Part shown: piece by piece, positions 1-64,000 of the stretch
Position numbering within the stretch: position 1 is the stretch's first letter
Layout of the letters: the number at the start of each line of letters is the position of its first letter
DNA from: Saccharopolyspora aridisoli
GTDB taxonomy: Bacteria; Actinomycetota; Actinomycetes; Mycobacteriales; Pseudonocardiaceae
Length of the DNA: 64,000 bases
Assembly (NCBI RefSeq): GCF_004348445.1
Contig: NZ_SMKV01000029.1
Span: 1-64,000, forward strand
Direction of reading: 5' to 3'
Notes under the pieces: model-generated
Seen by the model: only the letters and a program-made list of their open reading frames with translations
What the model was told of the DNA's origin: nothing
Databases searched by the model: none
Program-made: the position numbers and the translations under genes

Positions 1-54
1 AAGGTCCGCAAGGTCGAGATGCGCGAGGAAGCCCGCCGACTCCTCGACCTGTAG
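1..54 (+). CDS. C-terminal tail of an upstream gene (partial)
   Basis: From base 1 an open frame reads 17 residues, KVRKVEMREEARRLLDL, and then a TAG stop. The gene begins outside the window. The charged, helical tail is too short to assign to a family. It is called coding only because the frame is open from the edge, its codons end in G or C, and no other gene competes for the space. Confidence 0.4.
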   Translation, partial: KVRKVEMREEARRLLDL

Positions 55-128
55 CAGGCGCGGACCCGGAAGCCCGCCGCACCCGCGTGAGGGATCGCTG
101 CGGTGGTCCGGGAGCCATCGGGTGGTCG

Positions 129-920
129 TTAGCGGTGGTTCAGGGCGTTTCCCGAGAGCGCGAGTTGGCGGCTCTGGGCGACCAGGCGGCCTCGGGCGTC
201 GTAGACGGCCGCGTCCTCGTTGAACCAGCCGTCGGCGCTCAGCGCGTCGCAGCGGGTGTAGGTGGCGATCGGGCCGGGCGCGGGGAGTCCGCGCAGCTGG
301 TAGGTCAGTTCGACGGTGGGGCACCAACCTCCGTGGCCCAGGCCGAACACAGTTGGCGGGAGCAGGTCGACGGCGACGATCAGCGACAGCGGGTCGAAGT
401 CGGTGCCGTCGGTGAGCTGCATCCACCCGCGCACCTCGTCGCCGGAGGTCTCGCCGCGCAGGAATGCCGTGGAGCGCGGGTCGAGTCGCACGTCGATGTG
501 GCCGAGCAGGTTCTCGGCCGGGGTGCGGTGCTCGTCGCACTCTTGGAACGGTGTGATCGGGGGCTGCTGGTGGGCTTCCCACGCGTGGGCGGCGTCGGAG
601 ATCTCGCCCGCCGTGACCGTGGCCTCGACGCAGGACTTGCCGTTCTGCACCATGCGGGCGTGCACCGTGGTGTACAGCCGCCCGCGCTTGACCGCTTCGG
701 TGTGCAGCTCGACCGCACCGATCTCCGGTGAGCGCAGGAAGTGCGTGCTGACGGCCAGCGGATGGGTGCGGCAGGCGGTGGTGAGCGCGGCCTTGGTCAG
801 CAGCGCCATCATGTACCCGCCGTGCGGGTTCTCCCCGAGCGACCACTCGGTGTCCAATGTGGACTCGTAGACCCCGTCGCGGAGCCCTGCCGTGGTCGTC
901 GCCTCGGTGAAGGAACCCAT
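129..920 (-). CDS. Thioesterase-like (TesB/4HBT_3-type) protein, 263 aa
   Basis: The protein looks like a two-hotdog acyl-CoA thioesterase of the TesB-like 4HBT_3 group, which hydrolyses acyl-CoA thioesters in the cytoplasm. The N-terminal hotdog carries ENPHGGYMMALLTKAA at about residues 30-45, typical of the family, and the second hotdog follows from about residue 130. The frame is open much further upstream, but the ATG at 920 starts the conserved region and lies just inside the divergent promoter region shared with the flavin monooxygenase at 1054. The length is normal for the family. Its substrate cannot be read from the sequence. It may act with the neighbouring LLM-class oxidoreductase in terpenoid or fatty-acid breakdown, but that is inference. 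Confidence 0.75.
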   Translation of the reverse strand: MGSFTEATTTAGLRDGVYESTLDTEWSLGENPHGGYMMALLTKAALTTACRTHPLAVSTHFLRSPEIGAVELHTEAVKRGRLYTTVHARMVQNGKSCVEATVTAGEISDAAHAWEAHQQPPITPFQECDEHRTPAENLLGHIDVRLDPRSTAFLRGETSGDEVRGWMQLTDGTDFDPLSLIVAVDLLPPTVFGLGHGGWCPTVELTYQLRGLPAPGPIATYTRCDALSADGWFNEDAAVYDARGRLVAQSRQLALSGNALNHR

Positions 921-926
921 GCCGGG

Positions 927-937
927 CAGGTTACCTG
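927..937. promoter_or_regulatory. Perfect 11-bp palindrome between divergent genes
   Basis: CAGGTTACCTG is a perfect inverted repeat with a one-base centre. It lies seven bases upstream of the thioesterase start and within the 133-bp gap to the divergent LLM oxidoreductase. It could be an operator half, but no local regulator gene is linked to it. Confidence 0.3.
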
Positions 938-1053
938 CTCGAACGAGTTTCGGAATGCATCTCGACCCGTGGCGGATTCCGGCTTGCAAACGATCATCCG
1001 ATGATGTGACCTGGGTTACGGACTCGGGTTGATCGCGGACGAAGGAGACGGTC

Positions 1054-2232
1054 ATGAGCAGGTTGCGGTTCGGGGTCTTCCTCGCCCCCTTCCACCCGGC
1101 CGGGCAGAACCCGACGCTGGCCATGCAGCGCGACCTCCGGCTGATGGAGCACCTCGACCACCTCGGGTTCGACGAGGCGTGGATCGGCGAGCACCACTCC
1201 GCGGGCAGCGAGATCATCGCCTCGCCGGAGATCTTCATCGCCGCCGCCGCCGAGCGCACCCGCAACATCAGGTTCGGCACCGGCGTGACCTCCGTCAGCT
1301 ACCACAACCCGCTTTGGGTGGCCGACCGTATGGTCATGCTCGACCACCTGACCCGGGGTCGTTCGATGCTCGGCGTGGGCCCCGGCTCGCTGCCCACCGA
1401 CTCGGCGATGATCGGGCTCACCCCGACCGACACGCGCGAACTGCTCGACATCAACTTCGACATCATCATGCGGCTGCTGGCGGGGGAAGCAGTCACCGAG
1501 CACACCCCGACGCACAAGCTGATCGACGCCCGGATCCAGCTGCGGCCCTACACCGAGCCCCGCTTCGACGTCGCCGTGGCCGCGGTCGCCTCGCCGACCG
1601 GCCCGCGGCTGGCCGGTCGTCACGGTGCCGGGCTGCTGTCCATCGGCGCCACGCTCACCCAGGAGGGGTTCGACGCGCTGGCGCATCACTGGAGCGTGGT
1701 CGAGGAGCGGGCCTCTCACTTCGGGCAACCTGCGCCGGATCGGTCCGGGTGGCGACTGGTCGGGCTCATGCACATCGCTGAAACCCGGGAGCAGGCGTAC
1801 AAGGACGTCGAGCACGGCATAGAGCAGTGGTTCACCTACTTCCAGAAGGTGGCCGCGTTCCCTCAGATGGCCGTGGACGGCTCGAACATCCGCGAGATGA
1901 TCGACTTCATCAACGAGGCCGGCATCGGCGCCATCGGAACGCCGGAGGACGCCCGCGCGCAGGTGCAGCGCCTCGCCGACCAGTCCGGCGGCTTCGGCGC
2001 GATGCTGCTGCTGGCCCACGAATGGGCCAACCCCGAGGCCACGAAGCGCTCCTACGAACTCATCGCGCAGGACGTCCTGCCGCACTTCCAGGGACCCGGC
2101 ATCAGCCACCACGAGTCGACCGTGCGCGCCAAGCAGCGCGCCAGCGACACCCGCAACGATCATGCCCAGCAGCAGTTGGCGGCCGTGGAGCACATGACGG
2201 AGAAGTACGCCAAGGAAGTCGCCGACAGCTGA
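1054..2232 (+). CDS. LLM-class flavin-dependent oxidoreductase (LimB-like)
   Basis: A 392-aa protein of the bacterial-luciferase-like TIM-barrel family. These are two-component monooxygenases that use reduced FMN or FAD supplied by a separate reductase. Visible signatures are FGVFLAPFHP at the N terminus, the GFDEAWIGEHHS strand near residues 38-50, RFGTGVTSVSYHNP near 75-88, and the GRSMLGVGPGSLPTD loop near 105-120. The N-terminal layout resembles limonene 1,2-monooxygenase and related alkanal or terpene monooxygenases. AAGGAG lies about 8 bases before the ATG. It is divergent from the thioesterase and converges on transketolase, so it is outside the RuMP operons. The substrate is unknown. 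Confidence 0.85.
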   Translation: MSRLRFGVFLAPFHPAGQNPTLAMQRDLRLMEHLDHLGFDEAWIGEHHSAGSEIIASPEIFIAAAAERTRNIRFGTGVTSVSYHNPLWVADRMVMLDHLTRGRSMLGVGPGSLPTDSAMIGLTPTDTRELLDINFDIIMRLLAGEAVTEHTPTHKLIDARIQLRPYTEPRFDVAVAAVASPTGPRLAGRHGAGLLSIGATLTQEGFDALAHHWSVVEERASHFGQPAPDRSGWRLVGLMHIAETREQAYKDVEHGIEQWFTYFQKVAAFPQMAVDGSNIREMIDFINEAGIGAIGTPEDARAQVQRLADQSGGFGAMLLLAHEWANPEATKRSYELIAQDVLPHFQGPGISHHESTVRAKQRASDTRNDHAQQQLAAVEHMTEKYAKEVADS

Positions 2233-2246
2233 CCGGAGACCGGTCA
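2230..2246. terminator. Short hairpin between convergent genes
   Basis: TGACCGG-AGA-CCGGTCA forms a 7-bp stem with a 3-base loop overlapping the stop codon of the LLM oxidoreductase. There is no clear U-tract. It could limit read-through between the LLM gene and transketolase, which converge here. Confidence 0.3.
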
Positions 2247-2292
2247 CCGATGGCCCGGTCGCCGCGTGCCAACGCCCGGACGAGCGGGCCGA

Positions 2293-4416
2293 TCAGCCCG
2301 CCCGGAGCGCGTTCAGCGAGCGCCGCGCCGCGGTCGTGACCGCTTCGGCCGTGATGCCGAACTCGGCGTACAGCGTCTGGTGGTCGGCCGAGGCGCCGAA
2401 GTGCTCCAGCGAGACGATCTCGCCGGCGTCCCCGACGAAGCGGTGCCACGACTGGGCAACGCCGGCCTCCACCGCGACCCTCGCCCGCACCGAAGGGGGC
2501 AGCACGGACCGGCGGTAGGACTCGTCCTGCGCGTCGAACCACTCCACGCACGGCATCGACACCACGCGCGTCGGAATTCCCGCGGCCTCCAGGGACTTCC
2601 TGGCCGCCACGGCCAGCTGCACCTCCGACCCGGTCGCGATCAGCAGCACCTCGGGACTGCCGGACGAGGCCTCGGCGAGCACGTAACCGCCGCGGGCGAC
2701 GCCATGCGGGTCCGTGCCTTCCAGCGTCGGCACCCCCTGGCGGGTCAGCGCCAGACCGGCGGGACCGCTGGGGTTCTCCAGCACGGTCTTCCACGCCGCC
2801 GCGGTCTCGTTGGCGTCGGCCGGGCGCACGACCGCCAGATCGGGGATCGCGCGCAGGCTCGCCAGGTGCTCGACCGGCTGGTGCGTCGGGCCGTCCTCGC
2901 CGAGTCCGATCGAGTCGTGCGTCCACACGTAGATCACCGGCAGCCGCATCAGCGCCGCCAACCGGACCGCAGGTCGCATGTAGTCGCTGAAGACCATGAA
3001 AGTCCCGCCGTAGGGCCGGGTTCCGCCGTGCAGCGCGATGCCGTTGAGGATCGAGCCCATCGCGTGCTCGCGGACGCCGAAGTGCAGCGTCCGCCCGTAG
3101 GGCTGGGCGCTCCACGTGCTGGTGGAGATGCTCTCCGGACCGAACGAGTCCGCGCCCTTCATCGTCGTGTTGTTGCTCTCCGCCAGGTCGGCGGAACCGC
3201 CCCACAGCTCGGGGAGCGCCTCGGCCAGGGACGCCAGCACCTCCGCCGACGCCTTGCGGGTCGCGAGCCCCTTCTCGTCGGGCTCCCAGCTGGGCAGCCC
3301 GTCGGCCCACCCGGCGGGCAGCTCGCGGGCCAGCATCCGGTCCAGCAGCGCCTTGCGCCGCGGGTTCCCGGCCGCCCACGTGTCGAAGGCGATCTGCCAC
3401 TTCTCGCGGGCGGCCCTGCCGCGCTCGGCGACCGCGCGGGTGTGGTCGAGCACCTCGTCGTCGACCTGGAACGACCTCTCGGGGTCGAAGCCCAGCAGCG
3501 ACTTGACCTCGGCCAGCTCCTCGGCGCCCAGAGCCGCGCCGTGGGCTTTGCCGGTGTTCATCTTGGTCGGTGCCGGGTAGCCGATGACCGTGCGCAGCAC
3601 GACGAGGCTCGGTCGTCCGGTGTCGGCGCGAGCGGCCTGCAAGGCGTCGAGGATGCCGGTGACGCACTCGCCGCCGTCGACGGTGACGACGTGCCAGCCG
3701 TAGGACTCGTAGCGCTTGGCGGTGTCCTCCGACAGCGCGATCCTCGTGTCGTCCTCGATGGAGATGTCGTTGGCGTCGTAGATGACCGTGAGGTTGCCCA
3801 GCTGCTGCGTGCCGGCCAGCGAGGACGCCTCGGAGGTCACGCCCTCCTCGATGTCGCCGTCGGAGGCGATCACGTAGATGTGGTGGTCGAAAACGCTGTC
3901 GCCGGGCGCGGTTTCGGGATCCAGCAGGCCGCGCTCGCGGCGGGCGGCCATCGCCATGCCGACCGCGTTGGCCAGTCCCTGGCCCAACGGTCCGGTCGTG
4001 GTCTCCACGCCTGAGGTGTGGCCGTGCTCCGGGTGGCCCGGGGTCAGCGAGCCCCAGGTCCGCAGCGCCTTGAGGTCGTCGAGCTCCAGGCCGTAGCCCG
4101 ACAGGAACAGCTGCACGTACAGCGTGAGGCTGGAATGGCCCGCCGAGAGCACGAAGCGGTCGCGGCCGAGCCAGTTCGCGTCGTTCGGATCGTGTCGCAT
4201 GACGTGCTGGAACAGCGCGTACGCGACCGGTGCCAGGCTCATGGCGGTGCCCGGGTGCCCGCTCCCGCACCTCTCCACGGCGTCGGCGGCCAGCACCCGC
4301 GCGGTGTCGATGGCGCGGCGGTCCAGGTCGGTCCAGTCGTCGGGCAGGTGGGCGGTGGTCAACCGGTCGAGCTCGTCGCTCACCCGGTAGTGGGCGGTGT
4401 GCTGGTTCGCGATCAT
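2293..4416 (-). CDS. tkt: Transketolase
   Basis: A full-length 707-aa thiamine-diphosphate transketolase. It moves two-carbon units between sugar phosphates and regenerates ribulose 5-phosphate in the RuMP and pentose-phosphate cycles. Visible motifs are GSGHPG at 51-56, the [16 protein letters not shown] loop at 132-147, the diphosphate-binding SDGDIEEG at 185-192, the pyrimidine-domain [13 protein letters not shown] near 430, and the [13 protein letters not shown] segment near 490. It is the last gene of a minus-strand operon after hexulose-phosphate synthase and an 88-aa ORF. This dedicated copy probably serves formaldehyde fixation, and a housekeeping transketolase is expected elsewhere. 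It should be driven by the promoter upstream of hxlA. Confidence 0.95.
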
Positions 4417-4482
4417 GGACGCGCACTCCTGGTGCTCTCGGTGTTGACGGGGGCAGCGATCTCCCGCGGAAGACCGTGGCGG

Positions 4483-4749
4483 TCAGGCAGGCCACATCCG
4501 CGAGAGCTCGGGATGGTCGTCATCGAGGAGGCGGTGCGCCAGCGCGATCGCCTCGTCCCGGTCGATCTGGTGGAGGGCCGGTTCGGACCTGGCGACGCCC
4601 TCCAGGACGTTGGCCAGCGCTTCGGCCGCGTTCGGGGACGTGCTGCCGTCGCTGCCGCGCACGTGGCGCCGCCGCATCACCGCCGCGGCGTCCAGCAGCA
4701 GTTTGCGCTGGGCCTCGCGCAGGTCCGCATCGCTGTTGGAGCTTCTCAT
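4483..4749 (-). CDS. Unknown 88-aa protein within the RuMP operon
   Basis: I do not recognise this small hydrophilic, helix-rich protein. It lies between transketolase and hexulose-phosphate synthase, with gaps of 66 and 72 bases, on the same strand. The ATG at 4749 is preferred over an upstream one at 4776 because GGAGGGGGAAGTGA immediately precedes it. The sequence is rich in Arg, Asp, Glu and Ala, with a basic MRRRHVRG stretch near residues 25-32 and the acidic C-terminal segment HRLLDDDHPELSRMW. No cysteines, signal peptide or membrane segment are present. Its position suggests a role with the RuMP enzymes, but nothing in the sequence shows it. Confidence 0.7.
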   Translation of the reverse strand: MRSSNSDADLREAQRKLLLDAAAVMRRRHVRGSDGSTSPNAAEALANVLEGVARSEPALHQIDRDEAIALAHRLLDDDHPELSRMWPA

Positions 4750-4821
4750 GTCACTTCCCCCTCCTTCGCCGGACATACGGCCGGGAGGGCTCGCAGCCCC
4801 GCCCGGCCGTGCCGTGACCCG

Positions 4822-5448
4822 TCAGCGGATGAGGCTCTTGAGGTTCTTCGCGGCCGCGGCCGGGTCCTTCGCGCTGTAGATCGCGCCTCCGGCGACCGCG
4901 ACGGTCGCCCCGGAGTCCTGCACCGAGGCGATGGATTCGGCCTTGATGCCACCGGCGATGGAGAACGGGACGCCTGCCTGCTTTCCGTCGTCGAGCAGGG
5001 TCTGGATCGTGTAGCCGGGCTTGGCCTGCTCGTCGAGCCCGGCGTGGATCTCCACGAACGACACGCCCATCTTCGACACCTCGCGGATGCGGGTCACCCG
5101 GTCGGCCACCACGGTGATCATGTCGGCGACGACGTCCTTGCCGTGCTTGCGACCGGCGGCGACCGCCCCGCGCACGGTGTCGTCATCGGCGGCGCCCATC
5201 ACGGTGACCAGGTCGGCACCCGCGGCGAAGGCGAGGTCGGCCTCCAGCTCACCGGCATCGGCGGTCTTCATGTCGGCGAAGACCAGCTTGTCCGGGTGCG
5301 CGGCCTTGATCGCCTTGATCGCGTCGAGCCCCTCGGCCTTGATCAGCGGCGTGCCCAGCTCGAGGATGTCCACGTGGTCGGCGGTCTGGCGAGCCAGGGT
5401 CAGCGCGTCTTCGAGGGTGGCGACGTCCAGTGCTACCTGCAGCTTCAC
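4822..5448 (-). CDS. hxlA: 3-hexulose-6-phosphate synthase
   Basis: Catalyses aldol condensation of formaldehyde with ribulose 5-phosphate to D-arabino-3-hexulose 6-phosphate, the first step of the ribulose-monophosphate cycle. The 208-aa protein has the normal length and the orotidine-decarboxylase-superfamily barrel: LDVATLEDAL at 7-16, VDILELGTPLIKAEG at 26-40, the catalytic and Mg-binding ADMKTAD at 58-64, FVEIHAGLD at 131-139 and a C-terminal phosphate-binding SIAGGIK. The start is the GTG at 5448, preceded by GAGGAG; the longer open frame upstream crosses the promoter and operator region. It is the first gene of a minus-strand operon with the 88-aa ORF and transketolase, and is divergent from its partner isomerase. 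Confidence 0.93.
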   Translation of the reverse strand: MKLQVALDVATLEDALTLARQTADHVDILELGTPLIKAEGLDAIKAIKAAHPDKLVFADMKTADAGELEADLAFAAGADLVTVMGAADDDTVRGAVAAGRKHGKDVVADMITVVADRVTRIREVSKMGVSFVEIHAGLDEQAKPGYTIQTLLDDGKQAGVPFSIAGGIKAESIASVQDSGATVAVAGGAIYSAKDPAAAAKNLKSLIR

Positions 5449-5543
5449 GGCAATCTCCTCAAATCGTGGTGCTCGGCGGATTCCAGATTTCCCGATCGGT
5501 TCCGCGCTTCGGTCCGCGAGTCGGGAACGAGCAACGGCCTGTG

Positions 5544-5573
5544 ACAGTGCACCGATCTCCGCGCGCCGGTCAA
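5544..5573 (-). promoter_or_regulatory. Predicted hxlA operon promoter
   Basis: On the minus strand a -35 box TTGACC (5573-5568) is followed, with an 18-base spacer, by CACTGT (5549-5544) as a -10 candidate, about 95 bases before the hxlA GTG. The nearest LytTR-like repeat begins exactly 18 bases upstream of this -35, the same distance as at hxlB and fba. That shared geometry is the main support, because the -10 is weak. Confidence 0.55.
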
Positions 5574-5583
5574 CTGCGCCGGA

Positions 5584-5612
5584 ACGAACGGATGCCACGG
5601 CGGAACAAACGG
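5584..5612 (-). promoter_or_regulatory. Two 21-bp-spaced LytTR-like half-sites for hxlA
   Basis: Read on the minus strand, CCGTTCGT (5591-5584) and CCGTTTGT (5612-5605) are direct repeats exactly 21 bp apart. LytTR-family regulators bind pairs of about 9-bp direct repeats separated by 12-13 bp, with a GTT core, so spacing and core both fit. The sites lie upstream of the hxlA -35 box on the same helical face. The likely binders are the two LytTR proteins encoded at 9201 and 15810. Confidence 0.65.
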
Positions 5613-5699
5613 CCGGAACGCCCTTCCAGATGGCAAATCCTGGAGTGCGTCGAGGTCGGGCGGAATGGTGATCTACAGTCCGCTGACGAGCACGAACGG

Positions 5700-5749
5700 C
5701 CGTTTGAGCGGATTTCACGGCCGTTCGTTCCGCGCGGGTGCCTGTTCGT
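5700..5749 (+). promoter_or_regulatory. Three 21-bp-spaced LytTR-like half-sites for hxlB
   Basis: CCGTTTGA (5700-5707), CCGTTCGT (5721-5728) and CTGTTCGT (5742-5749) are direct repeats at exact 21-bp intervals. Each has the GTT core. The last begins 18 bp before the TTGACC -35 box at 5760. The repeats are oriented towards hxlB, while the two sites at 5584-5612 point towards hxlA, so the divergent region has one array per operon. A perfect palindrome AACGGCCGTT (5695-5704) overlaps the first repeat. Confidence 0.7.
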
Positions 5750-5759
5750 GACCGCTCTG

Positions 5760-5788
5760 TTGACCGGTTCTGGGCATCCGTGCAGTCT
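5760..5788 (+). promoter_or_regulatory. Predicted hxlB-glpX-pfk promoter
   Basis: TTGACC (5760-5765), a 17-base spacer and CAGTCT (5783-5788). The segment is nearly the same as the one before fba (TTGACC, 17 bases, CAGCCT), with ATCCGTGCAG shared in the spacer and -10. Such similarity between unlinked intergenic regions points to co-regulation. The leader to the hxlB ATG is about 140 bases. Confidence 0.6.
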
Positions 5789-5935
5789 CTCAACCGCAGA
5801 ATGCGTCCCGAAATGCGACTGCGGAAACCGCGGATTCGCGACGAGGGCGGAATCCAGGAATGGGAAAGCGCGATTTCACCATCGCGGATGAGCCTGGAGT
5901 TCTTCGACGAACGCAGCAGTGGGGAGTGGCTCGAG

Positions 5936-6541
5936 ATGACCGGAACGGACACCGCTGACCAGAACATCGGCGACAGGCTGAACCCGCCGCACTTCAGCTA
6001 CGCGACGCTGGCGATCAGCGGCGAGGTGGACCGAGTGCGTCGGGACGTCCAGCCCGCGGCTTGGGCCCGCGCCGGCGCGATGCTGCTCAACGCGACGGCG
6101 GTCTTCACCGTCGGCGGCGGGCGCAGTGGACTGGCCCTGCAGATGGCCGCGATGCGCTTCATGCACCTCGGGCTCTCCGCGCACGTCGTGGGGGAGACGA
6201 CCGCGCCGGCGATCGGCGCCGGTGACGTCCTGGTCGCCGCGTCCGGATCCGGCACCACCTCCCGCGTGGTGCGGGCCGCTGAAACCGCGCGCGAGCAGGG
6301 AGCGAACGTCATCGCGTTGACCACCGCGCCCGACTCGCCGCTGGCCAAGCTCGCGACCGAGGTGCTGGTCATCCCCGCCGCCGACAAGCAGGACTTCGAG
6401 GGCAAGGCGTCCGAGCAGTACGCGGGGAGCCTGTTCGAGCAGTCCGTGCTGCTGCTCAGCGACGCGCTGTTCCACGCGCTGTGGCGGTCCAGCGGAGTGC
6501 AGGCCCGCGACTTGTGGCGCCTGCACGCGAATCTGGAGTGA
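5936..6541 (+). CDS. hxlB: 6-phospho-3-hexuloisomerase
   Basis: Converts D-arabino-3-hexulose 6-phosphate to fructose 6-phosphate, the second RuMP step. The 201-aa protein is a SIS-domain isomerase: TVGGGRSGLALQMAAMR at about 58-74 and VLVAASGSGTTSRV at about 98-111 form the sugar-phosphate loops, and FEGKASEQYAGSLFEQS near 155-170 matches the family's C-terminal region. The ATG at 5936 is chosen because GGGGAG lies 9 bases upstream and the conserved part starts soon after; the ORF stays open further upstream into the promoter region. It begins the plus-strand operon hxlB-glpX-pfk and is divergent from hxlA, a split arrangement instead of the hxlAB order seen in many methylotrophs. Confidence 0.92.
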   Translation: MTGTDTADQNIGDRLNPPHFSYATLAISGEVDRVRRDVQPAAWARAGAMLLNATAVFTVGGGRSGLALQMAAMRFMHLGLSAHVVGETTAPAIGAGDVLVAASGSGTTSRVVRAAETAREQGANVIALTTAPDSPLAKLATEVLVIPAADKQDFEGKASEQYAGSLFEQSVLLLSDALFHALWRSSGVQARDLWRLHANLE

Positions 6542-6586
6542 CCGGGACCGGAAATGCAGGCAGGCAACCGAACCGAGGAGCCCGAG

Positions 6587-7567
6587 ATGCACCGGACCGC
6601 ACCGCGAACCCGCACCGACGTCCGCACCCTGGAGGCGATCGCGCTGGCCGCCACGCACAGCGCGGCGATCGCCAGCCACGCCTGGGTGGGGCGGCACGAC
6701 AAGAACGCCGCGGACGCAGCGGCGACCGAGGCCATGCGCCAGGTGCTCGCCGACGCCCCCGGCAGGGGCACGGTCGTCATCGGTGAAGGCCAGAAGGACG
6801 AGGCTCCGATGCTCTACAACGGCGAGACCGTGGGCAACGGGTGCGGCCCGGACTTCGACATCGCCGTGGACCCGCTCGAAGGCACCTCGTTCTGCGCCAA
6901 GAACCACCCGGGCGCGATGGCCACCATCGCCTTCGCCGAGCCCGGGACGCTCTGGTCGCCCGGCCCCGGCTTCTACATGGACAAGATCGTGGTCCCGCCG
7001 CAGGCGAAGGGCGTCGTCGACCTCGCCGACACGCCCGAGCGGACCTTGGCCAACGTCGCCCACGCCCTCGGAAAACCGGTCAACCGGCTGCGCGTGGTCG
7101 TCATGGACAAGCCTCGCCACCAGGAGCTGATCGCGCGACTGCTGCGAGCCGGAGCCTCCGTGCACACCCCGGCCGAAGGCGATGTCGGCGGCAGTCTCGA
7201 AGTGCTGCTGCCGACCGGCGATGCCGATCTGCTGCTCGGCATCGGCGGCACGCCCGAGGGCGTGATGACCGCCGCCGCGGTCCGCGCGCTGGGCGGTGAC
7301 ATGCTCGGCCGCCTCGCCCCGCAGCGCGAGGAGGAAGCGGCCGCCATCCGCGCGGCGGGCATGGACGTCGACCGCGTCTACACCTGCGACGAGCTCGTTG
7401 GCGGGGACTCGCTGTTCGTCGCCACCGGCGTCACCGGCGGGTCGCTGCTGAACCGTCCGCGGGAGTCCGAGGGCGCCGTGCTCGCGGAGTCGATGCTGAT
7501 CTCACGCGGCCAGGTGCGCCGCATCTCGCACACCAGCGCGCGTCCGGTGAGGGGTGGGATCCGATGA
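6587..7567 (+). CDS. glpX: Class II fructose-1,6-bisphosphatase (GlpX type)
   Basis: Hydrolyses fructose 1,6-bisphosphate to fructose 6-phosphate. GlpX enzymes of methylotrophs may also act on sedoheptulose 1,7-bisphosphate, which would suit the RuMP rearrangement phase; which activity dominates here is not visible. The 326-aa protein has the lithium-sensitive phosphatase metal motifs GEGQKDEAP at 66-74 and DPLEGT at 95-100, the LLGIGGTPEGV loop near 213-223, and normal length. The start at 6587 has GAGGAG six bases upstream; an ATG at 6554 lacks one. It follows hxlB by 45 bases and overlaps the next gene by four bases (ATGA), so the two are translationally coupled. Confidence 0.92.
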   Translation: MHRTAPRTRTDVRTLEAIALAATHSAAIASHAWVGRHDKNAADAAATEAMRQVLADAPGRGTVVIGEGQKDEAPMLYNGETVGNGCGPDFDIAVDPLEGTSFCAKNHPGAMATIAFAEPGTLWSPGPGFYMDKIVVPPQAKGVVDLADTPERTLANVAHALGKPVNRLRVVVMDKPRHQELIARLLRAGASVHTPAEGDVGGSLEVLLPTGDADLLLGIGGTPEGVMTAAAVRALGGDMLGRLAPQREEEAAAIRAAGMDVDRVYTCDELVGGDSLFVATGVTGGSLLNRPRESEGAVLAESMLISRGQVRRISHTSARPVRGGIR

Positions 7568-8931
7568 CGCTGCACCTGGACGACTTGCGCGTTCGCCACC
7601 TCGGCGAGTGCCGCTACGACTCACCGCTGTCCGCGATGCTCGCCGCCAAGCGGACCTCTCCGCACTACGTGGCCGAAGGCGACCGGGTCCTGCTGGAGGA
7701 CACCGTGTCCATGCTCGCCGAGCACGGCCTCAGCCCGCACGACCTGCCGAGCTTCGAGGCCGCAGGTCCGCGCCGCAAGATCTACTTCGACCCGGCGCGG
7801 GTCACCGCCGGCATCGTCACCTGCGGTGGGCTGTGCCCCGGGCTCAACGACGTCATCCGCGGCCTGGTGCAGGAACTGACCGTGCAGTACGACGTCAAGC
7901 GCATCGTGGGCTTCCGCAACGGACTTCGGGGCCTGACCGCCCGGCACCGCGACGACACCATCGAGCTGACGCCCGACCGCGTGCGCGACATCCACAACGC
8001 GGGCGGCACCATCCTGGGCAGCTCGCGAGGAGCGCAGGACGCCGAGGAGATGGTCGACAGCCTCCTGCTGCGCGGCATCAACGTCCTGTTCGTCATCGGC
8101 GGGGACGGGGGCATGAACGCCGCGACGAACTTGGCCGCGGCGATCCGGGCACGAGGTCTGGACATCGCCGTCATCGGCGTGCCCAAGACGATCGACAACG
8201 ACCTGCCCTACACCGACCAGTCCTTCGGGTTCCAGAGCGCTTTCGCGCAGGCGGCCAACTTCATCTCCTCGGTCTCCATCGAGGCCGCGGCCAGCCCGGA
8301 CGGGATCGGCATCGTGAAGCTGATGGGACGGCATTCCGGGTTCATCGCCTGCTACGCCTCGCTGGCCCGCAACGCGGCGGACATCGTCCTCATCCCGGAG
8401 GTCCCCTTCGCCCTGGAGGGCGAGGACGGGTTGCTGGCCCGGGTCGAGCGGCACGTCCGGTCGAAGGGCTTCGTGGTCATCGTCGTCGCCGAAGGAGCGG
8501 GGCAGGACCTGCTCGCCGAGCGCGGCCTGCTGGAGGGCAATGCCACCGACGCCTCCGGGAACGCCAAGCTCGGCGACATCGGAGGGCTGCTCCGGGAGAC
8601 CATCACCGCTCACCTGACGGCGGCCGGGCTGGCGCCGACGGTGCGCTACATCGATCCCAGCTACGCCATCCGCAGCGTGACCGCCAACGCCTACGACAGC
8701 GTCTACTGCCTGCGCCTGGCGCACGCCGCGGTGCACGCGGCCATGGCCGGTCGCACGGAGACCGCGGTGGTGCGCTGGCGGCGGCGGTTCGTGCACGTGC
8801 CGATGCCGCTGATCATCAGCCACCGCAACCAGGTCGATCCGGACGGTGACCTGTGGATGTCGGTGCTCGAAGCGACCGGCCACCTCGTCCACGACCCGGC
8901 ACCGCACCGCCCGCTGCTCGTCGAGAGGTGA
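7564..8931 (+). CDS. pfkA: 6-phosphofructokinase (plant/trypanosome-like group)
   Basis: Phosphorylates fructose 6-phosphate to the bisphosphate and so feeds the aldolase branch of the RuMP cycle. The 455-aa protein is longer than the 320-aa bacterial PfkA because of an extra N-terminal segment of about 75 residues. Motifs are TCGGLCPGLND at 86-96, VIGGDGGMNAA at 177-187, VIGVPKTIDNDLPYTD at 203-218 and KLMGRHSGFIA at 252-262. The glycine in GGDGG favours ATP; pyrophosphate enzymes have GGDD. The lysine in PKTIDND occurs in PPi-dependent enzymes and in plant and trypanosome ATP enzymes. ATP dependence is therefore more likely but needs assay, since the methylotroph Amycolatopsis methanolica has a PPi-dependent PFK. 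It is the last gene of the operon. Confidence 0.88.
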   Translation: MTLHLDDLRVRHLGECRYDSPLSAMLAAKRTSPHYVAEGDRVLLEDTVSMLAEHGLSPHDLPSFEAAGPRRKIYFDPARVTAGIVTCGGLCPGLNDVIRGLVQELTVQYDVKRIVGFRNGLRGLTARHRDDTIELTPDRVRDIHNAGGTILGSSRGAQDAEEMVDSLLLRGINVLFVIGGDGGMNAATNLAAAIRARGLDIAVIGVPKTIDNDLPYTDQSFGFQSAFAQAANFISSVSIEAAASPDGIGIVKLMGRHSGFIACYASLARNAADIVLIPEVPFALEGEDGLLARVERHVRSKGFVVIVVAEGAGQDLLAERGLLEGNATDASGNAKLGDIGGLLRETITAHLTAAGLAPTVRYIDPSYAIRSVTANAYDSVYCLRLAHAAVHAAMAGRTETAVVRWRRRFVHVPMPLIISHRNQVDPDGDLWMSVLEATGHLVHDPAPHRPLLVER

Positions 8932-8961
8932 TCTGGACCACCGCTGGTTGTCGCCGGGCTG

Positions 8962-9030
8962 CCGCTCGTGCGCCGTTCGCCAGCGGTCGTCGCGTTCTGC
9001 TTGCCCCCGAAATCTCGCACGACGTAGCTT
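8962..9030 (+). promoter_or_regulatory. Predicted promoter and LytTR-like sites of the regulator gene
   Basis: CCGCTCGT (8962-8969) and GCGGTCGT (8983-8990) are 21 bp apart. The second starts exactly 18 bp before TTGCCC (9001-9006), which has an 18-base spacer to TAGCTT (9025-9030), a reasonable -10. This repeats the geometry seen at hxlA, hxlB and fba with weaker repeats, and suggests autoregulation of the AcoR-GAF-LytTR gene that begins at 9201. Confidence 0.45.
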
Positions 9031-9200
9031 TCGGCCCGAGGTCGTGAAGGCCGGAGCGCGAGACCCTCAAACGCCCATTCGCCGTTCGCGACGTGCTCCC
9101 AACAAGCCAGCGGTCCGTGCGCGACACGGTTCGTCCCGGTGCGTGGTTCCCACGTCCGCACTCGTTCCGGGTTGGTGAGAAGACCAAAGGCGGTCCCCAG

Positions 9201-10601
9201 ATGGTAGACATGCACCGGCTCGACCTCCCGGCCCGCAAACCGCGCAAGCCGACGGTGTACGAGGCGTGGGAGCGCTTCGTGCGGGGTGAGGACGACGTCC
9301 ACGGCGTGCGGCCGGAGGTGGCGATGTCCTGGCACCGCTGCCGGGACCAGTACGCCGTCGACCCCGCGCTCACCGAGGCCCCGGTCGCCACGGCCGACGT
9401 CGACCACGCGCTGGAGCACGACGTGGTGTTCGCCGAGCTGGGTTTTCGCGCGGCCTCGGTCGTGGACGAGGTGAGCAACATGGGTGGCGTCGTGACGGTC
9501 GCCGACGCCTCCGGCCGGGTGCTGGCCGAATGGGGTGACAGGGCCACGCGCTCCTTCGCCGCCAAGGCCAACCTGGCGCCCTGGTACTGCTGGTCGGAGT
9601 GCGCCACCGGCACCAACGGCATGGGAACCGCGCTGGAGACGACTTCCCCCGTGGTGATCAGGGGCGCGGAGCACTGGTGCCAGGCTTTCCACGACTGGAC
9701 CTGCGCTGGCGTGGCGGTGCGGGACGTGGTGACCAAGGAACCGGTCGCGGTCCTCAACATCTCCTGCTGGCGCAGCGAGCTCCCCAAGGTTGCGGGTGCG
9801 TGGTTGAGCAACGCCGCCAGCAGGACGCAGTTCATGCTCCGCCGTCGTGCCCGCGATGCCGGTGCCGAGCTGGTCGCGGCCTACAACCACGCGCGCTCGC
9901 GTTCGGGCGCTTCGGTGGCGGCCCTGGATCCCGCCGGCCGCGTGGTGATCGCCGATGACAAGGCGAGCGTGCTGCTCGGCGTGCCGAGCTCGACGCCTGC
10001 GCCCGACCCGGCGGTGCGGTGGAACCCGAGGCTCCCGGATCTGATCCGAGCCGCGCGGTACGCCGCCAAGCAGGCGTCCCACAACCCCGCTTGGGTCGGG
10101 TCCACGCAGGTCTTCACCCACCTCGCCGACGATCCGACGCCGATCAGCTTCCGGCCGGTGTTCCTGTCCGGGAACCTGGTCGGGACCCTGGTGTCGTTCG
10201 GCCTCTCCGAGGGTGAGCAGCTGCCGCGCGCGGACTGCGGGGGAGGTGCCCACGGCCAGGGCCAGGCGCCGCGGATCGTCGCGACCAGGGAGAACCGGAT
10301 GGTGCTGCTGCGCCCGCCTGAGGTCTCGTTCGCCGAGTCGGAGGGCAACGACGTCTGGTTGTCCACCGACCAGGGTCGCCTGCGCGCGGCGACGCCGGCC
10401 CTGGACAAGCTGGAACGAGAGCTGAGTGGCAGCGGATTCCTCCGAGTGCACCGGCAGTACGTGGTGAACCTCGACCGCGTCCGGGAGGTCGAGCGCGGTT
10501 TCAAGGGCGAACTGGCTCTGGTGATGGACGGCCAGGCGAACGCGATGGTGCCCGTGTCCCGGCGGAACGCTCCGGCGGTGCGGCGCGAGCTGGGTATCTG
10601 A
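9201..10601 (+). CDS. AcoR/GAF-type sensor fused to a LytTR DNA-binding domain
   Basis: A 466-aa transcription regulator. The N terminus is like AcoR-family activators: [19 protein letters not shown] at about 35-53, then a GAF sensor domain with the typical [15 protein letters not shown] near 132-146 and a [10 protein letters not shown] segment. A second PAS/GAF-like region spans about 235-340. Instead of the AAA+ and Fis domains expected after AcoR-GAF, the C terminus from about 360 is a LytTR domain containing [18 protein letters not shown]. It sits between the RuMP operon and katG and is the best candidate activator for the 21-bp repeat promoters. The GAF ligand is probably a small alcohol or aldehyde, by analogy with AcoR-type sensors. 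The ATG at 9201 is chosen over an upstream GTG at 9093 because conserved sequence starts here. Confidence 0.8.
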
Positions 10602-10621
10602 GTTCACCGAGGGAGGTTCCG

Positions 10622-12841
10622 ATGCCGGAGAACCCGGATGCGGTGGCGGTCAGGAGGAACTACGACCAGAGCGTGCGGCGGCGCGTTGAACGCGTCCGCA
10701 ACCATCCGGCGGCGGGTGGGGACAACCGCGACTGGTGGCCGGGTCGGCTGGACCTGACGATCTTGGCCAAGCATCACCCCGCGGCCAACCCCCTGGGCCC
10801 GGATTTCGACTACCCGGCCGAGTTCGCGAAGGTCGATCTGGACGCGCTGGCCCGCGATGTCGACGAGGTCCTGACGACCTCGCAGGAGTGGTGGCCTGCC
10901 GATTTCGGGCACTACGGGCCGCTGGTGCTGCGCATGGCCTGGCACTGCGCGGGCACTTATCGCCTCGGCGACGGCCGAGGCGGGGCCAGGACGGGGATGC
11001 AGCGCTTCGCGCCGACCAACAGCTGGCCGGACAACCGGAACCTGGACAAGGCCCGGCGGTTGTTGTGGCCGGTCAAGCAGAAGTACGGCCGCAGCATCTC
11101 CTGGGCCGACCTCATGGTCTTCGCCGGCAACCGCGCGTTGGAGTCCATGGGGTTCACGACGCTGGGTTTCGCGGGTGGACGCGAAGACGTGTGGGAGTCC
11201 GAAGCCGACGTCTACTGGGGTCCGGAGCGCGCCTGGCTCGCGGATGAGCGCCACACCGGTGTGCGAGATCTTCAAGAGCCCCTCGCAGCGGACGAGATGG
11301 GCTTGATCTACGTCGATCCGCAGGGTCCGTCGACGCTGCCGGATCCGATCGCGGCGGGCCGTGCGATCCGGGAGTCGTTCCGGCGGATGGGGATGAACGA
11401 CGAGGAGACCGTCGCGCTCATCGTCGGCGGGCACACCTTCGGGAAGACCCACGGCGCCGCCGACCTGGACCACCTGGCAGCCGAACCCGAGGGTGCGGGT
11501 TTGGAGGAACAAGGGCTGGGCTGGAACAACAGCTACGGAACCGGCAAGGGCCCGGATGCGATCACGACGGGGTTGGAGGGGATCTGGACGCCCACCCCGA
11601 CCAGCTGGGACAACTCGTTCCTGGAGACCCTCTTCGCCTACGAGTGGGACGTCGTGCTCAGCCCAGCCGGACTCTGGCAGTGGGTGCCGAGCGGGGACCA
11701 GGGTCACGGCACGGCCCCGGATCCCCACGACCCGATGAAGCGGCGCACGCCGACGATGCTCACCACCGACCTCGCGTTGCAGGAAGACCCCGGCTACGGG
11801 CCGATCGCCCGACGGTTCCTCGCCCGCCCCGACGAACTCGCCGACACCTTCGCGCGAGCGTGGTTCAAGCTCACCCACATCGACATGGGGCCCCGCCACA
11901 ACTACTTGGGACCGCTGGTTCCGGCGGAACGGATGATCTGGCAGGACCCGGTGCCCGAGGTCGACCACGAACTCGTCGACGACACCGACATCGCCGACCT
12001 CAAGAACCGCATCTCGGCCAGCGGGATCCCGATCCCGCAGCTGGTGTTCACCGCGTGGGCCTCCGCGTCCACCTACCGCGACAGCGACAAGCGCGGCGGC
12101 TCCGACGGAGCTCGCATCCGCCTCGAACCCCAACGCCGCTGGGACGTCAACGACCCTGGCACCACCGGTCCGGTGCTGGCCGCGCTGGAGGGCATCCAGC
12201 AGGAGTTCAACGCCGAACAGGCTGGGGAGAAACGGGTTTCGCTCGCCGACCTCATCGTGCTCGCCGGCTGCGCAGCGGTGGAACGCGCCGCCAGCGGTGT
12301 CCGGGTTCCGTTCACCCCCGGACGCGCCGACGCCACCCAGGAGTGGACGGACGTCGAATCCTTGGCCGCGATCGAACCCGCAGCGGACGGCTTCCGCAAC
12401 TACGTCAGCGCGAAACCGCAGCTGCCGGCCGAACACCTGCTGATCGATAGGGCGAACCAGTTGAGGTTGAGCGCACCCGAGATGACCGCGCTCATCGGTG
12501 GACTCCGCGTGCTCGGCGCCAACCACCGCAGCACACCGGTGGGAGTGCTCACCACGCGACCGGGCGAGTTGACCAACGACTTCTTCACCAACCTCCTCGA
12601 CATGAACGTCGACTGGGCACCGAGGTCGGTCACGCGGGGCATCGCCACCACCTTCGAAGGTCGTGACCGCGAAACCGGAAAACCCCGGTGGACGGCCAGC
12701 CGGGTCGACCTCGTCTTCGGTTGGCACTCCGAATTGCGCGCCCTCGCGGAGATGTACGCGGCCGAGCCGGACACGTTCTCGCGCGTATTCGTGTCGGCCT
12801 GGGACAAGGTCATGAACCTGGGCCGATCGGAAATGCGGTGA
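10622..12841 (+). CDS. katG: Catalase-peroxidase
   Basis: A 739-aa bifunctional heme catalase-peroxidase of full length with duplicated plant-peroxidase folds. The distal site [11 protein letters not shown] is near 103-113, including the Trp and His of the active site; the tyrosine of the Met-Tyr-Trp cofactor is in [11 protein letters not shown] near 223-233; and the Met lies in [12 protein letters not shown] near 250. The proximal heme histidine is in [13 protein letters not shown] near 264-276. GGGAGG precedes the ATG, which is only 20 bases after the LytTR-fusion regulator, so the two may be cotranscribed. In the methylotrophy context it may remove peroxide made during alcohol oxidation; a dedicated catalase-peroxidase is known in methanol-grown Amycolatopsis. 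No FurA gene is adjacent, which is unusual for katG. Confidence 0.95.
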
Positions 12842-13341
12842 CGTCGTCGCTCGCATTCGGCGGCATTTCAGGAGGTGTGAGGATCGCCGACCCGAAAGCG
12901 CTTTCTGCCCGGTGGAAATCCGGCGGTGAATCGATTCTCCCGGGCGGGTTCTCCCACTGCGGAACTGGCCTCGCGAGCGCTGGTCACCGGTGCCTCGTCG
13001 GGGCCCAACTCCGTTGGGCGGTAGTCGATTCCGCGCGAGCGGTGCAGGGTCACCGGTTAGCGGTCAACTCTTCCGAATTCGTTGTGCGACCCGTAAAATC
13101 GATGAGTATCACAGGGTGAATCGAAAAGCACACTCGGGCCTGGCGATCACATTCCGAGTCGCCGTTGACCGGGCCGATGAGTACCTGTGGCGGGGAACGC
13201 TGCTTCAGCTCGCCGAGCTCCACTGGTAGTTGCTGATCCTCGTCTCCCGCCGTTGCGGCGACCGTGCTCGCGCATTCCGCGAGCACATCGGCGTGGCGTG
13301 AGTGATCCGGAATCGGGATTCGAACGAGGAGGTGAGGTCCA
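12842..13341. promoter_or_regulatory. 500-bp gene-free region upstream of the PQQ dehydrogenase locus
   Basis: No convincing gene is present. The pentamer GCGGT recurs at 13018, 13039 and 13060, exactly 21 bp apart, and the outer two copies extend into similar 16-mers ending in TTCCG. A possible promoter follows: TTCCGA (13071-13076), 17 bases, TAAAAT (13094-13099). A second TTGACC occurs at 13165-13170 without good repeats in front of it. The 21-bp phase matches the LytTR arrays elsewhere, but the motif is divergent, so binding by the same regulator is speculative. Confidence 0.4.
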
Positions 13342-13803
13342 ATGACGTCAACCCAAGAACGTGAAGACCTTCTGAGTGAACTCGGCTTGGACGCGCAGAA
13401 CAGCGCGGCCATCGGTCGCGTGCTGGGGACCGGCAACATCTTGCGGGCCACCGAGCGGGCCGACGGCACGATGGAGGCGACCATCCGGATCAGGGAAGAC
13501 GAGATCTGCTGGGACCCGGCGATTCTCGTGCTCCCGCACGGTGGTGACGTCGAGCTGACGATCATCAACGACGACAAGAACACGCACGCTTGCCTGCTCC
13601 CGAGCAACGGCGACAAGAAGTTCATCTGGCTGCTGAACCACTCGAAGGGTCGGGCGAAGCTCAACCTGGATGGCCCCGGCTACTACTGGTACAGCTCCCC
13701 GGGCGGGAATGACGAGGGCCGCGGTCTGACCGCCGCCATCGTGGTGCTCGGCGAGGTGCCGCCGGAAGCCCGTCTCGACCGTCCCGACCAGCCGCGCCGG
13801 TAG
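13342..13803 (+). CDS. Small cupredoxin-like PQQ-associated protein
   Basis: A 153-aa protein with a C-terminal cupredoxin-like beta sandwich (about residues 45-137), directly upstream of the PQQ dehydrogenase, with only 14 bases between them. It resembles the small PQQ-associated proteins found next to PQQ dehydrogenases in mycobacteria (MSMEG_3727-like), a recognition made from memory. The first copper-ligand region is NTHACLLPSNG at 80-90, but the usual Cys-His-Met loop reads GYYWYSSPGGNDEGRGL at 113-129, with Ser and Gly where Cys and His would be. It may therefore not bind type 1 copper and could act as a docking or maturation partner. No signal peptide is visible. GAGGAGGTGAGG precedes the ATG. 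Confidence 0.72.
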   Translation: MTSTQEREDLLSELGLDAQNSAAIGRVLGTGNILRATERADGTMEATIRIREDEICWDPAILVLPHGGDVELTIINDDKNTHACLLPSNGDKKFIWLLNHSKGRAKLNLDGPGYYWYSSPGGNDEGRGLTAAIVVLGEVPPEARLDRPDQPRR

Positions 13804-13817
13804 AAAGGATCGAACTG

Positions 13818-15503
13818 ATGACAGTCGAATACGTTGACGCCGGTGACGCGATCGACCACGGAGCGCTGAGCGCCGTTTCCGGCACCGCTCCGGCCGTCAC
13901 CGACAACATCGACTACGAGCGCATCCTCAACGCGCGTTCGGAATCGCACAACTGGATCACCTACTACGGCGACTACGACGGCAAGCGGTACAGCCTGCTG
14001 GACCAGATCAACACCGAGAACGTCAAGCGTCTCGGGCCGGCCTGGATCTTCCAGGCGGGAACCTCCGGGCAGATCGCCGGTGCCTCGACCTACGCTTTCG
14101 AGACCTGTCCGCTGGTCGTGGACGGCGTCATGTACGTGACCGGCTGGGACGGCTGGTTCTGGGCCCTGGACGCCAAGACCGGTGAGCAGCTGTGGCGCTA
14201 CAAGCACGCCGTTCCCTTCGACGTCTCGCTGTGCTGCGGCAACGTCAACCGCGGTTCCGCGGTGGCCAACGGCAAGGTCTACTTCGTGACCCCGAACGCC
14301 CACCTGCTCGCGCTGGACGCGGCCACGGGCAAGAAGGTCTGGGAGAAGACCATCGGTGACGTCCGCGCGGGCGAGAGCGCCTCGCTGGCCCCGCTGGTCA
14401 TCAAGGACACGATCATCACCGGCAGCGCCGGTGGCGAGTTCGGCGTGCGCGGGCACATCGACTGCTGGGACCTGGAGACCGGTGAGCAGCGCTGGCGCTG
14501 CTACACCGTGCCCAAGCCCGGTGAGCCGGGTTCGGAGACCTGGCCGGCCGACGGCGAGGCGTGGGCGCGCGGCGGTGCGAACCACTGGGTCACCGGAACC
14601 TACGACCCCGATACGAACCTGTACTACGCGGGAACCGGCAACCCGGCACCCGACTTCGACGGCGCGGTGCGCGAGGGCGACAACCTCTACACCGACAGCG
14701 TCGTCGCGGTGGACGTCGACACCGGCCAGATCCGGTGGCATTACCAGTTCACCCCGCACGACCTGTGGGACTACGACTCCACGATGGAGATGACCCTGTT
14801 CGAGAGGGACGGGAAGAAGCTCCTCGGGCACTTCGACAAGAACGGCTACTTCTTCGTGCTCGACCGCACCAACGGCGAGTTGCAGCACGTGACGCCGTTC
14901 GTCGACCGGATCGACTGGGGCACCATCACCCGCGACGGCAAGGTGACCCCGCGCAAGTACCCGGACAAGGAAGGCGAGCCCGTCCACTTCTACCCCGGCC
15001 CGGCCGGTGCGAAGGAGTGGACGCACGCCGCCTACAGCCCGCGCACCGACATGTTCTACGTGCCGGTCGCCGACGTGGGTGCGACCGCGACCAGGCGTCG
15101 TCGCGAGTTCAAGGAAGGCATGCCGTACTGGGGCGCCGCCGTCCAGGTCGACATCGACAACATGGCCGGGTCGGTCAGCGCGTTCGACTCCCACGGGGAG
15201 GAGAAGTGGCGCTGGCGCAACCCGCACCCGATGGCCTCCTCGGTGCTGGCGACCGCCGGTGACGTGGTGTTCGCCGGTACGCCGACGGGCGAGTTCCTGG
15301 CCCTAGACGCCCGGACCGGCGAGGAGCTGTGGAAGTTCCAGTGCGGGAGCGGCCACCACGGCAGCCCCATGACCTACTCGGTCGACGGCAAGCAGTACGT
15401 CGCCGTACCGGTCGGCTGGGGTGGCTGGCTGGAGGGCATCATCCCCGGCATGCTCGGCGCAGGCCACGGCAGCGCGCTGATCGTGTTCGCGCTGCCGGAC
15501 TGA
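13818..15503 (+). CDS. PQQ-dependent alcohol (methanol) dehydrogenase, lanthanide-type residues
   Basis: A 561-aa eight-bladed quinoprotein of the methanol/ethanol dehydrogenase family. Family features are the vicinal disulfide Cys139-Cys140 in SLCCGNVNRG, GGEFGVRG at 205-212 with the metal-binding Glu207, GTGNPAP with Asn275, and FTPHDLWDYD at 311-320 with catalytic Asp318. Asp320, two residues later, is the extra aspartate that coordinates lanthanide in XoxF and ExaF enzymes and is Ala in calcium MxaF. Repeated beta-propeller motifs (ALDAKTGEQLW and similar) occur throughout. No signal peptide or twin-arginine leader is visible, which is odd for an enzyme that normally works outside the membrane. 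No cytochrome c or PQQ-biosynthesis gene is nearby. It probably supplies formaldehyde to the RuMP enzymes. Confidence 0.88.
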   Translation: MTVEYVDAGDAIDHGALSAVSGTAPAVTDNIDYERILNARSESHNWITYYGDYDGKRYSLLDQINTENVKRLGPAWIFQAGTSGQIAGASTYAFETCPLVVDGVMYVTGWDGWFWALDAKTGEQLWRYKHAVPFDVSLCCGNVNRGSAVANGKVYFVTPNAHLLALDAATGKKVWEKTIGDVRAGESASLAPLVIKDTIITGSAGGEFGVRGHIDCWDLETGEQRWRCYTVPKPGEPGSETWPADGEAWARGGANHWVTGTYDPDTNLYYAGTGNPAPDFDGAVREGDNLYTDSVVAVDVDTGQIRWHYQFTPHDLWDYDSTMEMTLFERDGKKLLGHFDKNGYFFVLDRTNGELQHVTPFVDRIDWGTITRDGKVTPRKYPDKEGEPVHFYPGPAGAKEWTHAAYSPRTDMFYVPVADVGATATRRRREFKEGMPYWGAAVQVDIDNMAGSVSAFDSHGEEKWRWRNPHPMASSVLATAGDVVFAGTPTGEFLALDARTGEELWKFQCGSGHHGSPMTYSVDGKQYVAVPVGWGGWLEGIIPGMLGAGHGSALIVFALPD

Positions 15504-15560
15504 CCGGCAGGCAGGAGTGACGACCGCACCGCGATCGGCGGTGCGGCGGGGTGAAGCAGG

Positions 15561-15615
15561 AGACCTCCGGTCGGGGGCGAGCGCACCGACGCCCGCACCA
15601 CCCGACCGGAGGTCT
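15561..15615 (+). terminator. Strong intrinsic terminator after the PQQ dehydrogenase
   Basis: AGACCTCCGGTCGGG (15561-15575) and CCCGACCGGAGGTCT (15601-15615) form a perfect 15-bp stem around a 25-base loop, followed by TCTTCC. A smaller GC hairpin lies just upstream near 15524-15545. It ends the cupredoxin-PQQ dehydrogenase operon. Confidence 0.8.
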
Positions 15616-15694
15616 TCTTCCTCGCCTCGCGCCTAGTTCATCAGGTGAGGAACGGGCCGGCGGACGGAACGCATCGACCGTCCGCCGAAACCCG

Positions 15695-15714
15695 TTGGTA
15701 CATCTTGGTACATC
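15695..15714. repeat. Tandem 10-bp repeat upstream of the stand-alone LytTR gene
   Basis: TTGGTACATC is repeated twice without a gap. The first copy overlaps CCGTTGGT (15692-15699), one mismatch from the LytTR-like CCGTTCGT. Ten bases is one helical turn, so the repeat could be an operator, but no 21-bp partner is seen. Confidence 0.3.
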
Positions 15715-15809
15715 GCGGGAACACCGTTGATCGGGCAGGTCCGGGCAGCGCGTCCTGGACGGGGTCAGACGAGCGAGTGGCTTCCGGAACACTGCAACGG
15801 GAGGATGCG

Positions 15810-16151
15810 TTGGGTGAGACGCGACGTGTTGTCGGGATCAGAGGGGACCGGCAGGTCCTGTTCGACATCGCCGAGGTGATCGTGGCCGAATCCGTCGGGA
15901 GGGCCGTCTGGCTGAGAACCGATCTCGGACGTTTCCGTTGCGCGACGGACGGAATCGACAACATCGACGACAAGTACGCGGCCTGCGGATTCGTGCGAGT
16001 TCACCGGAGCTACCTGGTGAACCTCAACCGCGTCCGCGAAGTGACGCGAAAGGACGGTGGCGAACTCGAACTCACCGTCGAGAACTACGGATGGGTCGTG
16101 CCGGTCTCGCGCCGGCGCGCGAAGTTCGTCACCGAAGCCCTCGGGCTCTAG
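15810..16151 (+). CDS. Stand-alone LytTR-domain DNA-binding protein
   Basis: A protein of about 113 residues consisting almost only of a LytTR domain. Its core FVRVHRSYLVNLNRVREV closely matches [18 protein letters not shown] in the fusion regulator at 9201, so both probably recognise the same kind of site. No receiver, GAF or membrane domain is present. The start is uncertain: TTG at 15810 has GGGAGG five bases upstream and begins just before the domain, while GTG codons at 15777 and 15645 would give longer forms without a clear ribosome site. It lies between the PQQ dehydrogenase terminator and fba. It may compete with or partner the larger regulator. Confidence 0.7.
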   Translation: MGETRRVVGIRGDRQVLFDIAEVIVAESVGRAVWLRTDLGRFRCATDGIDNIDDKYAACGFVRVHRSYLVNLNRVREVTRKDGGELELTVENYGWVVPVSRRRAKFVTEALGL

Positions 16152-16367
16152 CGCCAGGCGAACTCCGTCCTCTGCTGCTGCACCCGTTCTCAACCACGGC
16201 TGGCTCCGTCCACATGCGACATGGAGCGCCGTGATGCGGAACGGGTGCATTCGCGCGTCGGCGGTGATGCCCCCGTGTGCAAAAACTTTGGAAAACAAGC
16301 TGTTTTTGTCGACGGGTGAAGAATACGCGTGCCAGCGGCATCGTGCAATGGAATTGATCTGGTCGAT

Positions 16368-16456
16368 CCGTCCGGAAGGTGTTGACAACCGTTCGTGCCA
16401 CGGGTTCGCCGCTTCGTGCTCGGCGCGTTGACCGGGACTTCGGATCCGTGCAGCCT
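16368..16456 (+). promoter_or_regulatory. fba promoter with three 21-bp-spaced LytTR-like sites
   Basis: CCGTCCGG (16368-16375), CCGTTCGT (16389-16396) and CGCTTCGT (16410-16417) are spaced exactly 21 bp apart. The last starts 18 bp before TTGACC (16428-16433), which has a 17-base spacer to CAGCCT (16451-16456). The middle site with its preceding A reads ACCGTTCGT, a full match to the published LytTR half-site pattern. The -35 to -10 segment is nearly the same as at hxlB. This places fba in the same predicted regulon as the RuMP genes. Confidence 0.65.
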
Positions 16457-16537
16457 TGCGATTCGGGCACATCTCATGACGGCACCGGATGCCGTACGAA
16501 GGGTTTTCGCGCGGCGCGCTAGGAGGCGAAGCGGAAC

Positions 16538-17515
16538 ATGGCTACCTTGAAGGAAATCGCTCACACCATGGTTTCCAACCGGCGAGGAGTGCTCGCCGCG
16601 GATGAGAGCATCGCCACGATGTCCTCCCGGTTGGAAGGCGTCGGAGTGGCTCCGAGCGACGAGAACCGGCGAACCTACCGCGAATTGATCGTCACCACTC
16701 CCGATCTGGCCGATTCGATCAGCGGGATCATCCTGGCCGACGACACCCTGCGCCAGGAGCTGTCGGACGGGCGCACCTTCCCCGCGGCCCTCGCGGACAT
16801 GGGCATCCTGGCCGGCATCAAGGTCGACACCGGGGCCAAGCCGCTGGCCGGGGCCGACGGCGAGAAGGTCACCGAGGGACTCGACGGCCTGCGCGACCGC
16901 GTCGCCGAGTACGTGAGGCTCGGCGCGACCTTCGCCAAGTGGCGCGCCGTGATCACCATCGGTGACGGACTTCCCTCCGAGCGCTCGATCCGCGCGAACG
17001 TGCACGGGCTCGCGCGCTACGCCGGACTCTGCCAGGAAGGCGGGCTGGTGCCGATCGTGGAGCCCGAGGTCCTGATGGACGGCGACCACAGCCTCGCCCG
17101 GTGCCAGCAGGTGACGCGGGTGGTGCTCCGGGCGTTGTTCGACGAGCTAGCCCTGATGCAGGTGCGGCTCGACGGCATGGTCCTCAAGCCCAACATGGTG
17201 GTCGCCGGCAAGGAATGCGCGCAGCAGCCCGGAGTCGAGGAGGTCGCGCAGACCACAGTGGACACCTTGCGGGAGGTGGTTCCGCCGGAGGTGCCCGGAA
17301 TCGCGTTCCTCTCCGGCGGGCAGAGCCCGGAGCTGGCGACCCGCCATCTCGGCGCCATGCAGAACTGCGGTCCGCTGCCCTGGGAGCTGACCTACTCGTT
17401 CGGGCGCGCGCTGGTCGCCCCCGCGCTGGAGACCTGGCGCGGCGACGCGAGCCGGTGGCAGGCAGCTCAGCGGGCGCTGTTGGTCCGAGCCGTCGCGAAC
17501 GCCGCGGCCCGCTGA
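16538..17515 (+). CDS. fba: Class I fructose-bisphosphate aldolase
   Basis: Cleaves fructose 1,6-bisphosphate to dihydroxyacetone phosphate and glyceraldehyde 3-phosphate. The 325-aa protein belongs to the animal/plant-type class I family that uses a Schiff-base lysine and no metal. Conserved segments are RRGVLAADESIATM at about 14-27, GIKVDTGAK at about 94-102, FAKWRAVI near 130, IVEPEVLMDGDH near 172-183, the Schiff-base lysine in MVLKPNMVVAGK near 211-222, and FLSGGQSPELAT near 250-261. AGGAGG lies upstream of the ATG. It completes the hexulose-phosphate to triose-phosphate route with glpX and pfk. Its promoter carries the same repeat array as hxlB. Confidence 0.93.
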   Translation: MATLKEIAHTMVSNRRGVLAADESIATMSSRLEGVGVAPSDENRRTYRELIVTTPDLADSISGIILADDTLRQELSDGRTFPAALADMGILAGIKVDTGAKPLAGADGEKVTEGLDGLRDRVAEYVRLGATFAKWRAVITIGDGLPSERSIRANVHGLARYAGLCQEGGLVPIVEPEVLMDGDHSLARCQQVTRVVLRALFDELALMQVRLDGMVLKPNMVVAGKECAQQPGVEEVAQTTVDTLREVVPPEVPGIAFLSGGQSPELATRHLGAMQNCGPLPWELTYSFGRALVAPALETWRGDASRWQAAQRALLVRAVANAAAR

Positions 17516-17530
17516 CCCACCCGAGGGCGC

Positions 17531-17560
17531 GGGGTGCCGTGCTCCACGGCACCCCGCTTT
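17531..17560 (+). terminator. Intrinsic terminator after fba
   Basis: GGGGTGCCGTG (17531-17541) and CACGGCACCCC (17545-17555) form a perfect 11-bp stem with a 3-base loop, followed by GCTTT. It lies 16 bases after the fba stop codon. Confidence 0.8.
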
Positions 17561-17627
17561 GCGGTGACTCCGGGGCCCGCCGGTGACCGGGCTCAGCATT
17601 CCCGCATGGCCACCTCCGCGGTGACGA

Positions 17628-18270
17628 GTGCCCGTGGTGCCGGGGCGCCGCCAGACCCAGCGGGTGCTCGGCGCGCTGCTCGGCGATGACTGGTTCGGGC
17701 GGCCGGAGCACCTGCCCTCGGCCGCGCTGGCCAAGGTCCTCGGTGAGTTCGGGGTCGCCGAGCAGGCGGCGCGGGCCGCGATCCGCCGCGGGCGGTGGGA
17801 GCGTCGCGCAGCGGGCGGACCACGTCCTGCGGTGTGCCCGCGCGCACCTGCGAGGTGATCATCTCGCCGCCCTCTACGACGGCATGTGGGTGACGCCGCG
17901 CGACCTCGCAGTGGACGCGGGCGAGGCGATCGCGGAGCTGTCGGTCGCGCGCCACCGTCCTGCGGGCGTCGGAGATAGAGGTTGGTGGCGCCCGTCTGTG
18001 GCGTTCGCCCTGGAGCCGCTGGCGCGGGATTACCGGGATTCGCTGCGCTGCGAGCCGCTGCGCGCGCACCTGTCGGCCGGTCCGGTGGGGCCGGCCGAGG
18101 CGCTGCGCGCCCGCACCGAACTGCGGGGCGACTGGCGGGCGTTGCCCGAGCGCGACCCGGATCTGCCCGCCGAGCTGCCTTCGTGGGGACTGGCCATGCG
18201 CCGGAGGCCAGCGGGTGTTCTCGGAGGCCTGCGACAGCCTCGCCCGCTGGCGGAGCTCCAATCGCGGCAG
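17628..18270 (+). pseudogene. Frameshifted PaaX-like regulator remnant
   Basis: Three reading frames in order match a PaaX-type GntR-like regulator. The first gives the N-terminal helix-turn-helix (RVLGALLGDDWFGRPEHL, then LGEFGVAEQAARAAIRRG). The second gives the middle (HLAALYDGMWVTPRDLA, then LARDYRDSLRCEPLRAHL and DWRALPERDPDLPAELP). The third gives a short C-terminal piece (MFSEACDSLARWR) near 18215-18255. No single frame encodes the whole protein, so at least two frameshifts have accumulated. PaaX proteins repress aromatic (phenylacetyl-CoA) catabolism, and this one lies just before a ferulate operon. The open frame that continues to 18486 looks non-conserved. Confidence 0.65.
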
Positions 18271-18516
18271 GTGCTGGCCACCGCGGACCCCGAGCTCGCG
18301 GAGCTCGCCTCGCATCACGACAGCGCGCGGATCGCGCAGCTGCACGCCGAGTTCGGCGGCTCCCGGGTGCGCGGCGACCCCTCGTTCGAAGAAGCAGTGC
18401 GGGCAAGGCGTTCGGGCGAGGCGCAACGCGCCGATCGTGCCCCCGCGACCCCCTCGGCTCGAGTGCTCCAGATCACATCGCCTTGAAACCGAGGGGATCG
18501 CTGGAGCACGATCGGC

Positions 18517-18550
18517 CACAACAATCAGGGAACCTGATGATTATGTTGTG
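18517..18550. promoter_or_regulatory. Palindromic operator of the ferulate operon
   Basis: The outer arms CACAACA (18517-18523) and TGTTGTG (18544-18550) are perfect inverted repeats. Inside them ATCAGG (18524-18529) and CCTGAT (18533-18538) form a second perfect pair around GAA. The right side has five extra bases between the arms. The element ends 14 bases before the vdh start and is AT-rich for this genome. MarR-family regulators of hydroxycinnamate genes bind palindromes of this kind, and the operon's last gene is a MarR protein. Confidence 0.6.
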
Positions 18551-18564
18551 CGAAGGGGGTTCCG

Positions 18565-20019
18565 GTGGCACTTCTCGAGGCCTCGACCTGGGAGGGCAAG
18601 CTCTTCACCGGTCGGTGGAGCGGAGGTTCGGCCGGGGTGGGCGAAGTTCGGGAACCGGCCACCTCGGCGGTGCTGGGCTGCGTCGGACTGGCCGCACCCG
18701 GTGACGTCACCGCCGCCGTGGAGCGCGCCACCCGCGCGCAGCGGGACTGGGCGGCGACACCCCCGGCCCAGCGCGCGGCCGTGCTCCGCCGCGCAGCGGC
18801 TCTGCTGACCGAGCACGCCGGTGAGATCACCGAGTGGATCGTGCGCGAGTCCGGTTCGGTCCGGATCAAGGCCGGGATCGAGATCGAAGGCGCGGCGGGG
18901 GAGTGCACCGAATCGGCCGCGCTGACCTCGGCTCCCTACGGCGAACTCCTGCCCGATGGCGCGCGGCTCAGCGTGCAGCGCCGGGTTCCGGCCGGTGTCG
19001 TCGGCGTGATCTCGCCGTTCAACTTCCCGCTGCTGCTGTCGATGCGATCGGTGGCACCCGCGCTGGCGCTCGGCAACGCCGTCGTGGTCAAACCCGACGC
19101 GCGCACGGCCGTGTGCGGTGGCGTGGTCATCGCCCGCGTCTTCGAGGAAGCCGGTCTGCCCGAAGGGGTGCTGCAGGTGCTGCCCGGCGGAGCGGACTCC
19201 GGTGCCGCGCTGGTCGACGACCCGCGAGTGCCGATCATCTCCTTCACCGGATCCACCCGGGCCGGGCGCTCCGTCGGTGCCCGCGCCGGTGAGCTGCTCA
19301 AGCGCGCGCACCTGGAGCTCGGCGGGAACAGCGCGCTGATCGTCTGCGAGGACGCCGATCTCGACGCCGCCGCGTCCTGCGGGGCGTTCGGGAGCTTCCT
19401 GCACCAAGGCCAGATTTGCATGGCCACCGGCCGCCACCTCGTGCACCACTCGCTCTACGACCGCTACGTCGAGAAGCTCGCCGAGAAGGCGGAAGCGCTG
19501 CCCGTCGGGGACCCGTTCACCGAAGACGTCGTGCTCGGCCCGATCATCGACGACGGCCAGCTCGCCCACGTCACCGATCTCGTCGACCGCAGCGTGGTCG
19601 CCGGTGCCCGGCTGGTCGCCGGTGGCAAGGCGAGCGGCCCGTTCTTCCGGCCGACCGTCCTCGCCGACTGCCACCCCGGCATCCCCGCCTACGTCGAGGA
19701 GGTATTCGGCCCGGTCGCGAGCGTCCGACCGTTCGACACCGCCGATGAGGCCGCCGAGATGGCCGCCGACTCCGAGTACGGGCTCAGCCTCGGCATCATC
19801 ACCTCCGACACCGCCGCCGGCCTCGCGCTGGCCGACCGCGTTCCCACCGGCCTCGTCCACATCAACGACCAAACCGTCAACGACGATCCCGCCGTCCCGT
19901 TCGGGGGCGTCGGAGCTTCCGGCATCGGCCGCGTCGGCGGTGCGCGGGCCAACGTCGAGGCGTTCACCGAGACGCAGTGGATCACCGTCCGGTCCGAAGC
20001 CGCTCACCACCCGTTCTGA
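18565..20019 (+). CDS. vdh: Vanillin / 4-hydroxybenzaldehyde dehydrogenase
   Basis: An NAD(P)-dependent aldehyde dehydrogenase of 484 aa in the salicylaldehyde/vanillin dehydrogenase branch. It would oxidise vanillin or 4-hydroxybenzaldehyde, released by the next gene's product, to vanillate or 4-hydroxybenzoate. Motifs include the cofactor loop FTGSTRAGRSVG near 230-241, the general-base glutamate in HLELGGNSALIV near 252-263, the catalytic cysteine in HQGQICMATGR near 279-289, and EEVFGPVASV near 379-388. The start is GTG, with AAGGGGG upstream; the operator lies just ahead. It is the first gene of vdh-ech-fcs-marR, and the assignment rests on this operon as much as on the sequence. Confidence 0.87.
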   Translation: MALLEASTWEGKLFTGRWSGGSAGVGEVREPATSAVLGCVGLAAPGDVTAAVERATRAQRDWAATPPAQRAAVLRRAAALLTEHAGEITEWIVRESGSVRIKAGIEIEGAAGECTESAALTSAPYGELLPDGARLSVQRRVPAGVVGVISPFNFPLLLSMRSVAPALALGNAVVVKPDARTAVCGGVVIARVFEEAGLPEGVLQVLPGGADSGAALVDDPRVPIISFTGSTRAGRSVGARAGELLKRAHLELGGNSALIVCEDADLDAAASCGAFGSFLHQGQICMATGRHLVHHSLYDRYVEKLAEKAEALPVGDPFTEDVVLGPIIDDGQLAHVTDLVDRSVVAGARLVAGGKASGPFFRPTVLADCHPGIPAYVEEVFGPVASVRPFDTADEAAEMAADSEYGLSLGIITSDTAAGLALADRVPTGLVHINDQTVNDDPAVPFGGVGASGIGRVGGARANVEAFTETQWITVRSEAAHHPF

Positions 20020-20037
20020 TTTCCAGCGAGGAGCACC

Positions 20038-20874
20038 ATGTCTTCTGAAACCCCCTGGGGGGACACCGTTCTCGTCGACTTCGACGAGGGCATCGCGTGG
20101 GTGACGCTCAACCGGCCCGAGAAGCGCAACGCGATGAACCCGACGCTCAACGACGAGATGGTCCGCACCCTCGACGCCCTCGAAGGCGACCCGCGCTGCA
20201 AGGTCCTGGTGCTCACCGGAGCGGGCGAGTCCTGGTCGGCAGGCATGGACCTCAAGGAGTACTTCCGCGAGGTCGACGACTCCGGTGATCCGGCGTTGCA
20301 GATCCGGGTGCGCAGGGCGAGCGCGGAGTGGCAGTGGAAGCGGTTGGCCAACTGGTCCAAGCCGACCATCGCGATGGTCAACGGCTGGTGCTTCGGTGGT
20401 GCCTTCACCCCGCTGGTGGCCTGTGACCTGGCCATCTCCGACGAGCAGGCCAAGTACGGCCTGTCCGAGATCAACTGGGGGATCCCGCCCGGCGGCGTGG
20501 TCACCCGGGCGCTGGCCGCGGCCGTCAGCCAGCGCGACGCGCTGTACTTCATCATGACCGGCGAGACGTTCGACGGCCGCCGCGCCGCCGAGATGCGCCT
20601 GGTCAACGAGGCGGTTCCGGCTGACCGGCTGCGCGAGCGCACTCGCGAGCTCGCGCTCAAGCTCGCCGCGATGAACCCGGTGGTGCTGCGCACGGCGAAG
20701 GTCGGCTACAAGGTCTCGCGCGACATGCCGTGGGAGCACGCCGAGGACTACCTCTACGCCAAGCTGGAGCAGTCCCAGTTCCTCGACGAGGCCAACGGCC
20801 GGGAGAAGGGGATGACCCAGTTCCTGGACGAGAAGTCATACCGGCCAGGGCTTTCCGCCTACTCCAACGACTGA
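20038..20874 (+). CDS. ech: p-Hydroxycinnamoyl-CoA hydratase/lyase (enoyl-CoA hydratase/aldolase)
   Basis: A 278-aa crotonase-fold enzyme that hydrates feruloyl- or coumaroyl-CoA and cleaves it to vanillin or 4-hydroxybenzaldehyde plus acetyl-CoA. It closely follows the hydratase/lyase subfamily: TLNRPEKRNAMNPTLNDEM near 23-41, WSAGMDLKEYFREVD near 65-79, VNGWCFGGAFTPLVACDLA near 117-135 (oxyanion hole), and ISDEQAKYGLSEINWGIPPGG near 136-156 with the catalytic glutamate. The C-terminal KGMTQFLDEKSYRPGLSAY tail is typical of the lyase group. GAGGAG precedes the ATG, 18 bases after vdh. Confidence in substrate class is high; the preference between ferulate and coumarate is not visible. Confidence 0.92.
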   Translation: MSSETPWGDTVLVDFDEGIAWVTLNRPEKRNAMNPTLNDEMVRTLDALEGDPRCKVLVLTGAGESWSAGMDLKEYFREVDDSGDPALQIRVRRASAEWQWKRLANWSKPTIAMVNGWCFGGAFTPLVACDLAISDEQAKYGLSEINWGIPPGGVVTRALAAAVSQRDALYFIMTGETFDGRRAAEMRLVNEAVPADRLRERTRELALKLAAMNPVVLRTAKVGYKVSRDMPWEHAEDYLYAKLEQSQFLDEANGREKGMTQFLDEKSYRPGLSAYSND

Positions 20875-20897
20875 GCTGCCCAGCGGGAGGCTGCGCG

Positions 20898-22391
20898 ATG
20901 CGTGACGAGGGACTGGGGTCCTGGCCGGTGCGACGAGCCCGGATGACCCCGCACCGGGTGGCGCTGGTCCACGGCGATCGCCAGGACACCTACGCCGAGC
21001 TGGCGCGGCGCACCGCCGCGCTCGCGCGAGGCCTGCGCGCCCTCGGTGTGCGGCGCGGTGACCGGGTCGGCTACCTCGGCCCGAACCACCCCGCTTACCT
21101 GGAAGCGCTGTTCGCCGCGGCCTCCCTCGGAGCGGTGTTCGTCCCGGTCAACACCAGGCTGGCGGTGCCCGAACTCGCGCACGTGCTGACCGACGCGGGA
21201 GTGTCGGTGCTGGTTCACGCCGCGTCGGCGGGTGCGTCCGTCGACGCGGCGGGGACACCGGTGCTGCGGGAACGCCTCGTGATCGACGAAGACCCCTACG
21301 AGACGTTGGCCGGCGGCGCCGGCGAGCCCGTCGACGAACCCGTCGGGCTCGACGACCCGTGCCTGATCATGTACACCTCGGGCAGCACGGGCCGTCCCAA
21401 GGGGGCTGTGCTCAGCCACGGGAACCTGACGTGGAACTGCGTCAACGTGCTGGTCGAGTCCGACCTGTCCGGCTCCGAGGTCGCCCTCGTGGCCGCACCG
21501 CTGTTCCACACCGCGGCGCTCGGGATGACCTGCCTGCCAACGCTCCTCAAGGGTGGCACCGCAGTGCTCATGAGTTCCTTCGACCCGGCCGAGGCGCTGG
21601 AACTGATCGCACGACACCAGGTTTCGCTGCTGTTCGGCGTGCCCGCGATGTACGACGCGATCAGCGCTCGGCCGGAGTGGGCGAGTGCGGACCTCTCCAG
21701 CGTGCGCACCCTGCTGTGCGGCGGATCGCCGGTTCCGGAGGCCACGATCCGCCGATACCTGGACCGGGGCCTGACGTTCGTCCAGGGCTACGGGATGACC
21801 GAGACCTCGCCGGGCGCGCTGATCCTCGATCCCGGAGCGGTGCGTGAGAAGGCGGGTTCGGCGGGCGTGCCGTCGTTCTTCACCGATGTCCGGGTCGTCG
21901 ACCGCGCCGGTCAGGTGGTCGCGGCGGGCGAGCCGGGCGAGATCGTGGTGCGCGGCCCGAACGTCATGCTCGGCTACTGGAACCGGCCCGAGGCCACCGA
22001 CGAGGCGCTGGCGGGCGGCTGGATGCACTCCGGCGACGTGGCCACCGTCGACGACGAAGGCTACTTCACCGTCGTCGACAGGATCCGGGACGTGATCATC
22101 TCGGGTGGGGAGAACATCTACCCGGCCGAGGTGGAGGCCGCGCTCTACGAGCATCCGGCCGTCGAGCTGTGCACCGTCGTCGGCGTGCCCGACCCGAAGT
22201 GGGGCGAGGTCCCGCGGGCCGTGGTGGTCCTGCGCGCAGGAGCGCAGGTCACCGGCGAGGAGGTCCAGGAGCACCTGCGGGGCCGCCTCGCCGGCTACAA
22301 GGTCCCCAAGCAGGTGGAGTTCTGGGACGACCTGCCGCGCACGGGTTCCGGGAAGGTCCAGAAGGCGTCAGTGCGGGAGCGTTTGGCATGA
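20898..22391 (+). CDS. fcs: Feruloyl/p-coumaroyl-CoA ligase
   Basis: A 497-aa adenylate-forming acyl-CoA synthetase that activates hydroxycinnamates with ATP and CoA, the first step of the pathway. The AMP-binding P-loop is MYTSGSTGRPKGAVLSHGN at about 158-176. Other motifs are GYGMTETSPGA near 297-307, the YWNRPEATDEAL and WMHSGDVATVD segments near 358-386, DRIRDVIISGGENIYPAEVE near 393-412, and the C-terminal catalytic lysine in PRTGSGKVQK. The ATG at 20898 has GGGAGG upstream; the frame is open further 5' but overlaps ech. Its stop overlaps the marR start by four bases (ATGA). Confidence 0.88.
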   Translation: MRDEGLGSWPVRRARMTPHRVALVHGDRQDTYAELARRTAALARGLRALGVRRGDRVGYLGPNHPAYLEALFAAASLGAVFVPVNTRLAVPELAHVLTDAGVSVLVHAASAGASVDAAGTPVLRERLVIDEDPYETLAGGAGEPVDEPVGLDDPCLIMYTSGSTGRPKGAVLSHGNLTWNCVNVLVESDLSGSEVALVAAPLFHTAALGMTCLPTLLKGGTAVLMSSFDPAEALELIARHQVSLLFGVPAMYDAISARPEWASADLSSVRTLLCGGSPVPEATIRRYLDRGLTFVQGYGMTETSPGALILDPGAVREKAGSAGVPSFFTDVRVVDRAGQVVAAGEPGEIVVRGPNVMLGYWNRPEATDEALAGGWMHSGDVATVDDEGYFTVVDRIRDVIISGGENIYPAEVEAALYEHPAVELCTVVGVPDPKWGEVPRAVVVLRAGAQVTGEEVQEHLRGRLAGYKVPKQVEFWDDLPRTGSGKVQKASVRERLA

Positions 22392-22882
22392 CACCCGAGC
22401 GCGCCACCGCGAACGTGCGCGATGATGTGTCGGTGACCAGCCACGACAACGCCGAACCGCGCACCCTCTACCTCGTCAAGCGCCTGGAGCTGGCGATCCG
22501 GGCGCGGATGGACGAGGCGCTGCGCCCGCACGGTCTGACCACCTTGCAGTTCACGGCGCTCACCGCGCTGCGGCATCGCGACGGCCTCAGCTCCGCCCAG
22601 CTCGCCCGCCGCTCGTTCGTCACCCCGCAGACCATGAACGAGATGGTGCGCTGGCTGGAGGATCGCGGGCACATCGAGCGCCACCGCGATCCCGACAACC
22701 GGCGGGTGCTGCTGATCTCGCTCACCGAATCCGGGCGCGAGGTCCTGCAGCGCTGCGACCCCCTGATCGAGGCGATCGAGGACGAGGTGCTCGGCGCGAT
22801 CCCCGAAGCCCACCGAGCCGCGTTCCGGCAGAGCCTCATCGCCGGCTACACGGCGCTGAGCGGTCACGAGGAGACCACCTGA
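22388..22882 (+). CDS. MarR-family regulator of the ferulate operon
   Basis: A 164-aa winged-helix MarR protein. The DNA-binding region runs from about 60 to 110: LTTLQFTALTALRHRDGLS, then SAQLARRSFVTPQTMNEMV (recognition helix) and RHRDPDNRRVLLISLTESG (wing). It is translationally coupled to fcs. Such regulators (FerR/CouR type) usually repress their operon and respond to hydroxycinnamoyl-CoA thioesters; the likely operator is the palindrome at 18517-18550. A longer ORF starts upstream inside fcs, but the coupled ATG at 22388 is the natural start. Confidence 0.88.
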   Translation: MTPERATANVRDDVSVTSHDNAEPRTLYLVKRLELAIRARMDEALRPHGLTTLQFTALTALRHRDGLSSAQLARRSFVTPQTMNEMVRWLEDRGHIERHRDPDNRRVLLISLTESGREVLQRCDPLIEAIEDEVLGAIPEAHRAAFRQSLIAGYTALSGHEETT

Positions 22883-22891
22883 GCAGGCGGG

Positions 22892-25702
22892 TCAGTACCG
22901 CCTGTCGATGACCGAGTTGTTGGAGGCGTGCCAGCGGATGAAGCCGTGCTGGAAGTTGTTCTGCCTGCCCCCGGCGACCGAGAACTCGCCGGTCGTCGGA
23001 TAACCCAGGTACGAACGCTCCCAGCCCAGCGCCACCCACCGCTCGCGGATTCGGCCGTACACCTCGTGCGCTCCTGTCTGCGGCGTCCAGTAGATCGAGC
23101 CGGCCTTGCTGAAGTGGTTGTAGCGCCCCACCTGGTCCGGCGTGATCGACTCGTCGGTTGTCGGGTAGCCGACAGGCCCTGCCTCCCAGCCGATCCGGCT
23201 CCACTTGTCGCGGATCGCGCCCCAGATGCCGTGGGCTCCTGTCTGGGGCGTCCAGTAGATCGAGGACGCCTTGCTGAAGTGGTTGAAGCGGCCGATCCGG
23301 TCGGGCGTGGCGGTTTCGTCGGTGGTGGGGTAGCCGATGGGACCGGCTTCCCAGCCGAGCCTGCTCCACTGCTCGCGGATCGCGCCCCACACGGCGTGCG
23401 ACGCGGTTTGCGGCGTCCAGTAGATCGACGCGCCCAGTGCGAAGTGGTTGTACCGGCCGACCTGGTCCGGTGTGGCCGTCTCGTCGGTCGTCGGGGCCCC
23501 GAAGAAGGCGTGCCCGCCGCGTTCGAGGTACTTGGCGAGGTTGCCGCCGTGCACCTCGTGCACACCGGTTCCCGAGCTCCAGTACAGCCTGCCGTTCTGG
23601 TAGGTCCGGTAGTGCACCGGGCCGTCGGTGATCTCCGGTCCCGTCGGCGCGCCCAGCAGCGTGCGCAACCCCGGATCGGAGTCGTAGCGCTGGTCGATCG
23701 CGGACCGGTACTCGGCGTTGAAGGTCTCGTCGGCTGGCCCCATCGTGACGAGCCTGGAGCGCGCGGTCGGCCCGTCGGTCCACCTCGTGAACGTCGACCC
23801 GCCGTCGGTGGCCGTCTCGGCCGCCAGCACGTCGAGCTCCGCGCCCTCGGTGACCAGCGCCGAGCTGGCCCCGCCTTCGGTGGGGATCTGCAGCACCGCG
23901 GGGATGTTGCTGGTCAGGGTCAGCAGGTGCTCGCGGGGCAGTGCGGTGTAGGTCTTCGACGACGACACGCCCTCGGAATCGGTCGCGGTGGCGGTGAACG
24001 TCATCCGCGCGTCCGGGTGCGTGGTAAACGCGGTGTCGAAGACCGGGCCTTGCGCGCCGGGGCCAGGGTGGTCGTGGCAAGTCGTCTCCTCGGCGCAGTG
24101 CACGACCGAACTCGTCCACTTCACTTCCAGCGGGCCGTTCTCGGCATCGGTGGCGTCGGCCGAGAGGTTGATCGGGTCGTCGACCGCGAAGTCCGCTTGC
24201 GCGGGCGGCGTCAGCGTCAGCTCCGGCGAGTGGTTGGAGGGGACGACCACGATGTCGACCTGGTCGGAGGCGCCGAGCGGGTCGCGCACCGTCAGCTTCG
24301 CGGTGAACCGCTCGGTTCCGGGCGCGTAGGTGTGCGTGGTGCGCACCCCGGTCGCGGTGGTGCCGTCGCCGAAGTCCCAGTCGTAGCGCAGGGCGTCGCC
24401 GTCGAAGTCCATCGAGCCCGAACCGTCGAAGGTGACCGTTCGGGTGGCCGGGTCGCTCGTGGTGGTGGCGGCCGCGACCGGCGGGTTGTTGGCCGCGGTG
24501 TAGCTGAGCCTGCGCAGCGATCCGCTGTAGATGTCGGCGTAGACGATGTCGCCGTTGGGCGCCGCCTCGAACTTCACCGGGCCGCCGATGTCGGTTCCCA
24601 GCGGTGGGCTCTGCGGTCGCTGCACCAGTGCGCCCTGGGCGTCGAGCCGCAGCGTCCAGAGCTTGCGCTGGCTGTAGTCGCCGAAGAAGTACGCGCCTCG
24701 GTAGGACTCCGGGTAGCTCTCGCCCTGGTAGATGATGCCGCCGGTGACGCTGTTGCCCTCGTCGACGCCGCTGCCGTGGTGGTACTCCCACACCGGGGGA
24801 GTGTTGGCGACGTTGGCGCACTCCGGCCGGTCGGTGTACCCGGGTGCCGGGTGGTTCCCCTCCCAGCACGGCCACTTGTAGTTCTGGCCGGGGCGCACGA
24901 AGTCGACCTCTTCCCACGTGCCGTAGCCGACGTCGCCGACGATCGGCGTCCCGGTGGACGGGTCGATCGAGAGCCGGAACGGGCTGCGGAAACCGCTGGC
25001 GTAGACGCGGCTTCGCCACGACGACGGGTTCGACGACTGGTAGAAGGGGTTGCTGGCCACCCCGCGGCCGTCGGGCGTGATGTGCACGATCTTGCCCGCC
25101 GGCGAGTCCAGGTTGAAGGTCTGGAACGCCGCGGCGTCGGTGAACCGGTAGCTGGCCAGGTCGCCGATGGACACCCACAGCGTGCCGTCCGGCGCAGCGA
25201 TGATGCCGGTGATGGCGTGCCCGTCGGAGAAGCTCTTGGTCTCGAAGATCACCCGCTCGTCGACGATCCGGGTCGGTTCCGGGCTGCCCTCGACCCTCCA
25301 GCTGGAGAGCCGCAGGAGGTGGCCGTCGGCGGCGTCCGGCACCGCGCGGGCGAGGTAGATCTGCCGGGACGTCTCGTAGTCGGGCGCGGCGGCGACGCCG
25401 ACCAGTCCGAGGTCCTGCGCGGTGTCCACCGGCAGCGTCGCCAGCGTGTTGACCTTCCCGCCGGTCGACACCCAGGCGACCTTGCCCTGCTTGCCGGTGC
25501 TGAGCGCGCTGTTGTCGGGCAGGTAGGTGAAGTCGGTCAGGTCGAACGCGGCCTGTCCGCTCGGCTGGTCGCGGAACACGAAGCCCGGTGGCAGCACGGG
25601 AGCGGCGGCAGCTTCGGGAGGTGATGTCGCCGTCATCAACCCGGCTGCCATCGCGAGCACGCACAGCAGCGCGCTCGCAGCCGATCGTGTTCCGGTGATC
25701 AT
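22892..25702 (-). CDS. Secreted glucose/sorbosone dehydrogenase-like protein with PKD and LGFP repeats
   Basis: A 936-aa exported multidomain protein. After a signal peptide (about 1-34) comes a six-bladed soluble-glucose-dehydrogenase-like propeller (about 40-435) with DLGLVGVAAAPDY, GHAITGIIAAPDGTLWVSIGD, YASGFRSPFRLSID and VGYGTWEEVDFVRPGQNY. A PKD domain with FDGSGSMDFDGDALRYDWDF follows near 460-480, then a second Ig/PKD-like segment and an InlB-like repeat region with RSRLVTMGPADETFNAEY. The C-terminal 250 residues hold five LGFP repeats (GAPTTDETATPDQVGRYNHF type), which bind the actinobacterial cell wall. It probably acts on sugars or polysaccharide at the cell surface; PQQ use is plausible but not shown. 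The downstream ATG at 25702 gives a compact signal peptide. Confidence 0.85.
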   Translation of the reverse strand: MITGTRSAASALLCVLAMAAGLMTATSPPEAAAAPVLPPGFVFRDQPSGQAAFDLTDFTYLPDNSALSTGKQGKVAWVSTGGKVNTLATLPVDTAQDLGLVGVAAAPDYETSRQIYLARAVPDAADGHLLRLSSWRVEGSPEPTRIVDERVIFETKSFSDGHAITGIIAAPDGTLWVSIGDLASYRFTDAAAFQTFNLDSPAGKIVHITPDGRGVASNPFYQSSNPSSWRSRVYASGFRSPFRLSIDPSTGTPIVGDVGYGTWEEVDFVRPGQNYKWPCWEGNHPAPGYTDRPECANVANTPPVWEYHHGSGVDEGNSVTGGIIYQGESYPESYRGAYFFGDYSQRKLWTLRLDAQGALVQRPQSPPLGTDIGGPVKFEAAPNGDIVYADIYSGSLRRLSYTAANNPPVAAATTTSDPATRTVTFDGSGSMDFDGDALRYDWDFGDGTTATGVRTTHTYAPGTERFTAKLTVRDPLGASDQVDIVVVPSNHSPELTLTPPAQADFAVDDPINLSADATDAENGPLEVKWTSSVVHCAEETTCHDHPGPGAQGPVFDTAFTTHPDARMTFTATATDSEGVSSSKTYTALPREHLLTLTSNIPAVLQIPTEGGASSALVTEGAELDVLAAETATDGGSTFTRWTDGPTARSRLVTMGPADETFNAEYRSAIDQRYDSDPGLRTLLGAPTGPEITDGPVHYRTYQNGRLYWSSGTGVHEVHGGNLAKYLERGGHAFFGAPTTDETATPDQVGRYNHFALGASIYWTPQTASHAVWGAIREQWSRLGWEAGPIGYPTTDETATPDRIGRFNHFSKASSIYWTPQTGAHGIWGAIRDKWSRIGWEAGPVGYPTTDESITPDQVGRYNHFSKAGSIYWTPQTGAHEVYGRIRERWVALGWERSYLGYPTTGEFSVAGGRQNNFQHGFIRWHASNNSVIDRRY
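23000..23480. repeat. Tandem 165-bp repeats coding for LGFP units
   Basis: Three or more copies of a 165-bp unit lie in tandem inside the secreted protein gene; for example the block around 23151 recurs at 23316. Each unit encodes one 55-residue LGFP repeat. Similarity between units is high at DNA level, so copy number may vary between strains. Confidence 0.7.
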
Positions 25703-25834
25703 GGATGCCCACCCCACCAAGACCGAGAAAGTCCCCGAGAAACCGTGACGCCTCCGACGCGGGCGGACCAGGGGCTAAGGACCTGACCCCGCGGCTTCCC
25801 CGCGCCGTCGTGGCGCGTTGCAGAGCAACTGTTC

Positions 25835-26207
25835 GCTGTGAGCACCACACGGGCTTCGCTACCTACGCCGAATGGCTTGTGGTCGGAACGCTCGGGCGGG
25901 CCGTCGGCGCAGGAGCACGCGGCGGACTGGCACGCCCAGGTCGCCGGATCTCCGCATCGGCGACCCGGGCGTGTCCGACATGTTCGACCCGCAGGGCTAC
26001 AAGCGCGGGGCCCTGACCTCCCACGCGCTCCGGCGCGAGATCGGTGACGAGCCGTCGCTGCTGCGGCGCTGGGCGGCCGAGCACCGGCACGGCACCGCGA
26101 CCACGGAGGACTTCACGGCCCTGGCCGCCGAACACGCGAACCGTTGCCTGGAAACGCTTCACACCGCGTGGCCGGACCAGCTGGAGCTACCGTCGCTGCC
26201 CAGCTGA
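25835..26207 (+). pseudogene. 3' remnant of an M1-family aminopeptidase
   Basis: Pieces of a gluzincin (M1) aminopeptidase are spread over different frames: HHTGFATYAEWLV near 25845-25885, then NGLWSERSGGPSAQEHAADW in a shifted frame, then GDPGVSDMFDPQGYKRGALT and HALRREIGDEPSLLRRWAAE near 25960-26070, ending in the family-like TATTEDFTALAAEHANR. The zinc-binding HExxH part and everything before it are missing, and there are at least two frameshifts. Only the C-terminal part of the catalytic domain survives, so this is a decayed gene. Confidence 0.65.
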
Positions 26208-26211
26208 GGCG

Positions 26212-26769
26212 TCACTTCGCGGCGATGGCCGGGGCTTCGGTGAACAGCTGCGGCGCGATCACCAGGCCCTGCGCGAAGTTCTCGTCGACCTGGGCCTTCT
26301 CGGTCGGGTTGGGGAGGTCGTTCTGGCATTCGGTCCCGGCGCTGGCACCCGACATCAGGTCTTCGCAGACCCCGGTGCGGTCGTCGGGGAGCCCGAGGAT
26401 GTGGCCGATCTCGTGGGTGGCGATGCGCGGGACGTGGTGCCCCTCGTTGACGGCTTCGCGCCCCATCCACACCGTGCCCACGCCGAGCGATTCGGTCTGG
26501 GCGCGCGGCCAGCCGTCGTCGGCGAGGACGGTCAGGTCGGCCTGACCGTCGGTGGACTTCTCCAACTTGACGTTGGTGACCTGGCCGTTCCAGGTCTCGG
26601 CCGCCTCGTCGATGGCCGCTTGGAACTCCTCGGCCTGGCTGGCGTCGTAGGTGACGATGCGGGGCTCGGCGGCGTCGCTGGTGACCGCACCGGCCAACGG
26701 CGCGCCTGCCACCAGAAGCAATGCCGTTGCCGCGCCGGCGATCGCGGTCGTCATCGAGAACCTGGACAT
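26212..26769 (-). CDS. Snapalysin-like secreted zinc metalloprotease (M7)
   Basis: A 185-aa precursor with an N-terminal signal peptide (about 1-29, hydrophobic core TTAIAGAATALLLVAGAPLA) and the extended zinc-binding motif HEIGHILGLPDD at about 119-130, with three zinc ligands (His, His and Asp) as in snapalysins of Streptomyces. The mature chain of about 155 residues includes four cysteines that could pair. AGGAGG precedes the ATG. It is a small extracellular protease. It stands alone, converging with the decayed M1 peptidase. Snapalysin genes often lie next to a LysR activator, which is absent here. Confidence 0.85.
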   Translation of the reverse strand: MSRFSMTTAIAGAATALLLVAGAPLAGAVTSDAAEPRIVTYDASQAEEFQAAIDEAAETWNGQVTNVKLEKSTDGQADLTVLADDGWPRAQTESLGVGTVWMGREAVNEGHHVPRIATHEIGHILGLPDDRTGVCEDLMSGASAGTECQNDLPNPTEKAQVDENFAQGLVIAPQLFTEAPAIAAK

Positions 26770-26891
26770 GTCGACTCCTCCTGTGGGCGGTCGTTCACGT
26801 GAGAACGATCAACACGACCGGAGGCTAGGCAGGAGCACCGGACCGATGCGGACAGTGGCGGATAACCGCCATGACGTCACCAGGTGTGAAT

Positions 26892-27944
26892 TCATCGGGG
26901 CAGCAACGAGCGGGGGAGCACGACCTCTCCCGTGGCACGACCGTGCCGGTCGAGCAGCCAGCCCATCCGCTTGCGGGTACGCAGCGTGAGAACGGATTCC
27001 GACAACCGCAGCGACGGCAGCTTCTCGTTGACCAGCCGCTCGATGCGCATGAGATCGCCCGCCGACCTCGCCCACAGCAGGAACATCAGGTTCGACTGGC
27101 CGGCGGTGGACACCAGCAGCCGGAGCTCGGGCAGCGTCGACAGCGAGCGAACCGTGTGGTCGAGCTCGGTCATCGGCACCTGCGCGAACCACGTGCACAC
27201 GATCGGCCAGCGGGTGCGCAGCCCCGCCACCTCGCATCGGAAGGCCAGTGCGTCGGTGGCCAGCAGGCGGGCGACCTGCCTGCGCACCGTCGCCGGGTCG
27301 CGGCCGAGCGCGCGGGCGATCTCGGCGGCGTTCTGCCTGCCGTCGTGCGCCAGGCGCTGCACCACCGGCCAGTAGGAGTTCGGGATGTGGCCGCCGGCTG
27401 GGCTCTTGGCGTGCCGGGCGGACTCGCGCAACGCCGCCTGCTGGTCGGGGTCGAGGGAATCGAGCCGCCAGTCCGCGCCCTGCCGATGCACCTTGGTCGC
27501 CACGTGCGTGTTCACCGCCCGCACGCCGGGGGTCGTGGGCAGGTCGTCGAGGGTGAACGCGGCCAGCGAGTCGTAATCCGGGACGATCACCGTCAGCACC
27601 AGGTCGCGGCCGTCCGCCGTTTCCTCCACCGAGGCCGCTCGCGGATCGCGGGCGATCCGCTCGATGGCCTCGGTCCGCCAGGACGGCTCGACCCGCAGGT
27701 CGACGAAGGCCACCACGTCGTGCGACTGCTCGCCGGAGTGCACCGTCAGCCACGCCAGTCCCGCCCTCCGCAACCGCTCCCAGCGGCCCGCCAGCGCGGT
27801 CGGGGAGCAACCGAGCACGCGGGCGGCTTCCGCCCAGCTGACCCGCGGCGCGATCTGCAGCGCGTGGATCAGCGCCAGGTCCTCTTCCGCCAGTTCCGGG
27901 GCGCGGGATTCACGAATCACCTCGCTTGGAAGTCCGTTGCGCAC
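26892..27944 (-). CDS. Lrp/AsnC-type regulator with two tandem units
   Basis: A protein of about 350 residues with two AsnC-like HTH plus ligand-binding (RAM) units. HTH-1 is near 20-65 (LALIHALQIAPRVSWAEAAR, then GCSPTALAGRWERLRRAGL). A first RAM-like domain contains VDLRVEPSWRTEAIERIA. HTH-2 is near 195-235 (LAHDGRQNAAEIARALGRDP, ATVRRQVARL), followed by a second RAM domain. Fused two-unit Lrp regulators are common in actinobacteria. It is divergent from the M20 amidohydrolase and MHS transporter, which it may control. The GTG at 27944 is the best start; the frame continues upstream across the intergenic region. Confidence 0.82.
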   Translation of the reverse strand: MRNGLPSEVIRESRAPELAEEDLALIHALQIAPRVSWAEAARVLGCSPTALAGRWERLRRAGLAWLTVHSGEQSHDVVAFVDLRVEPSWRTEAIERIARDPRAASVEETADGRDLVLTVIVPDYDSLAAFTLDDLPTTPGVRAVNTHVATKVHRQGADWRLDSLDPDQQAALRESARHAKSPAGGHIPNSYWPVVQRLAHDGRQNAAEIARALGRDPATVRRQVARLLATDALAFRCEVAGLRTRWPIVCTWFAQVPMTELDHTVRSLSTLPELRLLVSTAGQSNLMFLLWARSAGDLMRIERLVNEKLPSLRLSESVLTLRTRKRMGWLLDRHGRATGEVVLPRSLLPR

Positions 27945-28037
27945 GAAACCTGCGATTCTCCACGTCGGGCCGGGTCGACATCGCACACTAACGCGCCCTG
28001 GAGTCGTTATGAAGCCGGTCACTTCCGGAGGTGGCAG

Positions 28038-29234
28038 TTGAGTGTGCACGAGGACGCGCTGGCGATGCGGGACGACCTGATCGCACTGCGCCACGAGTTC
28101 CACCGCGAACCCGAGGTGGGGTTGCGGCTACCCCGCACCCAGGAACGGGTGCTGGCGGCCTTGGACGGCCTGCCGCTGGAGATCACCACCGGGCGGGACG
28201 TGAGTTCGGTGACCGCGGTGCTGCGCGGCGGTGGTGCTGGATCGACCGTGCTGCTGCGCGGTGACATGGACGGGCTGCCGGTGCGGGAGCGCACCGGGCT
28301 CGACTTCGCCTCGCAGACCGGCGACACCATGCACGCCTGCGGCCACGACCTGCACACCACGATGCTCATCGGTGCGGCGCGCCTGCTGTGCGCGCACCGC
28401 GACCGTCTGGGCGGCGACGTGGTGCTGATGTTCCAGCCGGGGGAGGAGGGCTACGACGGCGCGCGGATCATGGTCGAGGAAGGCGTGCTGGAAGCCTCCG
28501 GCCGCCGCGTGGACGCGGCCTACGGGCTGCACGTGTTCTCCTCGGACGCGCCGCAGGGCCGCTTCGTCACCCGGCCCGGCACGATGCTCTCGGCCTCCGA
28601 CGAGCTGCACGTGTCGGTGTACGGATCCGGCGGGCACGGTTCCGCTCCGCACCGCACGCAGGACCCGGTCTCCGCGATCAGCGAGATGATCACCTCGTTG
28701 CAGACGATGGTGACCCGCCAGTTCGACATGTTCGACCCGGTGGTGCTCAGCGTCGGTACGCTGCGCGCGGGCAACGCCGTCAACGTCATCCCGGAATCGG
28801 CGACCTTCGGCGCCACCGTGCGCACGTTCTCGCCGGAGTCGCGCGAGCTGGTGCGGGAGCGTTCGGAGGCGGTGCTGCGGGCGGTGGCCGCCGCGCACCG
28901 GGTGAACGTCGAGATCGAGTACCGGCAGGGTTACCCGCCCACCCGGACCGACGTCGAGGAGACCGCGTTCGTCGACCGCACCATCCACGAGCTCTTCGGC
29001 AGCGAGCGGCACCAGACCCTGCTCAACCCGCTGTCGGGGTCGGAGGACTTCTCGCGGGTGCTCGACGAGGTGCCCGGCGGGTTCGTCGGCCTCGGCGCGG
29101 TTCCCGACGGCATCGACCCCGACACCGCCGACTACAACCACTCACCGACCGCGCTGTTCGACGACGCGGTGCTCGCCGACGGCGCCACCCTCTACGCCGA
29201 GCTCGCCCTGACCAGGACCCACGTGGAGGACTGA
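28038..29234 (+). CDS. M20-family amidohydrolase (hippurate hydrolase-like)
   Basis: A 398-aa dizinc peptidase or amidohydrolase of the M20D group, which removes N-acyl groups from amino acids or related amides. Metal-binding motifs include HACGHDLHTTMLIGAARLL near 99-117 and MFQPGEEGYDGARIMVEEG near 133-151, and GSGGHGSAPHRTQDPV near 199-214 belongs to the dimerisation lid. The start is probably TTG at 28038, with GGAGG six bases upstream; GTG at 28044 is an alternative. It is followed after two bases by the MHS transporter, suggesting a two-gene operon for import and hydrolysis of an acylated amino acid, and is divergent from the Lrp regulator. Confidence 0.87.
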   Translation: MSVHEDALAMRDDLIALRHEFHREPEVGLRLPRTQERVLAALDGLPLEITTGRDVSSVTAVLRGGGAGSTVLLRGDMDGLPVRERTGLDFASQTGDTMHACGHDLHTTMLIGAARLLCAHRDRLGGDVVLMFQPGEEGYDGARIMVEEGVLEASGRRVDAAYGLHVFSSDAPQGRFVTRPGTMLSASDELHVSVYGSGGHGSAPHRTQDPVSAISEMITSLQTMVTRQFDMFDPVVLSVGTLRAGNAVNVIPESATFGATVRTFSPESRELVRERSEAVLRAVAAAHRVNVEIEYRQGYPPTRTDVEETAFVDRTIHELFGSERHQTLLNPLSGSEDFSRVLDEVPGGFVGLGAVPDGIDPDTADYNHSPTALFDDAVLADGATLYAELALTRTHVED

Positions 29235-29236
29235 CC

Positions 29237-30535
29237 ATGACCGCTTCCGTGCCAGCGCCGGTGCGCCGCAAAGCGGTGCTCGCGGCTTCCATCGGCAACT
29301 TCATCGAATGGTTCGAGTTCGGGCTCTACGGGTTCTTCGCCGCGGCCATCGCGGCGAACTTCTTCCCCGGCAGCCACAGCCTGATCTCCACCTTCGCCGC
29401 CTTCGGCGTGTCGTTCGTGCTGCGCCCGCTGGGCGCGCTGGTCTTCGGCCACTTCGGCGACCGGATGGGCAGGCGCACCACCCTGTCGATCTCCATCATC
29501 GGGATGTCGGCGGCCACCTTCATCATCGGACTGCTGCCCAACTACGACGGCATCGGCCTGGCCGCGCCGATCCTGCTGGTGGCCGCCCGAGTCGTGCAGG
29601 GCTTCTCCGCCGGTGGCGAGTTCGGTGGCGCCACCGCCTTCATGGTCGAGTACGCGCCGCCGCACCGGCGAACGTTCTACGGCAGCTGGCAGATGTTCAC
29701 CCAGTTCGCGGCGACGCTGGTGGCCACCGTGATCGGCGCGCTGCTGTCGATGGCGCTCACGCCCGAGGCGCTGACCGACTGGGGCTGGCGGGTGCCGTTC
29801 CTGGTGACGTTGCCGCTCGGCGCGATCGGCCTGTACCTGCGGCTGCGCCTGGACGAGACCCCGGAGTTCCAGGCCTCGTCCCCCGAGGGCAGCAGCGCTC
29901 CGCTGATGATCACGCTGCGGGAGCACTGGCCGAACGTGCTCAAGGTGATCGGTCTGATCATCTCGGGCACCACCTGCACCTACATGGTCCAGGCGTTCTG
30001 GCCCGCGTTCCTGGTGAAGAACCTGAACGTTCCGCAGGCCGACATGTTCACCGCGATGATGGTGGGCATCTCCGCGCTGCTGCTGACCTGCCCGGCGTGG
30101 GCGCTGCTGGCCGACCGGATCGGGCGGCGCAAACCGTTGCTGATCGCCACTCCGCTGGCGCTGATGTTGCTGGCCGTGCCGATGTACCAGCTCATCCTGT
30201 CCGGCTCGTTCGCCCTGATCACCCTCGCCTACGTGCTGCTGGGACTGCTGATGGCGCCGAGCCTGGCGGCGATCTCGACGGCGATCGCCGAGGCGTTCCC
30301 GACGAAGGTCCGCTACAGCGGTCTGTCGCTCGCCTACAGCGCGGCGGTGTCGATCTTCGGCGGTTCGACGCCGCTGATCCTCTCGACGCTGGTGGAGTCC
30401 ACCGGGAACCCGATGTCACCGGCCTACTACCTGATCGCGGTGGCAGCGGTGTCGGTGCTGGCGGCGATCTCGCTGACCGACACCGCCACCAAGCCCGCCG
30501 CCGCCGAAGCCGCCGAGGAGGTGCCGGTCCGTTGA
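29237..30535 (+). CDS. MHS-family MFS transporter
   Basis: A 432-aa, 12-helix major-facilitator protein of the metabolite:H+ symporter family (ProP/ShiA/KgtP type). The N terminus has the family signature ASIGNFIEWFEFGLYGFFA near 15-33, the loop GHFGDRMGRRTT near 71-82 between helices 2 and 3, and RVVQGFSAGGEFGGA near 118-132. The cytoplasmic loop ADRIGRRKPLL appears between helices 8 and 9. It imports an organic acid, amino acid or acyl amino acid with protons. Its stop is near a strong terminator, and the M20 amidohydrolase is directly upstream, so it probably supplies that enzyme. Confidence 0.88.
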   Translation: MTASVPAPVRRKAVLAASIGNFIEWFEFGLYGFFAAAIAANFFPGSHSLISTFAAFGVSFVLRPLGALVFGHFGDRMGRRTTLSISIIGMSAATFIIGLLPNYDGIGLAAPILLVAARVVQGFSAGGEFGGATAFMVEYAPPHRRTFYGSWQMFTQFAATLVATVIGALLSMALTPEALTDWGWRVPFLVTLPLGAIGLYLRLRLDETPEFQASSPEGSSAPLMITLREHWPNVLKVIGLIISGTTCTYMVQAFWPAFLVKNLNVPQADMFTAMMVGISALLLTCPAWALLADRIGRRKPLLIATPLALMLLAVPMYQLILSGSFALITLAYVLLGLLMAPSLAAISTAIAEAFPTKVRYSGLSLAYSAAVSIFGGSTPLILSTLVESTGNPMSPAYYLIAVAAVSVLAAISLTDTATKPAAAEAAEEVPVR

Positions 30536-30540
30536 CGTCC

Positions 30541-30572
30541 GGGTGCGGCTCGGCGCGGTTCGAGCCGCACCC
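30541..30572 (+). terminator. Intrinsic terminator after the MHS transporter
   Basis: GGGTGCGGCTCG (30541-30552) and CGAGCCGCACCC (30561-30572) form a perfect 12-bp stem with an 8-base loop, five bases after the stop codon. No long U-tract follows, as is common in actinobacteria. Confidence 0.7.
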
Positions 30573-30649
30573 GCGCCCGTAGCAGTCCGATGGCATGTTC
30601 CGGCGAGGGCGTTTGGCGGGGACGGGGCTCGCGGTGGACGATCGAGGGC

Positions 30650-31627
30650 ATGGCTGGTGAATTCGAACGGGACATGGACTACATCGCCACGCGGATCACC
30701 GCCGACGGGCGAGACGGCTGTCCGGTCGAACCCGGTCGCTACCGCCTGGTGGTGGCCAGGGCGTGCCCCTGGGCGAACCGGGCGGTCATCGTGCGGCGGC
30801 TGCTCGGCCTGGAACCGGTGCTGTCGATGGGCATCACCGGGCCCACCCACGACCACCGCAGCTGGCGGTTCGACCTCGACCCGGGCGGCCGGGACCCGGT
30901 GCTGGGCATCGAGCGGCTGCGAGAGGCGTTCCTGGCCCGCGACCCGAACTACGCCAAGGGCATCACGGTGCCCGCGATCGTCGACATCCCCACCGGCCAG
31001 GTGGTCACGAACGACTTCTCGCAGAGCACCCTCGACTTCTCCACCGAGTGGCGCGAGCACCACCGGCCGGGAGCGCCCGAGCTGTACCCGCAGGACCTGC
31101 GCGCCGAGATCGACGAGGTCTGCGACCTGGTGTTCAAGGTCAACAACGGGGTCTACAAGACGGGGTTCGCCCAGAGCCAGGAAGCGCACGACAAGGCCTT
31201 CCACGAGCTGTTCGAGGCGATGGACCGGCTCGCCGAAAGGCTTTCCGGGCAGCGCTACCTGGTCGGCGACACGATCACCGAGGCCGACGTGCACCTGTTC
31301 CCGACCCTGGTGCGCTTCGACGCCGTCTACCACGGGCACTTCAAGTGCAACCGGCACAAGATCACCGAGATGCCGGTGCTGCGGGACTACACGCGAGACC
31401 TGTTCCAGACGCCGGGTTTCGGCGACACGATCCACTTCCCGCAGATCAAGGAGCACTACTACGTGGTGCACCGCAACGTGAACCCGACCGGGATCGTCCC
31501 GGTCGGCCCCGACCTCACCGGCCTCGTGCAACCGCACGGCCGGGAGGGGCTCGGCGGCCGCCCCTTCGGCAACGGCACCCCGCCGGGCCCACCCCCGGAG
31601 GACGAGAGGGTCCCCAGCATCGCGTGA
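30650..31627 (+). CDS. ECM4/YqjG-type thiol transferase (hydroquinone reductase family)
   Basis: A 325-aa Xi-class glutathione-transferase-like protein. The catalytic cysteine is in VARACPWANRAVIVRRLLGL near 38-57 (CPWA motif), followed by the thioredoxin-fold segment and DFSQSTLDFSTEW near 122-134 (usual form TNDSxxI). The helical domain contains GDTITEADVHLFPTLVRFD near 209-227 and the family motif HFKCNRHKI. In proteobacteria these enzymes reduce glutathionyl-hydroquinones. Actinomycetes use mycothiol, so the natural thiol here is probably mycothiol. The start ATG at 30650 is chosen because the homologous region begins there. It stands alone after a terminator. Confidence 0.85.
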   Translation: MAGEFERDMDYIATRITADGRDGCPVEPGRYRLVVARACPWANRAVIVRRLLGLEPVLSMGITGPTHDHRSWRFDLDPGGRDPVLGIERLREAFLARDPNYAKGITVPAIVDIPTGQVVTNDFSQSTLDFSTEWREHHRPGAPELYPQDLRAEIDEVCDLVFKVNNGVYKTGFAQSQEAHDKAFHELFEAMDRLAERLSGQRYLVGDTITEADVHLFPTLVRFDAVYHGHFKCNRHKITEMPVLRDYTRDLFQTPGFGDTIHFPQIKEHYYVVHRNVNPTGIVPVGPDLTGLVQPHGREGLGGRPFGNGTPPGPPPEDERVPSIA

Positions 31628-32023
31628 CGGTCGCATCGCGCTGGGAGGCCGCGGTATGTGGGTGCGTTCGAGGAACTCGTGGCCGATCCGAGGCCGCTCC
31701 GGTGGCCGGCTGGGCTAGCGCAGGACTCGGCCACCCCGGATCCGGGGACCGATTCGTCGAGCACTGCGTGACGCGTCGGCCGTTCGAAACCGGTGCGAAT
31801 CCCTCCGTGCCGGATCGAGATCCGTTCGTCCCCACCGCATTGCCCGCGACGTCGCGGGCGTGGCATGTTCACCTCCACCTGCAGAAACGGGAAATCCCGG
31901 GGGCCCTCGTCGCCGGGGACGCCACGGTTGGGGAGTTCGCCGTCTGCTCGAAGTCGGCGAGGTCGATCCGGCTGTGGGACGGCGGCGCGAAAAGGCGCAC
32001 CCGACACCGCGAAGGAGCGGATT
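31628..32023. other. Gene-free stretch upstream of satP
   Basis: About 400 bases without a supported gene, tRNA or repeat. Short open frames are GC-driven and have no recognisable content. It presumably carries the satP promoter near its end. Confidence 0.4.
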
Positions 32024-32674
32024 GTGACCGCATCGGACGCAGCGAAAACGGACCAGGACAGAACAACGCACCGGAAGCCCGAGCCCACACCGGGGCCGCT
32101 GTCCGGTGATCCCGCGCTGATCGGAGTGCCCACGTTCGTCGTGGGTTCGATCGCACTCGGAATGACCTTGGTGGGCTTCGTCCCTCCGGAAGCGGTCGGA
32201 GCACCGGTGGCGATCATCCTCGCCGCCACCGGAGTCGGTCAGCTCGTCGCGGCGTTGTGGGCGGCCGCGATCGGGCAGAGCGCGGTCGCCTCGATCTTCG
32301 GCACGTTCTCCGGTTTCTGGCTCAGCTACGGGTTGCTGGTGCTCGGGTTGACCCACGGCTGGTTCGGAATTCCCGACGGGAGCGCCACGGCCGTGCAAGC
32401 GCTGTTCCTGACGTCGTGGGCGATTACCGTCGCGCTGCTGGCACTGGCGACGCTGCGGCTCCCAGCCGCCTACACGGTGCTGTTCGCGCTGATCGCCGCG
32501 GCGCTGGTGCTCGTGCTGGTCGCGACAGTGCAGGATTCGGCGCAGTTGAAGGCGGTGGGCGGTTGCGCGGTCTTCACCTTCGCGGCGCTGGGCTGCTACC
32601 TGTTCCTCCACGTGATGTCGGAGGCGACGGGTGGTCGAGGGCTGCCGCTCGGGAAGCCGGTGCTGAGTTCGTGA
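32024..32674 (+). CDS. SatP/GPR1-FUN34-YaaH acetate transporter
   Basis: A 216-aa inner-membrane protein with six predicted helices, of the acetate/succinate:H+ symporter family. The family motif region is ALIGVPTFVVGSIALGMTLV near 31-50. Helix segments GAPVAIILAATGVGQLVAALW, IFGTFSGFWLSYGLLVLGL and later ones follow. The start is GTG at 32024, with AAGGAG six bases upstream; an unrelated frame is open further 5'. It converges on the acyl-CoA synthetase at 32727, with a shared terminator between them. Import of a short-chain acid by this protein and its activation by the synthetase would be a sensible pairing. Confidence 0.82.
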   Translation: MTASDAAKTDQDRTTHRKPEPTPGPLSGDPALIGVPTFVVGSIALGMTLVGFVPPEAVGAPVAIILAATGVGQLVAALWAAAIGQSAVASIFGTFSGFWLSYGLLVLGLTHGWFGIPDGSATAVQALFLTSWAITVALLALATLRLPAAYTVLFALIAAALVLVLVATVQDSAQLKAVGGCAVFTFAALGCYLFLHVMSEATGGRGLPLGKPVLSS

Positions 32675-32680
32675 AACCGC

Positions 32681-32715
32681 GAGCGCGGAGGCGGTTCTCG
32701 ACCGCCTCCGCGCTC
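32681..32715. terminator. Bidirectional terminator between satP and the acyl-CoA synthetase
   Basis: GAGCGCGGAGGCGGT (32681-32695) and ACCGCCTCCGCGCTC (32701-32715) make a perfect 15-bp stem with a 5-base loop. It lies between the two convergent stops, six and eleven bases away. Confidence 0.8.
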
Positions 32716-32726
32716 CGGAACCCGGC

Positions 32727-34415
32727 TCAGCCCCGCAGTTCGGGGAACTGGTCGTCGCGCCATTCGTCGCGCGGGCCCGAGTCCTCCTCGTGGGCGCGCA
32801 GTTCGACGCGGCGAATCTTGCCGGAGATCGTCTTGGGCAGCTCGGAGAATTGCAGCCGGCGAATCCGCTGGTAGGGCGCGAGGTGCTCGCGCGCGTACTT
32901 CAGGATCTCGAACGCGGTGGTCTTGTCCGGTTCGTGCCCGGGAGCCAGCGCGACGTAGGCCTTGGGCACGGCGAGCCGGACCGGGTCGGGTGCGGGAACC
33001 ACGGCGGCTTCCGCGACCGCGGGGTGCTCGATCAGGACCGATTCGAGCTCGAACGGGCTGATCTTGTAGTCGCTGGCCTTGAAGACGTCGTCGGTGCGCC
33101 CGACGTAGGTGATGTAGCCGTCCGCGTCGATCGTCGCCACGTCACCGGTGTGGTAGTACCCGCCGCCCATCGCGGTGTCGTTGCGCTCGGTGTCGTCGCG
33201 GTAGCCGGTCATCAGCGGCAGCGGGTGCTGCGCGAGGTCGAGGCAGATCTCGCCCTCACCGGTGCCGTCGACCGGCCGGCCCGTCGCCGGGTCGACGAGC
33301 ACCACCGGGACACCGGGCAGCGCCCGGCCCATCGAACCGGGGCGGACCTGTGACCCGGGCGTGTTGGCGACCTGCGCGGTGGTCTCGGTCTGCCCGAACC
33401 CGTCGCGCAGCGTCAGGTCCCACGCGCGCTGGACCTGGTCGATGACCTCGGGGTTGAGCGGTTCACCCGCGCCGATCACCTCGCGCAGCGACTCGGGGCG
33501 TTCGCCGAGGTCGGAGTTGATGAGCATCCGCCACACGGTCGGCGGCGCGCAGAACGTCGAGACGTCCCACCGCCGCAGCCGGTCGAGCAGCATCGCGGGG
33601 TCGAACCGGCCGTAGTTGCACACGAGGATGGTCGCCTCGGCGATCCAGGGCGCGAAGAACGACGACCACGCGTGCTTGGCCCAACCGGGCGAGGAGATGT
33701 TGAGGTGCACGTCTCCGGGCCGCAGACCGAGGAAGTACATGGTGCTCAGGTGCCCGACGGGGTAAGAGGTCTGGGTGTGCTCGACGAGCTTGGGCCGCGA
33801 GGTCGTGCCCGAGGTGAAGTAGTAGAGCAGCGGATCGCCGGGCGCGGTTCCTGGGTGGGCAAGCGGCGTGGCGGGGAAGGCCTCTGCTTCGCGCAGGTCC
33901 GCCCACCCGTCGGCCGCGCCGACGCTGATCCGCCCGTAGTCGCCGGGCACGTCGTTGAACTTGCCGGTGGCAGCGGCGTTGGCGATGACGTGCGCGGCAC
34001 CGCTGCGGATGATCCGGTCGATCAGCTCCGCGGGTCCGACGGCGGTGGTGGTCGGCACGATCACCGCACCCAGCTTCATGATCGCCAGCATCGATTCCCA
34101 CAGCTCGACCTGGTTGCCGAGCATGAGCACCACCGGGTCACCGCGGCGCACGCCCCGGGCGGACAACCAGCCGGCGAGGCGATCGGAGGCGGCGGCCATG
34201 TCGTCGAAGCTGCGCCGCAGCTCGGTCCCGTCCTCCTCGACGATCACCAGGGCCGGGCGGTCGTTGCCGCGCGCGATGGCGTCGAACCAGTCGGTCGCCC
34301 AGTTGAACCGCTCGCCCATTTCCGGCCAGCGGAACTCGGCGACGGCGCGCGGGTGCTCTCCGCGCAGCGCCAAGAGCTGGTCACGGCTCTCTCGGTAGGC
34401 GTCGGTGACGTCCAT
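32727..34415 (-). CDS. Acyl-CoA synthetase (acetate/short- to medium-chain type)
   Basis: A 562-aa AMP-forming acyl-CoA synthetase. It shows FNWATDWFDAIARGNDRPAL near 34-53, the P-loop YYFTSGTTSRPKLVEHT near 188-204, the GW motif region SSPGWAKHAWSSFFAPW near 229-245, DGFGQTETTAQVANTPG near 322-338, YHTGDVATIDADGYITYVGR near 411-430, DDVFKASDYKISPFELES near 432-449 and the C-terminal lysine in PKTISGKIRRVELR. It is closest in style to acetyl/propionyl- or medium-chain synthetases. GGGGAG precedes the ATG at 34415. It is divergent from a GAF-LuxR regulator, which probably controls it. The acid substrate is not certain. Confidence 0.85.
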   Translation of the reverse strand: MDVTDAYRESRDQLLALRGEHPRAVAEFRWPEMGERFNWATDWFDAIARGNDRPALVIVEEDGTELRRSFDDMAAASDRLAGWLSARGVRRGDPVVLMLGNQVELWESMLAIMKLGAVIVPTTTAVGPAELIDRIIRSGAAHVIANAAATGKFNDVPGDYGRISVGAADGWADLREAEAFPATPLAHPGTAPGDPLLYYFTSGTTSRPKLVEHTQTSYPVGHLSTMYFLGLRPGDVHLNISSPGWAKHAWSSFFAPWIAEATILVCNYGRFDPAMLLDRLRRWDVSTFCAPPTVWRMLINSDLGERPESLREVIGAGEPLNPEVIDQVQRAWDLTLRDGFGQTETTAQVANTPGSQVRPGSMGRALPGVPVVLVDPATGRPVDGTGEGEICLDLAQHPLPLMTGYRDDTERNDTAMGGGYYHTGDVATIDADGYITYVGRTDDVFKASDYKISPFELESVLIEHPAVAEAAVVPAPDPVRLAVPKAYVALAPGHEPDKTTAFEILKYAREHLAPYQRIRRLQFSELPKTISGKIRRVELRAHEEDSGPRDEWRDDQFPELRG

Positions 34416-34481
34416 GTGCCGCTCCCCTTCGATGTGACGACGCTGTCGGGAGTAGGGTGCACCGCTCACCGGAGGTTCGGA

Positions 34482-34530
34482 TACCCACTCACGGGGGTAG
34501 CGCGGAGCGGCAGGCGCGGGGTATTCACCC
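34482..34530. promoter_or_regulatory. GGGTA repeats between the synthetase and the GAF-LuxR gene
   Basis: TACCC (34482-34486) and GGGTA (34495-34499) form an inverted pair with an 8-base gap, and GGGTA recurs at 34519-34523 before ACCC (34527-34530). LuxR-type regulators bind short inverted repeats of this kind, and such a regulator starts at 34555. The site is weak and unproven. Confidence 0.35.
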
Positions 34531-34554
34531 AGTTGACGTGGTGAGGGAGCGCAC

Positions 34555-35355
34555 ATGGACGAAGACGTCAGGGCGGCCGGTTGGATCGACCGGCTCCTCC
34601 CGGAACGGCTGAACTGGCTATCCCGTTCGACGGGCATTCCGGTGGTCTTCGGCGGCAGCACGTCGACGACCCCGCAGCGCCTGGTCATCGGCCGCATGAA
34701 GGGCACCTTCGGGTCGGGGCTGCGCGGGTTGGAGGTGCGTCCGGGCAGCGGTCTCGGCGGCAGGGTGCTGCGAGACCGCGCAGCGCACCGCGTCAACGAC
34801 TACGCCCGCACCTCCGACATCACCCACGAGTACGACCCGATCGTCGTCCGGCAGGAGCGCCTCACCTCGGTGTTCGCGCTGCCGATCACGGTTGGCGACG
34901 CGGTGTGCGGCGTCCTCTACGGCGCCGCCCGGGACCACCGCCCGGTGGGCGACCGCGCGCTGCGCACGGCGGAGGTCGTCACCGCGCAGCTGTCCCGGGA
35001 CGTCGAAGACCGGTTGCGTCCGGACCCGGAGCTCCACGAACCCGACCCCCTGGCGGAACTCGCCGCGGTCATCGAGGAGACCGTAGATGAGGCCATGCGC
35101 GCCCGCCTGATCCGGATCCACCACCAGCTCCGCGGGAGCGCACCACCGACCACGACGAGCGACGTGACCCTCGCGCCCCGCGAGATCGAAGCGCTCCGCC
35201 TCGTCGAGGTCGGAGCGTCCAACGTGGAGATCGCGGCCCGTCTCGGACTGAGCCCCCAGACGGTCAAGACCTACCTCCGCAACGCCACCCGCAAGCTCAG
35301 GGTCCGCAACCGCACAGCAGCAGTCCACGAAGCCCGCCTCGCGGGCCTGCTGTAG
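34555..35355 (+). CDS. GAF-domain LuxR-type regulator
   Basis: A 266-aa cytoplasmic transcription factor. The GAF domain spans about 25-145 (VRPGSGLGGRVLRDRAAHRV near 61-80, RQERLTSVFALPITVGDAVC near 98-117). A charged linker follows, then a LuxR/GerE helix-turn-helix at about 202-262: LAPREIEALRLVEVGASNVE, then IAARLGLSPQTVKTYLRNAT. GAGGGAG precedes the ATG. It is divergent from the acyl-CoA synthetase with a 139-bp intergenic region. In mycobacteria and relatives, GAF-LuxR proteins of this layout are often next to acyl-CoA synthetases and activate them. Confidence 0.85.
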   Translation: MDEDVRAAGWIDRLLPERLNWLSRSTGIPVVFGGSTSTTPQRLVIGRMKGTFGSGLRGLEVRPGSGLGGRVLRDRAAHRVNDYARTSDITHEYDPIVVRQERLTSVFALPITVGDAVCGVLYGAARDHRPVGDRALRTAEVVTAQLSRDVEDRLRPDPELHEPDPLAELAAVIEETVDEAMRARLIRIHHQLRGSAPPTTTSDVTLAPREIEALRLVEVGASNVEIAARLGLSPQTVKTYLRNATRKLRVRNRTAAVHEARLAGLL

Positions 35356-35539
35356 ACCACCCACCGCACCTCGACCCCGCTGGGGATCGTCGTCGGACGA
35401 GGGAACTTCGACGACGAAGAACTGGAACGTCCTCGGCGTCCTCGCCACGAAGAGACTGGAGGGCGTGCGGCGGTCCGGTTCGAGCACCACACCTGGAGCA
35501 GCGGTTCCGCCGCACTCTCGAGAACAGCGGCCTAACACG

Positions 35540-36430
35540 TCACGACGACGCGTCACCCGCCTTCCCGGGTTCCGGCGCGCTCGAGCGGGCCGCGAGGACC
35601 TTGCCGATGAACAGGTCGTACACCAGGGCGCCGAGCACTGCCCCGATGAGAGGCCCGACGATCGGGATCCAGAAGTAGAAGCTGAACGACTCGTGGGTAC
35701 CAGGTAGGGCGAGCTCACCCCAGCCGGTGAGGAACGTCCACAACCGCGGGCCGAAGTCCCGCGCCGGGTTGATCGCATAGCCCGCGTTGGGGCCGAACGT
35801 CAAACCGATGACGGTCACCACCATGCCGATCAGGAAGGGCCCGAGATTGGCTGCCGGAGCGCTGTTGCGCGCATCGATCAAGGCGAAGATGAGAAGGACC
35901 AGAATAGCCGTTCCCACGATCTGGTCCAGCAGCGGACCCCACCACGACCCGCCGAAGTACTCGGCCGGGAACGTCGCGAAGATCGCGTAGGTGTCCAGGG
36001 ACTCGGAGCGCGGCACACCGGCTTTCGCGTTGTACGCGTCGATCGCCCAGCTGTACACCGAGTACACCACTGCGGCGGCCGCGAACGCGCCCACGAGCTG
36101 GGCCAGCATGTAGGGCACGACCTTCACCCAGGGGAAGGCGCGCCGCACCGCGAACGCCAGCGTCACCGCCGGGTTGATGTGCGCGCCGGAAACCCCGCCC
36201 GCGACGTACACCCCGAACACCACGGCGAATCCCCAGCCGAAGGCGATGATGAGCCAGTTCGCGGCACCGAAGGGATCAGATTGCCGTCCGGACCCCGGTA
36301 GCCCGGCGACGGCGACTGCGACGGACGCGCAGCCCAGCAGGATCAGCACAAATGTTCCCAGGAACTCCGCCAGCAGTTCGCCGGTGAGGCCCTTGCCGTA
36401 ACCGGGGCGGCGCTGCTTCTGCTCAGCCAT
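35540..36430 (-). CDS. glpF: Aquaglyceroporin (glycerol facilitator type)
   Basis: A 296-aa MIP-family channel with six membrane helices and two NPA half-helices: SGAHINPAVTLAFAVRR near 80-96 and NAGYAINPARDFGPRLWTF near 212-230. The Asp after NPAR in the second motif is the signature of glycerol-conducting members; water-selective AqpZ has other residues. The C terminus is a charged cytoplasmic tail. No glycerol kinase is nearby. It probably conducts glycerol or other small polyols and perhaps water. It is a monocistronic minus-strand gene starting 65 bases after a short gene-free stretch. Confidence 0.88.
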   Translation of the reverse strand: MAEQKQRRPGYGKGLTGELLAEFLGTFVLILLGCASVAVAVAGLPGSGRQSDPFGAANWLIIAFGWGFAVVFGVYVAGGVSGAHINPAVTLAFAVRRAFPWVKVVPYMLAQLVGAFAAAAVVYSVYSWAIDAYNAKAGVPRSESLDTYAIFATFPAEYFGGSWWGPLLDQIVGTAILVLLIFALIDARNSAPAANLGPFLIGMVVTVIGLTFGPNAGYAINPARDFGPRLWTFLTGWGELALPGTHESFSFYFWIPIVGPLIGAVLGALVYDLFIGKVLAARSSAPEPGKAGDASS

Positions 36431-36654
36431 CGGTTCTCCATCACGCGGGCGACGCGCTTGTCACCAACTGGCCCCATGGGGGATGCACTCATCAAGCAGA
36501 GTAGGTCGCATGACTACCCGACGCATCTCCTACGACCCAGGGGAGCTGTCGTACGAGCGTTCAGCGCCAGCGGGCGCCCCCGCTCCACAGTGGAGAACCG
36601 GTCGCTCGAGCCAGGCCGGGCGCCTCCGAACGAGGACGTGCGGAGGCCGCCGGG

Positions 36655-37245
36655 TCACCGGGTGCCGTGCTCGGCCGTCTGGTGCAGGCGGATCGCGGAG
36701 ATGAGGAAGAAGATGCCGCCGAGCGTCGCGTAGCCCGCGATGCTGGTGAGCGAGGGGTTCGGCTTCCCGGCCATGATGACGAAGCCAACGCCGGCGATGA
36801 CGGAGATGCCGCCGCTGAGGATCATCGCCCACTGGCCGCCGAGCCGGTGGCGCAGGACCGCGACGATGAGCTGGACGATGCCGGCGGTGATCGCCCACAG
36901 GCCCCAGACCCGCAGCACGCCGGGGATGCCAGAGCTGCCGGCGAAGGCGAGGCCGATCGCGGCGAGCAGGCTCAAGCCCATGTTGAGGAAGAGCGGTGCT
37001 CTCGGGCGCGCGGCACCGGACGAGCGGAAGTCGGCCACGGCCGCCGCGACGTCGAACAGCGGGTAGATCACCAGCAGCGCGACGACTCCCGGGCTGAGGG
37101 TCTCGGCGAGCACCACCGTCAGAACCGCCCACGCGACGGCGAATCCGGAGCGGACGAAGTACAGCGTTCGCAGCGACTCCGTGCCGCCGACCTCCGGGCG
37201 GGTGCCGGTGCCGTCGAAGTGGGTCGCTTCAGGAGGACGTGTCAT
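36655..37245 (-). CDS. DUF308 (HdeD-like) membrane protein
   Basis: A 196-aa integral membrane protein with about six helices in three helix pairs, beginning near residue 26 (LRTLYFVRSGFAVAWAVLTVV). Helix pairs such as LSPGVVALLVIYPLFDVAAAV and LFLNMGLSLLAAIGLAFAGS follow, the usual DUF308 pattern of duplicated hairpins. Its function is unknown; E. coli HdeD is linked to acid resistance. It is divergent from the TetR regulator at 37406, and two palindromic sites lie between them, so it is the likely target of that regulator. Confidence 0.75.
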   Translation of the reverse strand: MTRPPEATHFDGTGTRPEVGGTESLRTLYFVRSGFAVAWAVLTVVLAETLSPGVVALLVIYPLFDVAAAVADFRSSGAARPRAPLFLNMGLSLLAAIGLAFAGSSGIPGVLRVWGLWAITAGIVQLIVAVLRHRLGGQWAMILSGGISVIAGVGFVIMAGKPNPSLTSIAGYATLGGIFFLISAIRLHQTAEHGTR

Positions 37246-37293
37246 CAGGTCGATCCCCTCAGGAGTGGGTGGACGACTCCACCCGAACCAAGT

Positions 37294-37362
37294 AGATAGA
37301 ACGATCGGTACACCTGAGCCTGCTGCGCGCGCCGCGGATTGTCAAGACCGATCGTTCTATCT
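37294..37362. promoter_or_regulatory. Two mirror-image TetR operators in a divergent promoter
   Basis: AGATAGAACGATCGGT (37294-37309) and ACCGATCGTTCTATCT (37347-37362) are exact reverse complements, 16 of 16 bases. Each is centred on the palindrome CGATCG with partly symmetric AGA/TCT arms, so each looks like one TetR operator. The two starts are 53 bp apart, about five helical turns. They lie between the divergent DUF308 gene and tetR, a classic arrangement for a self-regulating TetR repressor. Confidence 0.8.
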
Positions 37363-37405
37363 GCTAGCATCGAACGAGGTCAGGCGGTGATCGAACGGGG
37401 GGCGG

Positions 37406-37978
37406 ATGTCGGAGGCGCGGGCCCGGCTGCTCAACGCGGCCACCGAGCTGTTCTACGCCGAAGGCCTGCACGCGGTGGGTGTCGATCGCGTCATCGCGCA
37501 CGCGCAGGTCACCCGCGCCACGCTCTACCGGCACTTCCCGAGCAAGGACGACCTGCTCGTCGCGTACCTGAGGCAGGTCGACGCGGCGTTCCGCGCACGA
37601 GCGGACGAGGCGCGCGCCGCCGAGCGCAGCCCGGCCGACGCCGTGCGAACGGTGGGGCGGGCCATCACCGGGGACATCCAGACGTCAGGTTTCCGCGGGT
37701 GCGCGTTCCTCAACGCCGCGGCCGAGTACCCCGACCCGAGTCACCCGGTCCACCTCGCCGTGCTCGCGCATCGGCAGTGGTTCCTGGAGACGATGACCGA
37801 GCTCTTCTCCGGTATCGGCAAGATCGACCCCGAACCCGCCGCGCGGCACTTCGTCATGCTGCGGGACGGCGCCATGACCGCGGGCTGCCTGGCCGATCCG
37901 CAGCCCGTCTGCGAGACGTTCCTGCGCGGGGTCGAAGGTCTCCTCACGTACCGAAGTCGGGAGAGGGCGGACTCCTGA
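37406..37978 (+). CDS. TetR-family regulator
   Basis: A 190-aa repressor with an N-terminal HTH at about 5-50 (LLNAATELFYAEGLHAVGVD, then VTRATLYRHFPSKDDLLVAY) and a C-terminal ligand-binding domain containing GFRGCAFLNAAAEYPDPSHP near 94-113. This C-terminal type is common in actinobacterial TetR proteins that control membrane or stress genes. GGGGGGCGG precedes the ATG. It is divergent from the DUF308 gene and very probably binds the mirror-image operators at 37294-37362. Confidence 0.87.
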   Translation: MSEARARLLNAATELFYAEGLHAVGVDRVIAHAQVTRATLYRHFPSKDDLLVAYLRQVDAAFRARADEARAAERSPADAVRTVGRAITGDIQTSGFRGCAFLNAAAEYPDPSHPVHLAVLAHRQWFLETMTELFSGIGKIDPEPAARHFVMLRDGAMTAGCLADPQPVCETFLRGVEGLLTYRSRERADS

Positions 37979-38239
37979 GCCACCTGGTCCGGTTTGTCGC
38001 TTTTGGTTGTAGTGATTTCCTCCGGGCGGACGGGCCGTCATGTTGCGCCGTAACGGTTCGACGCCCCGAGGGAGTCGCTGAGTCGCTGTAAACGAACAGG
38101 TCGATCCGCTGCTCGGTTCGTTGGGAACAGCGCGCTCCCCGCCGCGCTTCCGCTGCCGCGGCGGGACCTCCCTCCTCAGCGGGGTCTGGGACGGTGCCGC
38201 CTCTCGTGGCGGGCCGCTGGTGGACCGGACGGAACCGGT

Positions 38240-38600
38240 TGCGCGCGAACCTCGCCAGCGCGCGGTCGATGGGTCAACATGCTCCTGCTGAGCCTCGTGG
38301 TCGCACCGCAGGTCAAGAACGCGGTGAACCTGCAGGGCGTCGTTGCAGCTGACCACGCTGTGTTCGTGGTCGTCGGTTCGGCGGTCCTGTTCACCTTCTT
38401 CACTGCTCGCGAGACCGTCCAGCGGGGCCTGCACATCGTGGGGTTAGGGCGAGCCTGCGTACGCTGCGGTAGAACACACCACTGCAACTGCTGTGGGTCA
38501 GCTCGTTGATCTTCCTGAGCGCGATGTTCTCGATCCAGGAGATCGGGGACCACTACGCGCGGGGGCGTGCTGGGCGACGCCAACCTCTCTCGTGCTCACG
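38240..38600 (+). pseudogene. Possible decayed membrane protein
   Basis: Within the 667-base gap between tetR and the alkane regulator, a hydrophobic frame reads MLLLSLVVAPQVKNAVNL, followed by GVVAADHAVFVVVGSAVLFT near 38280-38400. After an apparent frameshift and stop another frame continues with LLWVSSLIFLSAMFSIQEIG near 38490-38560. The pieces look like transmembrane helices of one protein broken by mutations. I cannot name the family. The rest of the gap (37979-38239) holds nothing I can support. Confidence 0.35.
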
Positions 38601-38645
38601 GCGGCGCTCCAACGAAAAAGTGGCCTCGCCGGCTCGTGCTGAGGC

Positions 38646-40430
38646 TCACCTGCAAACGATTCCGAAGGAGCGGATCTTGCGGTAGATCGTCGCGCGCGAC
38701 ATGCCGAGGTCGGCTGCGGCGTGCTCCTTGTTCCCGTGGTTGGCCGCGAGGCTCTGGACGATGGCGTCGCGCTCGATCGACTCCATGTGGGTGAGCTGGC
38801 GGCGCGTAACGGTCCGGCACTCGGCGGGAAGGTCGGTGACCGCGATCGGCCCTGATCGATGCCTGCGGGAGACCTCGGCCAGCACGCGCTCCAGCTGCCG
38901 GACGTTGCCCGTCCACGGCAAGCGCATCAGCTGGCGCAGGCAGGCGTCGGAGGCCACCAGGTCCCGGCAGCGCGCGTGCCGGGCCAGCAGGTGCGGTACC
39001 AGCCGTTGCAGGTCCTCGGTCCGGTGGCGCAGCGGCGGAACCTCGACGGTGTGCGCGAAGAACGGCATCAGCAGCCCGACCGAATCCGGGTCGTTCGGTT
39101 CGTCGCTGAGCGTGACCGCGACCCAAGACGGCGCCTGCTCGGGCGGAGCCGCCTGCCATGAGGTGAACAGGTCGGTGAGGTGCCGCGCGCCCTGCGCTCC
39201 GAGCGCGTCGGCGTGGCGCAGCACGACCACCGGGGAGGTCTCGCTGGACACGCGCTCGGCGAGCGCTTCCGTCCACGCCTCGACGTCGTCGACGTCCGCG
39301 CAGTCCAGCTCCACCAGGTGGCAGCTCGGTGAGTGGCGGCGCGCGACGGCTCGCGCGAGAGCGACCTTGCCGGTGCCCGGCTCGCCGGTGAGGATCAGCC
39401 AGCTGCCGCCCCGGTAGCTGGTGTCGGCCGCCGAGCACGCCTGCCGCCAGGCGGGGCTGGCCCCGACCGCTCCGGGCAGCGGCAGGTCGGGCAAGCCGGG
39501 GGAGCGCGGGGACGGGGTGTGGTTCTTGACGCGGAACACGCCTCCGGCCAGGAGCGATCCGTTGTACACCGGGCGGTACTCGAGGCGCGCAACCAGCCCG
39601 GAGGGCAGGTCGGCCAGCACGGTGGCCCGCTCGCGGCAGCCGGCCACATCGGCGGAGTGGGTGATCAGCGCCGCCCGGTCGGCCGCGTCGTAGAGGTCCT
39701 GGGCGTGGCTGTTGACCATCACGACGTCCTCGTTGACCGCGAAGATCGCGCCCGAACCCCGCTGGCAGGACGAGAGGTACTCGCGGAACAGCGCCAGTTC
39801 GCGGGTTCCGAGACCTGCCAGTATCGCTTCCTCGATCTGCTTTGCCGTCCGGCGCGCGAGGGTCAGCAGCAGCGGACCCGGCGTTCCCGCCCAGGAGGTC
39901 AGGTCCAATGCGCCGACCAGGTGACCGCGCACCGGGTGGTAGATCGGAGTGCCCGCGCACTCGAAATTCGCGAGTCGGCTGTTGAAGTGCTCGAAACCCG
40001 AGACCAGCACCGGTTCCTGGCATTCGAGCGTGGTGCCGATGCCGTTGGTCCCGATGGACTCCTCGGCGTAGCTGTAGCCCGGGGCCAGTGAAATTCGGTC
40101 CAACCCGGCGTGCAGCGCGCGATCCGCGCTCGACCGGCGCACGACCAGGCCGTTGGCGTCGGTGAGCAGCACCGCGACCGGGTGGCCGACAAGTTCGGTG
40201 GACAGGTTTTCCAGGATCGGCGTCGCACTGCGCACCAGGAGGCTCTCCTCGTCGCGGTCGGCGACGAAGATCGGATCCGGTTCGTCGGTGGCGACGTCGT
40301 GTTCCAGAGCGCGCCGCCAGGACGCGGAGATGATCCCCCGGACCCCGGAGAACTCGGTCCGGGGACAAGCCAGGAACTTCTCCCGCAAGGCGCTGATCTG
40401 CGCATCTGATCTGTGTCCGTGCGTCGACAT
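38646..40430 (-). CDS. AcoR-type activator of the alkane monooxygenase operon
   Basis: A 594-aa regulator with an N-terminal AcoR-like segment (ISASWRRALEHDV), a GAF domain (about 60-190, containing EESIGTNGIGTTLECQEPVL), a PAS-like domain (about 205-305), a shortened AAA+ domain with Walker A GEPGTGK near 355-361, and a C-terminal Fis-type HTH (HAAADLGMSRATIYRKIRSF). The AAA+ part lacks the GAFTGA loop that contacts sigma-54, consistent with actinobacteria having no sigma-54, so it should work on another holoenzyme. The start at 40430 has AAGGGAG upstream. It is divergent from prmA, in the position of the activators (MimR/PrmR-like) of propane monooxygenases. Confidence 0.87.
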   Translation of the reverse strand: MSTHGHRSDAQISALREKFLACPRTEFSGVRGIISASWRRALEHDVATDEPDPIFVADRDEESLLVRSATPILENLSTELVGHPVAVLLTDANGLVVRRSSADRALHAGLDRISLAPGYSYAEESIGTNGIGTTLECQEPVLVSGFEHFNSRLANFECAGTPIYHPVRGHLVGALDLTSWAGTPGPLLLTLARRTAKQIEEAILAGLGTRELALFREYLSSCQRGSGAIFAVNEDVVMVNSHAQDLYDAADRAALITHSADVAGCRERATVLADLPSGLVARLEYRPVYNGSLLAGGVFRVKNHTPSPRSPGLPDLPLPGAVGASPAWRQACSAADTSYRGGSWLILTGEPGTGKVALARAVARRHSPSCHLVELDCADVDDVEAWTEALAERVSSETSPVVVLRHADALGAQGARHLTDLFTSWQAAPPEQAPSWVAVTLSDEPNDPDSVGLLMPFFAHTVEVPPLRHRTEDLQRLVPHLLARHARCRDLVASDACLRQLMRLPWTGNVRQLERVLAEVSRRHRSGPIAVTDLPAECRTVTRRQLTHMESIERDAIVQSLAANHGNKEHAAADLGMSRATIYRKIRSFGIVCR

Positions 40431-40617
40431 GAGCGTCTCCCTTGACGTCTGCGCGCTGGGCCACTGCGCTGTTCCACCCCACGCAGGCTCATCGTGGTGG
40501 CTACTCACCGGAGCCTCGATCTCACATTGAGACAGAAGTCGCGTGCGATCCGCAACACACTCTCCTCCGTCAGCGACGACTGCCCACGTTCGCAACACCG
40601 GCTTCGAGGAGGCTGAA
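40431..40617. promoter_or_regulatory. Divergent promoter region of prmA and its regulator
   Basis: The 187-base gap contains the repeated motif CGCAACAC, in CCGCAACAC (40550-40558) and in TCGCAACACC (40590-40599), 40 bp apart. A TTGAGA hexamer at 40527-40532 could be a -35 box. The repeats lie between that box and prmA, so they might be regulator sites or leader elements. Confidence 0.35.
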
Positions 40618-42255
40618 TTGAGCAGGCAGAGTCTCACCAAGGCGCACAACAAGATCACCGAGCTGTCGTGGGAACCGACGTTCGCCACGCCCGCGACCCG
40701 CTTCGGCACCGACTACACCTTCGACAAGGCTCCGAAGAAGGACCCGCTGAAACAGATCATGCGGTCGTACTTCCCGATGGAGGAGGAGAAGGACAACCGC
40801 GTCTTCGGCGCGATGGACGGCGCCGTCCGGGGAAACATGTTCCGGCAGGTGCAGCAACGCTGGTTGGAGTGGCAGAAGCTCTTCCTGTCCATCATTCCGT
40901 TCCCGGAGATTTCGGCGGCGCGAGCGATGCCGATGGCCATCGACGCCGTGCCGAACCCGGAGATCCACAACGGGCTCGCGGTGCAGATGATCGACGAGGT
41001 CCGGCACTCGACGATCCAGATGAACCTCAAGAAGTTGTACATGAACAACTACATCGATCCGGCCGGGTTCGACATCACCGAGAAGGCGTTCGCGAACAAC
41101 TACGCGGGGACCATCGGCAGGCAGTTCGGCGAGGGGTTCATCACCGGTGACGCGATCACCGCGGCCAACATCTACCTGACGGTGGTGGCCGAAACCGCGT
41201 TCACCAATACTCTGTTCGTCGCGATGCCCGACGAGGCCGCCGCAAACGGCGACTACCTGCTGCCCACCGTCTTCCACTCGGTGCAGTCCGACGAGTCGCG
41301 GCACATCAGCAACGGCTACTCGATCCTGCTCATGGCCCTGGCCGACGAGCGCAACCGCCCGCTGCTGGAGCGCGACCTGCGCTACGCGTGGTGGAACAAC
41401 CATTGCGTGGTCGACGCCGCCATCGGCACCTTCGTCGAGTACGGCACCAAGGACCGCCGCAAGGACCGCGAGTCCTACGCCGAGATGTGGCGCCGCTGGA
41501 TCTACGACGACTACTACCGCAGCTACCTGCTGCCGCTGGAGAAGTACGGCCTGACCATCCCGCACGACCTGGTCGAGAAGGCGTGGAACCGCATCACCAA
41601 CCAGTTCTACGTGCACCGGGTGGCGCAATTCTTCGCCACCGGCTGGCCGGTGAACTACTGGCGCATCGACCCGATGACCGACACCGACTTCGAGTGGTTC
41701 GAGCACAAGTACCCGGGTTGGTACAACCAGTTCGGCAAGTGGTGGGAGGCCTACAACCGGCTCCGCTACCCGGGCCGCAACAAGCCGATCGCCTTCGAGG
41801 ACGTCGGTTACGAGTACCCGCACCGCTGCTGGACCTGCATGGTTCCCTGCCTGATCCGCGAGGACATGGTGGTCGACAAGGTCGACGGCCAGTGGCGGAC
41901 CTACTGCTCGGAACCCTGCGCCTGGACCGACACGGTCGCATTCCGCGGCGAGTACGAGGGCCGGGAGACCCCGAACATGGGTCGGCTCACCGGTCACCGG
42001 GAGTGGGAGACGCTGCACCACGACCGGGATCTGGCCGACATCGTCTCCGACCTCGGCTACGTCCGGGACGACGGCAAGACCCTCATCCCGCAGCCGCACC
42101 TGGACCTGGACGACCCGAAGCGGATGTGGACGCTCGACGACCTGCGAGGAATCCAGTTCTCCAGTCCGAACGTGACCCTCAACCAGATGACCGATCAGGA
42201 GCGCGAGGAGTGGGCGGCGTCCTACCGCGCCAACCCCAACGTGACCTCGTCCTGA
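40618..42255 (+). CDS. prmA: Propane monooxygenase hydroxylase large subunit
   Basis: The 545-aa alpha subunit of a soluble di-iron propane monooxygenase (group 5 SDIMO), which hydroxylates propane mainly at C2. The di-iron site is seen in two E-x-x-H motifs, [11 protein letters not shown] near 125-135 and [11 protein letters not shown] near 222-232, with further carboxylates in between. The C-terminal part has the cysteine pairs of a zinc-like site, [12 protein letters not shown] and TYCSEPCAW. The sequence agrees closely with Gordonia and Rhodococcus PrmA as I recall them. The start is TTG at 40618, preceded by GAGGAGG. It heads prmABCD-amidohydrolase-DUF59-groEL and is divergent from its regulator. 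Confidence 0.95.
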
Positions 42256-42376
42256 CGGTCTGCGGACCGCGGACGGCGGTGTCGCAACACCTCACCGCCG
42301 CCGTCCGCGATCCCCTTCCCTGAGCCGGGCCACTGGCGTCCACGCCGCGGACGCCGCGCTGAGAATCGAGATTCCG

Positions 42377-43426
42377 ATGGCCGACAAGCACCGCATCTCC
42401 TTCGAACCCGTCGACATCGAGATGGAGGCGGGCGAGGACGAGAAGATCCTCGACGCCGCGTTCCGCCAGGGCGTTCACCTCATGCACGGCTGCCGCGAGG
42501 GGCAGTGTTCGGCGTGCAAGTCCTACGTCCTGGACGGCGAGATCCAGATGGAGCGCTACTCCACCTTCGCCTGCAACGATGCCGAGGTCGAGGAGGGCTA
42601 CGTCCTGCTCTGCCGGGCGCACGCCTTCAGCGACTGCACGATCGAGCTGCTCAACTTCGACGAGGAAGAGCTGCTCAACTCGGCCCCGTTGCAGCAGGTC
42701 AGCACCGAGGTCATGGAGATCGTCGAGCACACCCGCGACATCGTGGGACTCAAGCTCAAACCGGTCGAACCGGCCGCGTACGAGTTCAAGGCCGGCCAGT
42801 ACGCCGACCTGACCATTCCGGGCACCGACGAGCACCGGTCGTTCTCGATGGCGACGACACCGTCGACCGCCGATTACGTCGAGTTCGTCATCAAGAAGTA
42901 CCCGGGCGGTCGGTTCTCCTCGCTGCTGGAGGAGGGCATCGCGGTCGGTGACACCATCGAGCTGGCCGGGCCCTACGGCAACTTCACCCTGAAGAGCGGG
43001 CACGTGCTGCCGCTGGTGCTGATGGCTGGTGGCGCGGGCATGGCGCCCGTGCTGGGGCTTCTGCGGCACCTCAGCGAGACCGGCGACCCCCGCCGGATTC
43101 GCTTCTACTACGGCGCCCGCACGGCCGCCGACCTGTTCTACCTCGACGAGATCCGCGCGCTGGGTGAACGGCTGGCGGACTTCGGGTTCGTCGTCGCGCT
43201 GTCGGAATCCATTGACGGCGCAGGCGATCTCGGCGTCGCGGTGGAGGCGGGCGTGGTCACCGACGTCGTCGAGTCGGCCGAGCCCGAGCTGCACGAGGCC
43301 GAGGTCTACCTGTGCGGGCCCCCGCCGATGGTGGACGCGGCGCTGGCGCTGGCCGAGCGCCAAGGAGTGCCCGAAGACCGAGTCTTCTACGACAAGTTCA
43401 CCACAGCGGTCCAGCCCGACGAGTGA
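42377..43426 (+). CDS. prmB: Propane monooxygenase reductase
   Basis: A 349-aa iron-sulfur flavoprotein that passes electrons from NADH to the hydroxylase. The N-terminal plant-type [2Fe-2S] domain has HGCREGQCSACKSYVLDGE near 36-54 and the fourth cysteine in GYVLLCRAHAF. The FAD-binding domain contains DEHRSFSMATTPS near 152-164, and the NAD domain contains VLMAGGAGMAPVLGLLRHL near 215-233 and EVYLCGPPPMVDAAL near 310-324. The length and domain order fit reductases of soluble di-iron monooxygenases. A 121-base gap separates it from prmA. Confidence 0.93.
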   Translation: MADKHRISFEPVDIEMEAGEDEKILDAAFRQGVHLMHGCREGQCSACKSYVLDGEIQMERYSTFACNDAEVEEGYVLLCRAHAFSDCTIELLNFDEEELLNSAPLQQVSTEVMEIVEHTRDIVGLKLKPVEPAAYEFKAGQYADLTIPGTDEHRSFSMATTPSTADYVEFVIKKYPGGRFSSLLEEGIAVGDTIELAGPYGNFTLKSGHVLPLVLMAGGAGMAPVLGLLRHLSETGDPRRIRFYYGARTAADLFYLDEIRALGERLADFGFVVALSESIDGAGDLGVAVEAGVVTDVVESAEPELHEAEVYLCGPPPMVDAALALAERQGVPEDRVFYDKFTTAVQPDE

Positions 43427-43503
43427 TCCGGCCAGAGGTCGGGGAGCGGTCCACGCTCCCCGAGACCCAGGCGTCACAGCGGAGATGTCAAAGGAGAGAT
43501 CAG

Positions 43504-44616
43504 ATGGCGAGCAGTTCAACGCCCGCGCCCAAGGCGCGCAGCTTTCCGAAGATCGAGTTCACCGATTCCGAGGCCGGCGCGCTGGAGTTCCCCAGCTCGA
43601 AGAGCCGGAGCTACAACTACTTCAAGCCGGCCAAGCTGCGGGCCACGGTGTACGAGGACGTCACCGTCGACGTGCAGCCCGACCCCGAGCGCCACCTCAG
43701 CCAGGGCTGGATTTACGGCTTCGGCGACGGCCCCGGCGGATACCCGCAGGAGTGGACGGCGGCGAAGTCGTCCGACTGGCACGCGTTCCTGGATCCCAAC
43801 GAGGAGTGGGAGCAGACGATCTACCGCAACAACGCGGCAGTGGTGCGTCAGGTTTCCCTGGGGCTGGAGAACGCCAAGCGCGCCGACGCCTACGGCGGCT
43901 GGAACACCGCCTGGCAGAAGTTCATCGCCCGCAACCTGGGTGCCTGGATGCACGCCGAGAACGGCATGGCGCTGCACGTTTTCACCTCCATCCAGCGCTC
44001 CGGGCCGACGAACATGATCAACACGGCGGTGGCGGTCAACGCGGCGCACAAGATGCGCTTCGCCCAGGACCTCGCCCTGTTCAACCTGGACCTCTCGGAG
44101 TCCCTGGAGTCGTTCGAAGGCGCCGTGCACCACGAGGTCTGGCACTCGGCGCAGGAGTGGCAGCCCACCCGCAAGGTCGTCGAGGAGCTCACCGCCGTCG
44201 GCGACTGGGCCGAGCTGCTGTTCGGCACGAACGTCATCTTCGAGCAGCTGGTCGGCCAGCTCGTCCGCTCGGAATTGGTCATGCAGATCTCGGCCAAGAA
44301 CGGCGACTACATCACGCCGACCATCGTCGGAACCGGTGAGCACGACTACAACCGCGACCTCGGCTACACCCGCGCGCTGTTCCGGCTGCTCACCCGGGAC
44401 GAGGAGCACGGCGCCGCCAACCGCGAGCTGTTCGGCCGGTGGCTGGCCAAGTGGGTCCCACCGTGCCTGGCGGCGGCGCACGCGCTGCAGCCCATCTGGT
44501 CTCAGCCGGCGGAGAAGACGCGCACCTTCGACGAATCGTTGAGCGCGACCAAGGAGAAGTTCAGCCAGCTGCTCGAGGAGATCGGGCTCGACGTGCCGAA
44601 GGAGTTGGACCAGTGA
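43504..44616 (+). CDS. prmC: Propane monooxygenase hydroxylase small subunit
   Basis: The 370-aa beta subunit of the hydroxylase. It has the all-helical di-iron fold without the metal site and contacts PrmA to form the alpha2beta2 core. Recognisable parts are [20 protein letters not shown] near 31-50, [20 protein letters not shown] near 55-74 and [20 protein letters not shown] near 140-159. GGAGAG precedes the ATG at 43504; an upstream extension of the frame overlaps prmB. Its stop overlaps the GTG of prmD by four bases. Confidence 0.92.
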
Positions 44617-44963
44617 GCGGCAGCATGCAGTTCGGTTCGCAGGCGGGGTCGTCGAACATGTGCGGCGTCACCCTGATGAACACCCCGATCGGGCGCGTGG
44701 TCGCCGAGGTGATGGCGGGCAAGGAGGGCATCGAGCTCGTGGAGTACCCGTCCATGATCCGCGTGGACGGCACCAAGCTCGTGGAGTTCGACTACGACGA
44801 GCTGACCGAGGCGCTCGGCGAACCCTTCGACGGGTCGATCTTCGAGGAGATCAGCTCCACCCACTACGGCCGCATGGTGCACCTCGACGACCGCACCATC
44901 CTGTTCGCCAACCCCGAGGACGCGGCCGAGTACATCGGCTTCGACCTGCTCGCGCGGGACTGA
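44613..44963 (+). CDS. prmD: Propane monooxygenase coupling (effector) protein
   Basis: The 116-aa regulatory protein of the monooxygenase, of the MmoB/DmpM family. It docks on the hydroxylase near the di-iron site and tunes substrate access and electron transfer. The family core is [20 protein letters not shown] near 17-36, followed by [20 protein letters not shown] near 44-63. It has no cofactor. The start is GTG, overlapping the prmC stop (GTGA), so translation is coupled. Confidence 0.9.
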
Positions 44964-44974
44964 CCGATCCGAGC

Positions 44975-45016
44975 CCGCGGTGGCGGGGCGCTGCGCTCAA
45001 CGCTCCGCCACCGCGG
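44975..45016 (+). promoter_or_regulatory. Intercistronic hairpin after prmD
   Basis: CCGCGGTGGCGG (44975-44986) and CCGCCACCGCGG (45005-45016) form a perfect 12-bp stem with an 18-base loop. There is no U-tract and the operon clearly continues, so it is more likely a partial terminator or an mRNA-stabilising element that raises expression of prmABCD over the genes after it. Confidence 0.6.
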
Positions 45017-45046
45017 TTCAACAGCACGAAGGGTGGGACAGCTGCG

Positions 45047-46060
45047 ATGTACGAGAAGGACGGCGAGAGGTACTTCGTGGTCGATGGGCACGTCCACATC
45101 TGGGACGCCCGCGAGTCGAACCGCAAGAACATCTACGGCAAGCAGTTCATCGACTGCTTCTACGACTACCACCGCAACCTCAGCCCCGAGGAGCACGTGT
45201 GGGACTACGACACCTACACCTACTACGGCTCCGAGCGGTTCATGAAGGACGTCTTCGACGACGGCCACGTCGATCACGCCATCTTCCAGGCGACCTTGCT
45301 CAACGACTTCTACGAGACGGGTTTCGGCCAAACGGAGGAGGCCTTTGGGCTCACCCGGCGGCATCCGGACAAGCTGACCTACAACCACGCCTACGACCCC
45401 CGCAACGGTGAGGCCGGCTTGGAACAGCTGCGCCGGGATGCCGAGCGGATGAACCTGCAGGGCGTCAAGCTCTACACCGCCGAGTGGAACGGCGACTCGC
45501 GCGGGTACCGGCTCGACGACCAGTGGTCGCGCCGCTACCTCGAAGAATGCCTCGCTCTGGGGATCAAGAACATCCACGTCCACAAAGGACCGACGATCCG
45601 GCCGCTGGACCGGGACGCCTTCGACGTCGCCGACGTCGACAAGGTCGCCACCGACTACACCGACCTCAACTTCGTCGTCGAGCACGTCGGACTGCCGCGG
45701 CTGGAGGACTTCTGCTGGATCGCCACCCAGGAGCCCAACGTCTACGGCGGGCTCGCGGTCGCGATGCCGTTCATCCACTCCCGCCCGCGGTACTTCGCGC
45801 AGATCATCGGCGAACTCCTCTACTGGATCGGCGAGGACAGGATCCTCTTCGGCAGCGACTACGCCCTGTGGACGCCCGGGTGGCTGGTGGAGAAGTTCGT
45901 CGACTTCCAGATCCCGGCGGAACTGACGGAGTACGCGCAGATCACGCCGGAGCAGAAGAGGAAGGTCCTCGGGCTCAACGCCGCCGCTCTGTACGACATC
46001 GATGTGCCCGGCGAGTTCCAGGTCGCCGCTGCCGCGGTGTCGGGAGCGGAGGCGCGATGA
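45047..46060 (+). CDS. Propane-operon amidohydrolase
   Basis: A 337-aa amidohydrolase-2 family metal-dependent hydrolase or decarboxylase. The N-terminal DGHVHIWD near 12-19 gives the HxH metal ligands, NIHVHKGPTIRPL near 178-190 supplies another histidine, FVVEHVGLP near 211-219 a third, and LFGSDYALWTPGW near 268-280 the conserved Asp. Homologues follow prmD or mimD in Mycobacterium, Gordonia and Rhodococcus alkane operons, where they help yield active monooxygenase, although their reaction is unknown. The ATG at 45047 is chosen because the upstream frame is antisense-like and crosses the hairpin. It overlaps the next gene by four bases. Confidence 0.87.
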   Translation: MYEKDGERYFVVDGHVHIWDARESNRKNIYGKQFIDCFYDYHRNLSPEEHVWDYDTYTYYGSERFMKDVFDDGHVDHAIFQATLLNDFYETGFGQTEEAFGLTRRHPDKLTYNHAYDPRNGEAGLEQLRRDAERMNLQGVKLYTAEWNGDSRGYRLDDQWSRRYLEECLALGIKNIHVHKGPTIRPLDRDAFDVADVDKVATDYTDLNFVVEHVGLPRLEDFCWIATQEPNVYGGLAVAMPFIHSRPRYFAQIIGELLYWIGEDRILFGSDYALWTPGWLVEKFVDFQIPAELTEYAQITPEQKRKVLGLNAAALYDIDVPGEFQVAAAAVSGAEAR

Positions 46061-46776
46061 CCACCACCCTCCGCTCCGTGGAGACCGACGTCCTGGCGGC
46101 GTTGGCGACGGTGACCGACCCCGAGCTGGACGAGCCCGTGACGGAACTGGGATTCGTGCGCTCGGTGGTCGTCGACGACGTCGGGGTCGAGGTGCACCTG
46201 CGCCTGCCGACCTCGTTCTGTGCCCCCAACTTCGCCTACCTGATGGTGGCCGACGCCTACGACGCCCTCGCCGAAGTGCCCGACGCGGGCAGGGTCCGGG
46301 TGCTGCTGGACGACCACCACGACTCCGAGAAGATCAACGACGGCATCGCCTCCGGCCTCGGGTACGCCGGAACCTTCGGTTCCGAGGCCGAGGAGAGTCT
46401 CGACGAGCTGCGCCGCACCTTCCAGCGCAAGGCGCACCTGGCGGCGGTGGAGCGCTGCTGCCGATCGGTGCTCGGCGGGGGTGCGTGGTCCCTCGACGAG
46501 CTGCCGCTGCTGGAGCTGTTCGACCTGCCCGAGGGGCGGCTCAAGGCCGCGCTGGTGCGGCGGCGCGAGGCGATCGGACTGCCCGGTCATGCGCACGCGC
46601 GCGTGCTCGTCGACCACGAGGGTGCACCGATTCCGCGCACCGATACCGCGCTGTGGCTGCGGTTCGCCGCCGCCACGAGGGTTTCGATCGAGGGCAACGT
46701 CCACTTCTGCCGGGGCCTGCTCGCGACCCGCTACACCGAGAGCGATCCCGTCATCACGAATGTGAGAACCACCTGA
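46057..46776 (+). CDS. DUF59/MIP18-like protein of the monooxygenase operon
   Basis: A 239-aa protein whose first 90 residues form a DUF59 (SufT/MIP18-like) domain: VTDPELDEPVTELGFVRSVV near 19-38 and the conserved cysteine in LPTSFCAPNFAYLMVADAYD near 49-68. The C-terminal 140 residues are less conserved. DUF59 proteins help load or repair iron-sulfur or iron centres, so it may assist assembly of the PrmB [2Fe-2S] cluster or the di-iron site. It is translationally coupled to the amidohydrolase (ATGA) and is present at the same place in related alkane operons. Confidence 0.8.
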   Translation: MTTTLRSVETDVLAALATVTDPELDEPVTELGFVRSVVVDDVGVEVHLRLPTSFCAPNFAYLMVADAYDALAEVPDAGRVRVLLDDHHDSEKINDGIASGLGYAGTFGSEAEESLDELRRTFQRKAHLAAVERCCRSVLGGGAWSLDELPLLELFDLPEGRLKAALVRRREAIGLPGHAHARVLVDHEGAPIPRTDTALWLRFAAATRVSIEGNVHFCRGLLATRYTESDPVITNVRTT

Positions 46777-46818
46777 GCTTGGCCCGTGTCCGAGTGTTGG
46801 TAGATCCGCTGCGCATAA

Positions 46819-48483
<1,665 letters not shown>

Positions 48484-48492
48484 AGGGGCCAG

Positions 48493-48528
48493 GAGGTGCG
48501 CCCACCGCCGTCGTGGTGGGCGCACCTC
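48493..48528 (+). terminator. Terminator of the propane monooxygenase operon
   Basis: GAGGTGCGCCCACC (48493-48506) and GGTGGGCGCACCTC (48515-48528) form a perfect 14-bp stem with an 8-base loop, nine bases after the groEL stop. Confidence 0.8.
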
Positions 48529-48533
48529 GCCCG

Positions 48534-48745
48534 GTTCACCGGCGCGAACTCGCGGTCGCTGAGCGCCCGGATTTGGCGCAACGCGAGGGGGATGAGTTCC
48601 GCTGACGTGCAGCGGGAATCGACCAAGCCCAGCGCCAGGGCCTCCGGTGTCTGAGTGGACTGAATTCGGATGCGGGCTGCACGGTTTCGGCGGACATGAT
48701 GCGGGCGTCCGCCGCGGCGGCCAACGCGTAGCCGCCCGCCGAGCA
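48534..48745 (-). pseudogene. Remnant of an enoyl-CoA hydratase (crotonase)
   Basis: On the minus strand two frames carry crotonase pieces in the right order. SAGGYALAAAADARIMSAET (about 48742-48680) matches the CAGGGxxLAxAADxRIA loop. After a frameshift, TPEALALGLVDSRCTSAEL followed by PLALRQIRALSD (about 48650-48550) matches the AxxxGLVxxVVP and following helix. The N-terminal and C-terminal parts are missing. An intact crotonase lies just downstream at 49122, but the remnant is not simply a piece of it. Confidence 0.5.
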
Positions 48746-48968
48746 CCGGGAGAAGCACCGGGACTGCCTCGCGCGAGCGCTGCCCGAACTGATCGCCCAG
48801 GGCTGGCGGCTCGACCACATCAGCGAGACGACCGGACGCAACGGCGTAGTCGTCCAGCGACTGTCCGAATGGGCCGACGAATGCCCTCACGTCGGCCACG
48901 CCGCAATCCTCAGTCATGTGCATGCACCTCCACTCGGCGAACAGCGGCCGGGTGTGCGCCCCTCATGA
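48732..48968 (+). other. Open frame with a helix-turn-helix-like segment
   Basis: A 78-codon open frame follows a TAG and has no good start codon. Its product reads LARALPELIAQGWRLDHISE, then TTGRNGVVVQRLSEWAD, which could be a helix-turn-helix. It may be a fragment of a lost regulator or chance. The remaining bases up to 49121 hold nothing I can support. Confidence 0.2.
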
Positions 48969-49121
48969 GTTCGACGAGGTTGCGGGCCCGCCGCTGAGCG
49001 TTCGGCGGTGCGATGCCCTGCTGCGCCGCTGCGTCACGATCGTCAGCGCGTCGTGGGCGGACGAGGCACCAGCCCGCAAGGTGAGGACCAGGTGTTCGAA
49101 GGGGCATCGAGCACGTGGTCC

Positions 49122-49913
49122 TCACGGCTCGGACGCCGTGTTGAACCGCGGTGCTTCCTTGGCGAGGAAAGCGCGTACCCCTTCTGCCGCGTCGGGCGAG
49201 GCGAACGCCTGCTCGGACAGCGGCAACGTCGACCGGATCGCCTCCCGGTCGCCGTCCCGGCCGTGGTGCACCGCCTGCTTGACCAGCGCGAGCGCCGTGG
49301 CGGGCAGCTCGGTCAGGCGCGAGGCCAGCTCGCGGGCGGTGGTGAGCGCGTGGCCGCCGGGGACGACGCGGTTGACCAGACCCCAGGACAGCGCCGTCTC
49401 CACGGGCAGCGGATCGCCGAAGAGCATCATCTCCACGGCGCGCGCCTCACCCAGCCGGCGCGTGACGCGAACGGGTCCGCCTGAAGCCGGGATCACGCCG
49501 AGCTTGATCTCGGGCAGCGCGACATCGGTCCCGGCCTCGGCGATGATCAGGTCGCAGCACACCGCCAGCTCCAGCCCACCGCCGTAGGCGAGTCCGTTGA
49601 GCGCGGCGATCGTGGGCTTCGGGAACTCGTCGAGCAGACCGAACGTTTCGTTCTCGAACGACAGCTTCCGGTCCACGACGTCACCGTCGGCGATCAAGGA
49701 CGGGAACTCCTTGATGTCCGACCCCGCGCAGAAAGCCCTGTCACCCGCCCCGGTCAGCACCAGCACGCGCGCCTGCGGATCGTCGGCGAGCCGCCGCAGC
49801 ACGGCGTTGAGCTGCCGGGTGAGTTCGAGCGTGGTGACGTTCATCGGCGGATCGTTCAACGTCACCACGGCGACGTGGTCCTCGACGGCGCAGGTCACGA
49901 GGTCGGTGCTCAT
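49122..49913 (-). CDS. Enoyl-CoA hydratase/isomerase family protein
   Basis: A 263-aa crotonase-fold protein. The oxyanion-hole segments are DRAFCAGSDIKEFPSL near 58-73 and LNGLAYGGGLELAVCCDLII near 105-124; the second region with catalytic glutamates reads LPEIKLGVIPASGGPVRVTR near 133-152. The C-terminal helix region is normal. It may act in fatty-acid beta-oxidation or in degradation of a branched or aromatic acyl-CoA. No pathway gene is next to it, so the substrate is open. The start ATG at 49913 begins the conserved frame. Confidence 0.85.
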   Translation of the reverse strand: MSTDLVTCAVEDHVAVVTLNDPPMNVTTLELTRQLNAVLRRLADDPQARVLVLTGAGDRAFCAGSDIKEFPSLIADGDVVDRKLSFENETFGLLDEFPKPTIAALNGLAYGGGLELAVCCDLIIAEAGTDVALPEIKLGVIPASGGPVRVTRRLGEARAVEMMLFGDPLPVETALSWGLVNRVVPGGHALTTARELASRLTELPATALALVKQAVHHGRDGDREAIRSTLPLSEQAFASPDAAEGVRAFLAKEAPRFNTASEP

Positions 49914-50108
49914 CGGGTCGGGATCCTTCCCACGGGAGGTGGCGGAGCGGGCCCGCCCACTCTAGGGAAGGGAACGCTCCGACTCGCACCGTCGAGGCGC
50001 CCCGGAGCGGTGCGAGGTCCCGGTGGTCGGTGCCGTTCGGGGACGTGCATCCTGGTGTTCGACAAGATCAGGCGCGGCAGTGTCGCCTGGATACCGCAGG
50101 AGGACCGT

Positions 50109-50273
50109 GTGAGCACCGACAACGAGCGTCCGGAGATCGACCTCTCGCGCGACCCCAACCCCGGCGTCCCCGACCACGCCGCGCCCGAAGGGTCGGGACT
50201 CGACCCGCTCATCGACCTCTCCCGCGACCCGAACCCGGGCAAGGCGGACCACGCCAAGCCCGACGACGAGTGA
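50109..50273 (+). CDS. Small 54-aa hydrophilic protein with an internal repeat
   Basis: A short acidic protein that starts with GTG at 50109 after GGAGG. It contains IDLSRDPNPG twice (about 10-19 and 35-44), each followed by a VPDHA or KADHA-like motif, so most of the chain is two copies of a 16-residue unit. It has no membrane segment or cysteine. I do not recognise a family. A strong hairpin terminator lies 17 bases after the stop, which supports it as a real transcription unit. Confidence 0.6.
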   Translation: MSTDNERPEIDLSRDPNPGVPDHAAPEGSGLDPLIDLSRDPNPGKADHAKPDDE

Positions 50274-50289
50274 CCGTCCACTGAGGACG

Positions 50290-50323
50290 CCGTTCCGGGA
50301 GGCCGTGGACCCTCCCGGAACGG
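50290..50323 (+). terminator. Terminator after the 54-aa protein
   Basis: CCGTTCCGGGAGG (50290-50302) and CCTCCCGGAACGG (50311-50323) form a perfect 13-bp stem with an 8-base loop. The following bases to 50594 hold no supported gene. Confidence 0.7.
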
Positions 50324-50594
50324 TCCGCTCCAGAGGTGGGCGGGCAGCTGCAGCCGCCCGTCGTGGACTTCGGCGATCTGTTCCCAGCGGTGAGGCGGGA
50401 CTCGGGTTGGTCCGCCGCTGACGCGAAGGGTTTTCCGACGTCGTCGCGGCCTGAAGAGGTGACCGAGACACGGCCGTGTGAATTGCGCACCGCACGAGCA
50501 CGGACGGGTGAGCTCCGGTGGCTGTGCGCGACAGGTGTGGTTAGAACGTTCGGCAGCCGATCATTTCACTCTTCAGGAGACCTAGGAGTGTTTC

Positions 50595-51353
50595 GTGCCG
50601 AAGTCAAGACACCGGGCGCCCACCGCCTGTTTGCGCCAATGGATCGTCTGGGGAGTGGCAGCGTTGCTGGTCGCCGCCGCATTCGCCTTCATCTCACCGC
50701 TCGGCGGCGGAACCCTGCCCGTCGTGTGGACCTTCCTGCACGTCCTGCTGTGCTTCGCGACCGGTTCGCTGGCCAACGCGATGTTCCTGTCCCGGCCGCT
50801 GCGGCAGGGAGGGCACATGGTCTTCCCCACGATCCGCGAGCCCGAGGCGATCGAACTGGCCCCGGACGAGCCGAAGAAATCCCTGGCCGCCCCGGTCGGC
50901 CCCCGCACCACGCGGTCCGAGGACGACGCTCCCGCTTTCACGTCCTTCAGCGACACCGACGGCACTCTTGAGGTCACGGTGCTGGTCTCCGGCAACGACG
51001 GATCCGATCAAGCGGGCGGCGAACTCGCCGGTGTCGGCCTAGCCGACCTCAGCGAGGAGTACGTCGTCGAAGGAATCCCGGTCCAGAAGACCGGCGAGGA
51101 CATCGCCGAACCGAAAACCCACGCAGAAAAGGGAGGTTCGGCCCCCTACCCGGGCGCGGTGAAGGCGAAGCCGAACGGCCAGTCCCCGCGCAGCGGCTAC
51201 CGGGTCAAGGGCAACACGCGGTCGAAGCGCTACCACACGATGCAGTCCCCCTACTACGAGCGCACCAAGGCCAGCGTCTGGTTCCGCTCCGCAGCAGACG
51301 CGGAACGAGCCGGCTTCTCGTCCTGGAACGCCGGAACGAAGTACTCGCTCTGA
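50595..51353 (+). CDS. Membrane protein with a C-terminal sunset domain
   Basis: A 252-aa protein with two predicted N-terminal membrane helices (IVWGVAALLVAAAFAFISPL near 17-36 and LPVVWTFLHVLLCFATGSLA near 41-60), an acidic, disordered middle, and a C-terminal domain of about 60 residues with GYRVKGNTRSKRYHTMQSPY and RTKASVWFRSAADAERAGFS. That end fits the small sunset domain found in many actinobacterial membrane proteins; the recognition is from memory. The role is unknown. The start is GTG at 50595, with AGGAG six bases upstream. Confidence 0.7.
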   Translation: MPKSRHRAPTACLRQWIVWGVAALLVAAAFAFISPLGGGTLPVVWTFLHVLLCFATGSLANAMFLSRPLRQGGHMVFPTIREPEAIELAPDEPKKSLAAPVGPRTTRSEDDAPAFTSFSDTDGTLEVTVLVSGNDGSDQAGGELAGVGLADLSEEYVVEGIPVQKTGEDIAEPKTHAEKGGSAPYPGAVKAKPNGQSPRSGYRVKGNTRSKRYHTMQSPYYERTKASVWFRSAADAERAGFSSWNAGTKYSL

Positions 51354-51913
51354 AACCCCTGTCAGGCGACGAGAACGGAATTGCCAACGTGGTTTGGGCG
51401 CGGAAAGCATCGTTGCTCAACGGCGTTCAGTGATCACAGGTGCGTTGCGGGATGTGCGGTCGTTGTTGGTGGCTCCTGCCGGGAAGTAGCTGCTCTTCTC
51501 CTTCCGCCGGACACCTCCCGGCCGTCCCAGCGCGAGACGCCGGGGACGGTCGGAACCGCTACGGGCGGGATCAGGCGGGAGGACGAGCTTGCCCTGGCGG
51601 TGGCAGCCCGATCGCCTCGACGAGGACGACGACTTCCGTGGGCGGCGGCTGGGGCGTGGGTGCCACAAGTCGTGAGCACGTCGGGATCGCCGAGGATCAG
51701 CCGGGTGATGACTCGGATGACCCTCTGGTTCTGGGCGGGAGGACCCCAGACATCCGGCACGTGCATCCGACCGCCGCCAATCTGCGCGAGCGCCCCTGAT
51801 CAAGAACATTCGGCGTAGGCTGGGATCAACGAGGTTCCCGGCAACGTGAGCAGTCCAGCTCCACAGTCCCGGGGTCCGCACCGGCCGGTGATCGGCCGGG
51901 AGGGAATTTCACC
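51354..51913. other. Gene-free stretch
   Basis: About 560 bases in which all open frames are short, overlap on both strands and show no recognisable domain. Probably decayed or spacer DNA; promoter elements for the DUF5994 gene should lie near its end. Confidence 0.4.
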
Positions 51914-52402
51914 ATGGGACCCAAACAGCCGTTCCCGAGCACCGCTGCACGCATCACGCTCAAGCCGGAGATGAGCACGCGAGGATTCGTGGACGGGGCT
52001 TGGTGGCCGCGCTCGATGAATCCGGCAACCGAGTTCACGTCGCTGCTCACCGGGCTCGCCGCCACCACGGGGCCGATGAACCGGCTCGCCTACAACCTGA
52101 CCGCCTGGGAGCCGGCTCCGCGGAAGCTCCGCGTCCAGGGGCGCCAGGTGCGCTTGGAAGGTTTCCACACGCTCGACAAGCACACGGTCAGCCTGACGGA
52201 CCCGAGCGGGCACCGCATGGTCCTGCTGATCATCCCCACGGACACGACTGAACTCCGCGGGAACGCGCTCCTGACCAAGGTGTCCGACAAGGGCAGTGAC
52301 GCCTCGCCGGACGCCCTGCTCGCGGATGTCCCGGAGCGCCCCGAGGAATCATCGGAAGCCCGTTGGGAGAGCGACGGCGGCCACCTCCTGATGGTCCGGT
52401 AG
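51914..52402 (+). CDS. DUF5994-family protein
   Basis: A 162-aa protein of an actinobacterial family of unknown function, recognised by the motif GFVDGAWWPRSMNPATEF near residues 24-41 and by the beta-rich part RLEGFHTLDKHTVSLTD near 80-96, then MVLLIIPTDT near 102-111. It has no signal peptide or membrane helix. Several such genes usually occur per genome in soil actinomycetes. No partner gene is evident here; the desaturase behind it is convergent. Confidence 0.75.
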   Translation: MGPKQPFPSTAARITLKPEMSTRGFVDGAWWPRSMNPATEFTSLLTGLAATTGPMNRLAYNLTAWEPAPRKLRVQGRQVRLEGFHTLDKHTVSLTDPSGHRMVLLIIPTDTTELRGNALLTKVSDKGSDASPDALLADVPERPEESSEARWESDGGHLLMVR

Positions 52403-52416
52403 ACCGGCTCGTCGGA

Positions 52417-53508
52417 TCAGCACTGCTGCGACACCGACGGGTGCCGCAGTGGTGCGCCGACGGCGTGCAGGTGCCGCAGCACCAAGGCGTAGGAGCGGAA
52501 CAGGCCGCACTGGCTGTACGACACCCCGCGACTGTTGCAGAACTCGTGCACCAGCTGTTGGGCGTGGCGCAGGTTCGGCCGCGGCATGCTGGGGAAGAGG
52601 TGGTGCTCGATCTGGTAGTTCAGGCCACCGAGCAGGAAGTCCACGAACCGGCCACCGCGAACGTTGCGGGAGGTGAGGACCTGCTTGCGCAGGTAGTCCA
52701 GCTTCTGTCCCGCCGACAGCATGGGCATGCCCTTGTGGTTGGGCGCGAAGGCGCAGCCCATGTACACGCCCCACAGCCCTTGGTGCACCGCGATGAACAC
52801 CACCGCCTTGACCGGTGACAGCACCAGGAACACCACGGTCAGGTAGACCACCACGTGAGCGGCGAGCAGAACGGCTTCCAACCCGTGCGCCTTCACCTCC
52901 CGGTTGATCACGGCGCGGATGCTGTGGACGTGAAGGAGGATGCCCTCCAGTAGCAGGAGGGGGAAGAACAGGAACGCCTGGTACTTGACCATCCACCGGA
53001 GGACGCCGCGTTTGGTGCCGGACTGCTCGGCGGAGAACGCCAGCGCCGGGATCTCGATGTCGGGGTCGGCGTCCTCGTGGTTCGGGTTCGTGTGGTGGAG
53101 CCGGTGCTTCCCGATCCACCAGCCGTAGCTGATCCCCGTCATGCCCCCGTGAACGAGCCCCACCACGTCGTTGGCCCGCCGGGAGCGGAAGATCTGACGA
53201 TGTCCGGCGTCATGCCCGATGAAGGCCAGTTGGGTGAACACTCCTGCCAGCACGACCGCGGTGACCACCTGCCACCAGGAATCACCCAGCAAGACGAACA
53301 TCACCGCACCGACCGCCAGCATCACGCCGTTGACCGCCATCTTCGCCGCGTAGTAAGTGCGGCGGAGATCCAGCAGACCACGCTGCTTGACCAATCGAAC
53401 CAGCTCGGAGAAGTCGCTGCCGTGCCCCGCGCTCGCACCGGCCGGGCGCATGTCGCCCGGTTCGCGCACGGTCTGCGCGACGTGCTCCGGCATTGCATCG
53501 AAGTTCAT
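52417..53508 (-). CDS. Membrane fatty-acid desaturase
   Basis: A 363-aa acyl-lipid or acyl-CoA desaturase with four to six membrane helices and the three histidine boxes that bind the di-iron centre: GHDAGHRQIF near 97-106, the second box HRLHHTNPNHEDADPD near 133-148, and NYQIEHHLFPSMPRPNL near 297-313. The QIEHH form of the third box places it with front-end or DesC/linoleoyl-type desaturases of actinobacteria. It needs a ferredoxin or oxidoreductase partner, which is not adjacent. GGGGAGAC precedes the ATG. It may adjust membrane fluidity. Confidence 0.88.
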   Translation of the reverse strand: MNFDAMPEHVAQTVREPGDMRPAGASAGHGSDFSELVRLVKQRGLLDLRRTYYAAKMAVNGVMLAVGAVMFVLLGDSWWQVVTAVVLAGVFTQLAFIGHDAGHRQIFRSRRANDVVGLVHGGMTGISYGWWIGKHRLHHTNPNHEDADPDIEIPALAFSAEQSGTKRGVLRWMVKYQAFLFFPLLLLEGILLHVHSIRAVINREVKAHGLEAVLLAAHVVVYLTVVFLVLSPVKAVVFIAVHQGLWGVYMGCAFAPNHKGMPMLSAGQKLDYLRKQVLTSRNVRGGRFVDFLLGGLNYQIEHHLFPSMPRPNLRHAQQLVHEFCNSRGVSYSQCGLFRSYALVLRHLHAVGAPLRHPSVSQQC

Positions 53509-53957
53509 GATCGTCTCCCCACCACTCCCCAAAGCCGGGTTGCCGAGCAACCTCTGTGGTGTGCCAAAGACTATCGCTGGCCAGGAATTTCCGCAGGCGC
53601 CTGCTTTTCCGAAGGGCGTGCCGGGAACACGAGACCCTGCCCACATCCGCCACAGAAGTGTCACGGTGCCCGAACGGCCGCGGCACTCCAGTCATCGAGT
53701 TCGCTCCGAAACGCATGCGCCGCAGGCGTCGTCGTGCGCGGAGGAAGCTGCGTTGCCGGAACCAGAACCGGGTCAGCAGGCGCATCGAGTGCCAGCAGGT
53801 ATGTCGCCGAGCCATCAAGCCGCCTGCGACGGCATAACGCCGCGAAGGCGGCGAACGGGCTGACCGGCGTTCCCGCGAAAGTGCCGGCGCGCCAGCCCGG
53901 TACGGCACCACGCTTCCTGCCCCGGGACCTGACTGGCCAGCGGCACAATCCCGTGGG
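53509..53957. other. Gene-free stretch upstream of the desaturase
   Basis: About 450 bases with overlapping GC-driven frames on both strands and no recognisable product. It must carry the desaturase promoter. Confidence 0.4.
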
Positions 53958-54476
53958 CTAATCGACGCGCGTCGGTGCCGCCTGTTGTTGATCCTCTTCG
54001 TCGGGCAGGTGAACGTCGTTGACCGCGATGTTGACCTCGACCACGTCCAGTCCGGTCATGCGCTGCACTGCGGTGATGACGTTGCTTCGGACCGCCTGCG
54101 CGAGATCCATCAGCGCAGCGCCGTGCTCCACCACGATCTCCAGGTCGATGGCCGCCTGCGTTTCGCCGGCCTCCACGACCACTCCAGAGGTTCGCGAGGA
54201 ACTCGCGCCTGGAACCCGTTCCCGGATCGAGCCGAACGCGCGCTCCATGCCACCGCCGACGGCGTAGACCCCGAAGACCTCTTCGGTGGTGATGCGTGCG
54301 ATCTGCTGCACCACCGACGCGGCGATCGTTGTTCGACCCTTCTGGTCGTGTCCCGCCGGTGCGGACTCACGGCGACTGGCCTCCGCCCCACCGGGAGCAG
54401 TCGTGGACCAACCGGACTCGTCGCTGTCGATCTCCCTGCTGCGCGTTTCCCCAGGCCGCTCGACCACCGCTACCAC
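53958..54476 (-). CDS. Asp23/Gls24-family envelope stress protein
   Basis: A 172-aa protein. After a disordered, charged N-terminal 45 residues, the Asp23/Gls24 domain runs from about 46 to 155: RTTIAASVVQQIARITTEEV, then FGVYAVGGG and IDLEIVVEHGAALMDLAQAV. Such proteins coat or anchor at the membrane and respond to alkaline or envelope stress in Gram-positive bacteria. In actinobacteria they usually come in clusters with a membrane partner (AmaP-like); here it is alone. The GTG at 54476 is the first start; another GTG nine bases later has better spacing to the GAGGGG. Confidence 0.78.
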   Translation of the reverse strand: MVAVVERPGETRSREIDSDESGWSTTAPGGAEASRRESAPAGHDQKGRTTIAASVVQQIARITTEEVFGVYAVGGGMERAFGSIRERVPGASSSRTSGVVVEAGETQAAIDLEIVVEHGAALMDLAQAVRSNVITAVQRMTGLDVVEVNIAVNDVHLPDEEDQQQAAPTRVD

Positions 54477-54794
54477 GTCCCCTCATCTACCGAGGTCCTG
54501 TGCCCACACCCCATTAGAGGCGTGAGCACCACCGCGCGCATCGACCCGACACTCGGACGAGGGACATGCGCAGCATCAGCGTGCCTGCGCGGGTTCTCGC
54601 GATCAGCCCGGTGTCGAAGTCAGATCCCCGACTTCCACCGAAATCAGGGACCCGGCTTCCACTGGCGATGGGGGGTGCGCAGTGAGCCGGTAGAGGTGCT
54701 GTGCTGGTAGCGGCCGTTCTCGTCAGCCCGCTCAGGGCGAGCCGGTGATCCGTCACGCCTTCGGATGGCGGGCTCACCGACGGCGGCCGATACT

Positions 54795-54892
54795 GCGGTG
54801 GAGGGGAGTACTTCCCAAGCGCCTGCCTGGTCAGGACGGACATTCGCTGGTGTCCCCGGGAGGCCGCCCCGCGCGGGCGAAGGAGACCTCGG
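54795..54892 (+). promoter_or_regulatory. Candidate yybP-ykoY (manganese) riboswitch before terC
   Basis: Upstream of terC the leader contains GGGGAGTA (54803-54810) and, 73 bases later, GAGACC (54883-54888), the conserved ends of the yybP-ykoY ligand site, with a GGACATTCG segment in between where the family has a similar conserved loop. The second element overlaps the ribosome site AAGGAG (54880-54885) of terC, so metal binding could control translation. TerC/Alx-type Mn exporters are known targets. I could not confirm the closing stem by eye, so this remains a candidate. Confidence 0.4.
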
Positions 54893-54894
54893 AC

Positions 54895-55911
54895 GTGACG
54901 AGTTTCGAGGAGACGCCCGTGTCCGTTCTCGCCGCTTCATCGGATTCGATCGGTTCGCCCCTGCTGTGGGGCTCCAGCATCGCCGGACTGGTCGTCCTGG
55001 TGGTCGCGGACTTCCTGGTCACCCGCCGCCCGCACGCGGTCTCGATGCGCGAGGCCGTGGGCTGGTCGGTGTTCTACCTCGCGCTGCCGCTGGTGTTCGG
55101 CCTGGCGCTGTGGGCAGCCTTCGGCGGTGTGCAGGCGGTTGAGTTCATCACCGGATTCGTGGTGGAGAAGTCCCTGTCGGTGGACAACTTGTTCGTGTTC
55201 ATGCTGTTGCTGGCCGGCTTCGCCGTACCGGCGGACGTGCAGCAGCGCGTGCTGCTCTTCGGGATCGTCGGCGCGCTGGTGCTGCGTGGTGTCTTCATCG
55301 CCGCTGGTGCTGCCCTGCTGCAGGCCGGCACCTGGGCGTTTCTGGTGTTCGGCGGAATCCTCTTCGTCACCGCGGTCAAGATCATGCACGAAGCGCTCAC
55401 CGGGGCCGAGTTCGCACGCGACGTGTCGCAAATGCGTTCGGTACGAATGCTGCGGTGGGCGATGCCGGTCACCGATGACTACCACGGCACCCGGTTGACG
55501 GTCCGCGAGGGCGGACGGCGAGCACTGACGCCGTTCACGATCGTGGTCGTCGCGGTGTTCGCCACCGATGTGGTCTTCGCCGTCGATTCTGTTCCCGCTG
55601 TCTACGGGGTCACCGATGACCCCTACCTGGTGTTCGCGACCAACGCGTTCGCCCTGCTGGGCCTTCGCGCCCTGTACTTCGTGCTCCACGCCGCCCTGGC
55701 CAAGCTCACCTACCTCAACCACGGCCTCGCGATCATCCTCGCGTTCATCGGCGTGAAACTGGTGCTGCACTGGGCCCACGGTATTTGGCCCGCAGTGCCC
55801 GAGATCCCCACCCCGATTTCCCTCGGCGTCATCGTGCTGATCTTGGCAACCGTCACGCTGACGAGCCTGCGCGTCCGCAGCGACACCGAGAAATCCGCAC
55901 CCGGGAGCTGA
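54895..55911 (+). CDS. terC: TerC/Alx-family membrane protein
   Basis: A 338-aa integral membrane protein with about nine helices. The TerC signature is seen in GFVVEKSLSVDNLFVFMLLL near 85-104, with the metal-binding acidic residues, and in the second half at FATDVVFAVDSVPAVYGVTD near 222-241, where the duplicated acidic helix recurs, followed by FVLHAALAKLTYLNHGLAII. The family exports Mn2+ and helps metal loading of secreted proteins; the tellurite link is historical. The start is GTG at 54895, with AAGGAG upstream. A 37-aa membrane peptide follows two bases later. Confidence 0.87.
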   Translation: MTSFEETPVSVLAASSDSIGSPLLWGSSIAGLVVLVVADFLVTRRPHAVSMREAVGWSVFYLALPLVFGLALWAAFGGVQAVEFITGFVVEKSLSVDNLFVFMLLLAGFAVPADVQQRVLLFGIVGALVLRGVFIAAGAALLQAGTWAFLVFGGILFVTAVKIMHEALTGAEFARDVSQMRSVRMLRWAMPVTDDYHGTRLTVREGGRRALTPFTIVVVAVFATDVVFAVDSVPAVYGVTDDPYLVFATNAFALLGLRALYFVLHAALAKLTYLNHGLAIILAFIGVKLVLHWAHGIWPAVPEIPTPISLGVIVLILATVTLTSLRVRSDTEKSAPGS

Positions 55912-55913
55912 CC

Positions 55914-56027
55914 ATGCTCACCGAAACCCTCACCGAACTCGGCGCTACCGCACTCATCCTGGCGGCGCTGGTGATCACCTGCGCCGTCTTCCTGGACGCC
56001 CGCCCGCCAAGGGGGCCACACAGGTGA
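55914..56027 (+). CDS. Small single-helix membrane peptide after terC
   Basis: A 37-aa ORF starting two bases after the terC stop, with GGGAG upstream of its ATG. It has one hydrophobic segment (LGATALILAALVITCAVFL) and a short basic tail ending PRGPHR. Spacing and composition suggest a real small membrane protein in the terC operon, possibly a regulatory partner like the small proteins of other metal exporters; that role is inference. Confidence 0.5.
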   Translation: MLTETLTELGATALILAALVITCAVFLDARPPRGPHR

Positions 56028-56310
56028 CGAGCACACCTCTTCCGCAGCTCGCCGCGGCGACGAGGCTCGTCACTGGTGAGCGGGTGCAGTAGCAGGCGTG
56101 CCCGGCTGCTGCAGCCAGGACTCCGCGAGCGTCCCGCGTCGAAACCGGTGTCGCCGATCAGCCCCACTTCCAACGCTAACGGAGGCGGCATCCGGTCAAG
56201 GGGACGTCGTGAGCCCGCGCTCACGCTCGCGACTCCAGCCCGTCGGGTGGCAGGTGCAGGGGTCAGCGGGTGTGGGCGGTGCCGAAGAGCTCCACGCCCG
56301 TCCTGGTTGT

Positions 56311-56730
56311 TCACGCAGCCAGGAGGCCGATTCCCAGGGTGACCACGCCTGCGCCGAGCGAGAGCGAGCCCAACCAGACCAACGAGATCAACTTGTTCGG
56401 TCGCGTCACCTCGCCGCGCCCCATCGACGAGAAGAAGAACCCAGCTGAGATGAGCGCGGCCGACGCCGGGACCCCGATCCGGGCTATCCACCCCCACACG
56501 CCCTGCAGGTCGGCCAGGTCGGTGAGCACCAGCGTCACCAAGCTCAACGTGACGAGCACGCCGGCGTGTGCGTGACCGGCGCGCGCGAAGTTCTTCTGGA
56601 ACGCGGTCATCGGTACCTTGCCGCGGACCACCCGGGTCATGAACCACCCGCCGAACTCGATTCCCACGACTGTCAGCAGTGCGAATCCGGCGATGTATCG
56701 CGACGCGTCGGTGAGTTCCAGACCTTGCAC
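56311..56730 (-). CDS. Conserved four-helix membrane protein
   Basis: A 139-aa protein with four predicted helices (YIAGFALLTVVGIEFGGWFM, LVTLSLVTLVLTDLADLQGV, ARIGVPASAALISAGFFFSS and LISLVWLGSLSLGAGVVTLG). A basic loop KNFARAGHAHAGV links the first two. I do not recognise a named family, although similar short proteins with an ARAGHAHAG motif are frequent in actinobacteria. The start is GTG at 56730, with AGGAGCGG upstream. It is divergent from the TetR regulator at 56926, and a TGTAACA repeat lies in the gap, so the two are probably linked by regulation. Confidence 0.65.
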   Translation of the reverse strand: MQGLELTDASRYIAGFALLTVVGIEFGGWFMTRVVRGKVPMTAFQKNFARAGHAHAGVLVTLSLVTLVLTDLADLQGVWGWIARIGVPASAALISAGFFFSSMGRGEVTRPNKLISLVWLGSLSLGAGVVTLGIGLLAA

Positions 56731-56805
56731 AACCGCTCCTCAGGTTTGGTGACAGCGCTGCGCGGCTGGGGGCCAACTCGCGCCGCCGTGCTGATTGCAT
56801 CGTTC

Positions 56806-56825
56806 TGTAACAGTTTTATGTAACA
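56806..56825. promoter_or_regulatory. TGTAACA direct repeats between a membrane protein and tetR
   Basis: TGTAACA occurs at 56806-56812 and 56819-56825, separated by 6 bases, in an AT-rich patch unusual for this genome. It lies in the divergent region between the 139-aa membrane protein and the TetR regulator, a likely operator position. Confidence 0.45.
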
Positions 56826-56925
56826 ACGTTTCGAGTATGTGGTCAACATGCGCAGTTATTTTCGGAGGGTGCAGGTACCGATCCGTGTCGGTGTTGCGAA
56901 ACGAGGTTTTGGTAAAGTTCTGCTG

Positions 56926-57516
56926 ATGGGACGGAAGAAGGTGTACGACGAGACGCTGCGGCTGCGGCTGCTCGATCGCGCAGGTGAGCTCTTGACCGAG
57001 GGCGGGAGCGACGCCCTCAGCCTGCGCGATCTCGCCACGTCCGCAGGTACCTCGACCAGCGCGGTGTACTCGTTGTTCGGTGGGAAGCCCGATCTGCTGC
57101 GCGCGCTGTACATCGAGGGGTTCCGCCGCCTGAGCCGACGACTCCGATCTGTCGATCCGGATCCCGACCCGGTCGAAGACCTGGTGCGGCTGGCTCACGC
57201 ATACCGCTCCAGCGCGCTAGCCGACCCGAACTACTACCGGGCGATTTTCGGTCGTCACCACGATGACCAGGACGAGGAGCTCGCCAACGCCGGTGCCAGT
57301 GCTTTCGAGCCGTTGCTGGAGGCTGTGCAACGCGGGATCAGGGAGGGCGAGCTCGTCGACGAGGACCCCATGGCGATCGCCTCGGCGTTGTGGGCGCTGG
57401 TGCACGGTCTCGTCACCCTGGAGCTGAGCGACTTGCTCCGGCATGAGGCGGATGGCTTCGATTACGCCGCACGAGCGGCACTGCGCGGATGGCGAACGGG
57501 AACCGCCACGCGATGA
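56926..57516 (+). CDS. TetR-family regulator (WHG-type C-terminal domain)
   Basis: A 196-aa repressor. The HTH spans about 10-57 (LLDRAGELLTEGGSDALSLR, then TSTSAVYSLFGGKPDLLRAL). The C-terminal domain contains NYYRAIFGRHHDDQDEELAN near 101-120 and IASALWALVHGLVTLELSDL near 150-169, the WHG-type end. The ATG at 56926 is chosen because the conserved N terminus begins there; the upstream frame is open but crosses the operator. It is divergent from the 139-aa membrane protein, the most likely target. Confidence 0.85.
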   Translation: MGRKKVYDETLRLRLLDRAGELLTEGGSDALSLRDLATSAGTSTSAVYSLFGGKPDLLRALYIEGFRRLSRRLRSVDPDPDPVEDLVRLAHAYRSSALADPNYYRAIFGRHHDDQDEELANAGASAFEPLLEAVQRGIREGELVDEDPMAIASALWALVHGLVTLELSDLLRHEADGFDYAARAALRGWRTGTATR

Positions 57517-57662
57517 GCCGAGAGCGGGTCGCGCTCCGCGCGGCGCGATGCCGGTGACCGCACGAATCGCGAAGGACTCTCCGCAGCGGACTCCTCGCGT
57601 GCACGCATGAGCACGTCGCATGTCGGAGGGGGAGGCGATCCGAGCGCCGACGAGCTCCGCTG

Positions 57663-58739
57663 CTATCCCAGGGCGGCTGTTGTTCGGTGGTGGCGGAGGG
57701 CGTCGTGCTCGGCGGCGCCGTGGTGTCCGTGCGGGTGGGCGTGGATGAGCGCCCGGGACAGGCGGGGCAACGCGTGGAGCAGGCGGTGCTCCGCGTCGTG
57801 GGCGATGGTGTGGGCCTGCGACAGCGTGAGGTCGTGGTCGACGTCGAGCTCGGCCTCCGCGGTGAGGGAGTGGCCGACCCATCGCATGCGAACCCCGGTG
57901 ACCGCCCGGACGCCGTCGGTGGCGGCGAGGGTTTCCTCGGCCTGGTCGACGAGCTGCGGATCGATCGCGTCGAGCAGCCGGGCGCAGACCTCCTTGGCCG
58001 CGCCCCACAGCACGGACGTGATCGCCACCGTGATCGCCAAACCGACGACCGGATCGGCCCACTGCCAGCCCATCCACGCGCCGCCGGCGGACAGGAGAAC
58101 GGCCAGGCTCGTGAACCCGTCGGTGCGCGCGTGCAGCCCGTCGGCGACCAGGGCGGCGGAGCCGATCCTGCGGCCGACGGTGATCCGGTAGCGGGCCGCG
58201 ATCTCGTTCCCGGCGAATCCGATCAACCCGGCCGCGGCCACCCAGCCGATGTTGCTCATCTCCCGGGGCTCGATCAAGCGGTTGAGCGCCTCCCAGCCGG
58301 CGTACGCGGCCGATGCCGCCATGATCACCAGGATGATGAGGCCGGCGATGTCCTCGGCGCGCCCGAGCCCGTAGGTGAACCGTCGAGTCGCCGCACGGCG
58401 TCCCAGCACGAACGCGACCGCCAGGGGGACCGCCGTCAACGCATCCGCGAAGTTGTGCAGGGTGTCGCCCAGCAGCGCGACCGACCCGGTGAAGCTGACG
58501 ATGACCACCTGGAAGACGGCGGTGATCATCAGGCCCGCGAAGGAGATCCACAGCGCTCGCATGCCCTGCTCGCTGGCTTCGAGGGTGTTGTCGACGATCT
58601 CCGTGCTTTCGTGGCTGTGCGGTGTGACCACGTGCTTGAGCTGCGCCCACAGCCGCGATCCGCGCGGTTCCCCGTGCCCGTGCCCGTGCCCGTGGCCGTG
58701 GCCGTGGCCGTGGTCGTGCGTGGAGGGAGGCCGACTCAT
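57663..58739 (-). CDS. Cation diffusion facilitator (CDF) metal exporter
   Basis: A 358-aa membrane antiporter that exports Zn2+, Fe2+, Mn2+ or similar ions. The N terminus has a His-rich cytoplasmic tail, HDHGHGHGHGHGHGHG near 9-24. Six helices follow, with the two metal motifs HNFADALTAVPLAVAF near 94-109 and HARTDGFTSLAVLLSAG near 198-214 (HxxxD in each), and then a C-terminal ferredoxin-like domain and another His-rich end (HAHPHGHHGAAEHDALRHH). CAGGAG precedes the ATG at 58739; a longer frame upstream is not conserved. The metal cannot be read from the motif, although HxxxD is typical of Zn and related ions. Confidence 0.88.
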   Translation of the reverse strand: MSRPPSTHDHGHGHGHGHGHGHGEPRGSRLWAQLKHVVTPHSHESTEIVDNTLEASEQGMRALWISFAGLMITAVFQVVIVSFTGSVALLGDTLHNFADALTAVPLAVAFVLGRRAATRRFTYGLGRAEDIAGLIILVIMAASAAYAGWEALNRLIEPREMSNIGWVAAAGLIGFAGNEIAARYRITVGRRIGSAALVADGLHARTDGFTSLAVLLSAGGAWMGWQWADPVVGLAITVAITSVLWGAAKEVCARLLDAIDPQLVDQAEETLAATDGVRAVTGVRMRWVGHSLTAEAELDVDHDLTLSQAHTIAHDAEHRLLHALPRLSRALIHAHPHGHHGAAEHDALRHHRTTAALG

Positions 58740-58908
58740 CGCTACTCCTGCCTCGTGATGGGTTGCCCCACGGTATGTGCCCACGTGCGCGCGCGACAAC
58801 GTCGCAGCTGCGCATCCGAGGCAACTGAGAAGGAGGGGCGCTCGCCAGGAGGTGGCCGAATTCTGTTTCCGCCGCGGCGATTCCGGGTACGCGCTCACCC
58901 GCGGGAGG

Positions 58909-58938
58909 CGAGGACCCGCGTTCCCGCGCGGGCCCTCG
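58909..58938 (-). terminator. Terminator of the contractile injection operon
   Basis: CGAGGACCCGCG (58909-58920) pairs with CGCGGGCCCTCG (58927-58938), a 12-bp stem with one mismatch and a 6-base loop. On the minus strand it begins 22 bases after the stop of the zinc-ribbon protein, the last gene of the operon. Confidence 0.6.
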
Positions 58939-58959
58939 ATCCGAACGTCGCGACGGGGT

Positions 58960-59877
58960 TCAGGCGCGTGCGAAGAACTCGACCAGTGACATCGCGACGT
59001 GCTTGCCCTCGGTCAGCCCGGTGGCCGATCGGATCACGATGCGGACCCGCGTGACGTCGCTGGCTCCGATGTCGATCTGCCGCTGGGCCGGTTGGTCGAC
59101 GAGGTCGGCGTGCACCGTCCGGGTCCTGCCGTTGGCGTGGGTGATGATGATGTCCAGCCGCGTGGGCCGGGCCTGCGTGGCGAACGCGTCCGGCTTCGTC
59201 GACGGGCCGATGTGCACGAGCATGCCCACCAACCGGAAGGGCTTGTCGAACTGGAAGTCGGCCCACGCTTCGGGACCCGGCGCGCCCCAGTAGACGTCGG
59301 TGCGCACGTCGGCGAGGTTCGCGGCGGGATGGCCGGGCACCGCCGAGCTGGCCGTGACGGTCGCCGGTCGGACGGGGGCCGCATCGGAGACCTTGTCCAG
59401 CACGTCCTGGACGGCGGCCTTGCCGAGCGGGTAGAGCAGCAGCGCGCCGACCACCAGCAGGATCAGGGCTCCGAGGATCACCAGGCGTCGCCAGAGCTTG
59501 TGCCGGTCGGTGTTCCAGAGGCCCCGGCGGCGCCCTTGTCGCGCGGTCGGCTGGGCGGCCTCGACCAGCGGTCTGGCGCAGCGTCGGCAGAACCGGCGAC
59601 CGGGTGGGTTGGGGGTCGAGCACGAAGGGCACGGCGGACCGTCCGGGACGTTCTCCTCGACGGGCGCGGCCGATTCCGGGCGCGGTGACACAGGTTTGGC
59701 GGGTTGCACGGCCTCGGGCTGCTCCGGCTCCGAGATCCGGATCCGCCGCGTGGGTGCTTCCGATGCGGGCGGAGCCGCGTCTCCGGCATCGGACTCCCAA
59801 CCCAAGTAGGTGCCGCAGGTTCCGCAGAAGTCGTCGTCGCGGGAGACCTGCGAACCGCACGTCGCGCAGGAGCGCAT
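58960..59877 (-). CDS. Zinc-ribbon/discoidin-like membrane protein of the injection-system operon
   Basis: A 305-aa protein with an N-terminal zinc ribbon (CATCGSQVSRDDDFCGTCG near 4-22), a Pro/Glu-rich linker, a second zinc ribbon (CPSCSTPNPPGRRFCRRC near 83-100), a basic stretch, one membrane helix (RLVILGALILLVVGALLLYP near 131-150) and a C-terminal discoidin-like beta domain (about 170-305, with WGAPGPEAWADFQFDKPFRL). The layout, cytoplasmic ribbons plus an outside glycan-binding-like domain, occurs at the end of actinobacterial contractile-injection operons. It may anchor or regulate the particle at the membrane; that role is not shown. AGAGGAGG precedes the ATG. Confidence 0.72.
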   Translation of the reverse strand: MRSCATCGSQVSRDDDFCGTCGTYLGWESDAGDAAPPASEAPTRRIRISEPEQPEAVQPAKPVSPRPESAAPVEENVPDGPPCPSCSTPNPPGRRFCRRCARPLVEAAQPTARQGRRRGLWNTDRHKLWRRLVILGALILLVVGALLLYPLGKAAVQDVLDKVSDAAPVRPATVTASSAVPGHPAANLADVRTDVYWGAPGPEAWADFQFDKPFRLVGMLVHIGPSTKPDAFATQARPTRLDIIITHANGRTRTVHADLVDQPAQRQIDIGASDVTRVRIVIRSATGLTEGKHVAMSLVEFFARA

Positions 59878-59881
59878 CGTG

Positions 59882-60442
59882 CTACCTCCTCTGCTGCTGT
59901 GGTGGACCGGCCAGTACTTCGACGCTGCAGGTGACGTGCACCGGTCGCACCGAGTCGACCAGCGCGGTGACGCGTTGCCGGTCGACAGCCGACCGGCCCG
60001 GCCAGACCTGGACCACGACCTGACCACCCGCCGTGCCGGGAAGGGCGGTGCCGGGCCGCGCGGACCACGCCGCGCCCGCGCCGTCGAGCACGCGGGCGTG
60101 CACGCCCGCGCACAGCCGCAGCAGGTCGACCAGGCCGCGTGCGGTGCCCCTCCGCCGGTGCAGCTCGACCGCGCGCAGCAGCACCGCTCGCCGCAGGCCC
60201 AGCGGCCACGCCGGGTCGAGTTCGACCGCGACCCACTGCGCCAGCCGCGACGCGAAGTCCTCCGGCGTCACCCGCGGGTCGAAGTAGTGCGCAAGGTTGT
60301 CCAGAGTGGACAGGATCGGAGCCAGGACGGTGTCCAGGCCCGCCGTGAACCGCTGGGCGAGGTCGTCACCCGTGTACATCGCGGGGAGCAGGTCGCCGAT
60401 CGGGTAGCGGCTGGGCAGACCGGGAATGGCGTGCCGGCTCAT
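59882..60442 (-). CDS. Phage tail protein I-like baseplate component
   Basis: A 186-aa protein of the P2 gpI-like tail family (TIGR02242-like in contractile injection systems). Characteristic parts are GLPSRYPIGDLLPAMYTGDD near 8-27, LAQRFTAGLDTVLAPILSTL near 28-47, YFDPRVTPEDFASRLAQWVA near 53-72 and ELHRRRGTARGLVDLLRLCA near 92-111. It forms a wedge part of the baseplate next to the J-like protein. Its start overlaps the J-like stop (ATGA), and the zinc-ribbon gene follows four bases after its stop. Confidence 0.82.
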   Translation of the reverse strand: MSRHAIPGLPSRYPIGDLLPAMYTGDDLAQRFTAGLDTVLAPILSTLDNLAHYFDPRVTPEDFASRLAQWVAVELDPAWPLGLRRAVLLRAVELHRRRGTARGLVDLLRLCAGVHARVLDGAGAAWSARPGTALPGTAGGQVVVQVWPGRSAVDRQRVTALVDSVRPVHVTCSVEVLAGPPQQQRR

Positions 60443-62400
60443 CGCGGTGCCGCGCTGGTGCCGGTGGAGCGGACCACGACCTGGTGCTGGTGGGAGAAGG
60501 CCAGCGCGTGCTCGGCCAGCTCGACCCGCTCCACCGGTGATCCGCGCTGACCGGTGATCGGATCGGCCGGGAACAGCCGGACCTCGTCGATCAGCTCGGC
60601 TCCGTCGACCTGCTGCAGCACCGCGAACACCTCGCCGAGCTGCACAGGTCGCCCGAACGGCCAGCCGGTGCCGTCGGCGCCGCCGCGCAGCGGGTTGAGG
60701 TAGCGGTGCAGGGCGGCCAGGGCGTCCCGCTGGACCCGGTTGAGGTCCGACTCCGCCGTGCTCATCCGGGCCACGACCGTGATCCCTTGGAAGAAGGGCG
60801 GTTCCACGATCAACCGGGTGCCCAGGAGGCGGCGTTCGTCCAGCCGCGCGGCGATGGTGGACAGCAGCTGCTCGGACGGGATGAGCTGCTCGAACCGCAG
60901 CTGATCGCCGGTGTCGGCGACCGCGTCCGGCACGACCAGCACCCGCGCCGCACCCGGTTCGTCGGCAGCCGGCAGGCACCGGATCCGGGCGGCCGCCGGT
61001 GCCGCCTGCCGCGCGATCTGCTCGTAGTCGCCGGCTGTCACCGCGCGCTCCTGCACGCGGAGCTGGTGCGGTGCGCGCACTTTCGCCTCCGACACCGTTT
61101 CCCCGTCGACCCCGCCGGTCGCCGCCTCGCGGTTCTCGACGCTGGAGACGTAGGGCACGGAACTGCGCAGCACCGAGATCGTCCCCCGGGCGACGTTGCC
61201 CGCGCGGCCACCACCCGTCCGGTACTTCGGGACCCTGAGCTGGGCGCCCTTCGGAGGCACCGCGCCGTGGAGGTGCAGGGTGCCGTCCGGTGCGCGCACC
61301 GCGGGCGGGAAGCCGAACTCGCCGTTGGTCGCGTCGAGCGTGACGTGCCGATCGGCCGGGCCGGACTCGCCGAAGTGCTCCACGACCTGCCAGTCCTGCC
61401 ACCCCTCACCGGCGGAGACCTGCACGACGGGCGGTTCGCCGTCGGTCAGCACGGGCGCCCGGTCCAGCCGGAATCGTTGCCCCGCAACACCGGCCGACTC
61501 ACCCAGCGGTACGTCGGTGAGGGTTTCGGCGTGCTCGACAGCGGTGATGCCACCGACCGTGAACGCCTCGGCCACCCGCACCGTCGGCGACTCCGAGTAG
61601 AAGGGCTGGCCCTCGGCCGGTGCGATCACCCGGCAGCGCAACCAACCGGCCTGCACCCCGGCGACCGCCGAGGCGGCGTGCCCGGCCGGGACGTGCACCA
61701 GCACCTCGCCGGGACGGTTGAGCCCGCCCGTGGAATCGTCGAACACCGCGCACTCGGTCCAGCGCATCCCGTCCCACGACTCCCACATCAGCGGAGGTTG
61801 CCGCGGATCGACGCCGATGCCTTCGACCTGGCTGTCCAGCCGCAGCGCGATCACGCAGCGCGGGACGGCGTTGGTCAGGCCGAACAGCATGGCATCGCCG
61901 ACGGCGGGTTCCGCCTGGAAGCACGGCACGTCCTTGCCCAGGTCCAGGTCCTTGGTGCGGTTCGCCTGCTCGCCCGCAGCGGAGATCGTCACCAGCGCCT
62001 TCAACTCGCAGGGCACGATGGGCAGGTCCTCGGTGGTGCCGAAGACGACGGCGTCGCCGGTCTCCGAACGCGCCGTGGCGACCTCGGTCCCGCTCGGCAG
62101 CAGCACCGTTTCCGGCTGAGCGGCCGACAGCCAGAACGTCACGTCGGCGCGAGCCGCCGCGGGCGGGAACAGCGCAACGCCCAGCAGGTCGAGGAAGGCC
62201 AGGTAGTTCTTCTCCGGCACCCGGTTGAGCCGGTAGATGAGCTGGTCCACCATGTGCGCGAACGTCTCGATGAGGGTGACGCCGGGGTCGGAGACGTTGT
62301 GGTCGGTCCACTCCGGCGCGCGCTGCTGCACGTAGCGCTTGGCCTCGTCGACGAGCTGCTGGAACCGTCGATCGTCCAGGTTCGGCGTGGGCAGTGCCAT
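60439..62400 (-). CDS. Putative baseplate assembly protein (gpJ-like)
   Basis: A 653-aa baseplate J/gp47-type protein of an extracellular contractile injection system. It builds the wedges that connect tail tube, sheath and tail tip. The N terminus (NLDDRRFQQLVDEAKRYVQQ, then HNVSDPGVTLIETFAHMVDQ) is typical of the putative-baseplate-assembly family. A central beta-rich region follows, and the C-terminal gp47 core shows TISVLRSSVPYVSSVENREA near 415-434 and TAGDYEQIARQAAPAAARIR near 463-482. It is larger than phage gpJ, as in eCIS loci. It is coupled to the gp25-like gene before it and the tail I-like gene after it. Confidence 0.88.
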   Translation of the reverse strand: MALPTPNLDDRRFQQLVDEAKRYVQQRAPEWTDHNVSDPGVTLIETFAHMVDQLIYRLNRVPEKNYLAFLDLLGVALFPPAAARADVTFWLSAAQPETVLLPSGTEVATARSETGDAVVFGTTEDLPIVPCELKALVTISAAGEQANRTKDLDLGKDVPCFQAEPAVGDAMLFGLTNAVPRCVIALRLDSQVEGIGVDPRQPPLMWESWDGMRWTECAVFDDSTGGLNRPGEVLVHVPAGHAASAVAGVQAGWLRCRVIAPAEGQPFYSESPTVRVAEAFTVGGITAVEHAETLTDVPLGESAGVAGQRFRLDRAPVLTDGEPPVVQVSAGEGWQDWQVVEHFGESGPADRHVTLDATNGEFGFPPAVRAPDGTLHLHGAVPPKGAQLRVPKYRTGGGRAGNVARGTISVLRSSVPYVSSVENREAATGGVDGETVSEAKVRAPHQLRVQERAVTAGDYEQIARQAAPAAARIRCLPAADEPGAARVLVVPDAVADTGDQLRFEQLIPSEQLLSTIAARLDERRLLGTRLIVEPPFFQGITVVARMSTAESDLNRVQRDALAALHRYLNPLRGGADGTGWPFGRPVQLGEVFAVLQQVDGAELIDEVRLFPADPITGQRGSPVERVELAEHALAFSHQHQVVVRSTGTSAAPR

Positions 62401-62816
62401 CAGTCGGCGTCTCCGGGTTCATCGCTGTGCGGGATCGTGTAGAAGGGGAAGACGAGGTTCCGGCGGTCGTTGGTGGCGCGCAGCGCGTAGTGCACGTCGA
62501 TGTAGAGCACCCCGTCGTCGACGGTGTCGAAGGCGATCACCACGTCCTCCACCTCGATCCGGGGCTCCCAGCGCAGCAGCGCCGCCCGGACCTCGTAGGC
62601 GATGAGGCCCGCTGTGGCGCCGTCGTTCGGCGCGAAGACGTGGTCGTGGATGCCGCAACCGAACTCCGGGCGCATCGGGCGCTCGCCCGGTGCGGTGCCC
62701 AGCACCAGCCGGATCGCCTCCTCGATCTCCTGCTCCCGCTCGACCATCCCGATGCCGCCGGTGGCGTCCACGCGCAGCGGGAACCCCCACCCGCGCCCGA
62801 TGAACCGGTCGCTCAC
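62400..62816 (-). CDS. gp25/GPW-like baseplate wedge protein
   Basis: A 138-aa lysozyme-like gp25 baseplate protein. It contains GFPLRVDATGGIGMVEREQE near 12-31, EEAIRLVLGTAPGERPMRPE near 34-53 and the family-defining GCGIHDHVFAPNDGATAGLI near 56-75. The GTG start at 62816 overlaps the PAAR stop (GTGA) and its stop overlaps the J-like ATG by one base. It has a structural role at the tube base and is not an active lysozyme. Confidence 0.87.
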   Translation of the reverse strand: MSDRFIGRGWGFPLRVDATGGIGMVEREQEIEEAIRLVLGTAPGERPMRPEFGCGIHDHVFAPNDGATAGLIAYEVRAALLRWEPRIEVEDVVIAFDTVDDGVLYIDVHYALRATNDRRNLVFPFYTIPHSDEPGDAD

Positions 62817-63124
62817 AGCGGGCCCCCGATCAGCACGTTCGGCGCTCCCATCACGACGGCGGCGCCGCAACTGGTCTTGTCACCGACGCGGGCCGCGGGC
62901 AGACCGCCGATGAGCACCACGCCGGAGGTCGGCGGACCGGGCAGCAGCACGTTGCCCGAGCTCAGCGCCGCGTGCACCGGGTCGGGGCACAGGTGCTGAC
63001 TTCCCGTCACCGCAGCGGGTTTCCCGCCGATGAGCACGGAGGCCACGGCGACGGCGTTGGCCCGGGGAGGGCCGACGGTCCCGCCGTGGGCGGTCGGGTC
63101 GCCGAGTCGGGCGGCAGGTGGCAT
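62813..63124 (-). CDS. PAAR-domain spike tip protein
   Basis: A 103-aa PAAR-repeat protein that caps the spike and sharpens it, often holding a metal with His and Cys side chains. PAAR-like parts are MPPAARLGDPTAHGGTVG near 1-18, VLIGGKPAAVTGSQHLCPDP near 30-49 and VVLIGGLPAARVGDKTSCGA near 69-88. There is no C-terminal toxin extension, so it is a pure structural tip. GAGGAG precedes the ATG. It lies between the VgrG-like spike and gp25 genes. Confidence 0.88.
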   Translation of the reverse strand: MPPAARLGDPTAHGGTVGPPRANAVAVASVLIGGKPAAVTGSQHLCPDPVHAALSSGNVLLPGPPTSGVVLIGGLPAARVGDKTSCGAAVVMGAPNVLIGGPL

Positions 63125-63140
63125 CGGGCAACTCCTCGTT

Positions 63141-64000
63141 CTAGTTGATGCGGACCAGGCGGCCCTGCAGCGTCGCCGTCGCGCCGCCGTCGATCCCCAC
63201 GCTGGTGCGCCCCTTGACCGACACCGACGTCGTGGCGTCGATCGACACGGACCTGCCGGAGAGGGTGAGGTCGCCGTTGCCCGCGTCCAGGGTGATCCCG
63301 CGGTCGGTGAGCGACACCGAGCTCAGCACCCGCGTCCCGCCCGGGGCGCGCACGCTGATGTCGATGGTCTTCTTCTGCTCGTCGATCCGGATGTCCAGCC
63401 GCTCGTCGCCGCTGGCGAGGTGGACGCCCGGTGAGCGGGTCGCGGAATCGATCAGCTCCAGCCGGTGGCCCTTGCGGGAGACCAACGAGCGCCGGTTGAC
63501 CTTGCCGCTGGTCCGGTCGACCAGCGGAACGGCGTGCCGGGACGGCTTGTCGGTGCCGTTGTAGAGGCCGCCGAGCACGTAGGGGTGGTCGAGGCTGCCC
63601 TGCTCGAAACCGACCAGGACCTCGTCGTTGACGTCCGGGCTGAACACCCCGCCGCCCTGGCCGCCCAGCTGCACGGTGCGGACCCAGTCGGTCACGTAGT
63701 CGTCGGAGAGCCACGGGAACTTGAGCTTGACCCAACCGCGCTCGGACTTCCCGGGCTCCTTGATGTCGGTGACGATCCCGGTGGCCAGGCCCGGGATCCG
63801 AGGCCCTCGGTCCGGTGCGTTGGCGCCGGTGGCAAGCCCGGTCAGCGACCGGTCGGGGGAGGCGCTGACCAGCACCGTCGTGCGGTATCCCTGGCCCGGC
63901 TCCAGGACGTGGTGCACCGCCGTGGCCGTGTACTTGCCGGAGAAATCCTTGCCGACGTTGCCCAGCGCGATCGGCACGCCCGCGCGCAGTTCGGGATTGC
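63141..64000 (-). CDS. VgrG/gp5-like spike protein (partial, 5' end outside)
   Basis: The C-terminal 286 residues of a VgrG-related spike (phage late control D/gp5-type). The frame stays open to the window edge, with NPELRAG before the first internal GTG, so the true start is upstream of the window. Visible parts are GKYTATAVHHVLEPGQGYRT (end of the gp27-like domain), the OB-fold ERGWVKLKFPWLSDDYVTDW, then FSPDVNDEVLVGFEQGSLDH and PYVLGGLYNGTDKPSRHAVP. The C-terminal beta-helix is made of short repeats (DRGITLDAGNGDLTLSGRSV). It is the spike on which the PAAR tip sits. No fused effector domain follows the helix. Confidence 0.87.
   Translation of the reverse strand, partial: NPELRAGVPIALGNVGKDFSGKYTATAVHHVLEPGQGYRTTVLVSASPDRSLTGLATGANAPDRGPRIPGLATGIVTDIKEPGKSERGWVKLKFPWLSDDYVTDWVRTVQLGGQGGGVFSPDVNDEVLVGFEQGSLDHPYVLGGLYNGTDKPSRHAVPLVDRTSGKVNRRSLVSRKGHRLELIDSATRSPGVHLASGDERLDIRIDEQKKTIDISVRAPGGTRVLSSVSLTDRGITLDAGNGDLTLSGRSVSIDATTSVSVKGRTSVGIDGGATATLQGRLVRIN

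Follow-up and report, generated by a model that had tools for sequence, protein, structure and literature searches.

Phased direct repeats as putative LytTR operators of a methanol-PQQ-formaldehyde-RuMP regulon in Saccharopolyspora aridisoli

We analysed a stretch of 64,000 nucleotides from Saccharopolyspora aridisoli (NZ_SMKV01000029.1, positions 1 to 64,000; hereafter the window) and conclude that the direct repeats between its hxlA and hxlB genes are very probably the operators of a one-component activator that joins a GAF/PAS-like sensor to a LytTR domain, runs a methanol-PQQ-formaldehyde-RuMP regulon, and regulates its own gene. There are no binding or expression data for this conclusion. 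The first-pass annotation had read the repeats as LytTR sites, and that reading is supported by the published repeat length, the 12-bp spacer and the 10-bp distance to the -35 box, by the core sequence known from AlgR, by conservation in related genomes, and by co-occurrence with a LytTR regulator gene.

The observed anatomy of the two hxlA-hxlB operators agrees to the base with the first-pass annotation, which had placed repeat starts at 5591 and 5612 on the minus strand and at 5700, 5721 and 5742 on the plus strand, in exact 21-bp steps, with the last repeat of each direction starting 18 bp before a TTGACC box. The array towards hxlA reads CGGCCGTTTGTTCCGCCGTGG / CATCCGTTCGTTCCGGCGCAG / TTGACC, with the repeat cores CCGTTTGT and CCGTTCGT, and the array towards hxlB reads CGGCCGTTTGAGCGGATTTCA / CGGCCGTTCGTTCCGCGCGGG / TGCCTGTTCGTGACCGCTCTG / TTGACC, where the first repeat is weak (CCGTTTGA). 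We counted pairs of CCGTTYGT in positions 5449-5935, allowing at most 2 mismatches in total at periods 9-39, and obtained 3 pairs at 21 bp, 1 at 25 bp, and 0 at the remaining 29 periods. At least one pair at 21 bp is present in 15 of 5,000 dinucleotide shuffles of the same region, and three 21-bp pairs, or a pair together with TTGACC, are present in none of the 5,000. Over the whole window, the pair with TTGACC (1 mismatch allowed) is found four times at period 21 and not once at eight other periods. Single sites resembling CCGTTCGT are common in this G+C-rich genome (116 one-mismatch matches), and one site 18 bp before TTGACC is found at 7 exact places in its 6.0 Mb; among these 7, a second site 21 bp upstream exists only at the three RuMP ones, hxlA, hxlB, and aldolase. 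A search of the whole window against Rfam at gathering thresholds returned no RNA family, and an RNA element was dropped as an explanation for this reason.

Table 1. Genes, putative operators, and promoters discussed in the text, with positions in the window
Feature	Position	Strand	Details
Transketolase	2293-4416	-	Downstream of hxlA
97-aa gene	4483-4776	-	Between hxlA and transketolase
hxlA, 3-hexulose-6-phosphate synthase	4822-5448	-	TIGR03128 237 bits, cut-off 200; equivalog match
hxlA core promoter	5544-5573	-	TTGACC 5573-5568, 18 bp, CACTGT 5549-5544; -10 assignment inferred
hxlA operator (putative)	5574-5615	-	2 repeats of 21 bp (5615-5595, 5594-5574); R1 29.9 bits
hxlB operator (putative)	5697-5759	+	3 repeats of 21 bp, cores at 5700, 5721, 5742; R1 28.6 bits
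hxlB core promoter	5760-5788	+	TTGACC 5760-5765, 17 bp, CAGTCT; -10 assignment inferred
hxlB, 6-phospho-3-hexuloisomerase	5936-6541	+	Equivalog match
glpX	6554-7567		Downstream of hxlB
Phosphofructokinase	7564-8931		Follows glpX
GAF-LytTR promoter	8938-9030	+	3 repeats 8938-9000, TTGCCC 9001-9006, 18 bp, TAGCTT 9025-9030; 34.7 bits
GAF-LytTR (A), proposed regulator	9201-10601	+	GAF/PAS-like sensor and LytTR; ATG start inferred from orthologs
katG	10622-12841	+	Starts some 20 bp beyond the stop codon of GAF-LytTR
PQQ-associated protein and PQQ-dependent alcohol dehydrogenase (methanol/ethanol family)	13342-15503	+
LytTR-only protein, 168 aa, second candidate binder	15645-16151	+	Between PQQ dehydrogenase and aldolase; no recognised sensor
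Class I fructose-bisphosphate aldolase promoter	16365-16456	+	Repeats 16365-16427, TTGACC 16428-16433, 17 bp, CAGCCT; 20.1-20.2 bits
Class I fructose-bisphosphate aldolase	16538-17515	+	NF033379 480 bits, cut-off 250
YaaH-type transporter promoter	31777-31869	+	Repeats 31777-31839, TTGCCC 31840-31845, 18 bp, CATGTT; 29.8 bits
GPR1/FUN34/YaaH family transporter	32024-32674	+	PF01184 67.7 bits, cut-off 25; GTG start inferred

Three more arrays, absent from the first-pass annotation, were detected in the window by a site-matrix scan at the same spacing and confirmed with model R1; they stand before the genes for the GAF-LytTR protein, the class I aldolase, and the YaaH transporter (Table 1). The best R1 score in the window after these three and the arrays at hxlA and hxlB is 12.8 bits. 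The array at the promoter of the GAF-LytTR gene itself suggests autoregulation, and the first repeat of the aldolase promoter is weak. HxlA of the window and its counterpart in Saccharopolyspora endophytica share 98% identity, and the YaaH transporter matches the NCBIfam acetate transporter models only below their cut-offs. No array of its own was found in this genome for the operon that encodes the PQQ-associated protein and the dehydrogenase. From its position, katG is inferred to belong probably to the same operon as the GAF-LytTR gene; it accompanies the cluster in several relatives too. The 97-aa gene matches no Pfam family and has relatives beside hxlA in three other loci (L036, L037, and L042; 64-90% identity).

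Model R1 was trained on 42 arrays that include neither this genome nor the S. endophytica locus L036, and its training set includes orthologous promoters from other Saccharopolyspora. The eight highest R1 matches in the 6.0 Mb are the eight C1 promoters, with scores from 34.7 to 20.1 bits, namely those of GAF-LytTR (the best match of the genome), pqqB, pqqA, S-(hydroxymethyl)mycothiol dehydrogenase, YaaH, hxlA, hxlB, and aldolase. The continuous background in this genome begins at 19.8 bits, so the aldolase match is not distinct by score alone, and it is its layout and its conservation in relatives that set it apart. PqqB, PqqC, PqqE, and the formaldehyde dehydrogenase score above the NCBIfam cut-offs, and PqqA has a Pfam match below the cut-off (E 0.003). 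The first-pass annotation had described the arrays at a RuMP promoter; the regulon whose membership we observe by operator extends well beyond RuMP, to PQQ synthesis, formaldehyde dehydrogenase, the transporter, and the regulator itself. Isolated array-like matches outside the regulon, at C19:23402 in this genome and at C17:35347 in genome G102, are probably due to chance.

The spacing of the repeats and their register with the promoter were observed in several scans. At gap 18, period 21 gives 66 matches against 1-11 at six other periods, period 22 giving 11, and at gaps 17, 19, 15, and 21 period 21 gives 11, 16, 39, and 19 matches, respectively. Six of the 39 gap-15 matches were read, and three of them are hxlB arrays in a shifted register, while the other three are upstream repeats of GAF-LytTR arrays. 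Nine of the 66 were not counted as arrays, either because they score below 21 bits and no known regulon gene is present at their loci or because they look weak. In 18 GAF-LytTR neighbourhoods of other genomes (333,754 bases, with L186 and L189 excluded), the periods of 21 bp and 30 bp each yield 16 pairs of CCGTTCGT, and the remaining periods in the range 10-40 yield 0-3. The 30-bp peak was set aside, as 14 of its 16 pairs are one conserved stretch, which lies inside the PQQ dehydrogenase gene where coordinates were compared (L170-L172). The 21-bp pattern with 1 mismatch was rejected as a genome-wide detector: it is too loose and matches 107 of 298 genomes, and since these are mostly without the GAF-LytTR gene, most of the matches are taken as chance; the reversed pattern used as a control also gives many. 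A control pattern with 22-bp spacing gives no match in this genome and matches in 23 of the 298. R1 at E up to 0.1 matches 297 of the 298 genomes, and thus only its strong tail is informative. The -10 box had not been used in finding the arrays. In a set of 50 arrays (the 42 of the training set and the 8 of this genome, with the formaldehyde dehydrogenase array entered one base out of register), a hexamer with A2 and T6 follows the -35 box at an offset of 17 bp in 16 arrays and of 18 bp in 32, and at the other offsets from 12 to 25 it is present in 0-3 of the 50. These 48 arrays compare with a mean of 3.4 and a maximum of 11 in shuffles, but the set includes orthologous promoters and therefore does not amount to 50 independent cases. 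Two properties used as tests of a LytTR operator, 9-bp direct repeats about 12 bp apart and a last repeat about 10 bp upstream of a sigma-70-type -35 box, are both met, the latter by the gap scan and the -10 register.

The first-pass annotation had named loss of the repeats upstream of hxlA and hxlB in relatives as a point on which its reading could fail. We observe instead that the arrays at both genes are conserved in six Saccharopolyspora genomes, with the cores kept and the spacers diverged. Core identity between species is 0.93 at hxlB (6 genomes), 0.88 at hxlA (6), and 1.0 at the GAF-LytTR promoter (5), whose array also recurs in relatives, and the corresponding spacer identities are 0.43, 0.54, and 0.69. 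In eight named genomes (six Saccharopolyspora, Prauserella muralis, and Pseudonocardia sp. KRD291), R1 at E up to 0.001 gives 50 matches. Genes were assigned by tblastn with 15 labelled proteins, which had been chosen from earlier array matches, and 47 of the 50 matches lie less than 700 bp upstream of regulon genes (hxlA, hxlB, aldolase, GAF-LytTR, pqqA, pqqB, formaldehyde dehydrogenase, and YaaH), in two cases with a LysR gene between the match and aldolase. The three unassigned matches are all in Pseudonocardia, and one of them is a training array before an unlabelled gene. A comparison by hand with the training list shows that 21 of the 50 are training sites and that 27 of the other 29 are assigned, among them 7 of 7 in S. 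endophytica. A PqqA-like peptide match is present between the array and pqqB in Saccharopolyspora endophytica, flava, ipomoeae, elongata, and HNM0986, and in the first four of these it is additional to the pqqA match behind another array.

The GAF-LytTR gene is present in 17 of 298 genomes of the order (>340 bits), and among 345 genomes of the class it was found at E up to 1e-80 only in this one. R1 matches of at least 28 bits, a threshold set after the list was seen, are present in 11 of the 298 order genomes, and 10 of the 11 have the GAF-LytTR gene (Fisher 1.6e-13; 9e-8 on non-training matches; 1.4e-6 without this genome). The co-occurrence that we observe is partly circular, since the arrays behind the site matrix and R1 had been found by this motif, some of them near GAF-LytTR genes. 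G102 has a 28.4-bit match without the gene. Seven of the 17 genomes with the gene have no match of at least 28 bits; one of these has a match of 24.1 bits at the expected place, and the other six have only reverse-orientation CCGTTCGT sites before the dehydrogenase operon. In an eighth GAF-LytTR genome, G259, the match of 28.1 bits is a reverse-oriented pair. We also considered 22 named genomes carrying hxlA (from 23 of 80 loci; S. mutabilis, L043, not included). Nine of them have the GAF-LytTR gene, and eight of the nine have arrays of at least 28 bits, whereas none of the 13 without the gene reaches 28 bits: 12 have no match, and Arthrobacter celericrescens has a single match of 22.3 bits, which is outside the 50 described above. 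The array thus tracks the GAF-LytTR gene among the 22, which indicates that hxlA alone does not bring the array and that the regulator gene goes with it. Cryobacterium sp. Y29 (L048) has no recognisable array despite having both genes in one 20-kb stretch; there the GAF-LytTR gene is at 19180-20547 (about 60% identity) and hxlA is at 10001-10621.

Five LytTR domains were found in the genome. Two of the five proteins begin like response-regulator receivers (read by eye), and the other three are GAF-LytTR A in the window, a second GAF-LytTR protein (B) on contig C24 beside pqq genes, and the LytTR-only protein in the window. The longest open reading frame of GAF-LytTR A begins with GTG at 9093. 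Its LytTR domain meets the family test with a Pfam score of 63.1 bits (cut-off 22.6; 2.9e-17), and a PDB sequence search with the domain gives one weak match, 3d6w. The His of the F-x-R-x-H motif (AgrA H200), which contacts DNA (PMC4227749), is invariant in 8 of 8 GAF-LytTR rows and in 7 of 7 domains aligned. Three Cys residues of the sensor, C47, C160, and C168 as numbered in the alignment of the GAF-LytTR rows, are invariant too. The N-terminal 366 aa match no Pfam family at E up to 10 and no receiver domain was found in them; the test for a response regulator of the AlgR/AgrA type, with a receiver domain, is not met. A weak NCBIfam match of the N-terminus to positions 13-161 of the DhaR profile, weak GAF and PAS matches in B, and a GAF/PAS-like topology in a poor AlphaFold model (mean pLDDT only 56.5) point to a GAF-PAS-like sensor. 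The LytTR domains of B and of the LytTR-only protein are 57% and 49% identical to that of GAF-LytTR A. Of the two LytTR proteins of the window, GAF-LytTR is the better candidate, and the LytTR-only protein might compete with it for the sites, both judgements being made without binding data. A gene of the LytTR-only length with a LytTR match is present near the dehydrogenase in another locus (L172:5373-5879).

We propose a mechanism in which each LytTR domain would occupy one 9-bp nCCGTTCGT site, and the 21-bp spacing, equal to two helical turns, would align two or three protomers along the same side of the helix. The protomers would end 10 bp upstream of the sigma-70-type -35 box, where they could recruit RNA polymerase. 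The sensor half is supposed to detect a methanol-derived cue, formaldehyde or methanol, whose identity is unknown. GAF-LytTR would then jointly turn on PQQ synthesis, mycothiol-dependent formaldehyde oxidation, formaldehyde fixation (hxlA and hxlB-glpX-pfk), the aldolase branch, the transporter, and the gene that encodes it. Four points of this scheme are inferred: that the sites are bound, that binding activates and does not repress, what the signal is, and which LytTR protein does the binding.

LytTR operators are described as direct repeats of 9 bp that in most cases stand 12 bp apart and strongly favour a position 10 bp upstream of the -35 box (PMC6193735), and the present arrays, with the repeat counted as nCCGTTCGT, have this 9-12-9-10 layout. 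The footprinted core of AlgR, a LytTR-family protein of Pseudomonas aeruginosa, is CCGTTCGTC with the variants CCGTTTGTC and CCGTTCATC (PMC4064291); this core equals the array consensus CCGTTCGT, by which the mapped-site test is met, and the first eight bases of both variants occur as cores in the present arrays. AlgR differs in being a two-component response regulator that controls alginate, motility, and other genes, and its sites are often far apart or in either orientation and do not form a 21-bp phased array. RcoM and CoxC are single-component LytTR regulators of CO oxidation (PMC11347149) and resemble the present system in the fusion of a sensor to LytTR without a receiver, in their three direct repeats (at 12-13-bp intervals for RcoM1), and in the control of a one-carbon catabolic cluster. 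They are proteobacterial, with a haem (RcoM) or membrane MHYT (CoxC) sensor and repeats of TTCNNGCA or TTNNNGCN, whereas the present system combines a GAF/PAS-like sensor, CCGTTCGT repeats, and methanol/formaldehyde genes in Actinobacteria. The LRS systems HdrRM and BrsRM share the 9-bp repeats mostly 12 bp apart, the position 10 bp upstream of the -35 box, and autoregulation (PMC6193735), but their regulator is paired with an inhibitory membrane protein; none is adjacent to the window GAF-LytTR gene, whose neighbours are phosphofructokinase and katG, and the corresponding test is not met. HxlR of Bacillus likewise controls hxlAB (hps-phi), in response to formaldehyde, but belongs to the MarR family and not to LytTR (PMC8879981). 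The layout, the AlgR core, and the single-component LytTR precedents in C1 metabolism thus mean that the promoter class is already known. DhaR/AcoR-type activators have a similar N-terminal GAF-PAS-like module, as judged by the weak DhaR match; their output is of the AAA+ and Fis type, whereas that of the window protein is LytTR. Searches for LytTR together with methylotrophy, methanol dehydrogenase, RuMP, formaldehyde, or PQQ found no paper joining them, in a literature that covered few subscription journals and no preprints. The supposition of the first-pass annotation that LytTR control of formaldehyde assimilation is undescribed therefore stands for the literature searched, in which no on-topic paper was found, and that literature holds no precedent for the sensor fusion, the host group, or the regulon. 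A limited search of the open literature also found no described regulator of actinobacterial RuMP methylotrophs; MnoSR of Mycobacterium smegmatis is reportedly a two-component system for methylotrophic metabolism.

Several other explanations have to be weighed against a LytTR activator. That the repeats are a product of chance or of neutral promoter duplication, with no dedicated regulator, is hardly credible, for although single sites are common in so G+C-rich a genome, the shuffles never reproduce the arrangement, the cores are kept while the spacers diverge, and the arrays recur before non-homologous genes of related function. Direct repeats are not peculiar to LytTR proteins, and a regulator of another family (e.g., OmpR/PhoB type, BldC-like, or LysR type) could be imagined to use them: OmpR-type regulators bind direct repeats near the -35 box with a period of about 11 or 22 bp, and BldC is said to use direct repeats as well. 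We regard this as very unlikely, because the OmpR-like period of 22 bp is so much rarer than 21 bp in the gap scan, the motif is identical to a LytTR site that has been mapped by experiment, and the presence of the arrays follows that of a LytTR gene. It is also unlikely that the protein is a LytTR repressor that a C1 signal releases. CoxC is a precedent, being a LytTR repressor of the single-component kind whose operator has three direct repeats, but this operator overlaps the -35 box, whereas the present sites stop 10 bp upstream of it, and most LytTR regulators are activators and bind upstream of the -35 box (PMC11347149). The -10 boxes are moreover poor (e.g., CAGTCT), as we infer would be expected of activated promoters.

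The identity of the binding protein is less settled, and it is possible, though we doubt it, that the main binder is the second GAF-LytTR protein (on C24, beside pqqB, pqqC, and pqqE) or the LytTR-only protein, and that the window GAF-LytTR is one of several competitors. This possibility overlaps with the explanation that we prefer, and our degrees of confidence do not add to 1. The three LytTR domains are related, the array before pqqB lies immediately downstream of the end of the gene for B, in Saccharopolyspora HNM0986 the B gene is preceded by an array, and a LytTR-only-length gene near the dehydrogenase is not confined to the window. On the other hand, a search for GAF-LytTR at E up to 1e-20, which did not extend to LytTR-only genes, returned a single match in each of four array-bearing genomes of another family (f16), and the promoter of the window GAF-LytTR gene holds the best array of the genome, one that recurs in relatives.

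In each of the four f16 genomes, a three-repeat array lies between the GAF-LytTR gene and a divergent dehydrogenase cluster, which includes a PQQ-associated protein and a dehydrogenase. Two of the four (L183 and L185) have room for a gene between GAF-LytTR and the cluster, and in L185 this is an alcohol dehydrogenase by Pfam. We scanned the region upstream of the dehydrogenase operon in 24 loci (without L040 and L045) and found exact reverse-oriented CCGTTCGT sites in 13 of them (L041, L047, and L171-L181), 84-289 bp upstream and in some cases paired at 21 bp; no exact site was found there in the window, L036-L039, or L170, which are all of one genus. Without a tree, we infer that the regulon first served the dehydrogenase and that the RuMP genes were added to this core later. 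On the wider scale, we think it likely that methylotrophy in Saccharopolyspora and its relatives has its dedicated master activator in a clade-restricted GAF/PAS-LytTR protein. A single operator grammar (nCCGTTCGT with a 21-bp period, 10 bp to the -35 box, and 17-18 bp from there to the -10 box) would link the synthesis of the cofactor with formaldehyde oxidation, RuMP fixation, and positive autoregulation. In this view the RuMP genes were recruited into an older PQQ-dehydrogenase regulon, and the other family holds the minimal form of one regulator, one array, and one dehydrogenase cluster. One regulator, one operator code, and a regulon of eight promoters can be tested directly; the promoters are a possible methanol- or formaldehyde-responsive set, and the LytTR family would be extended to C1 metabolism beyond CO.

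Two records carry two hxlA copies on one contig together with the GAF-LytTR gene and arrays, namely L041 and L042 of Prauserella muralis, and L043 and L044 of a record titled Streptomyces mutabilis (NZ_BMTT01000005.1). The two copies are about 21-23 kb apart in both cases, and in the record with the Streptomyces title the methylotrophy island could have moved, or the genome could be mislabelled.
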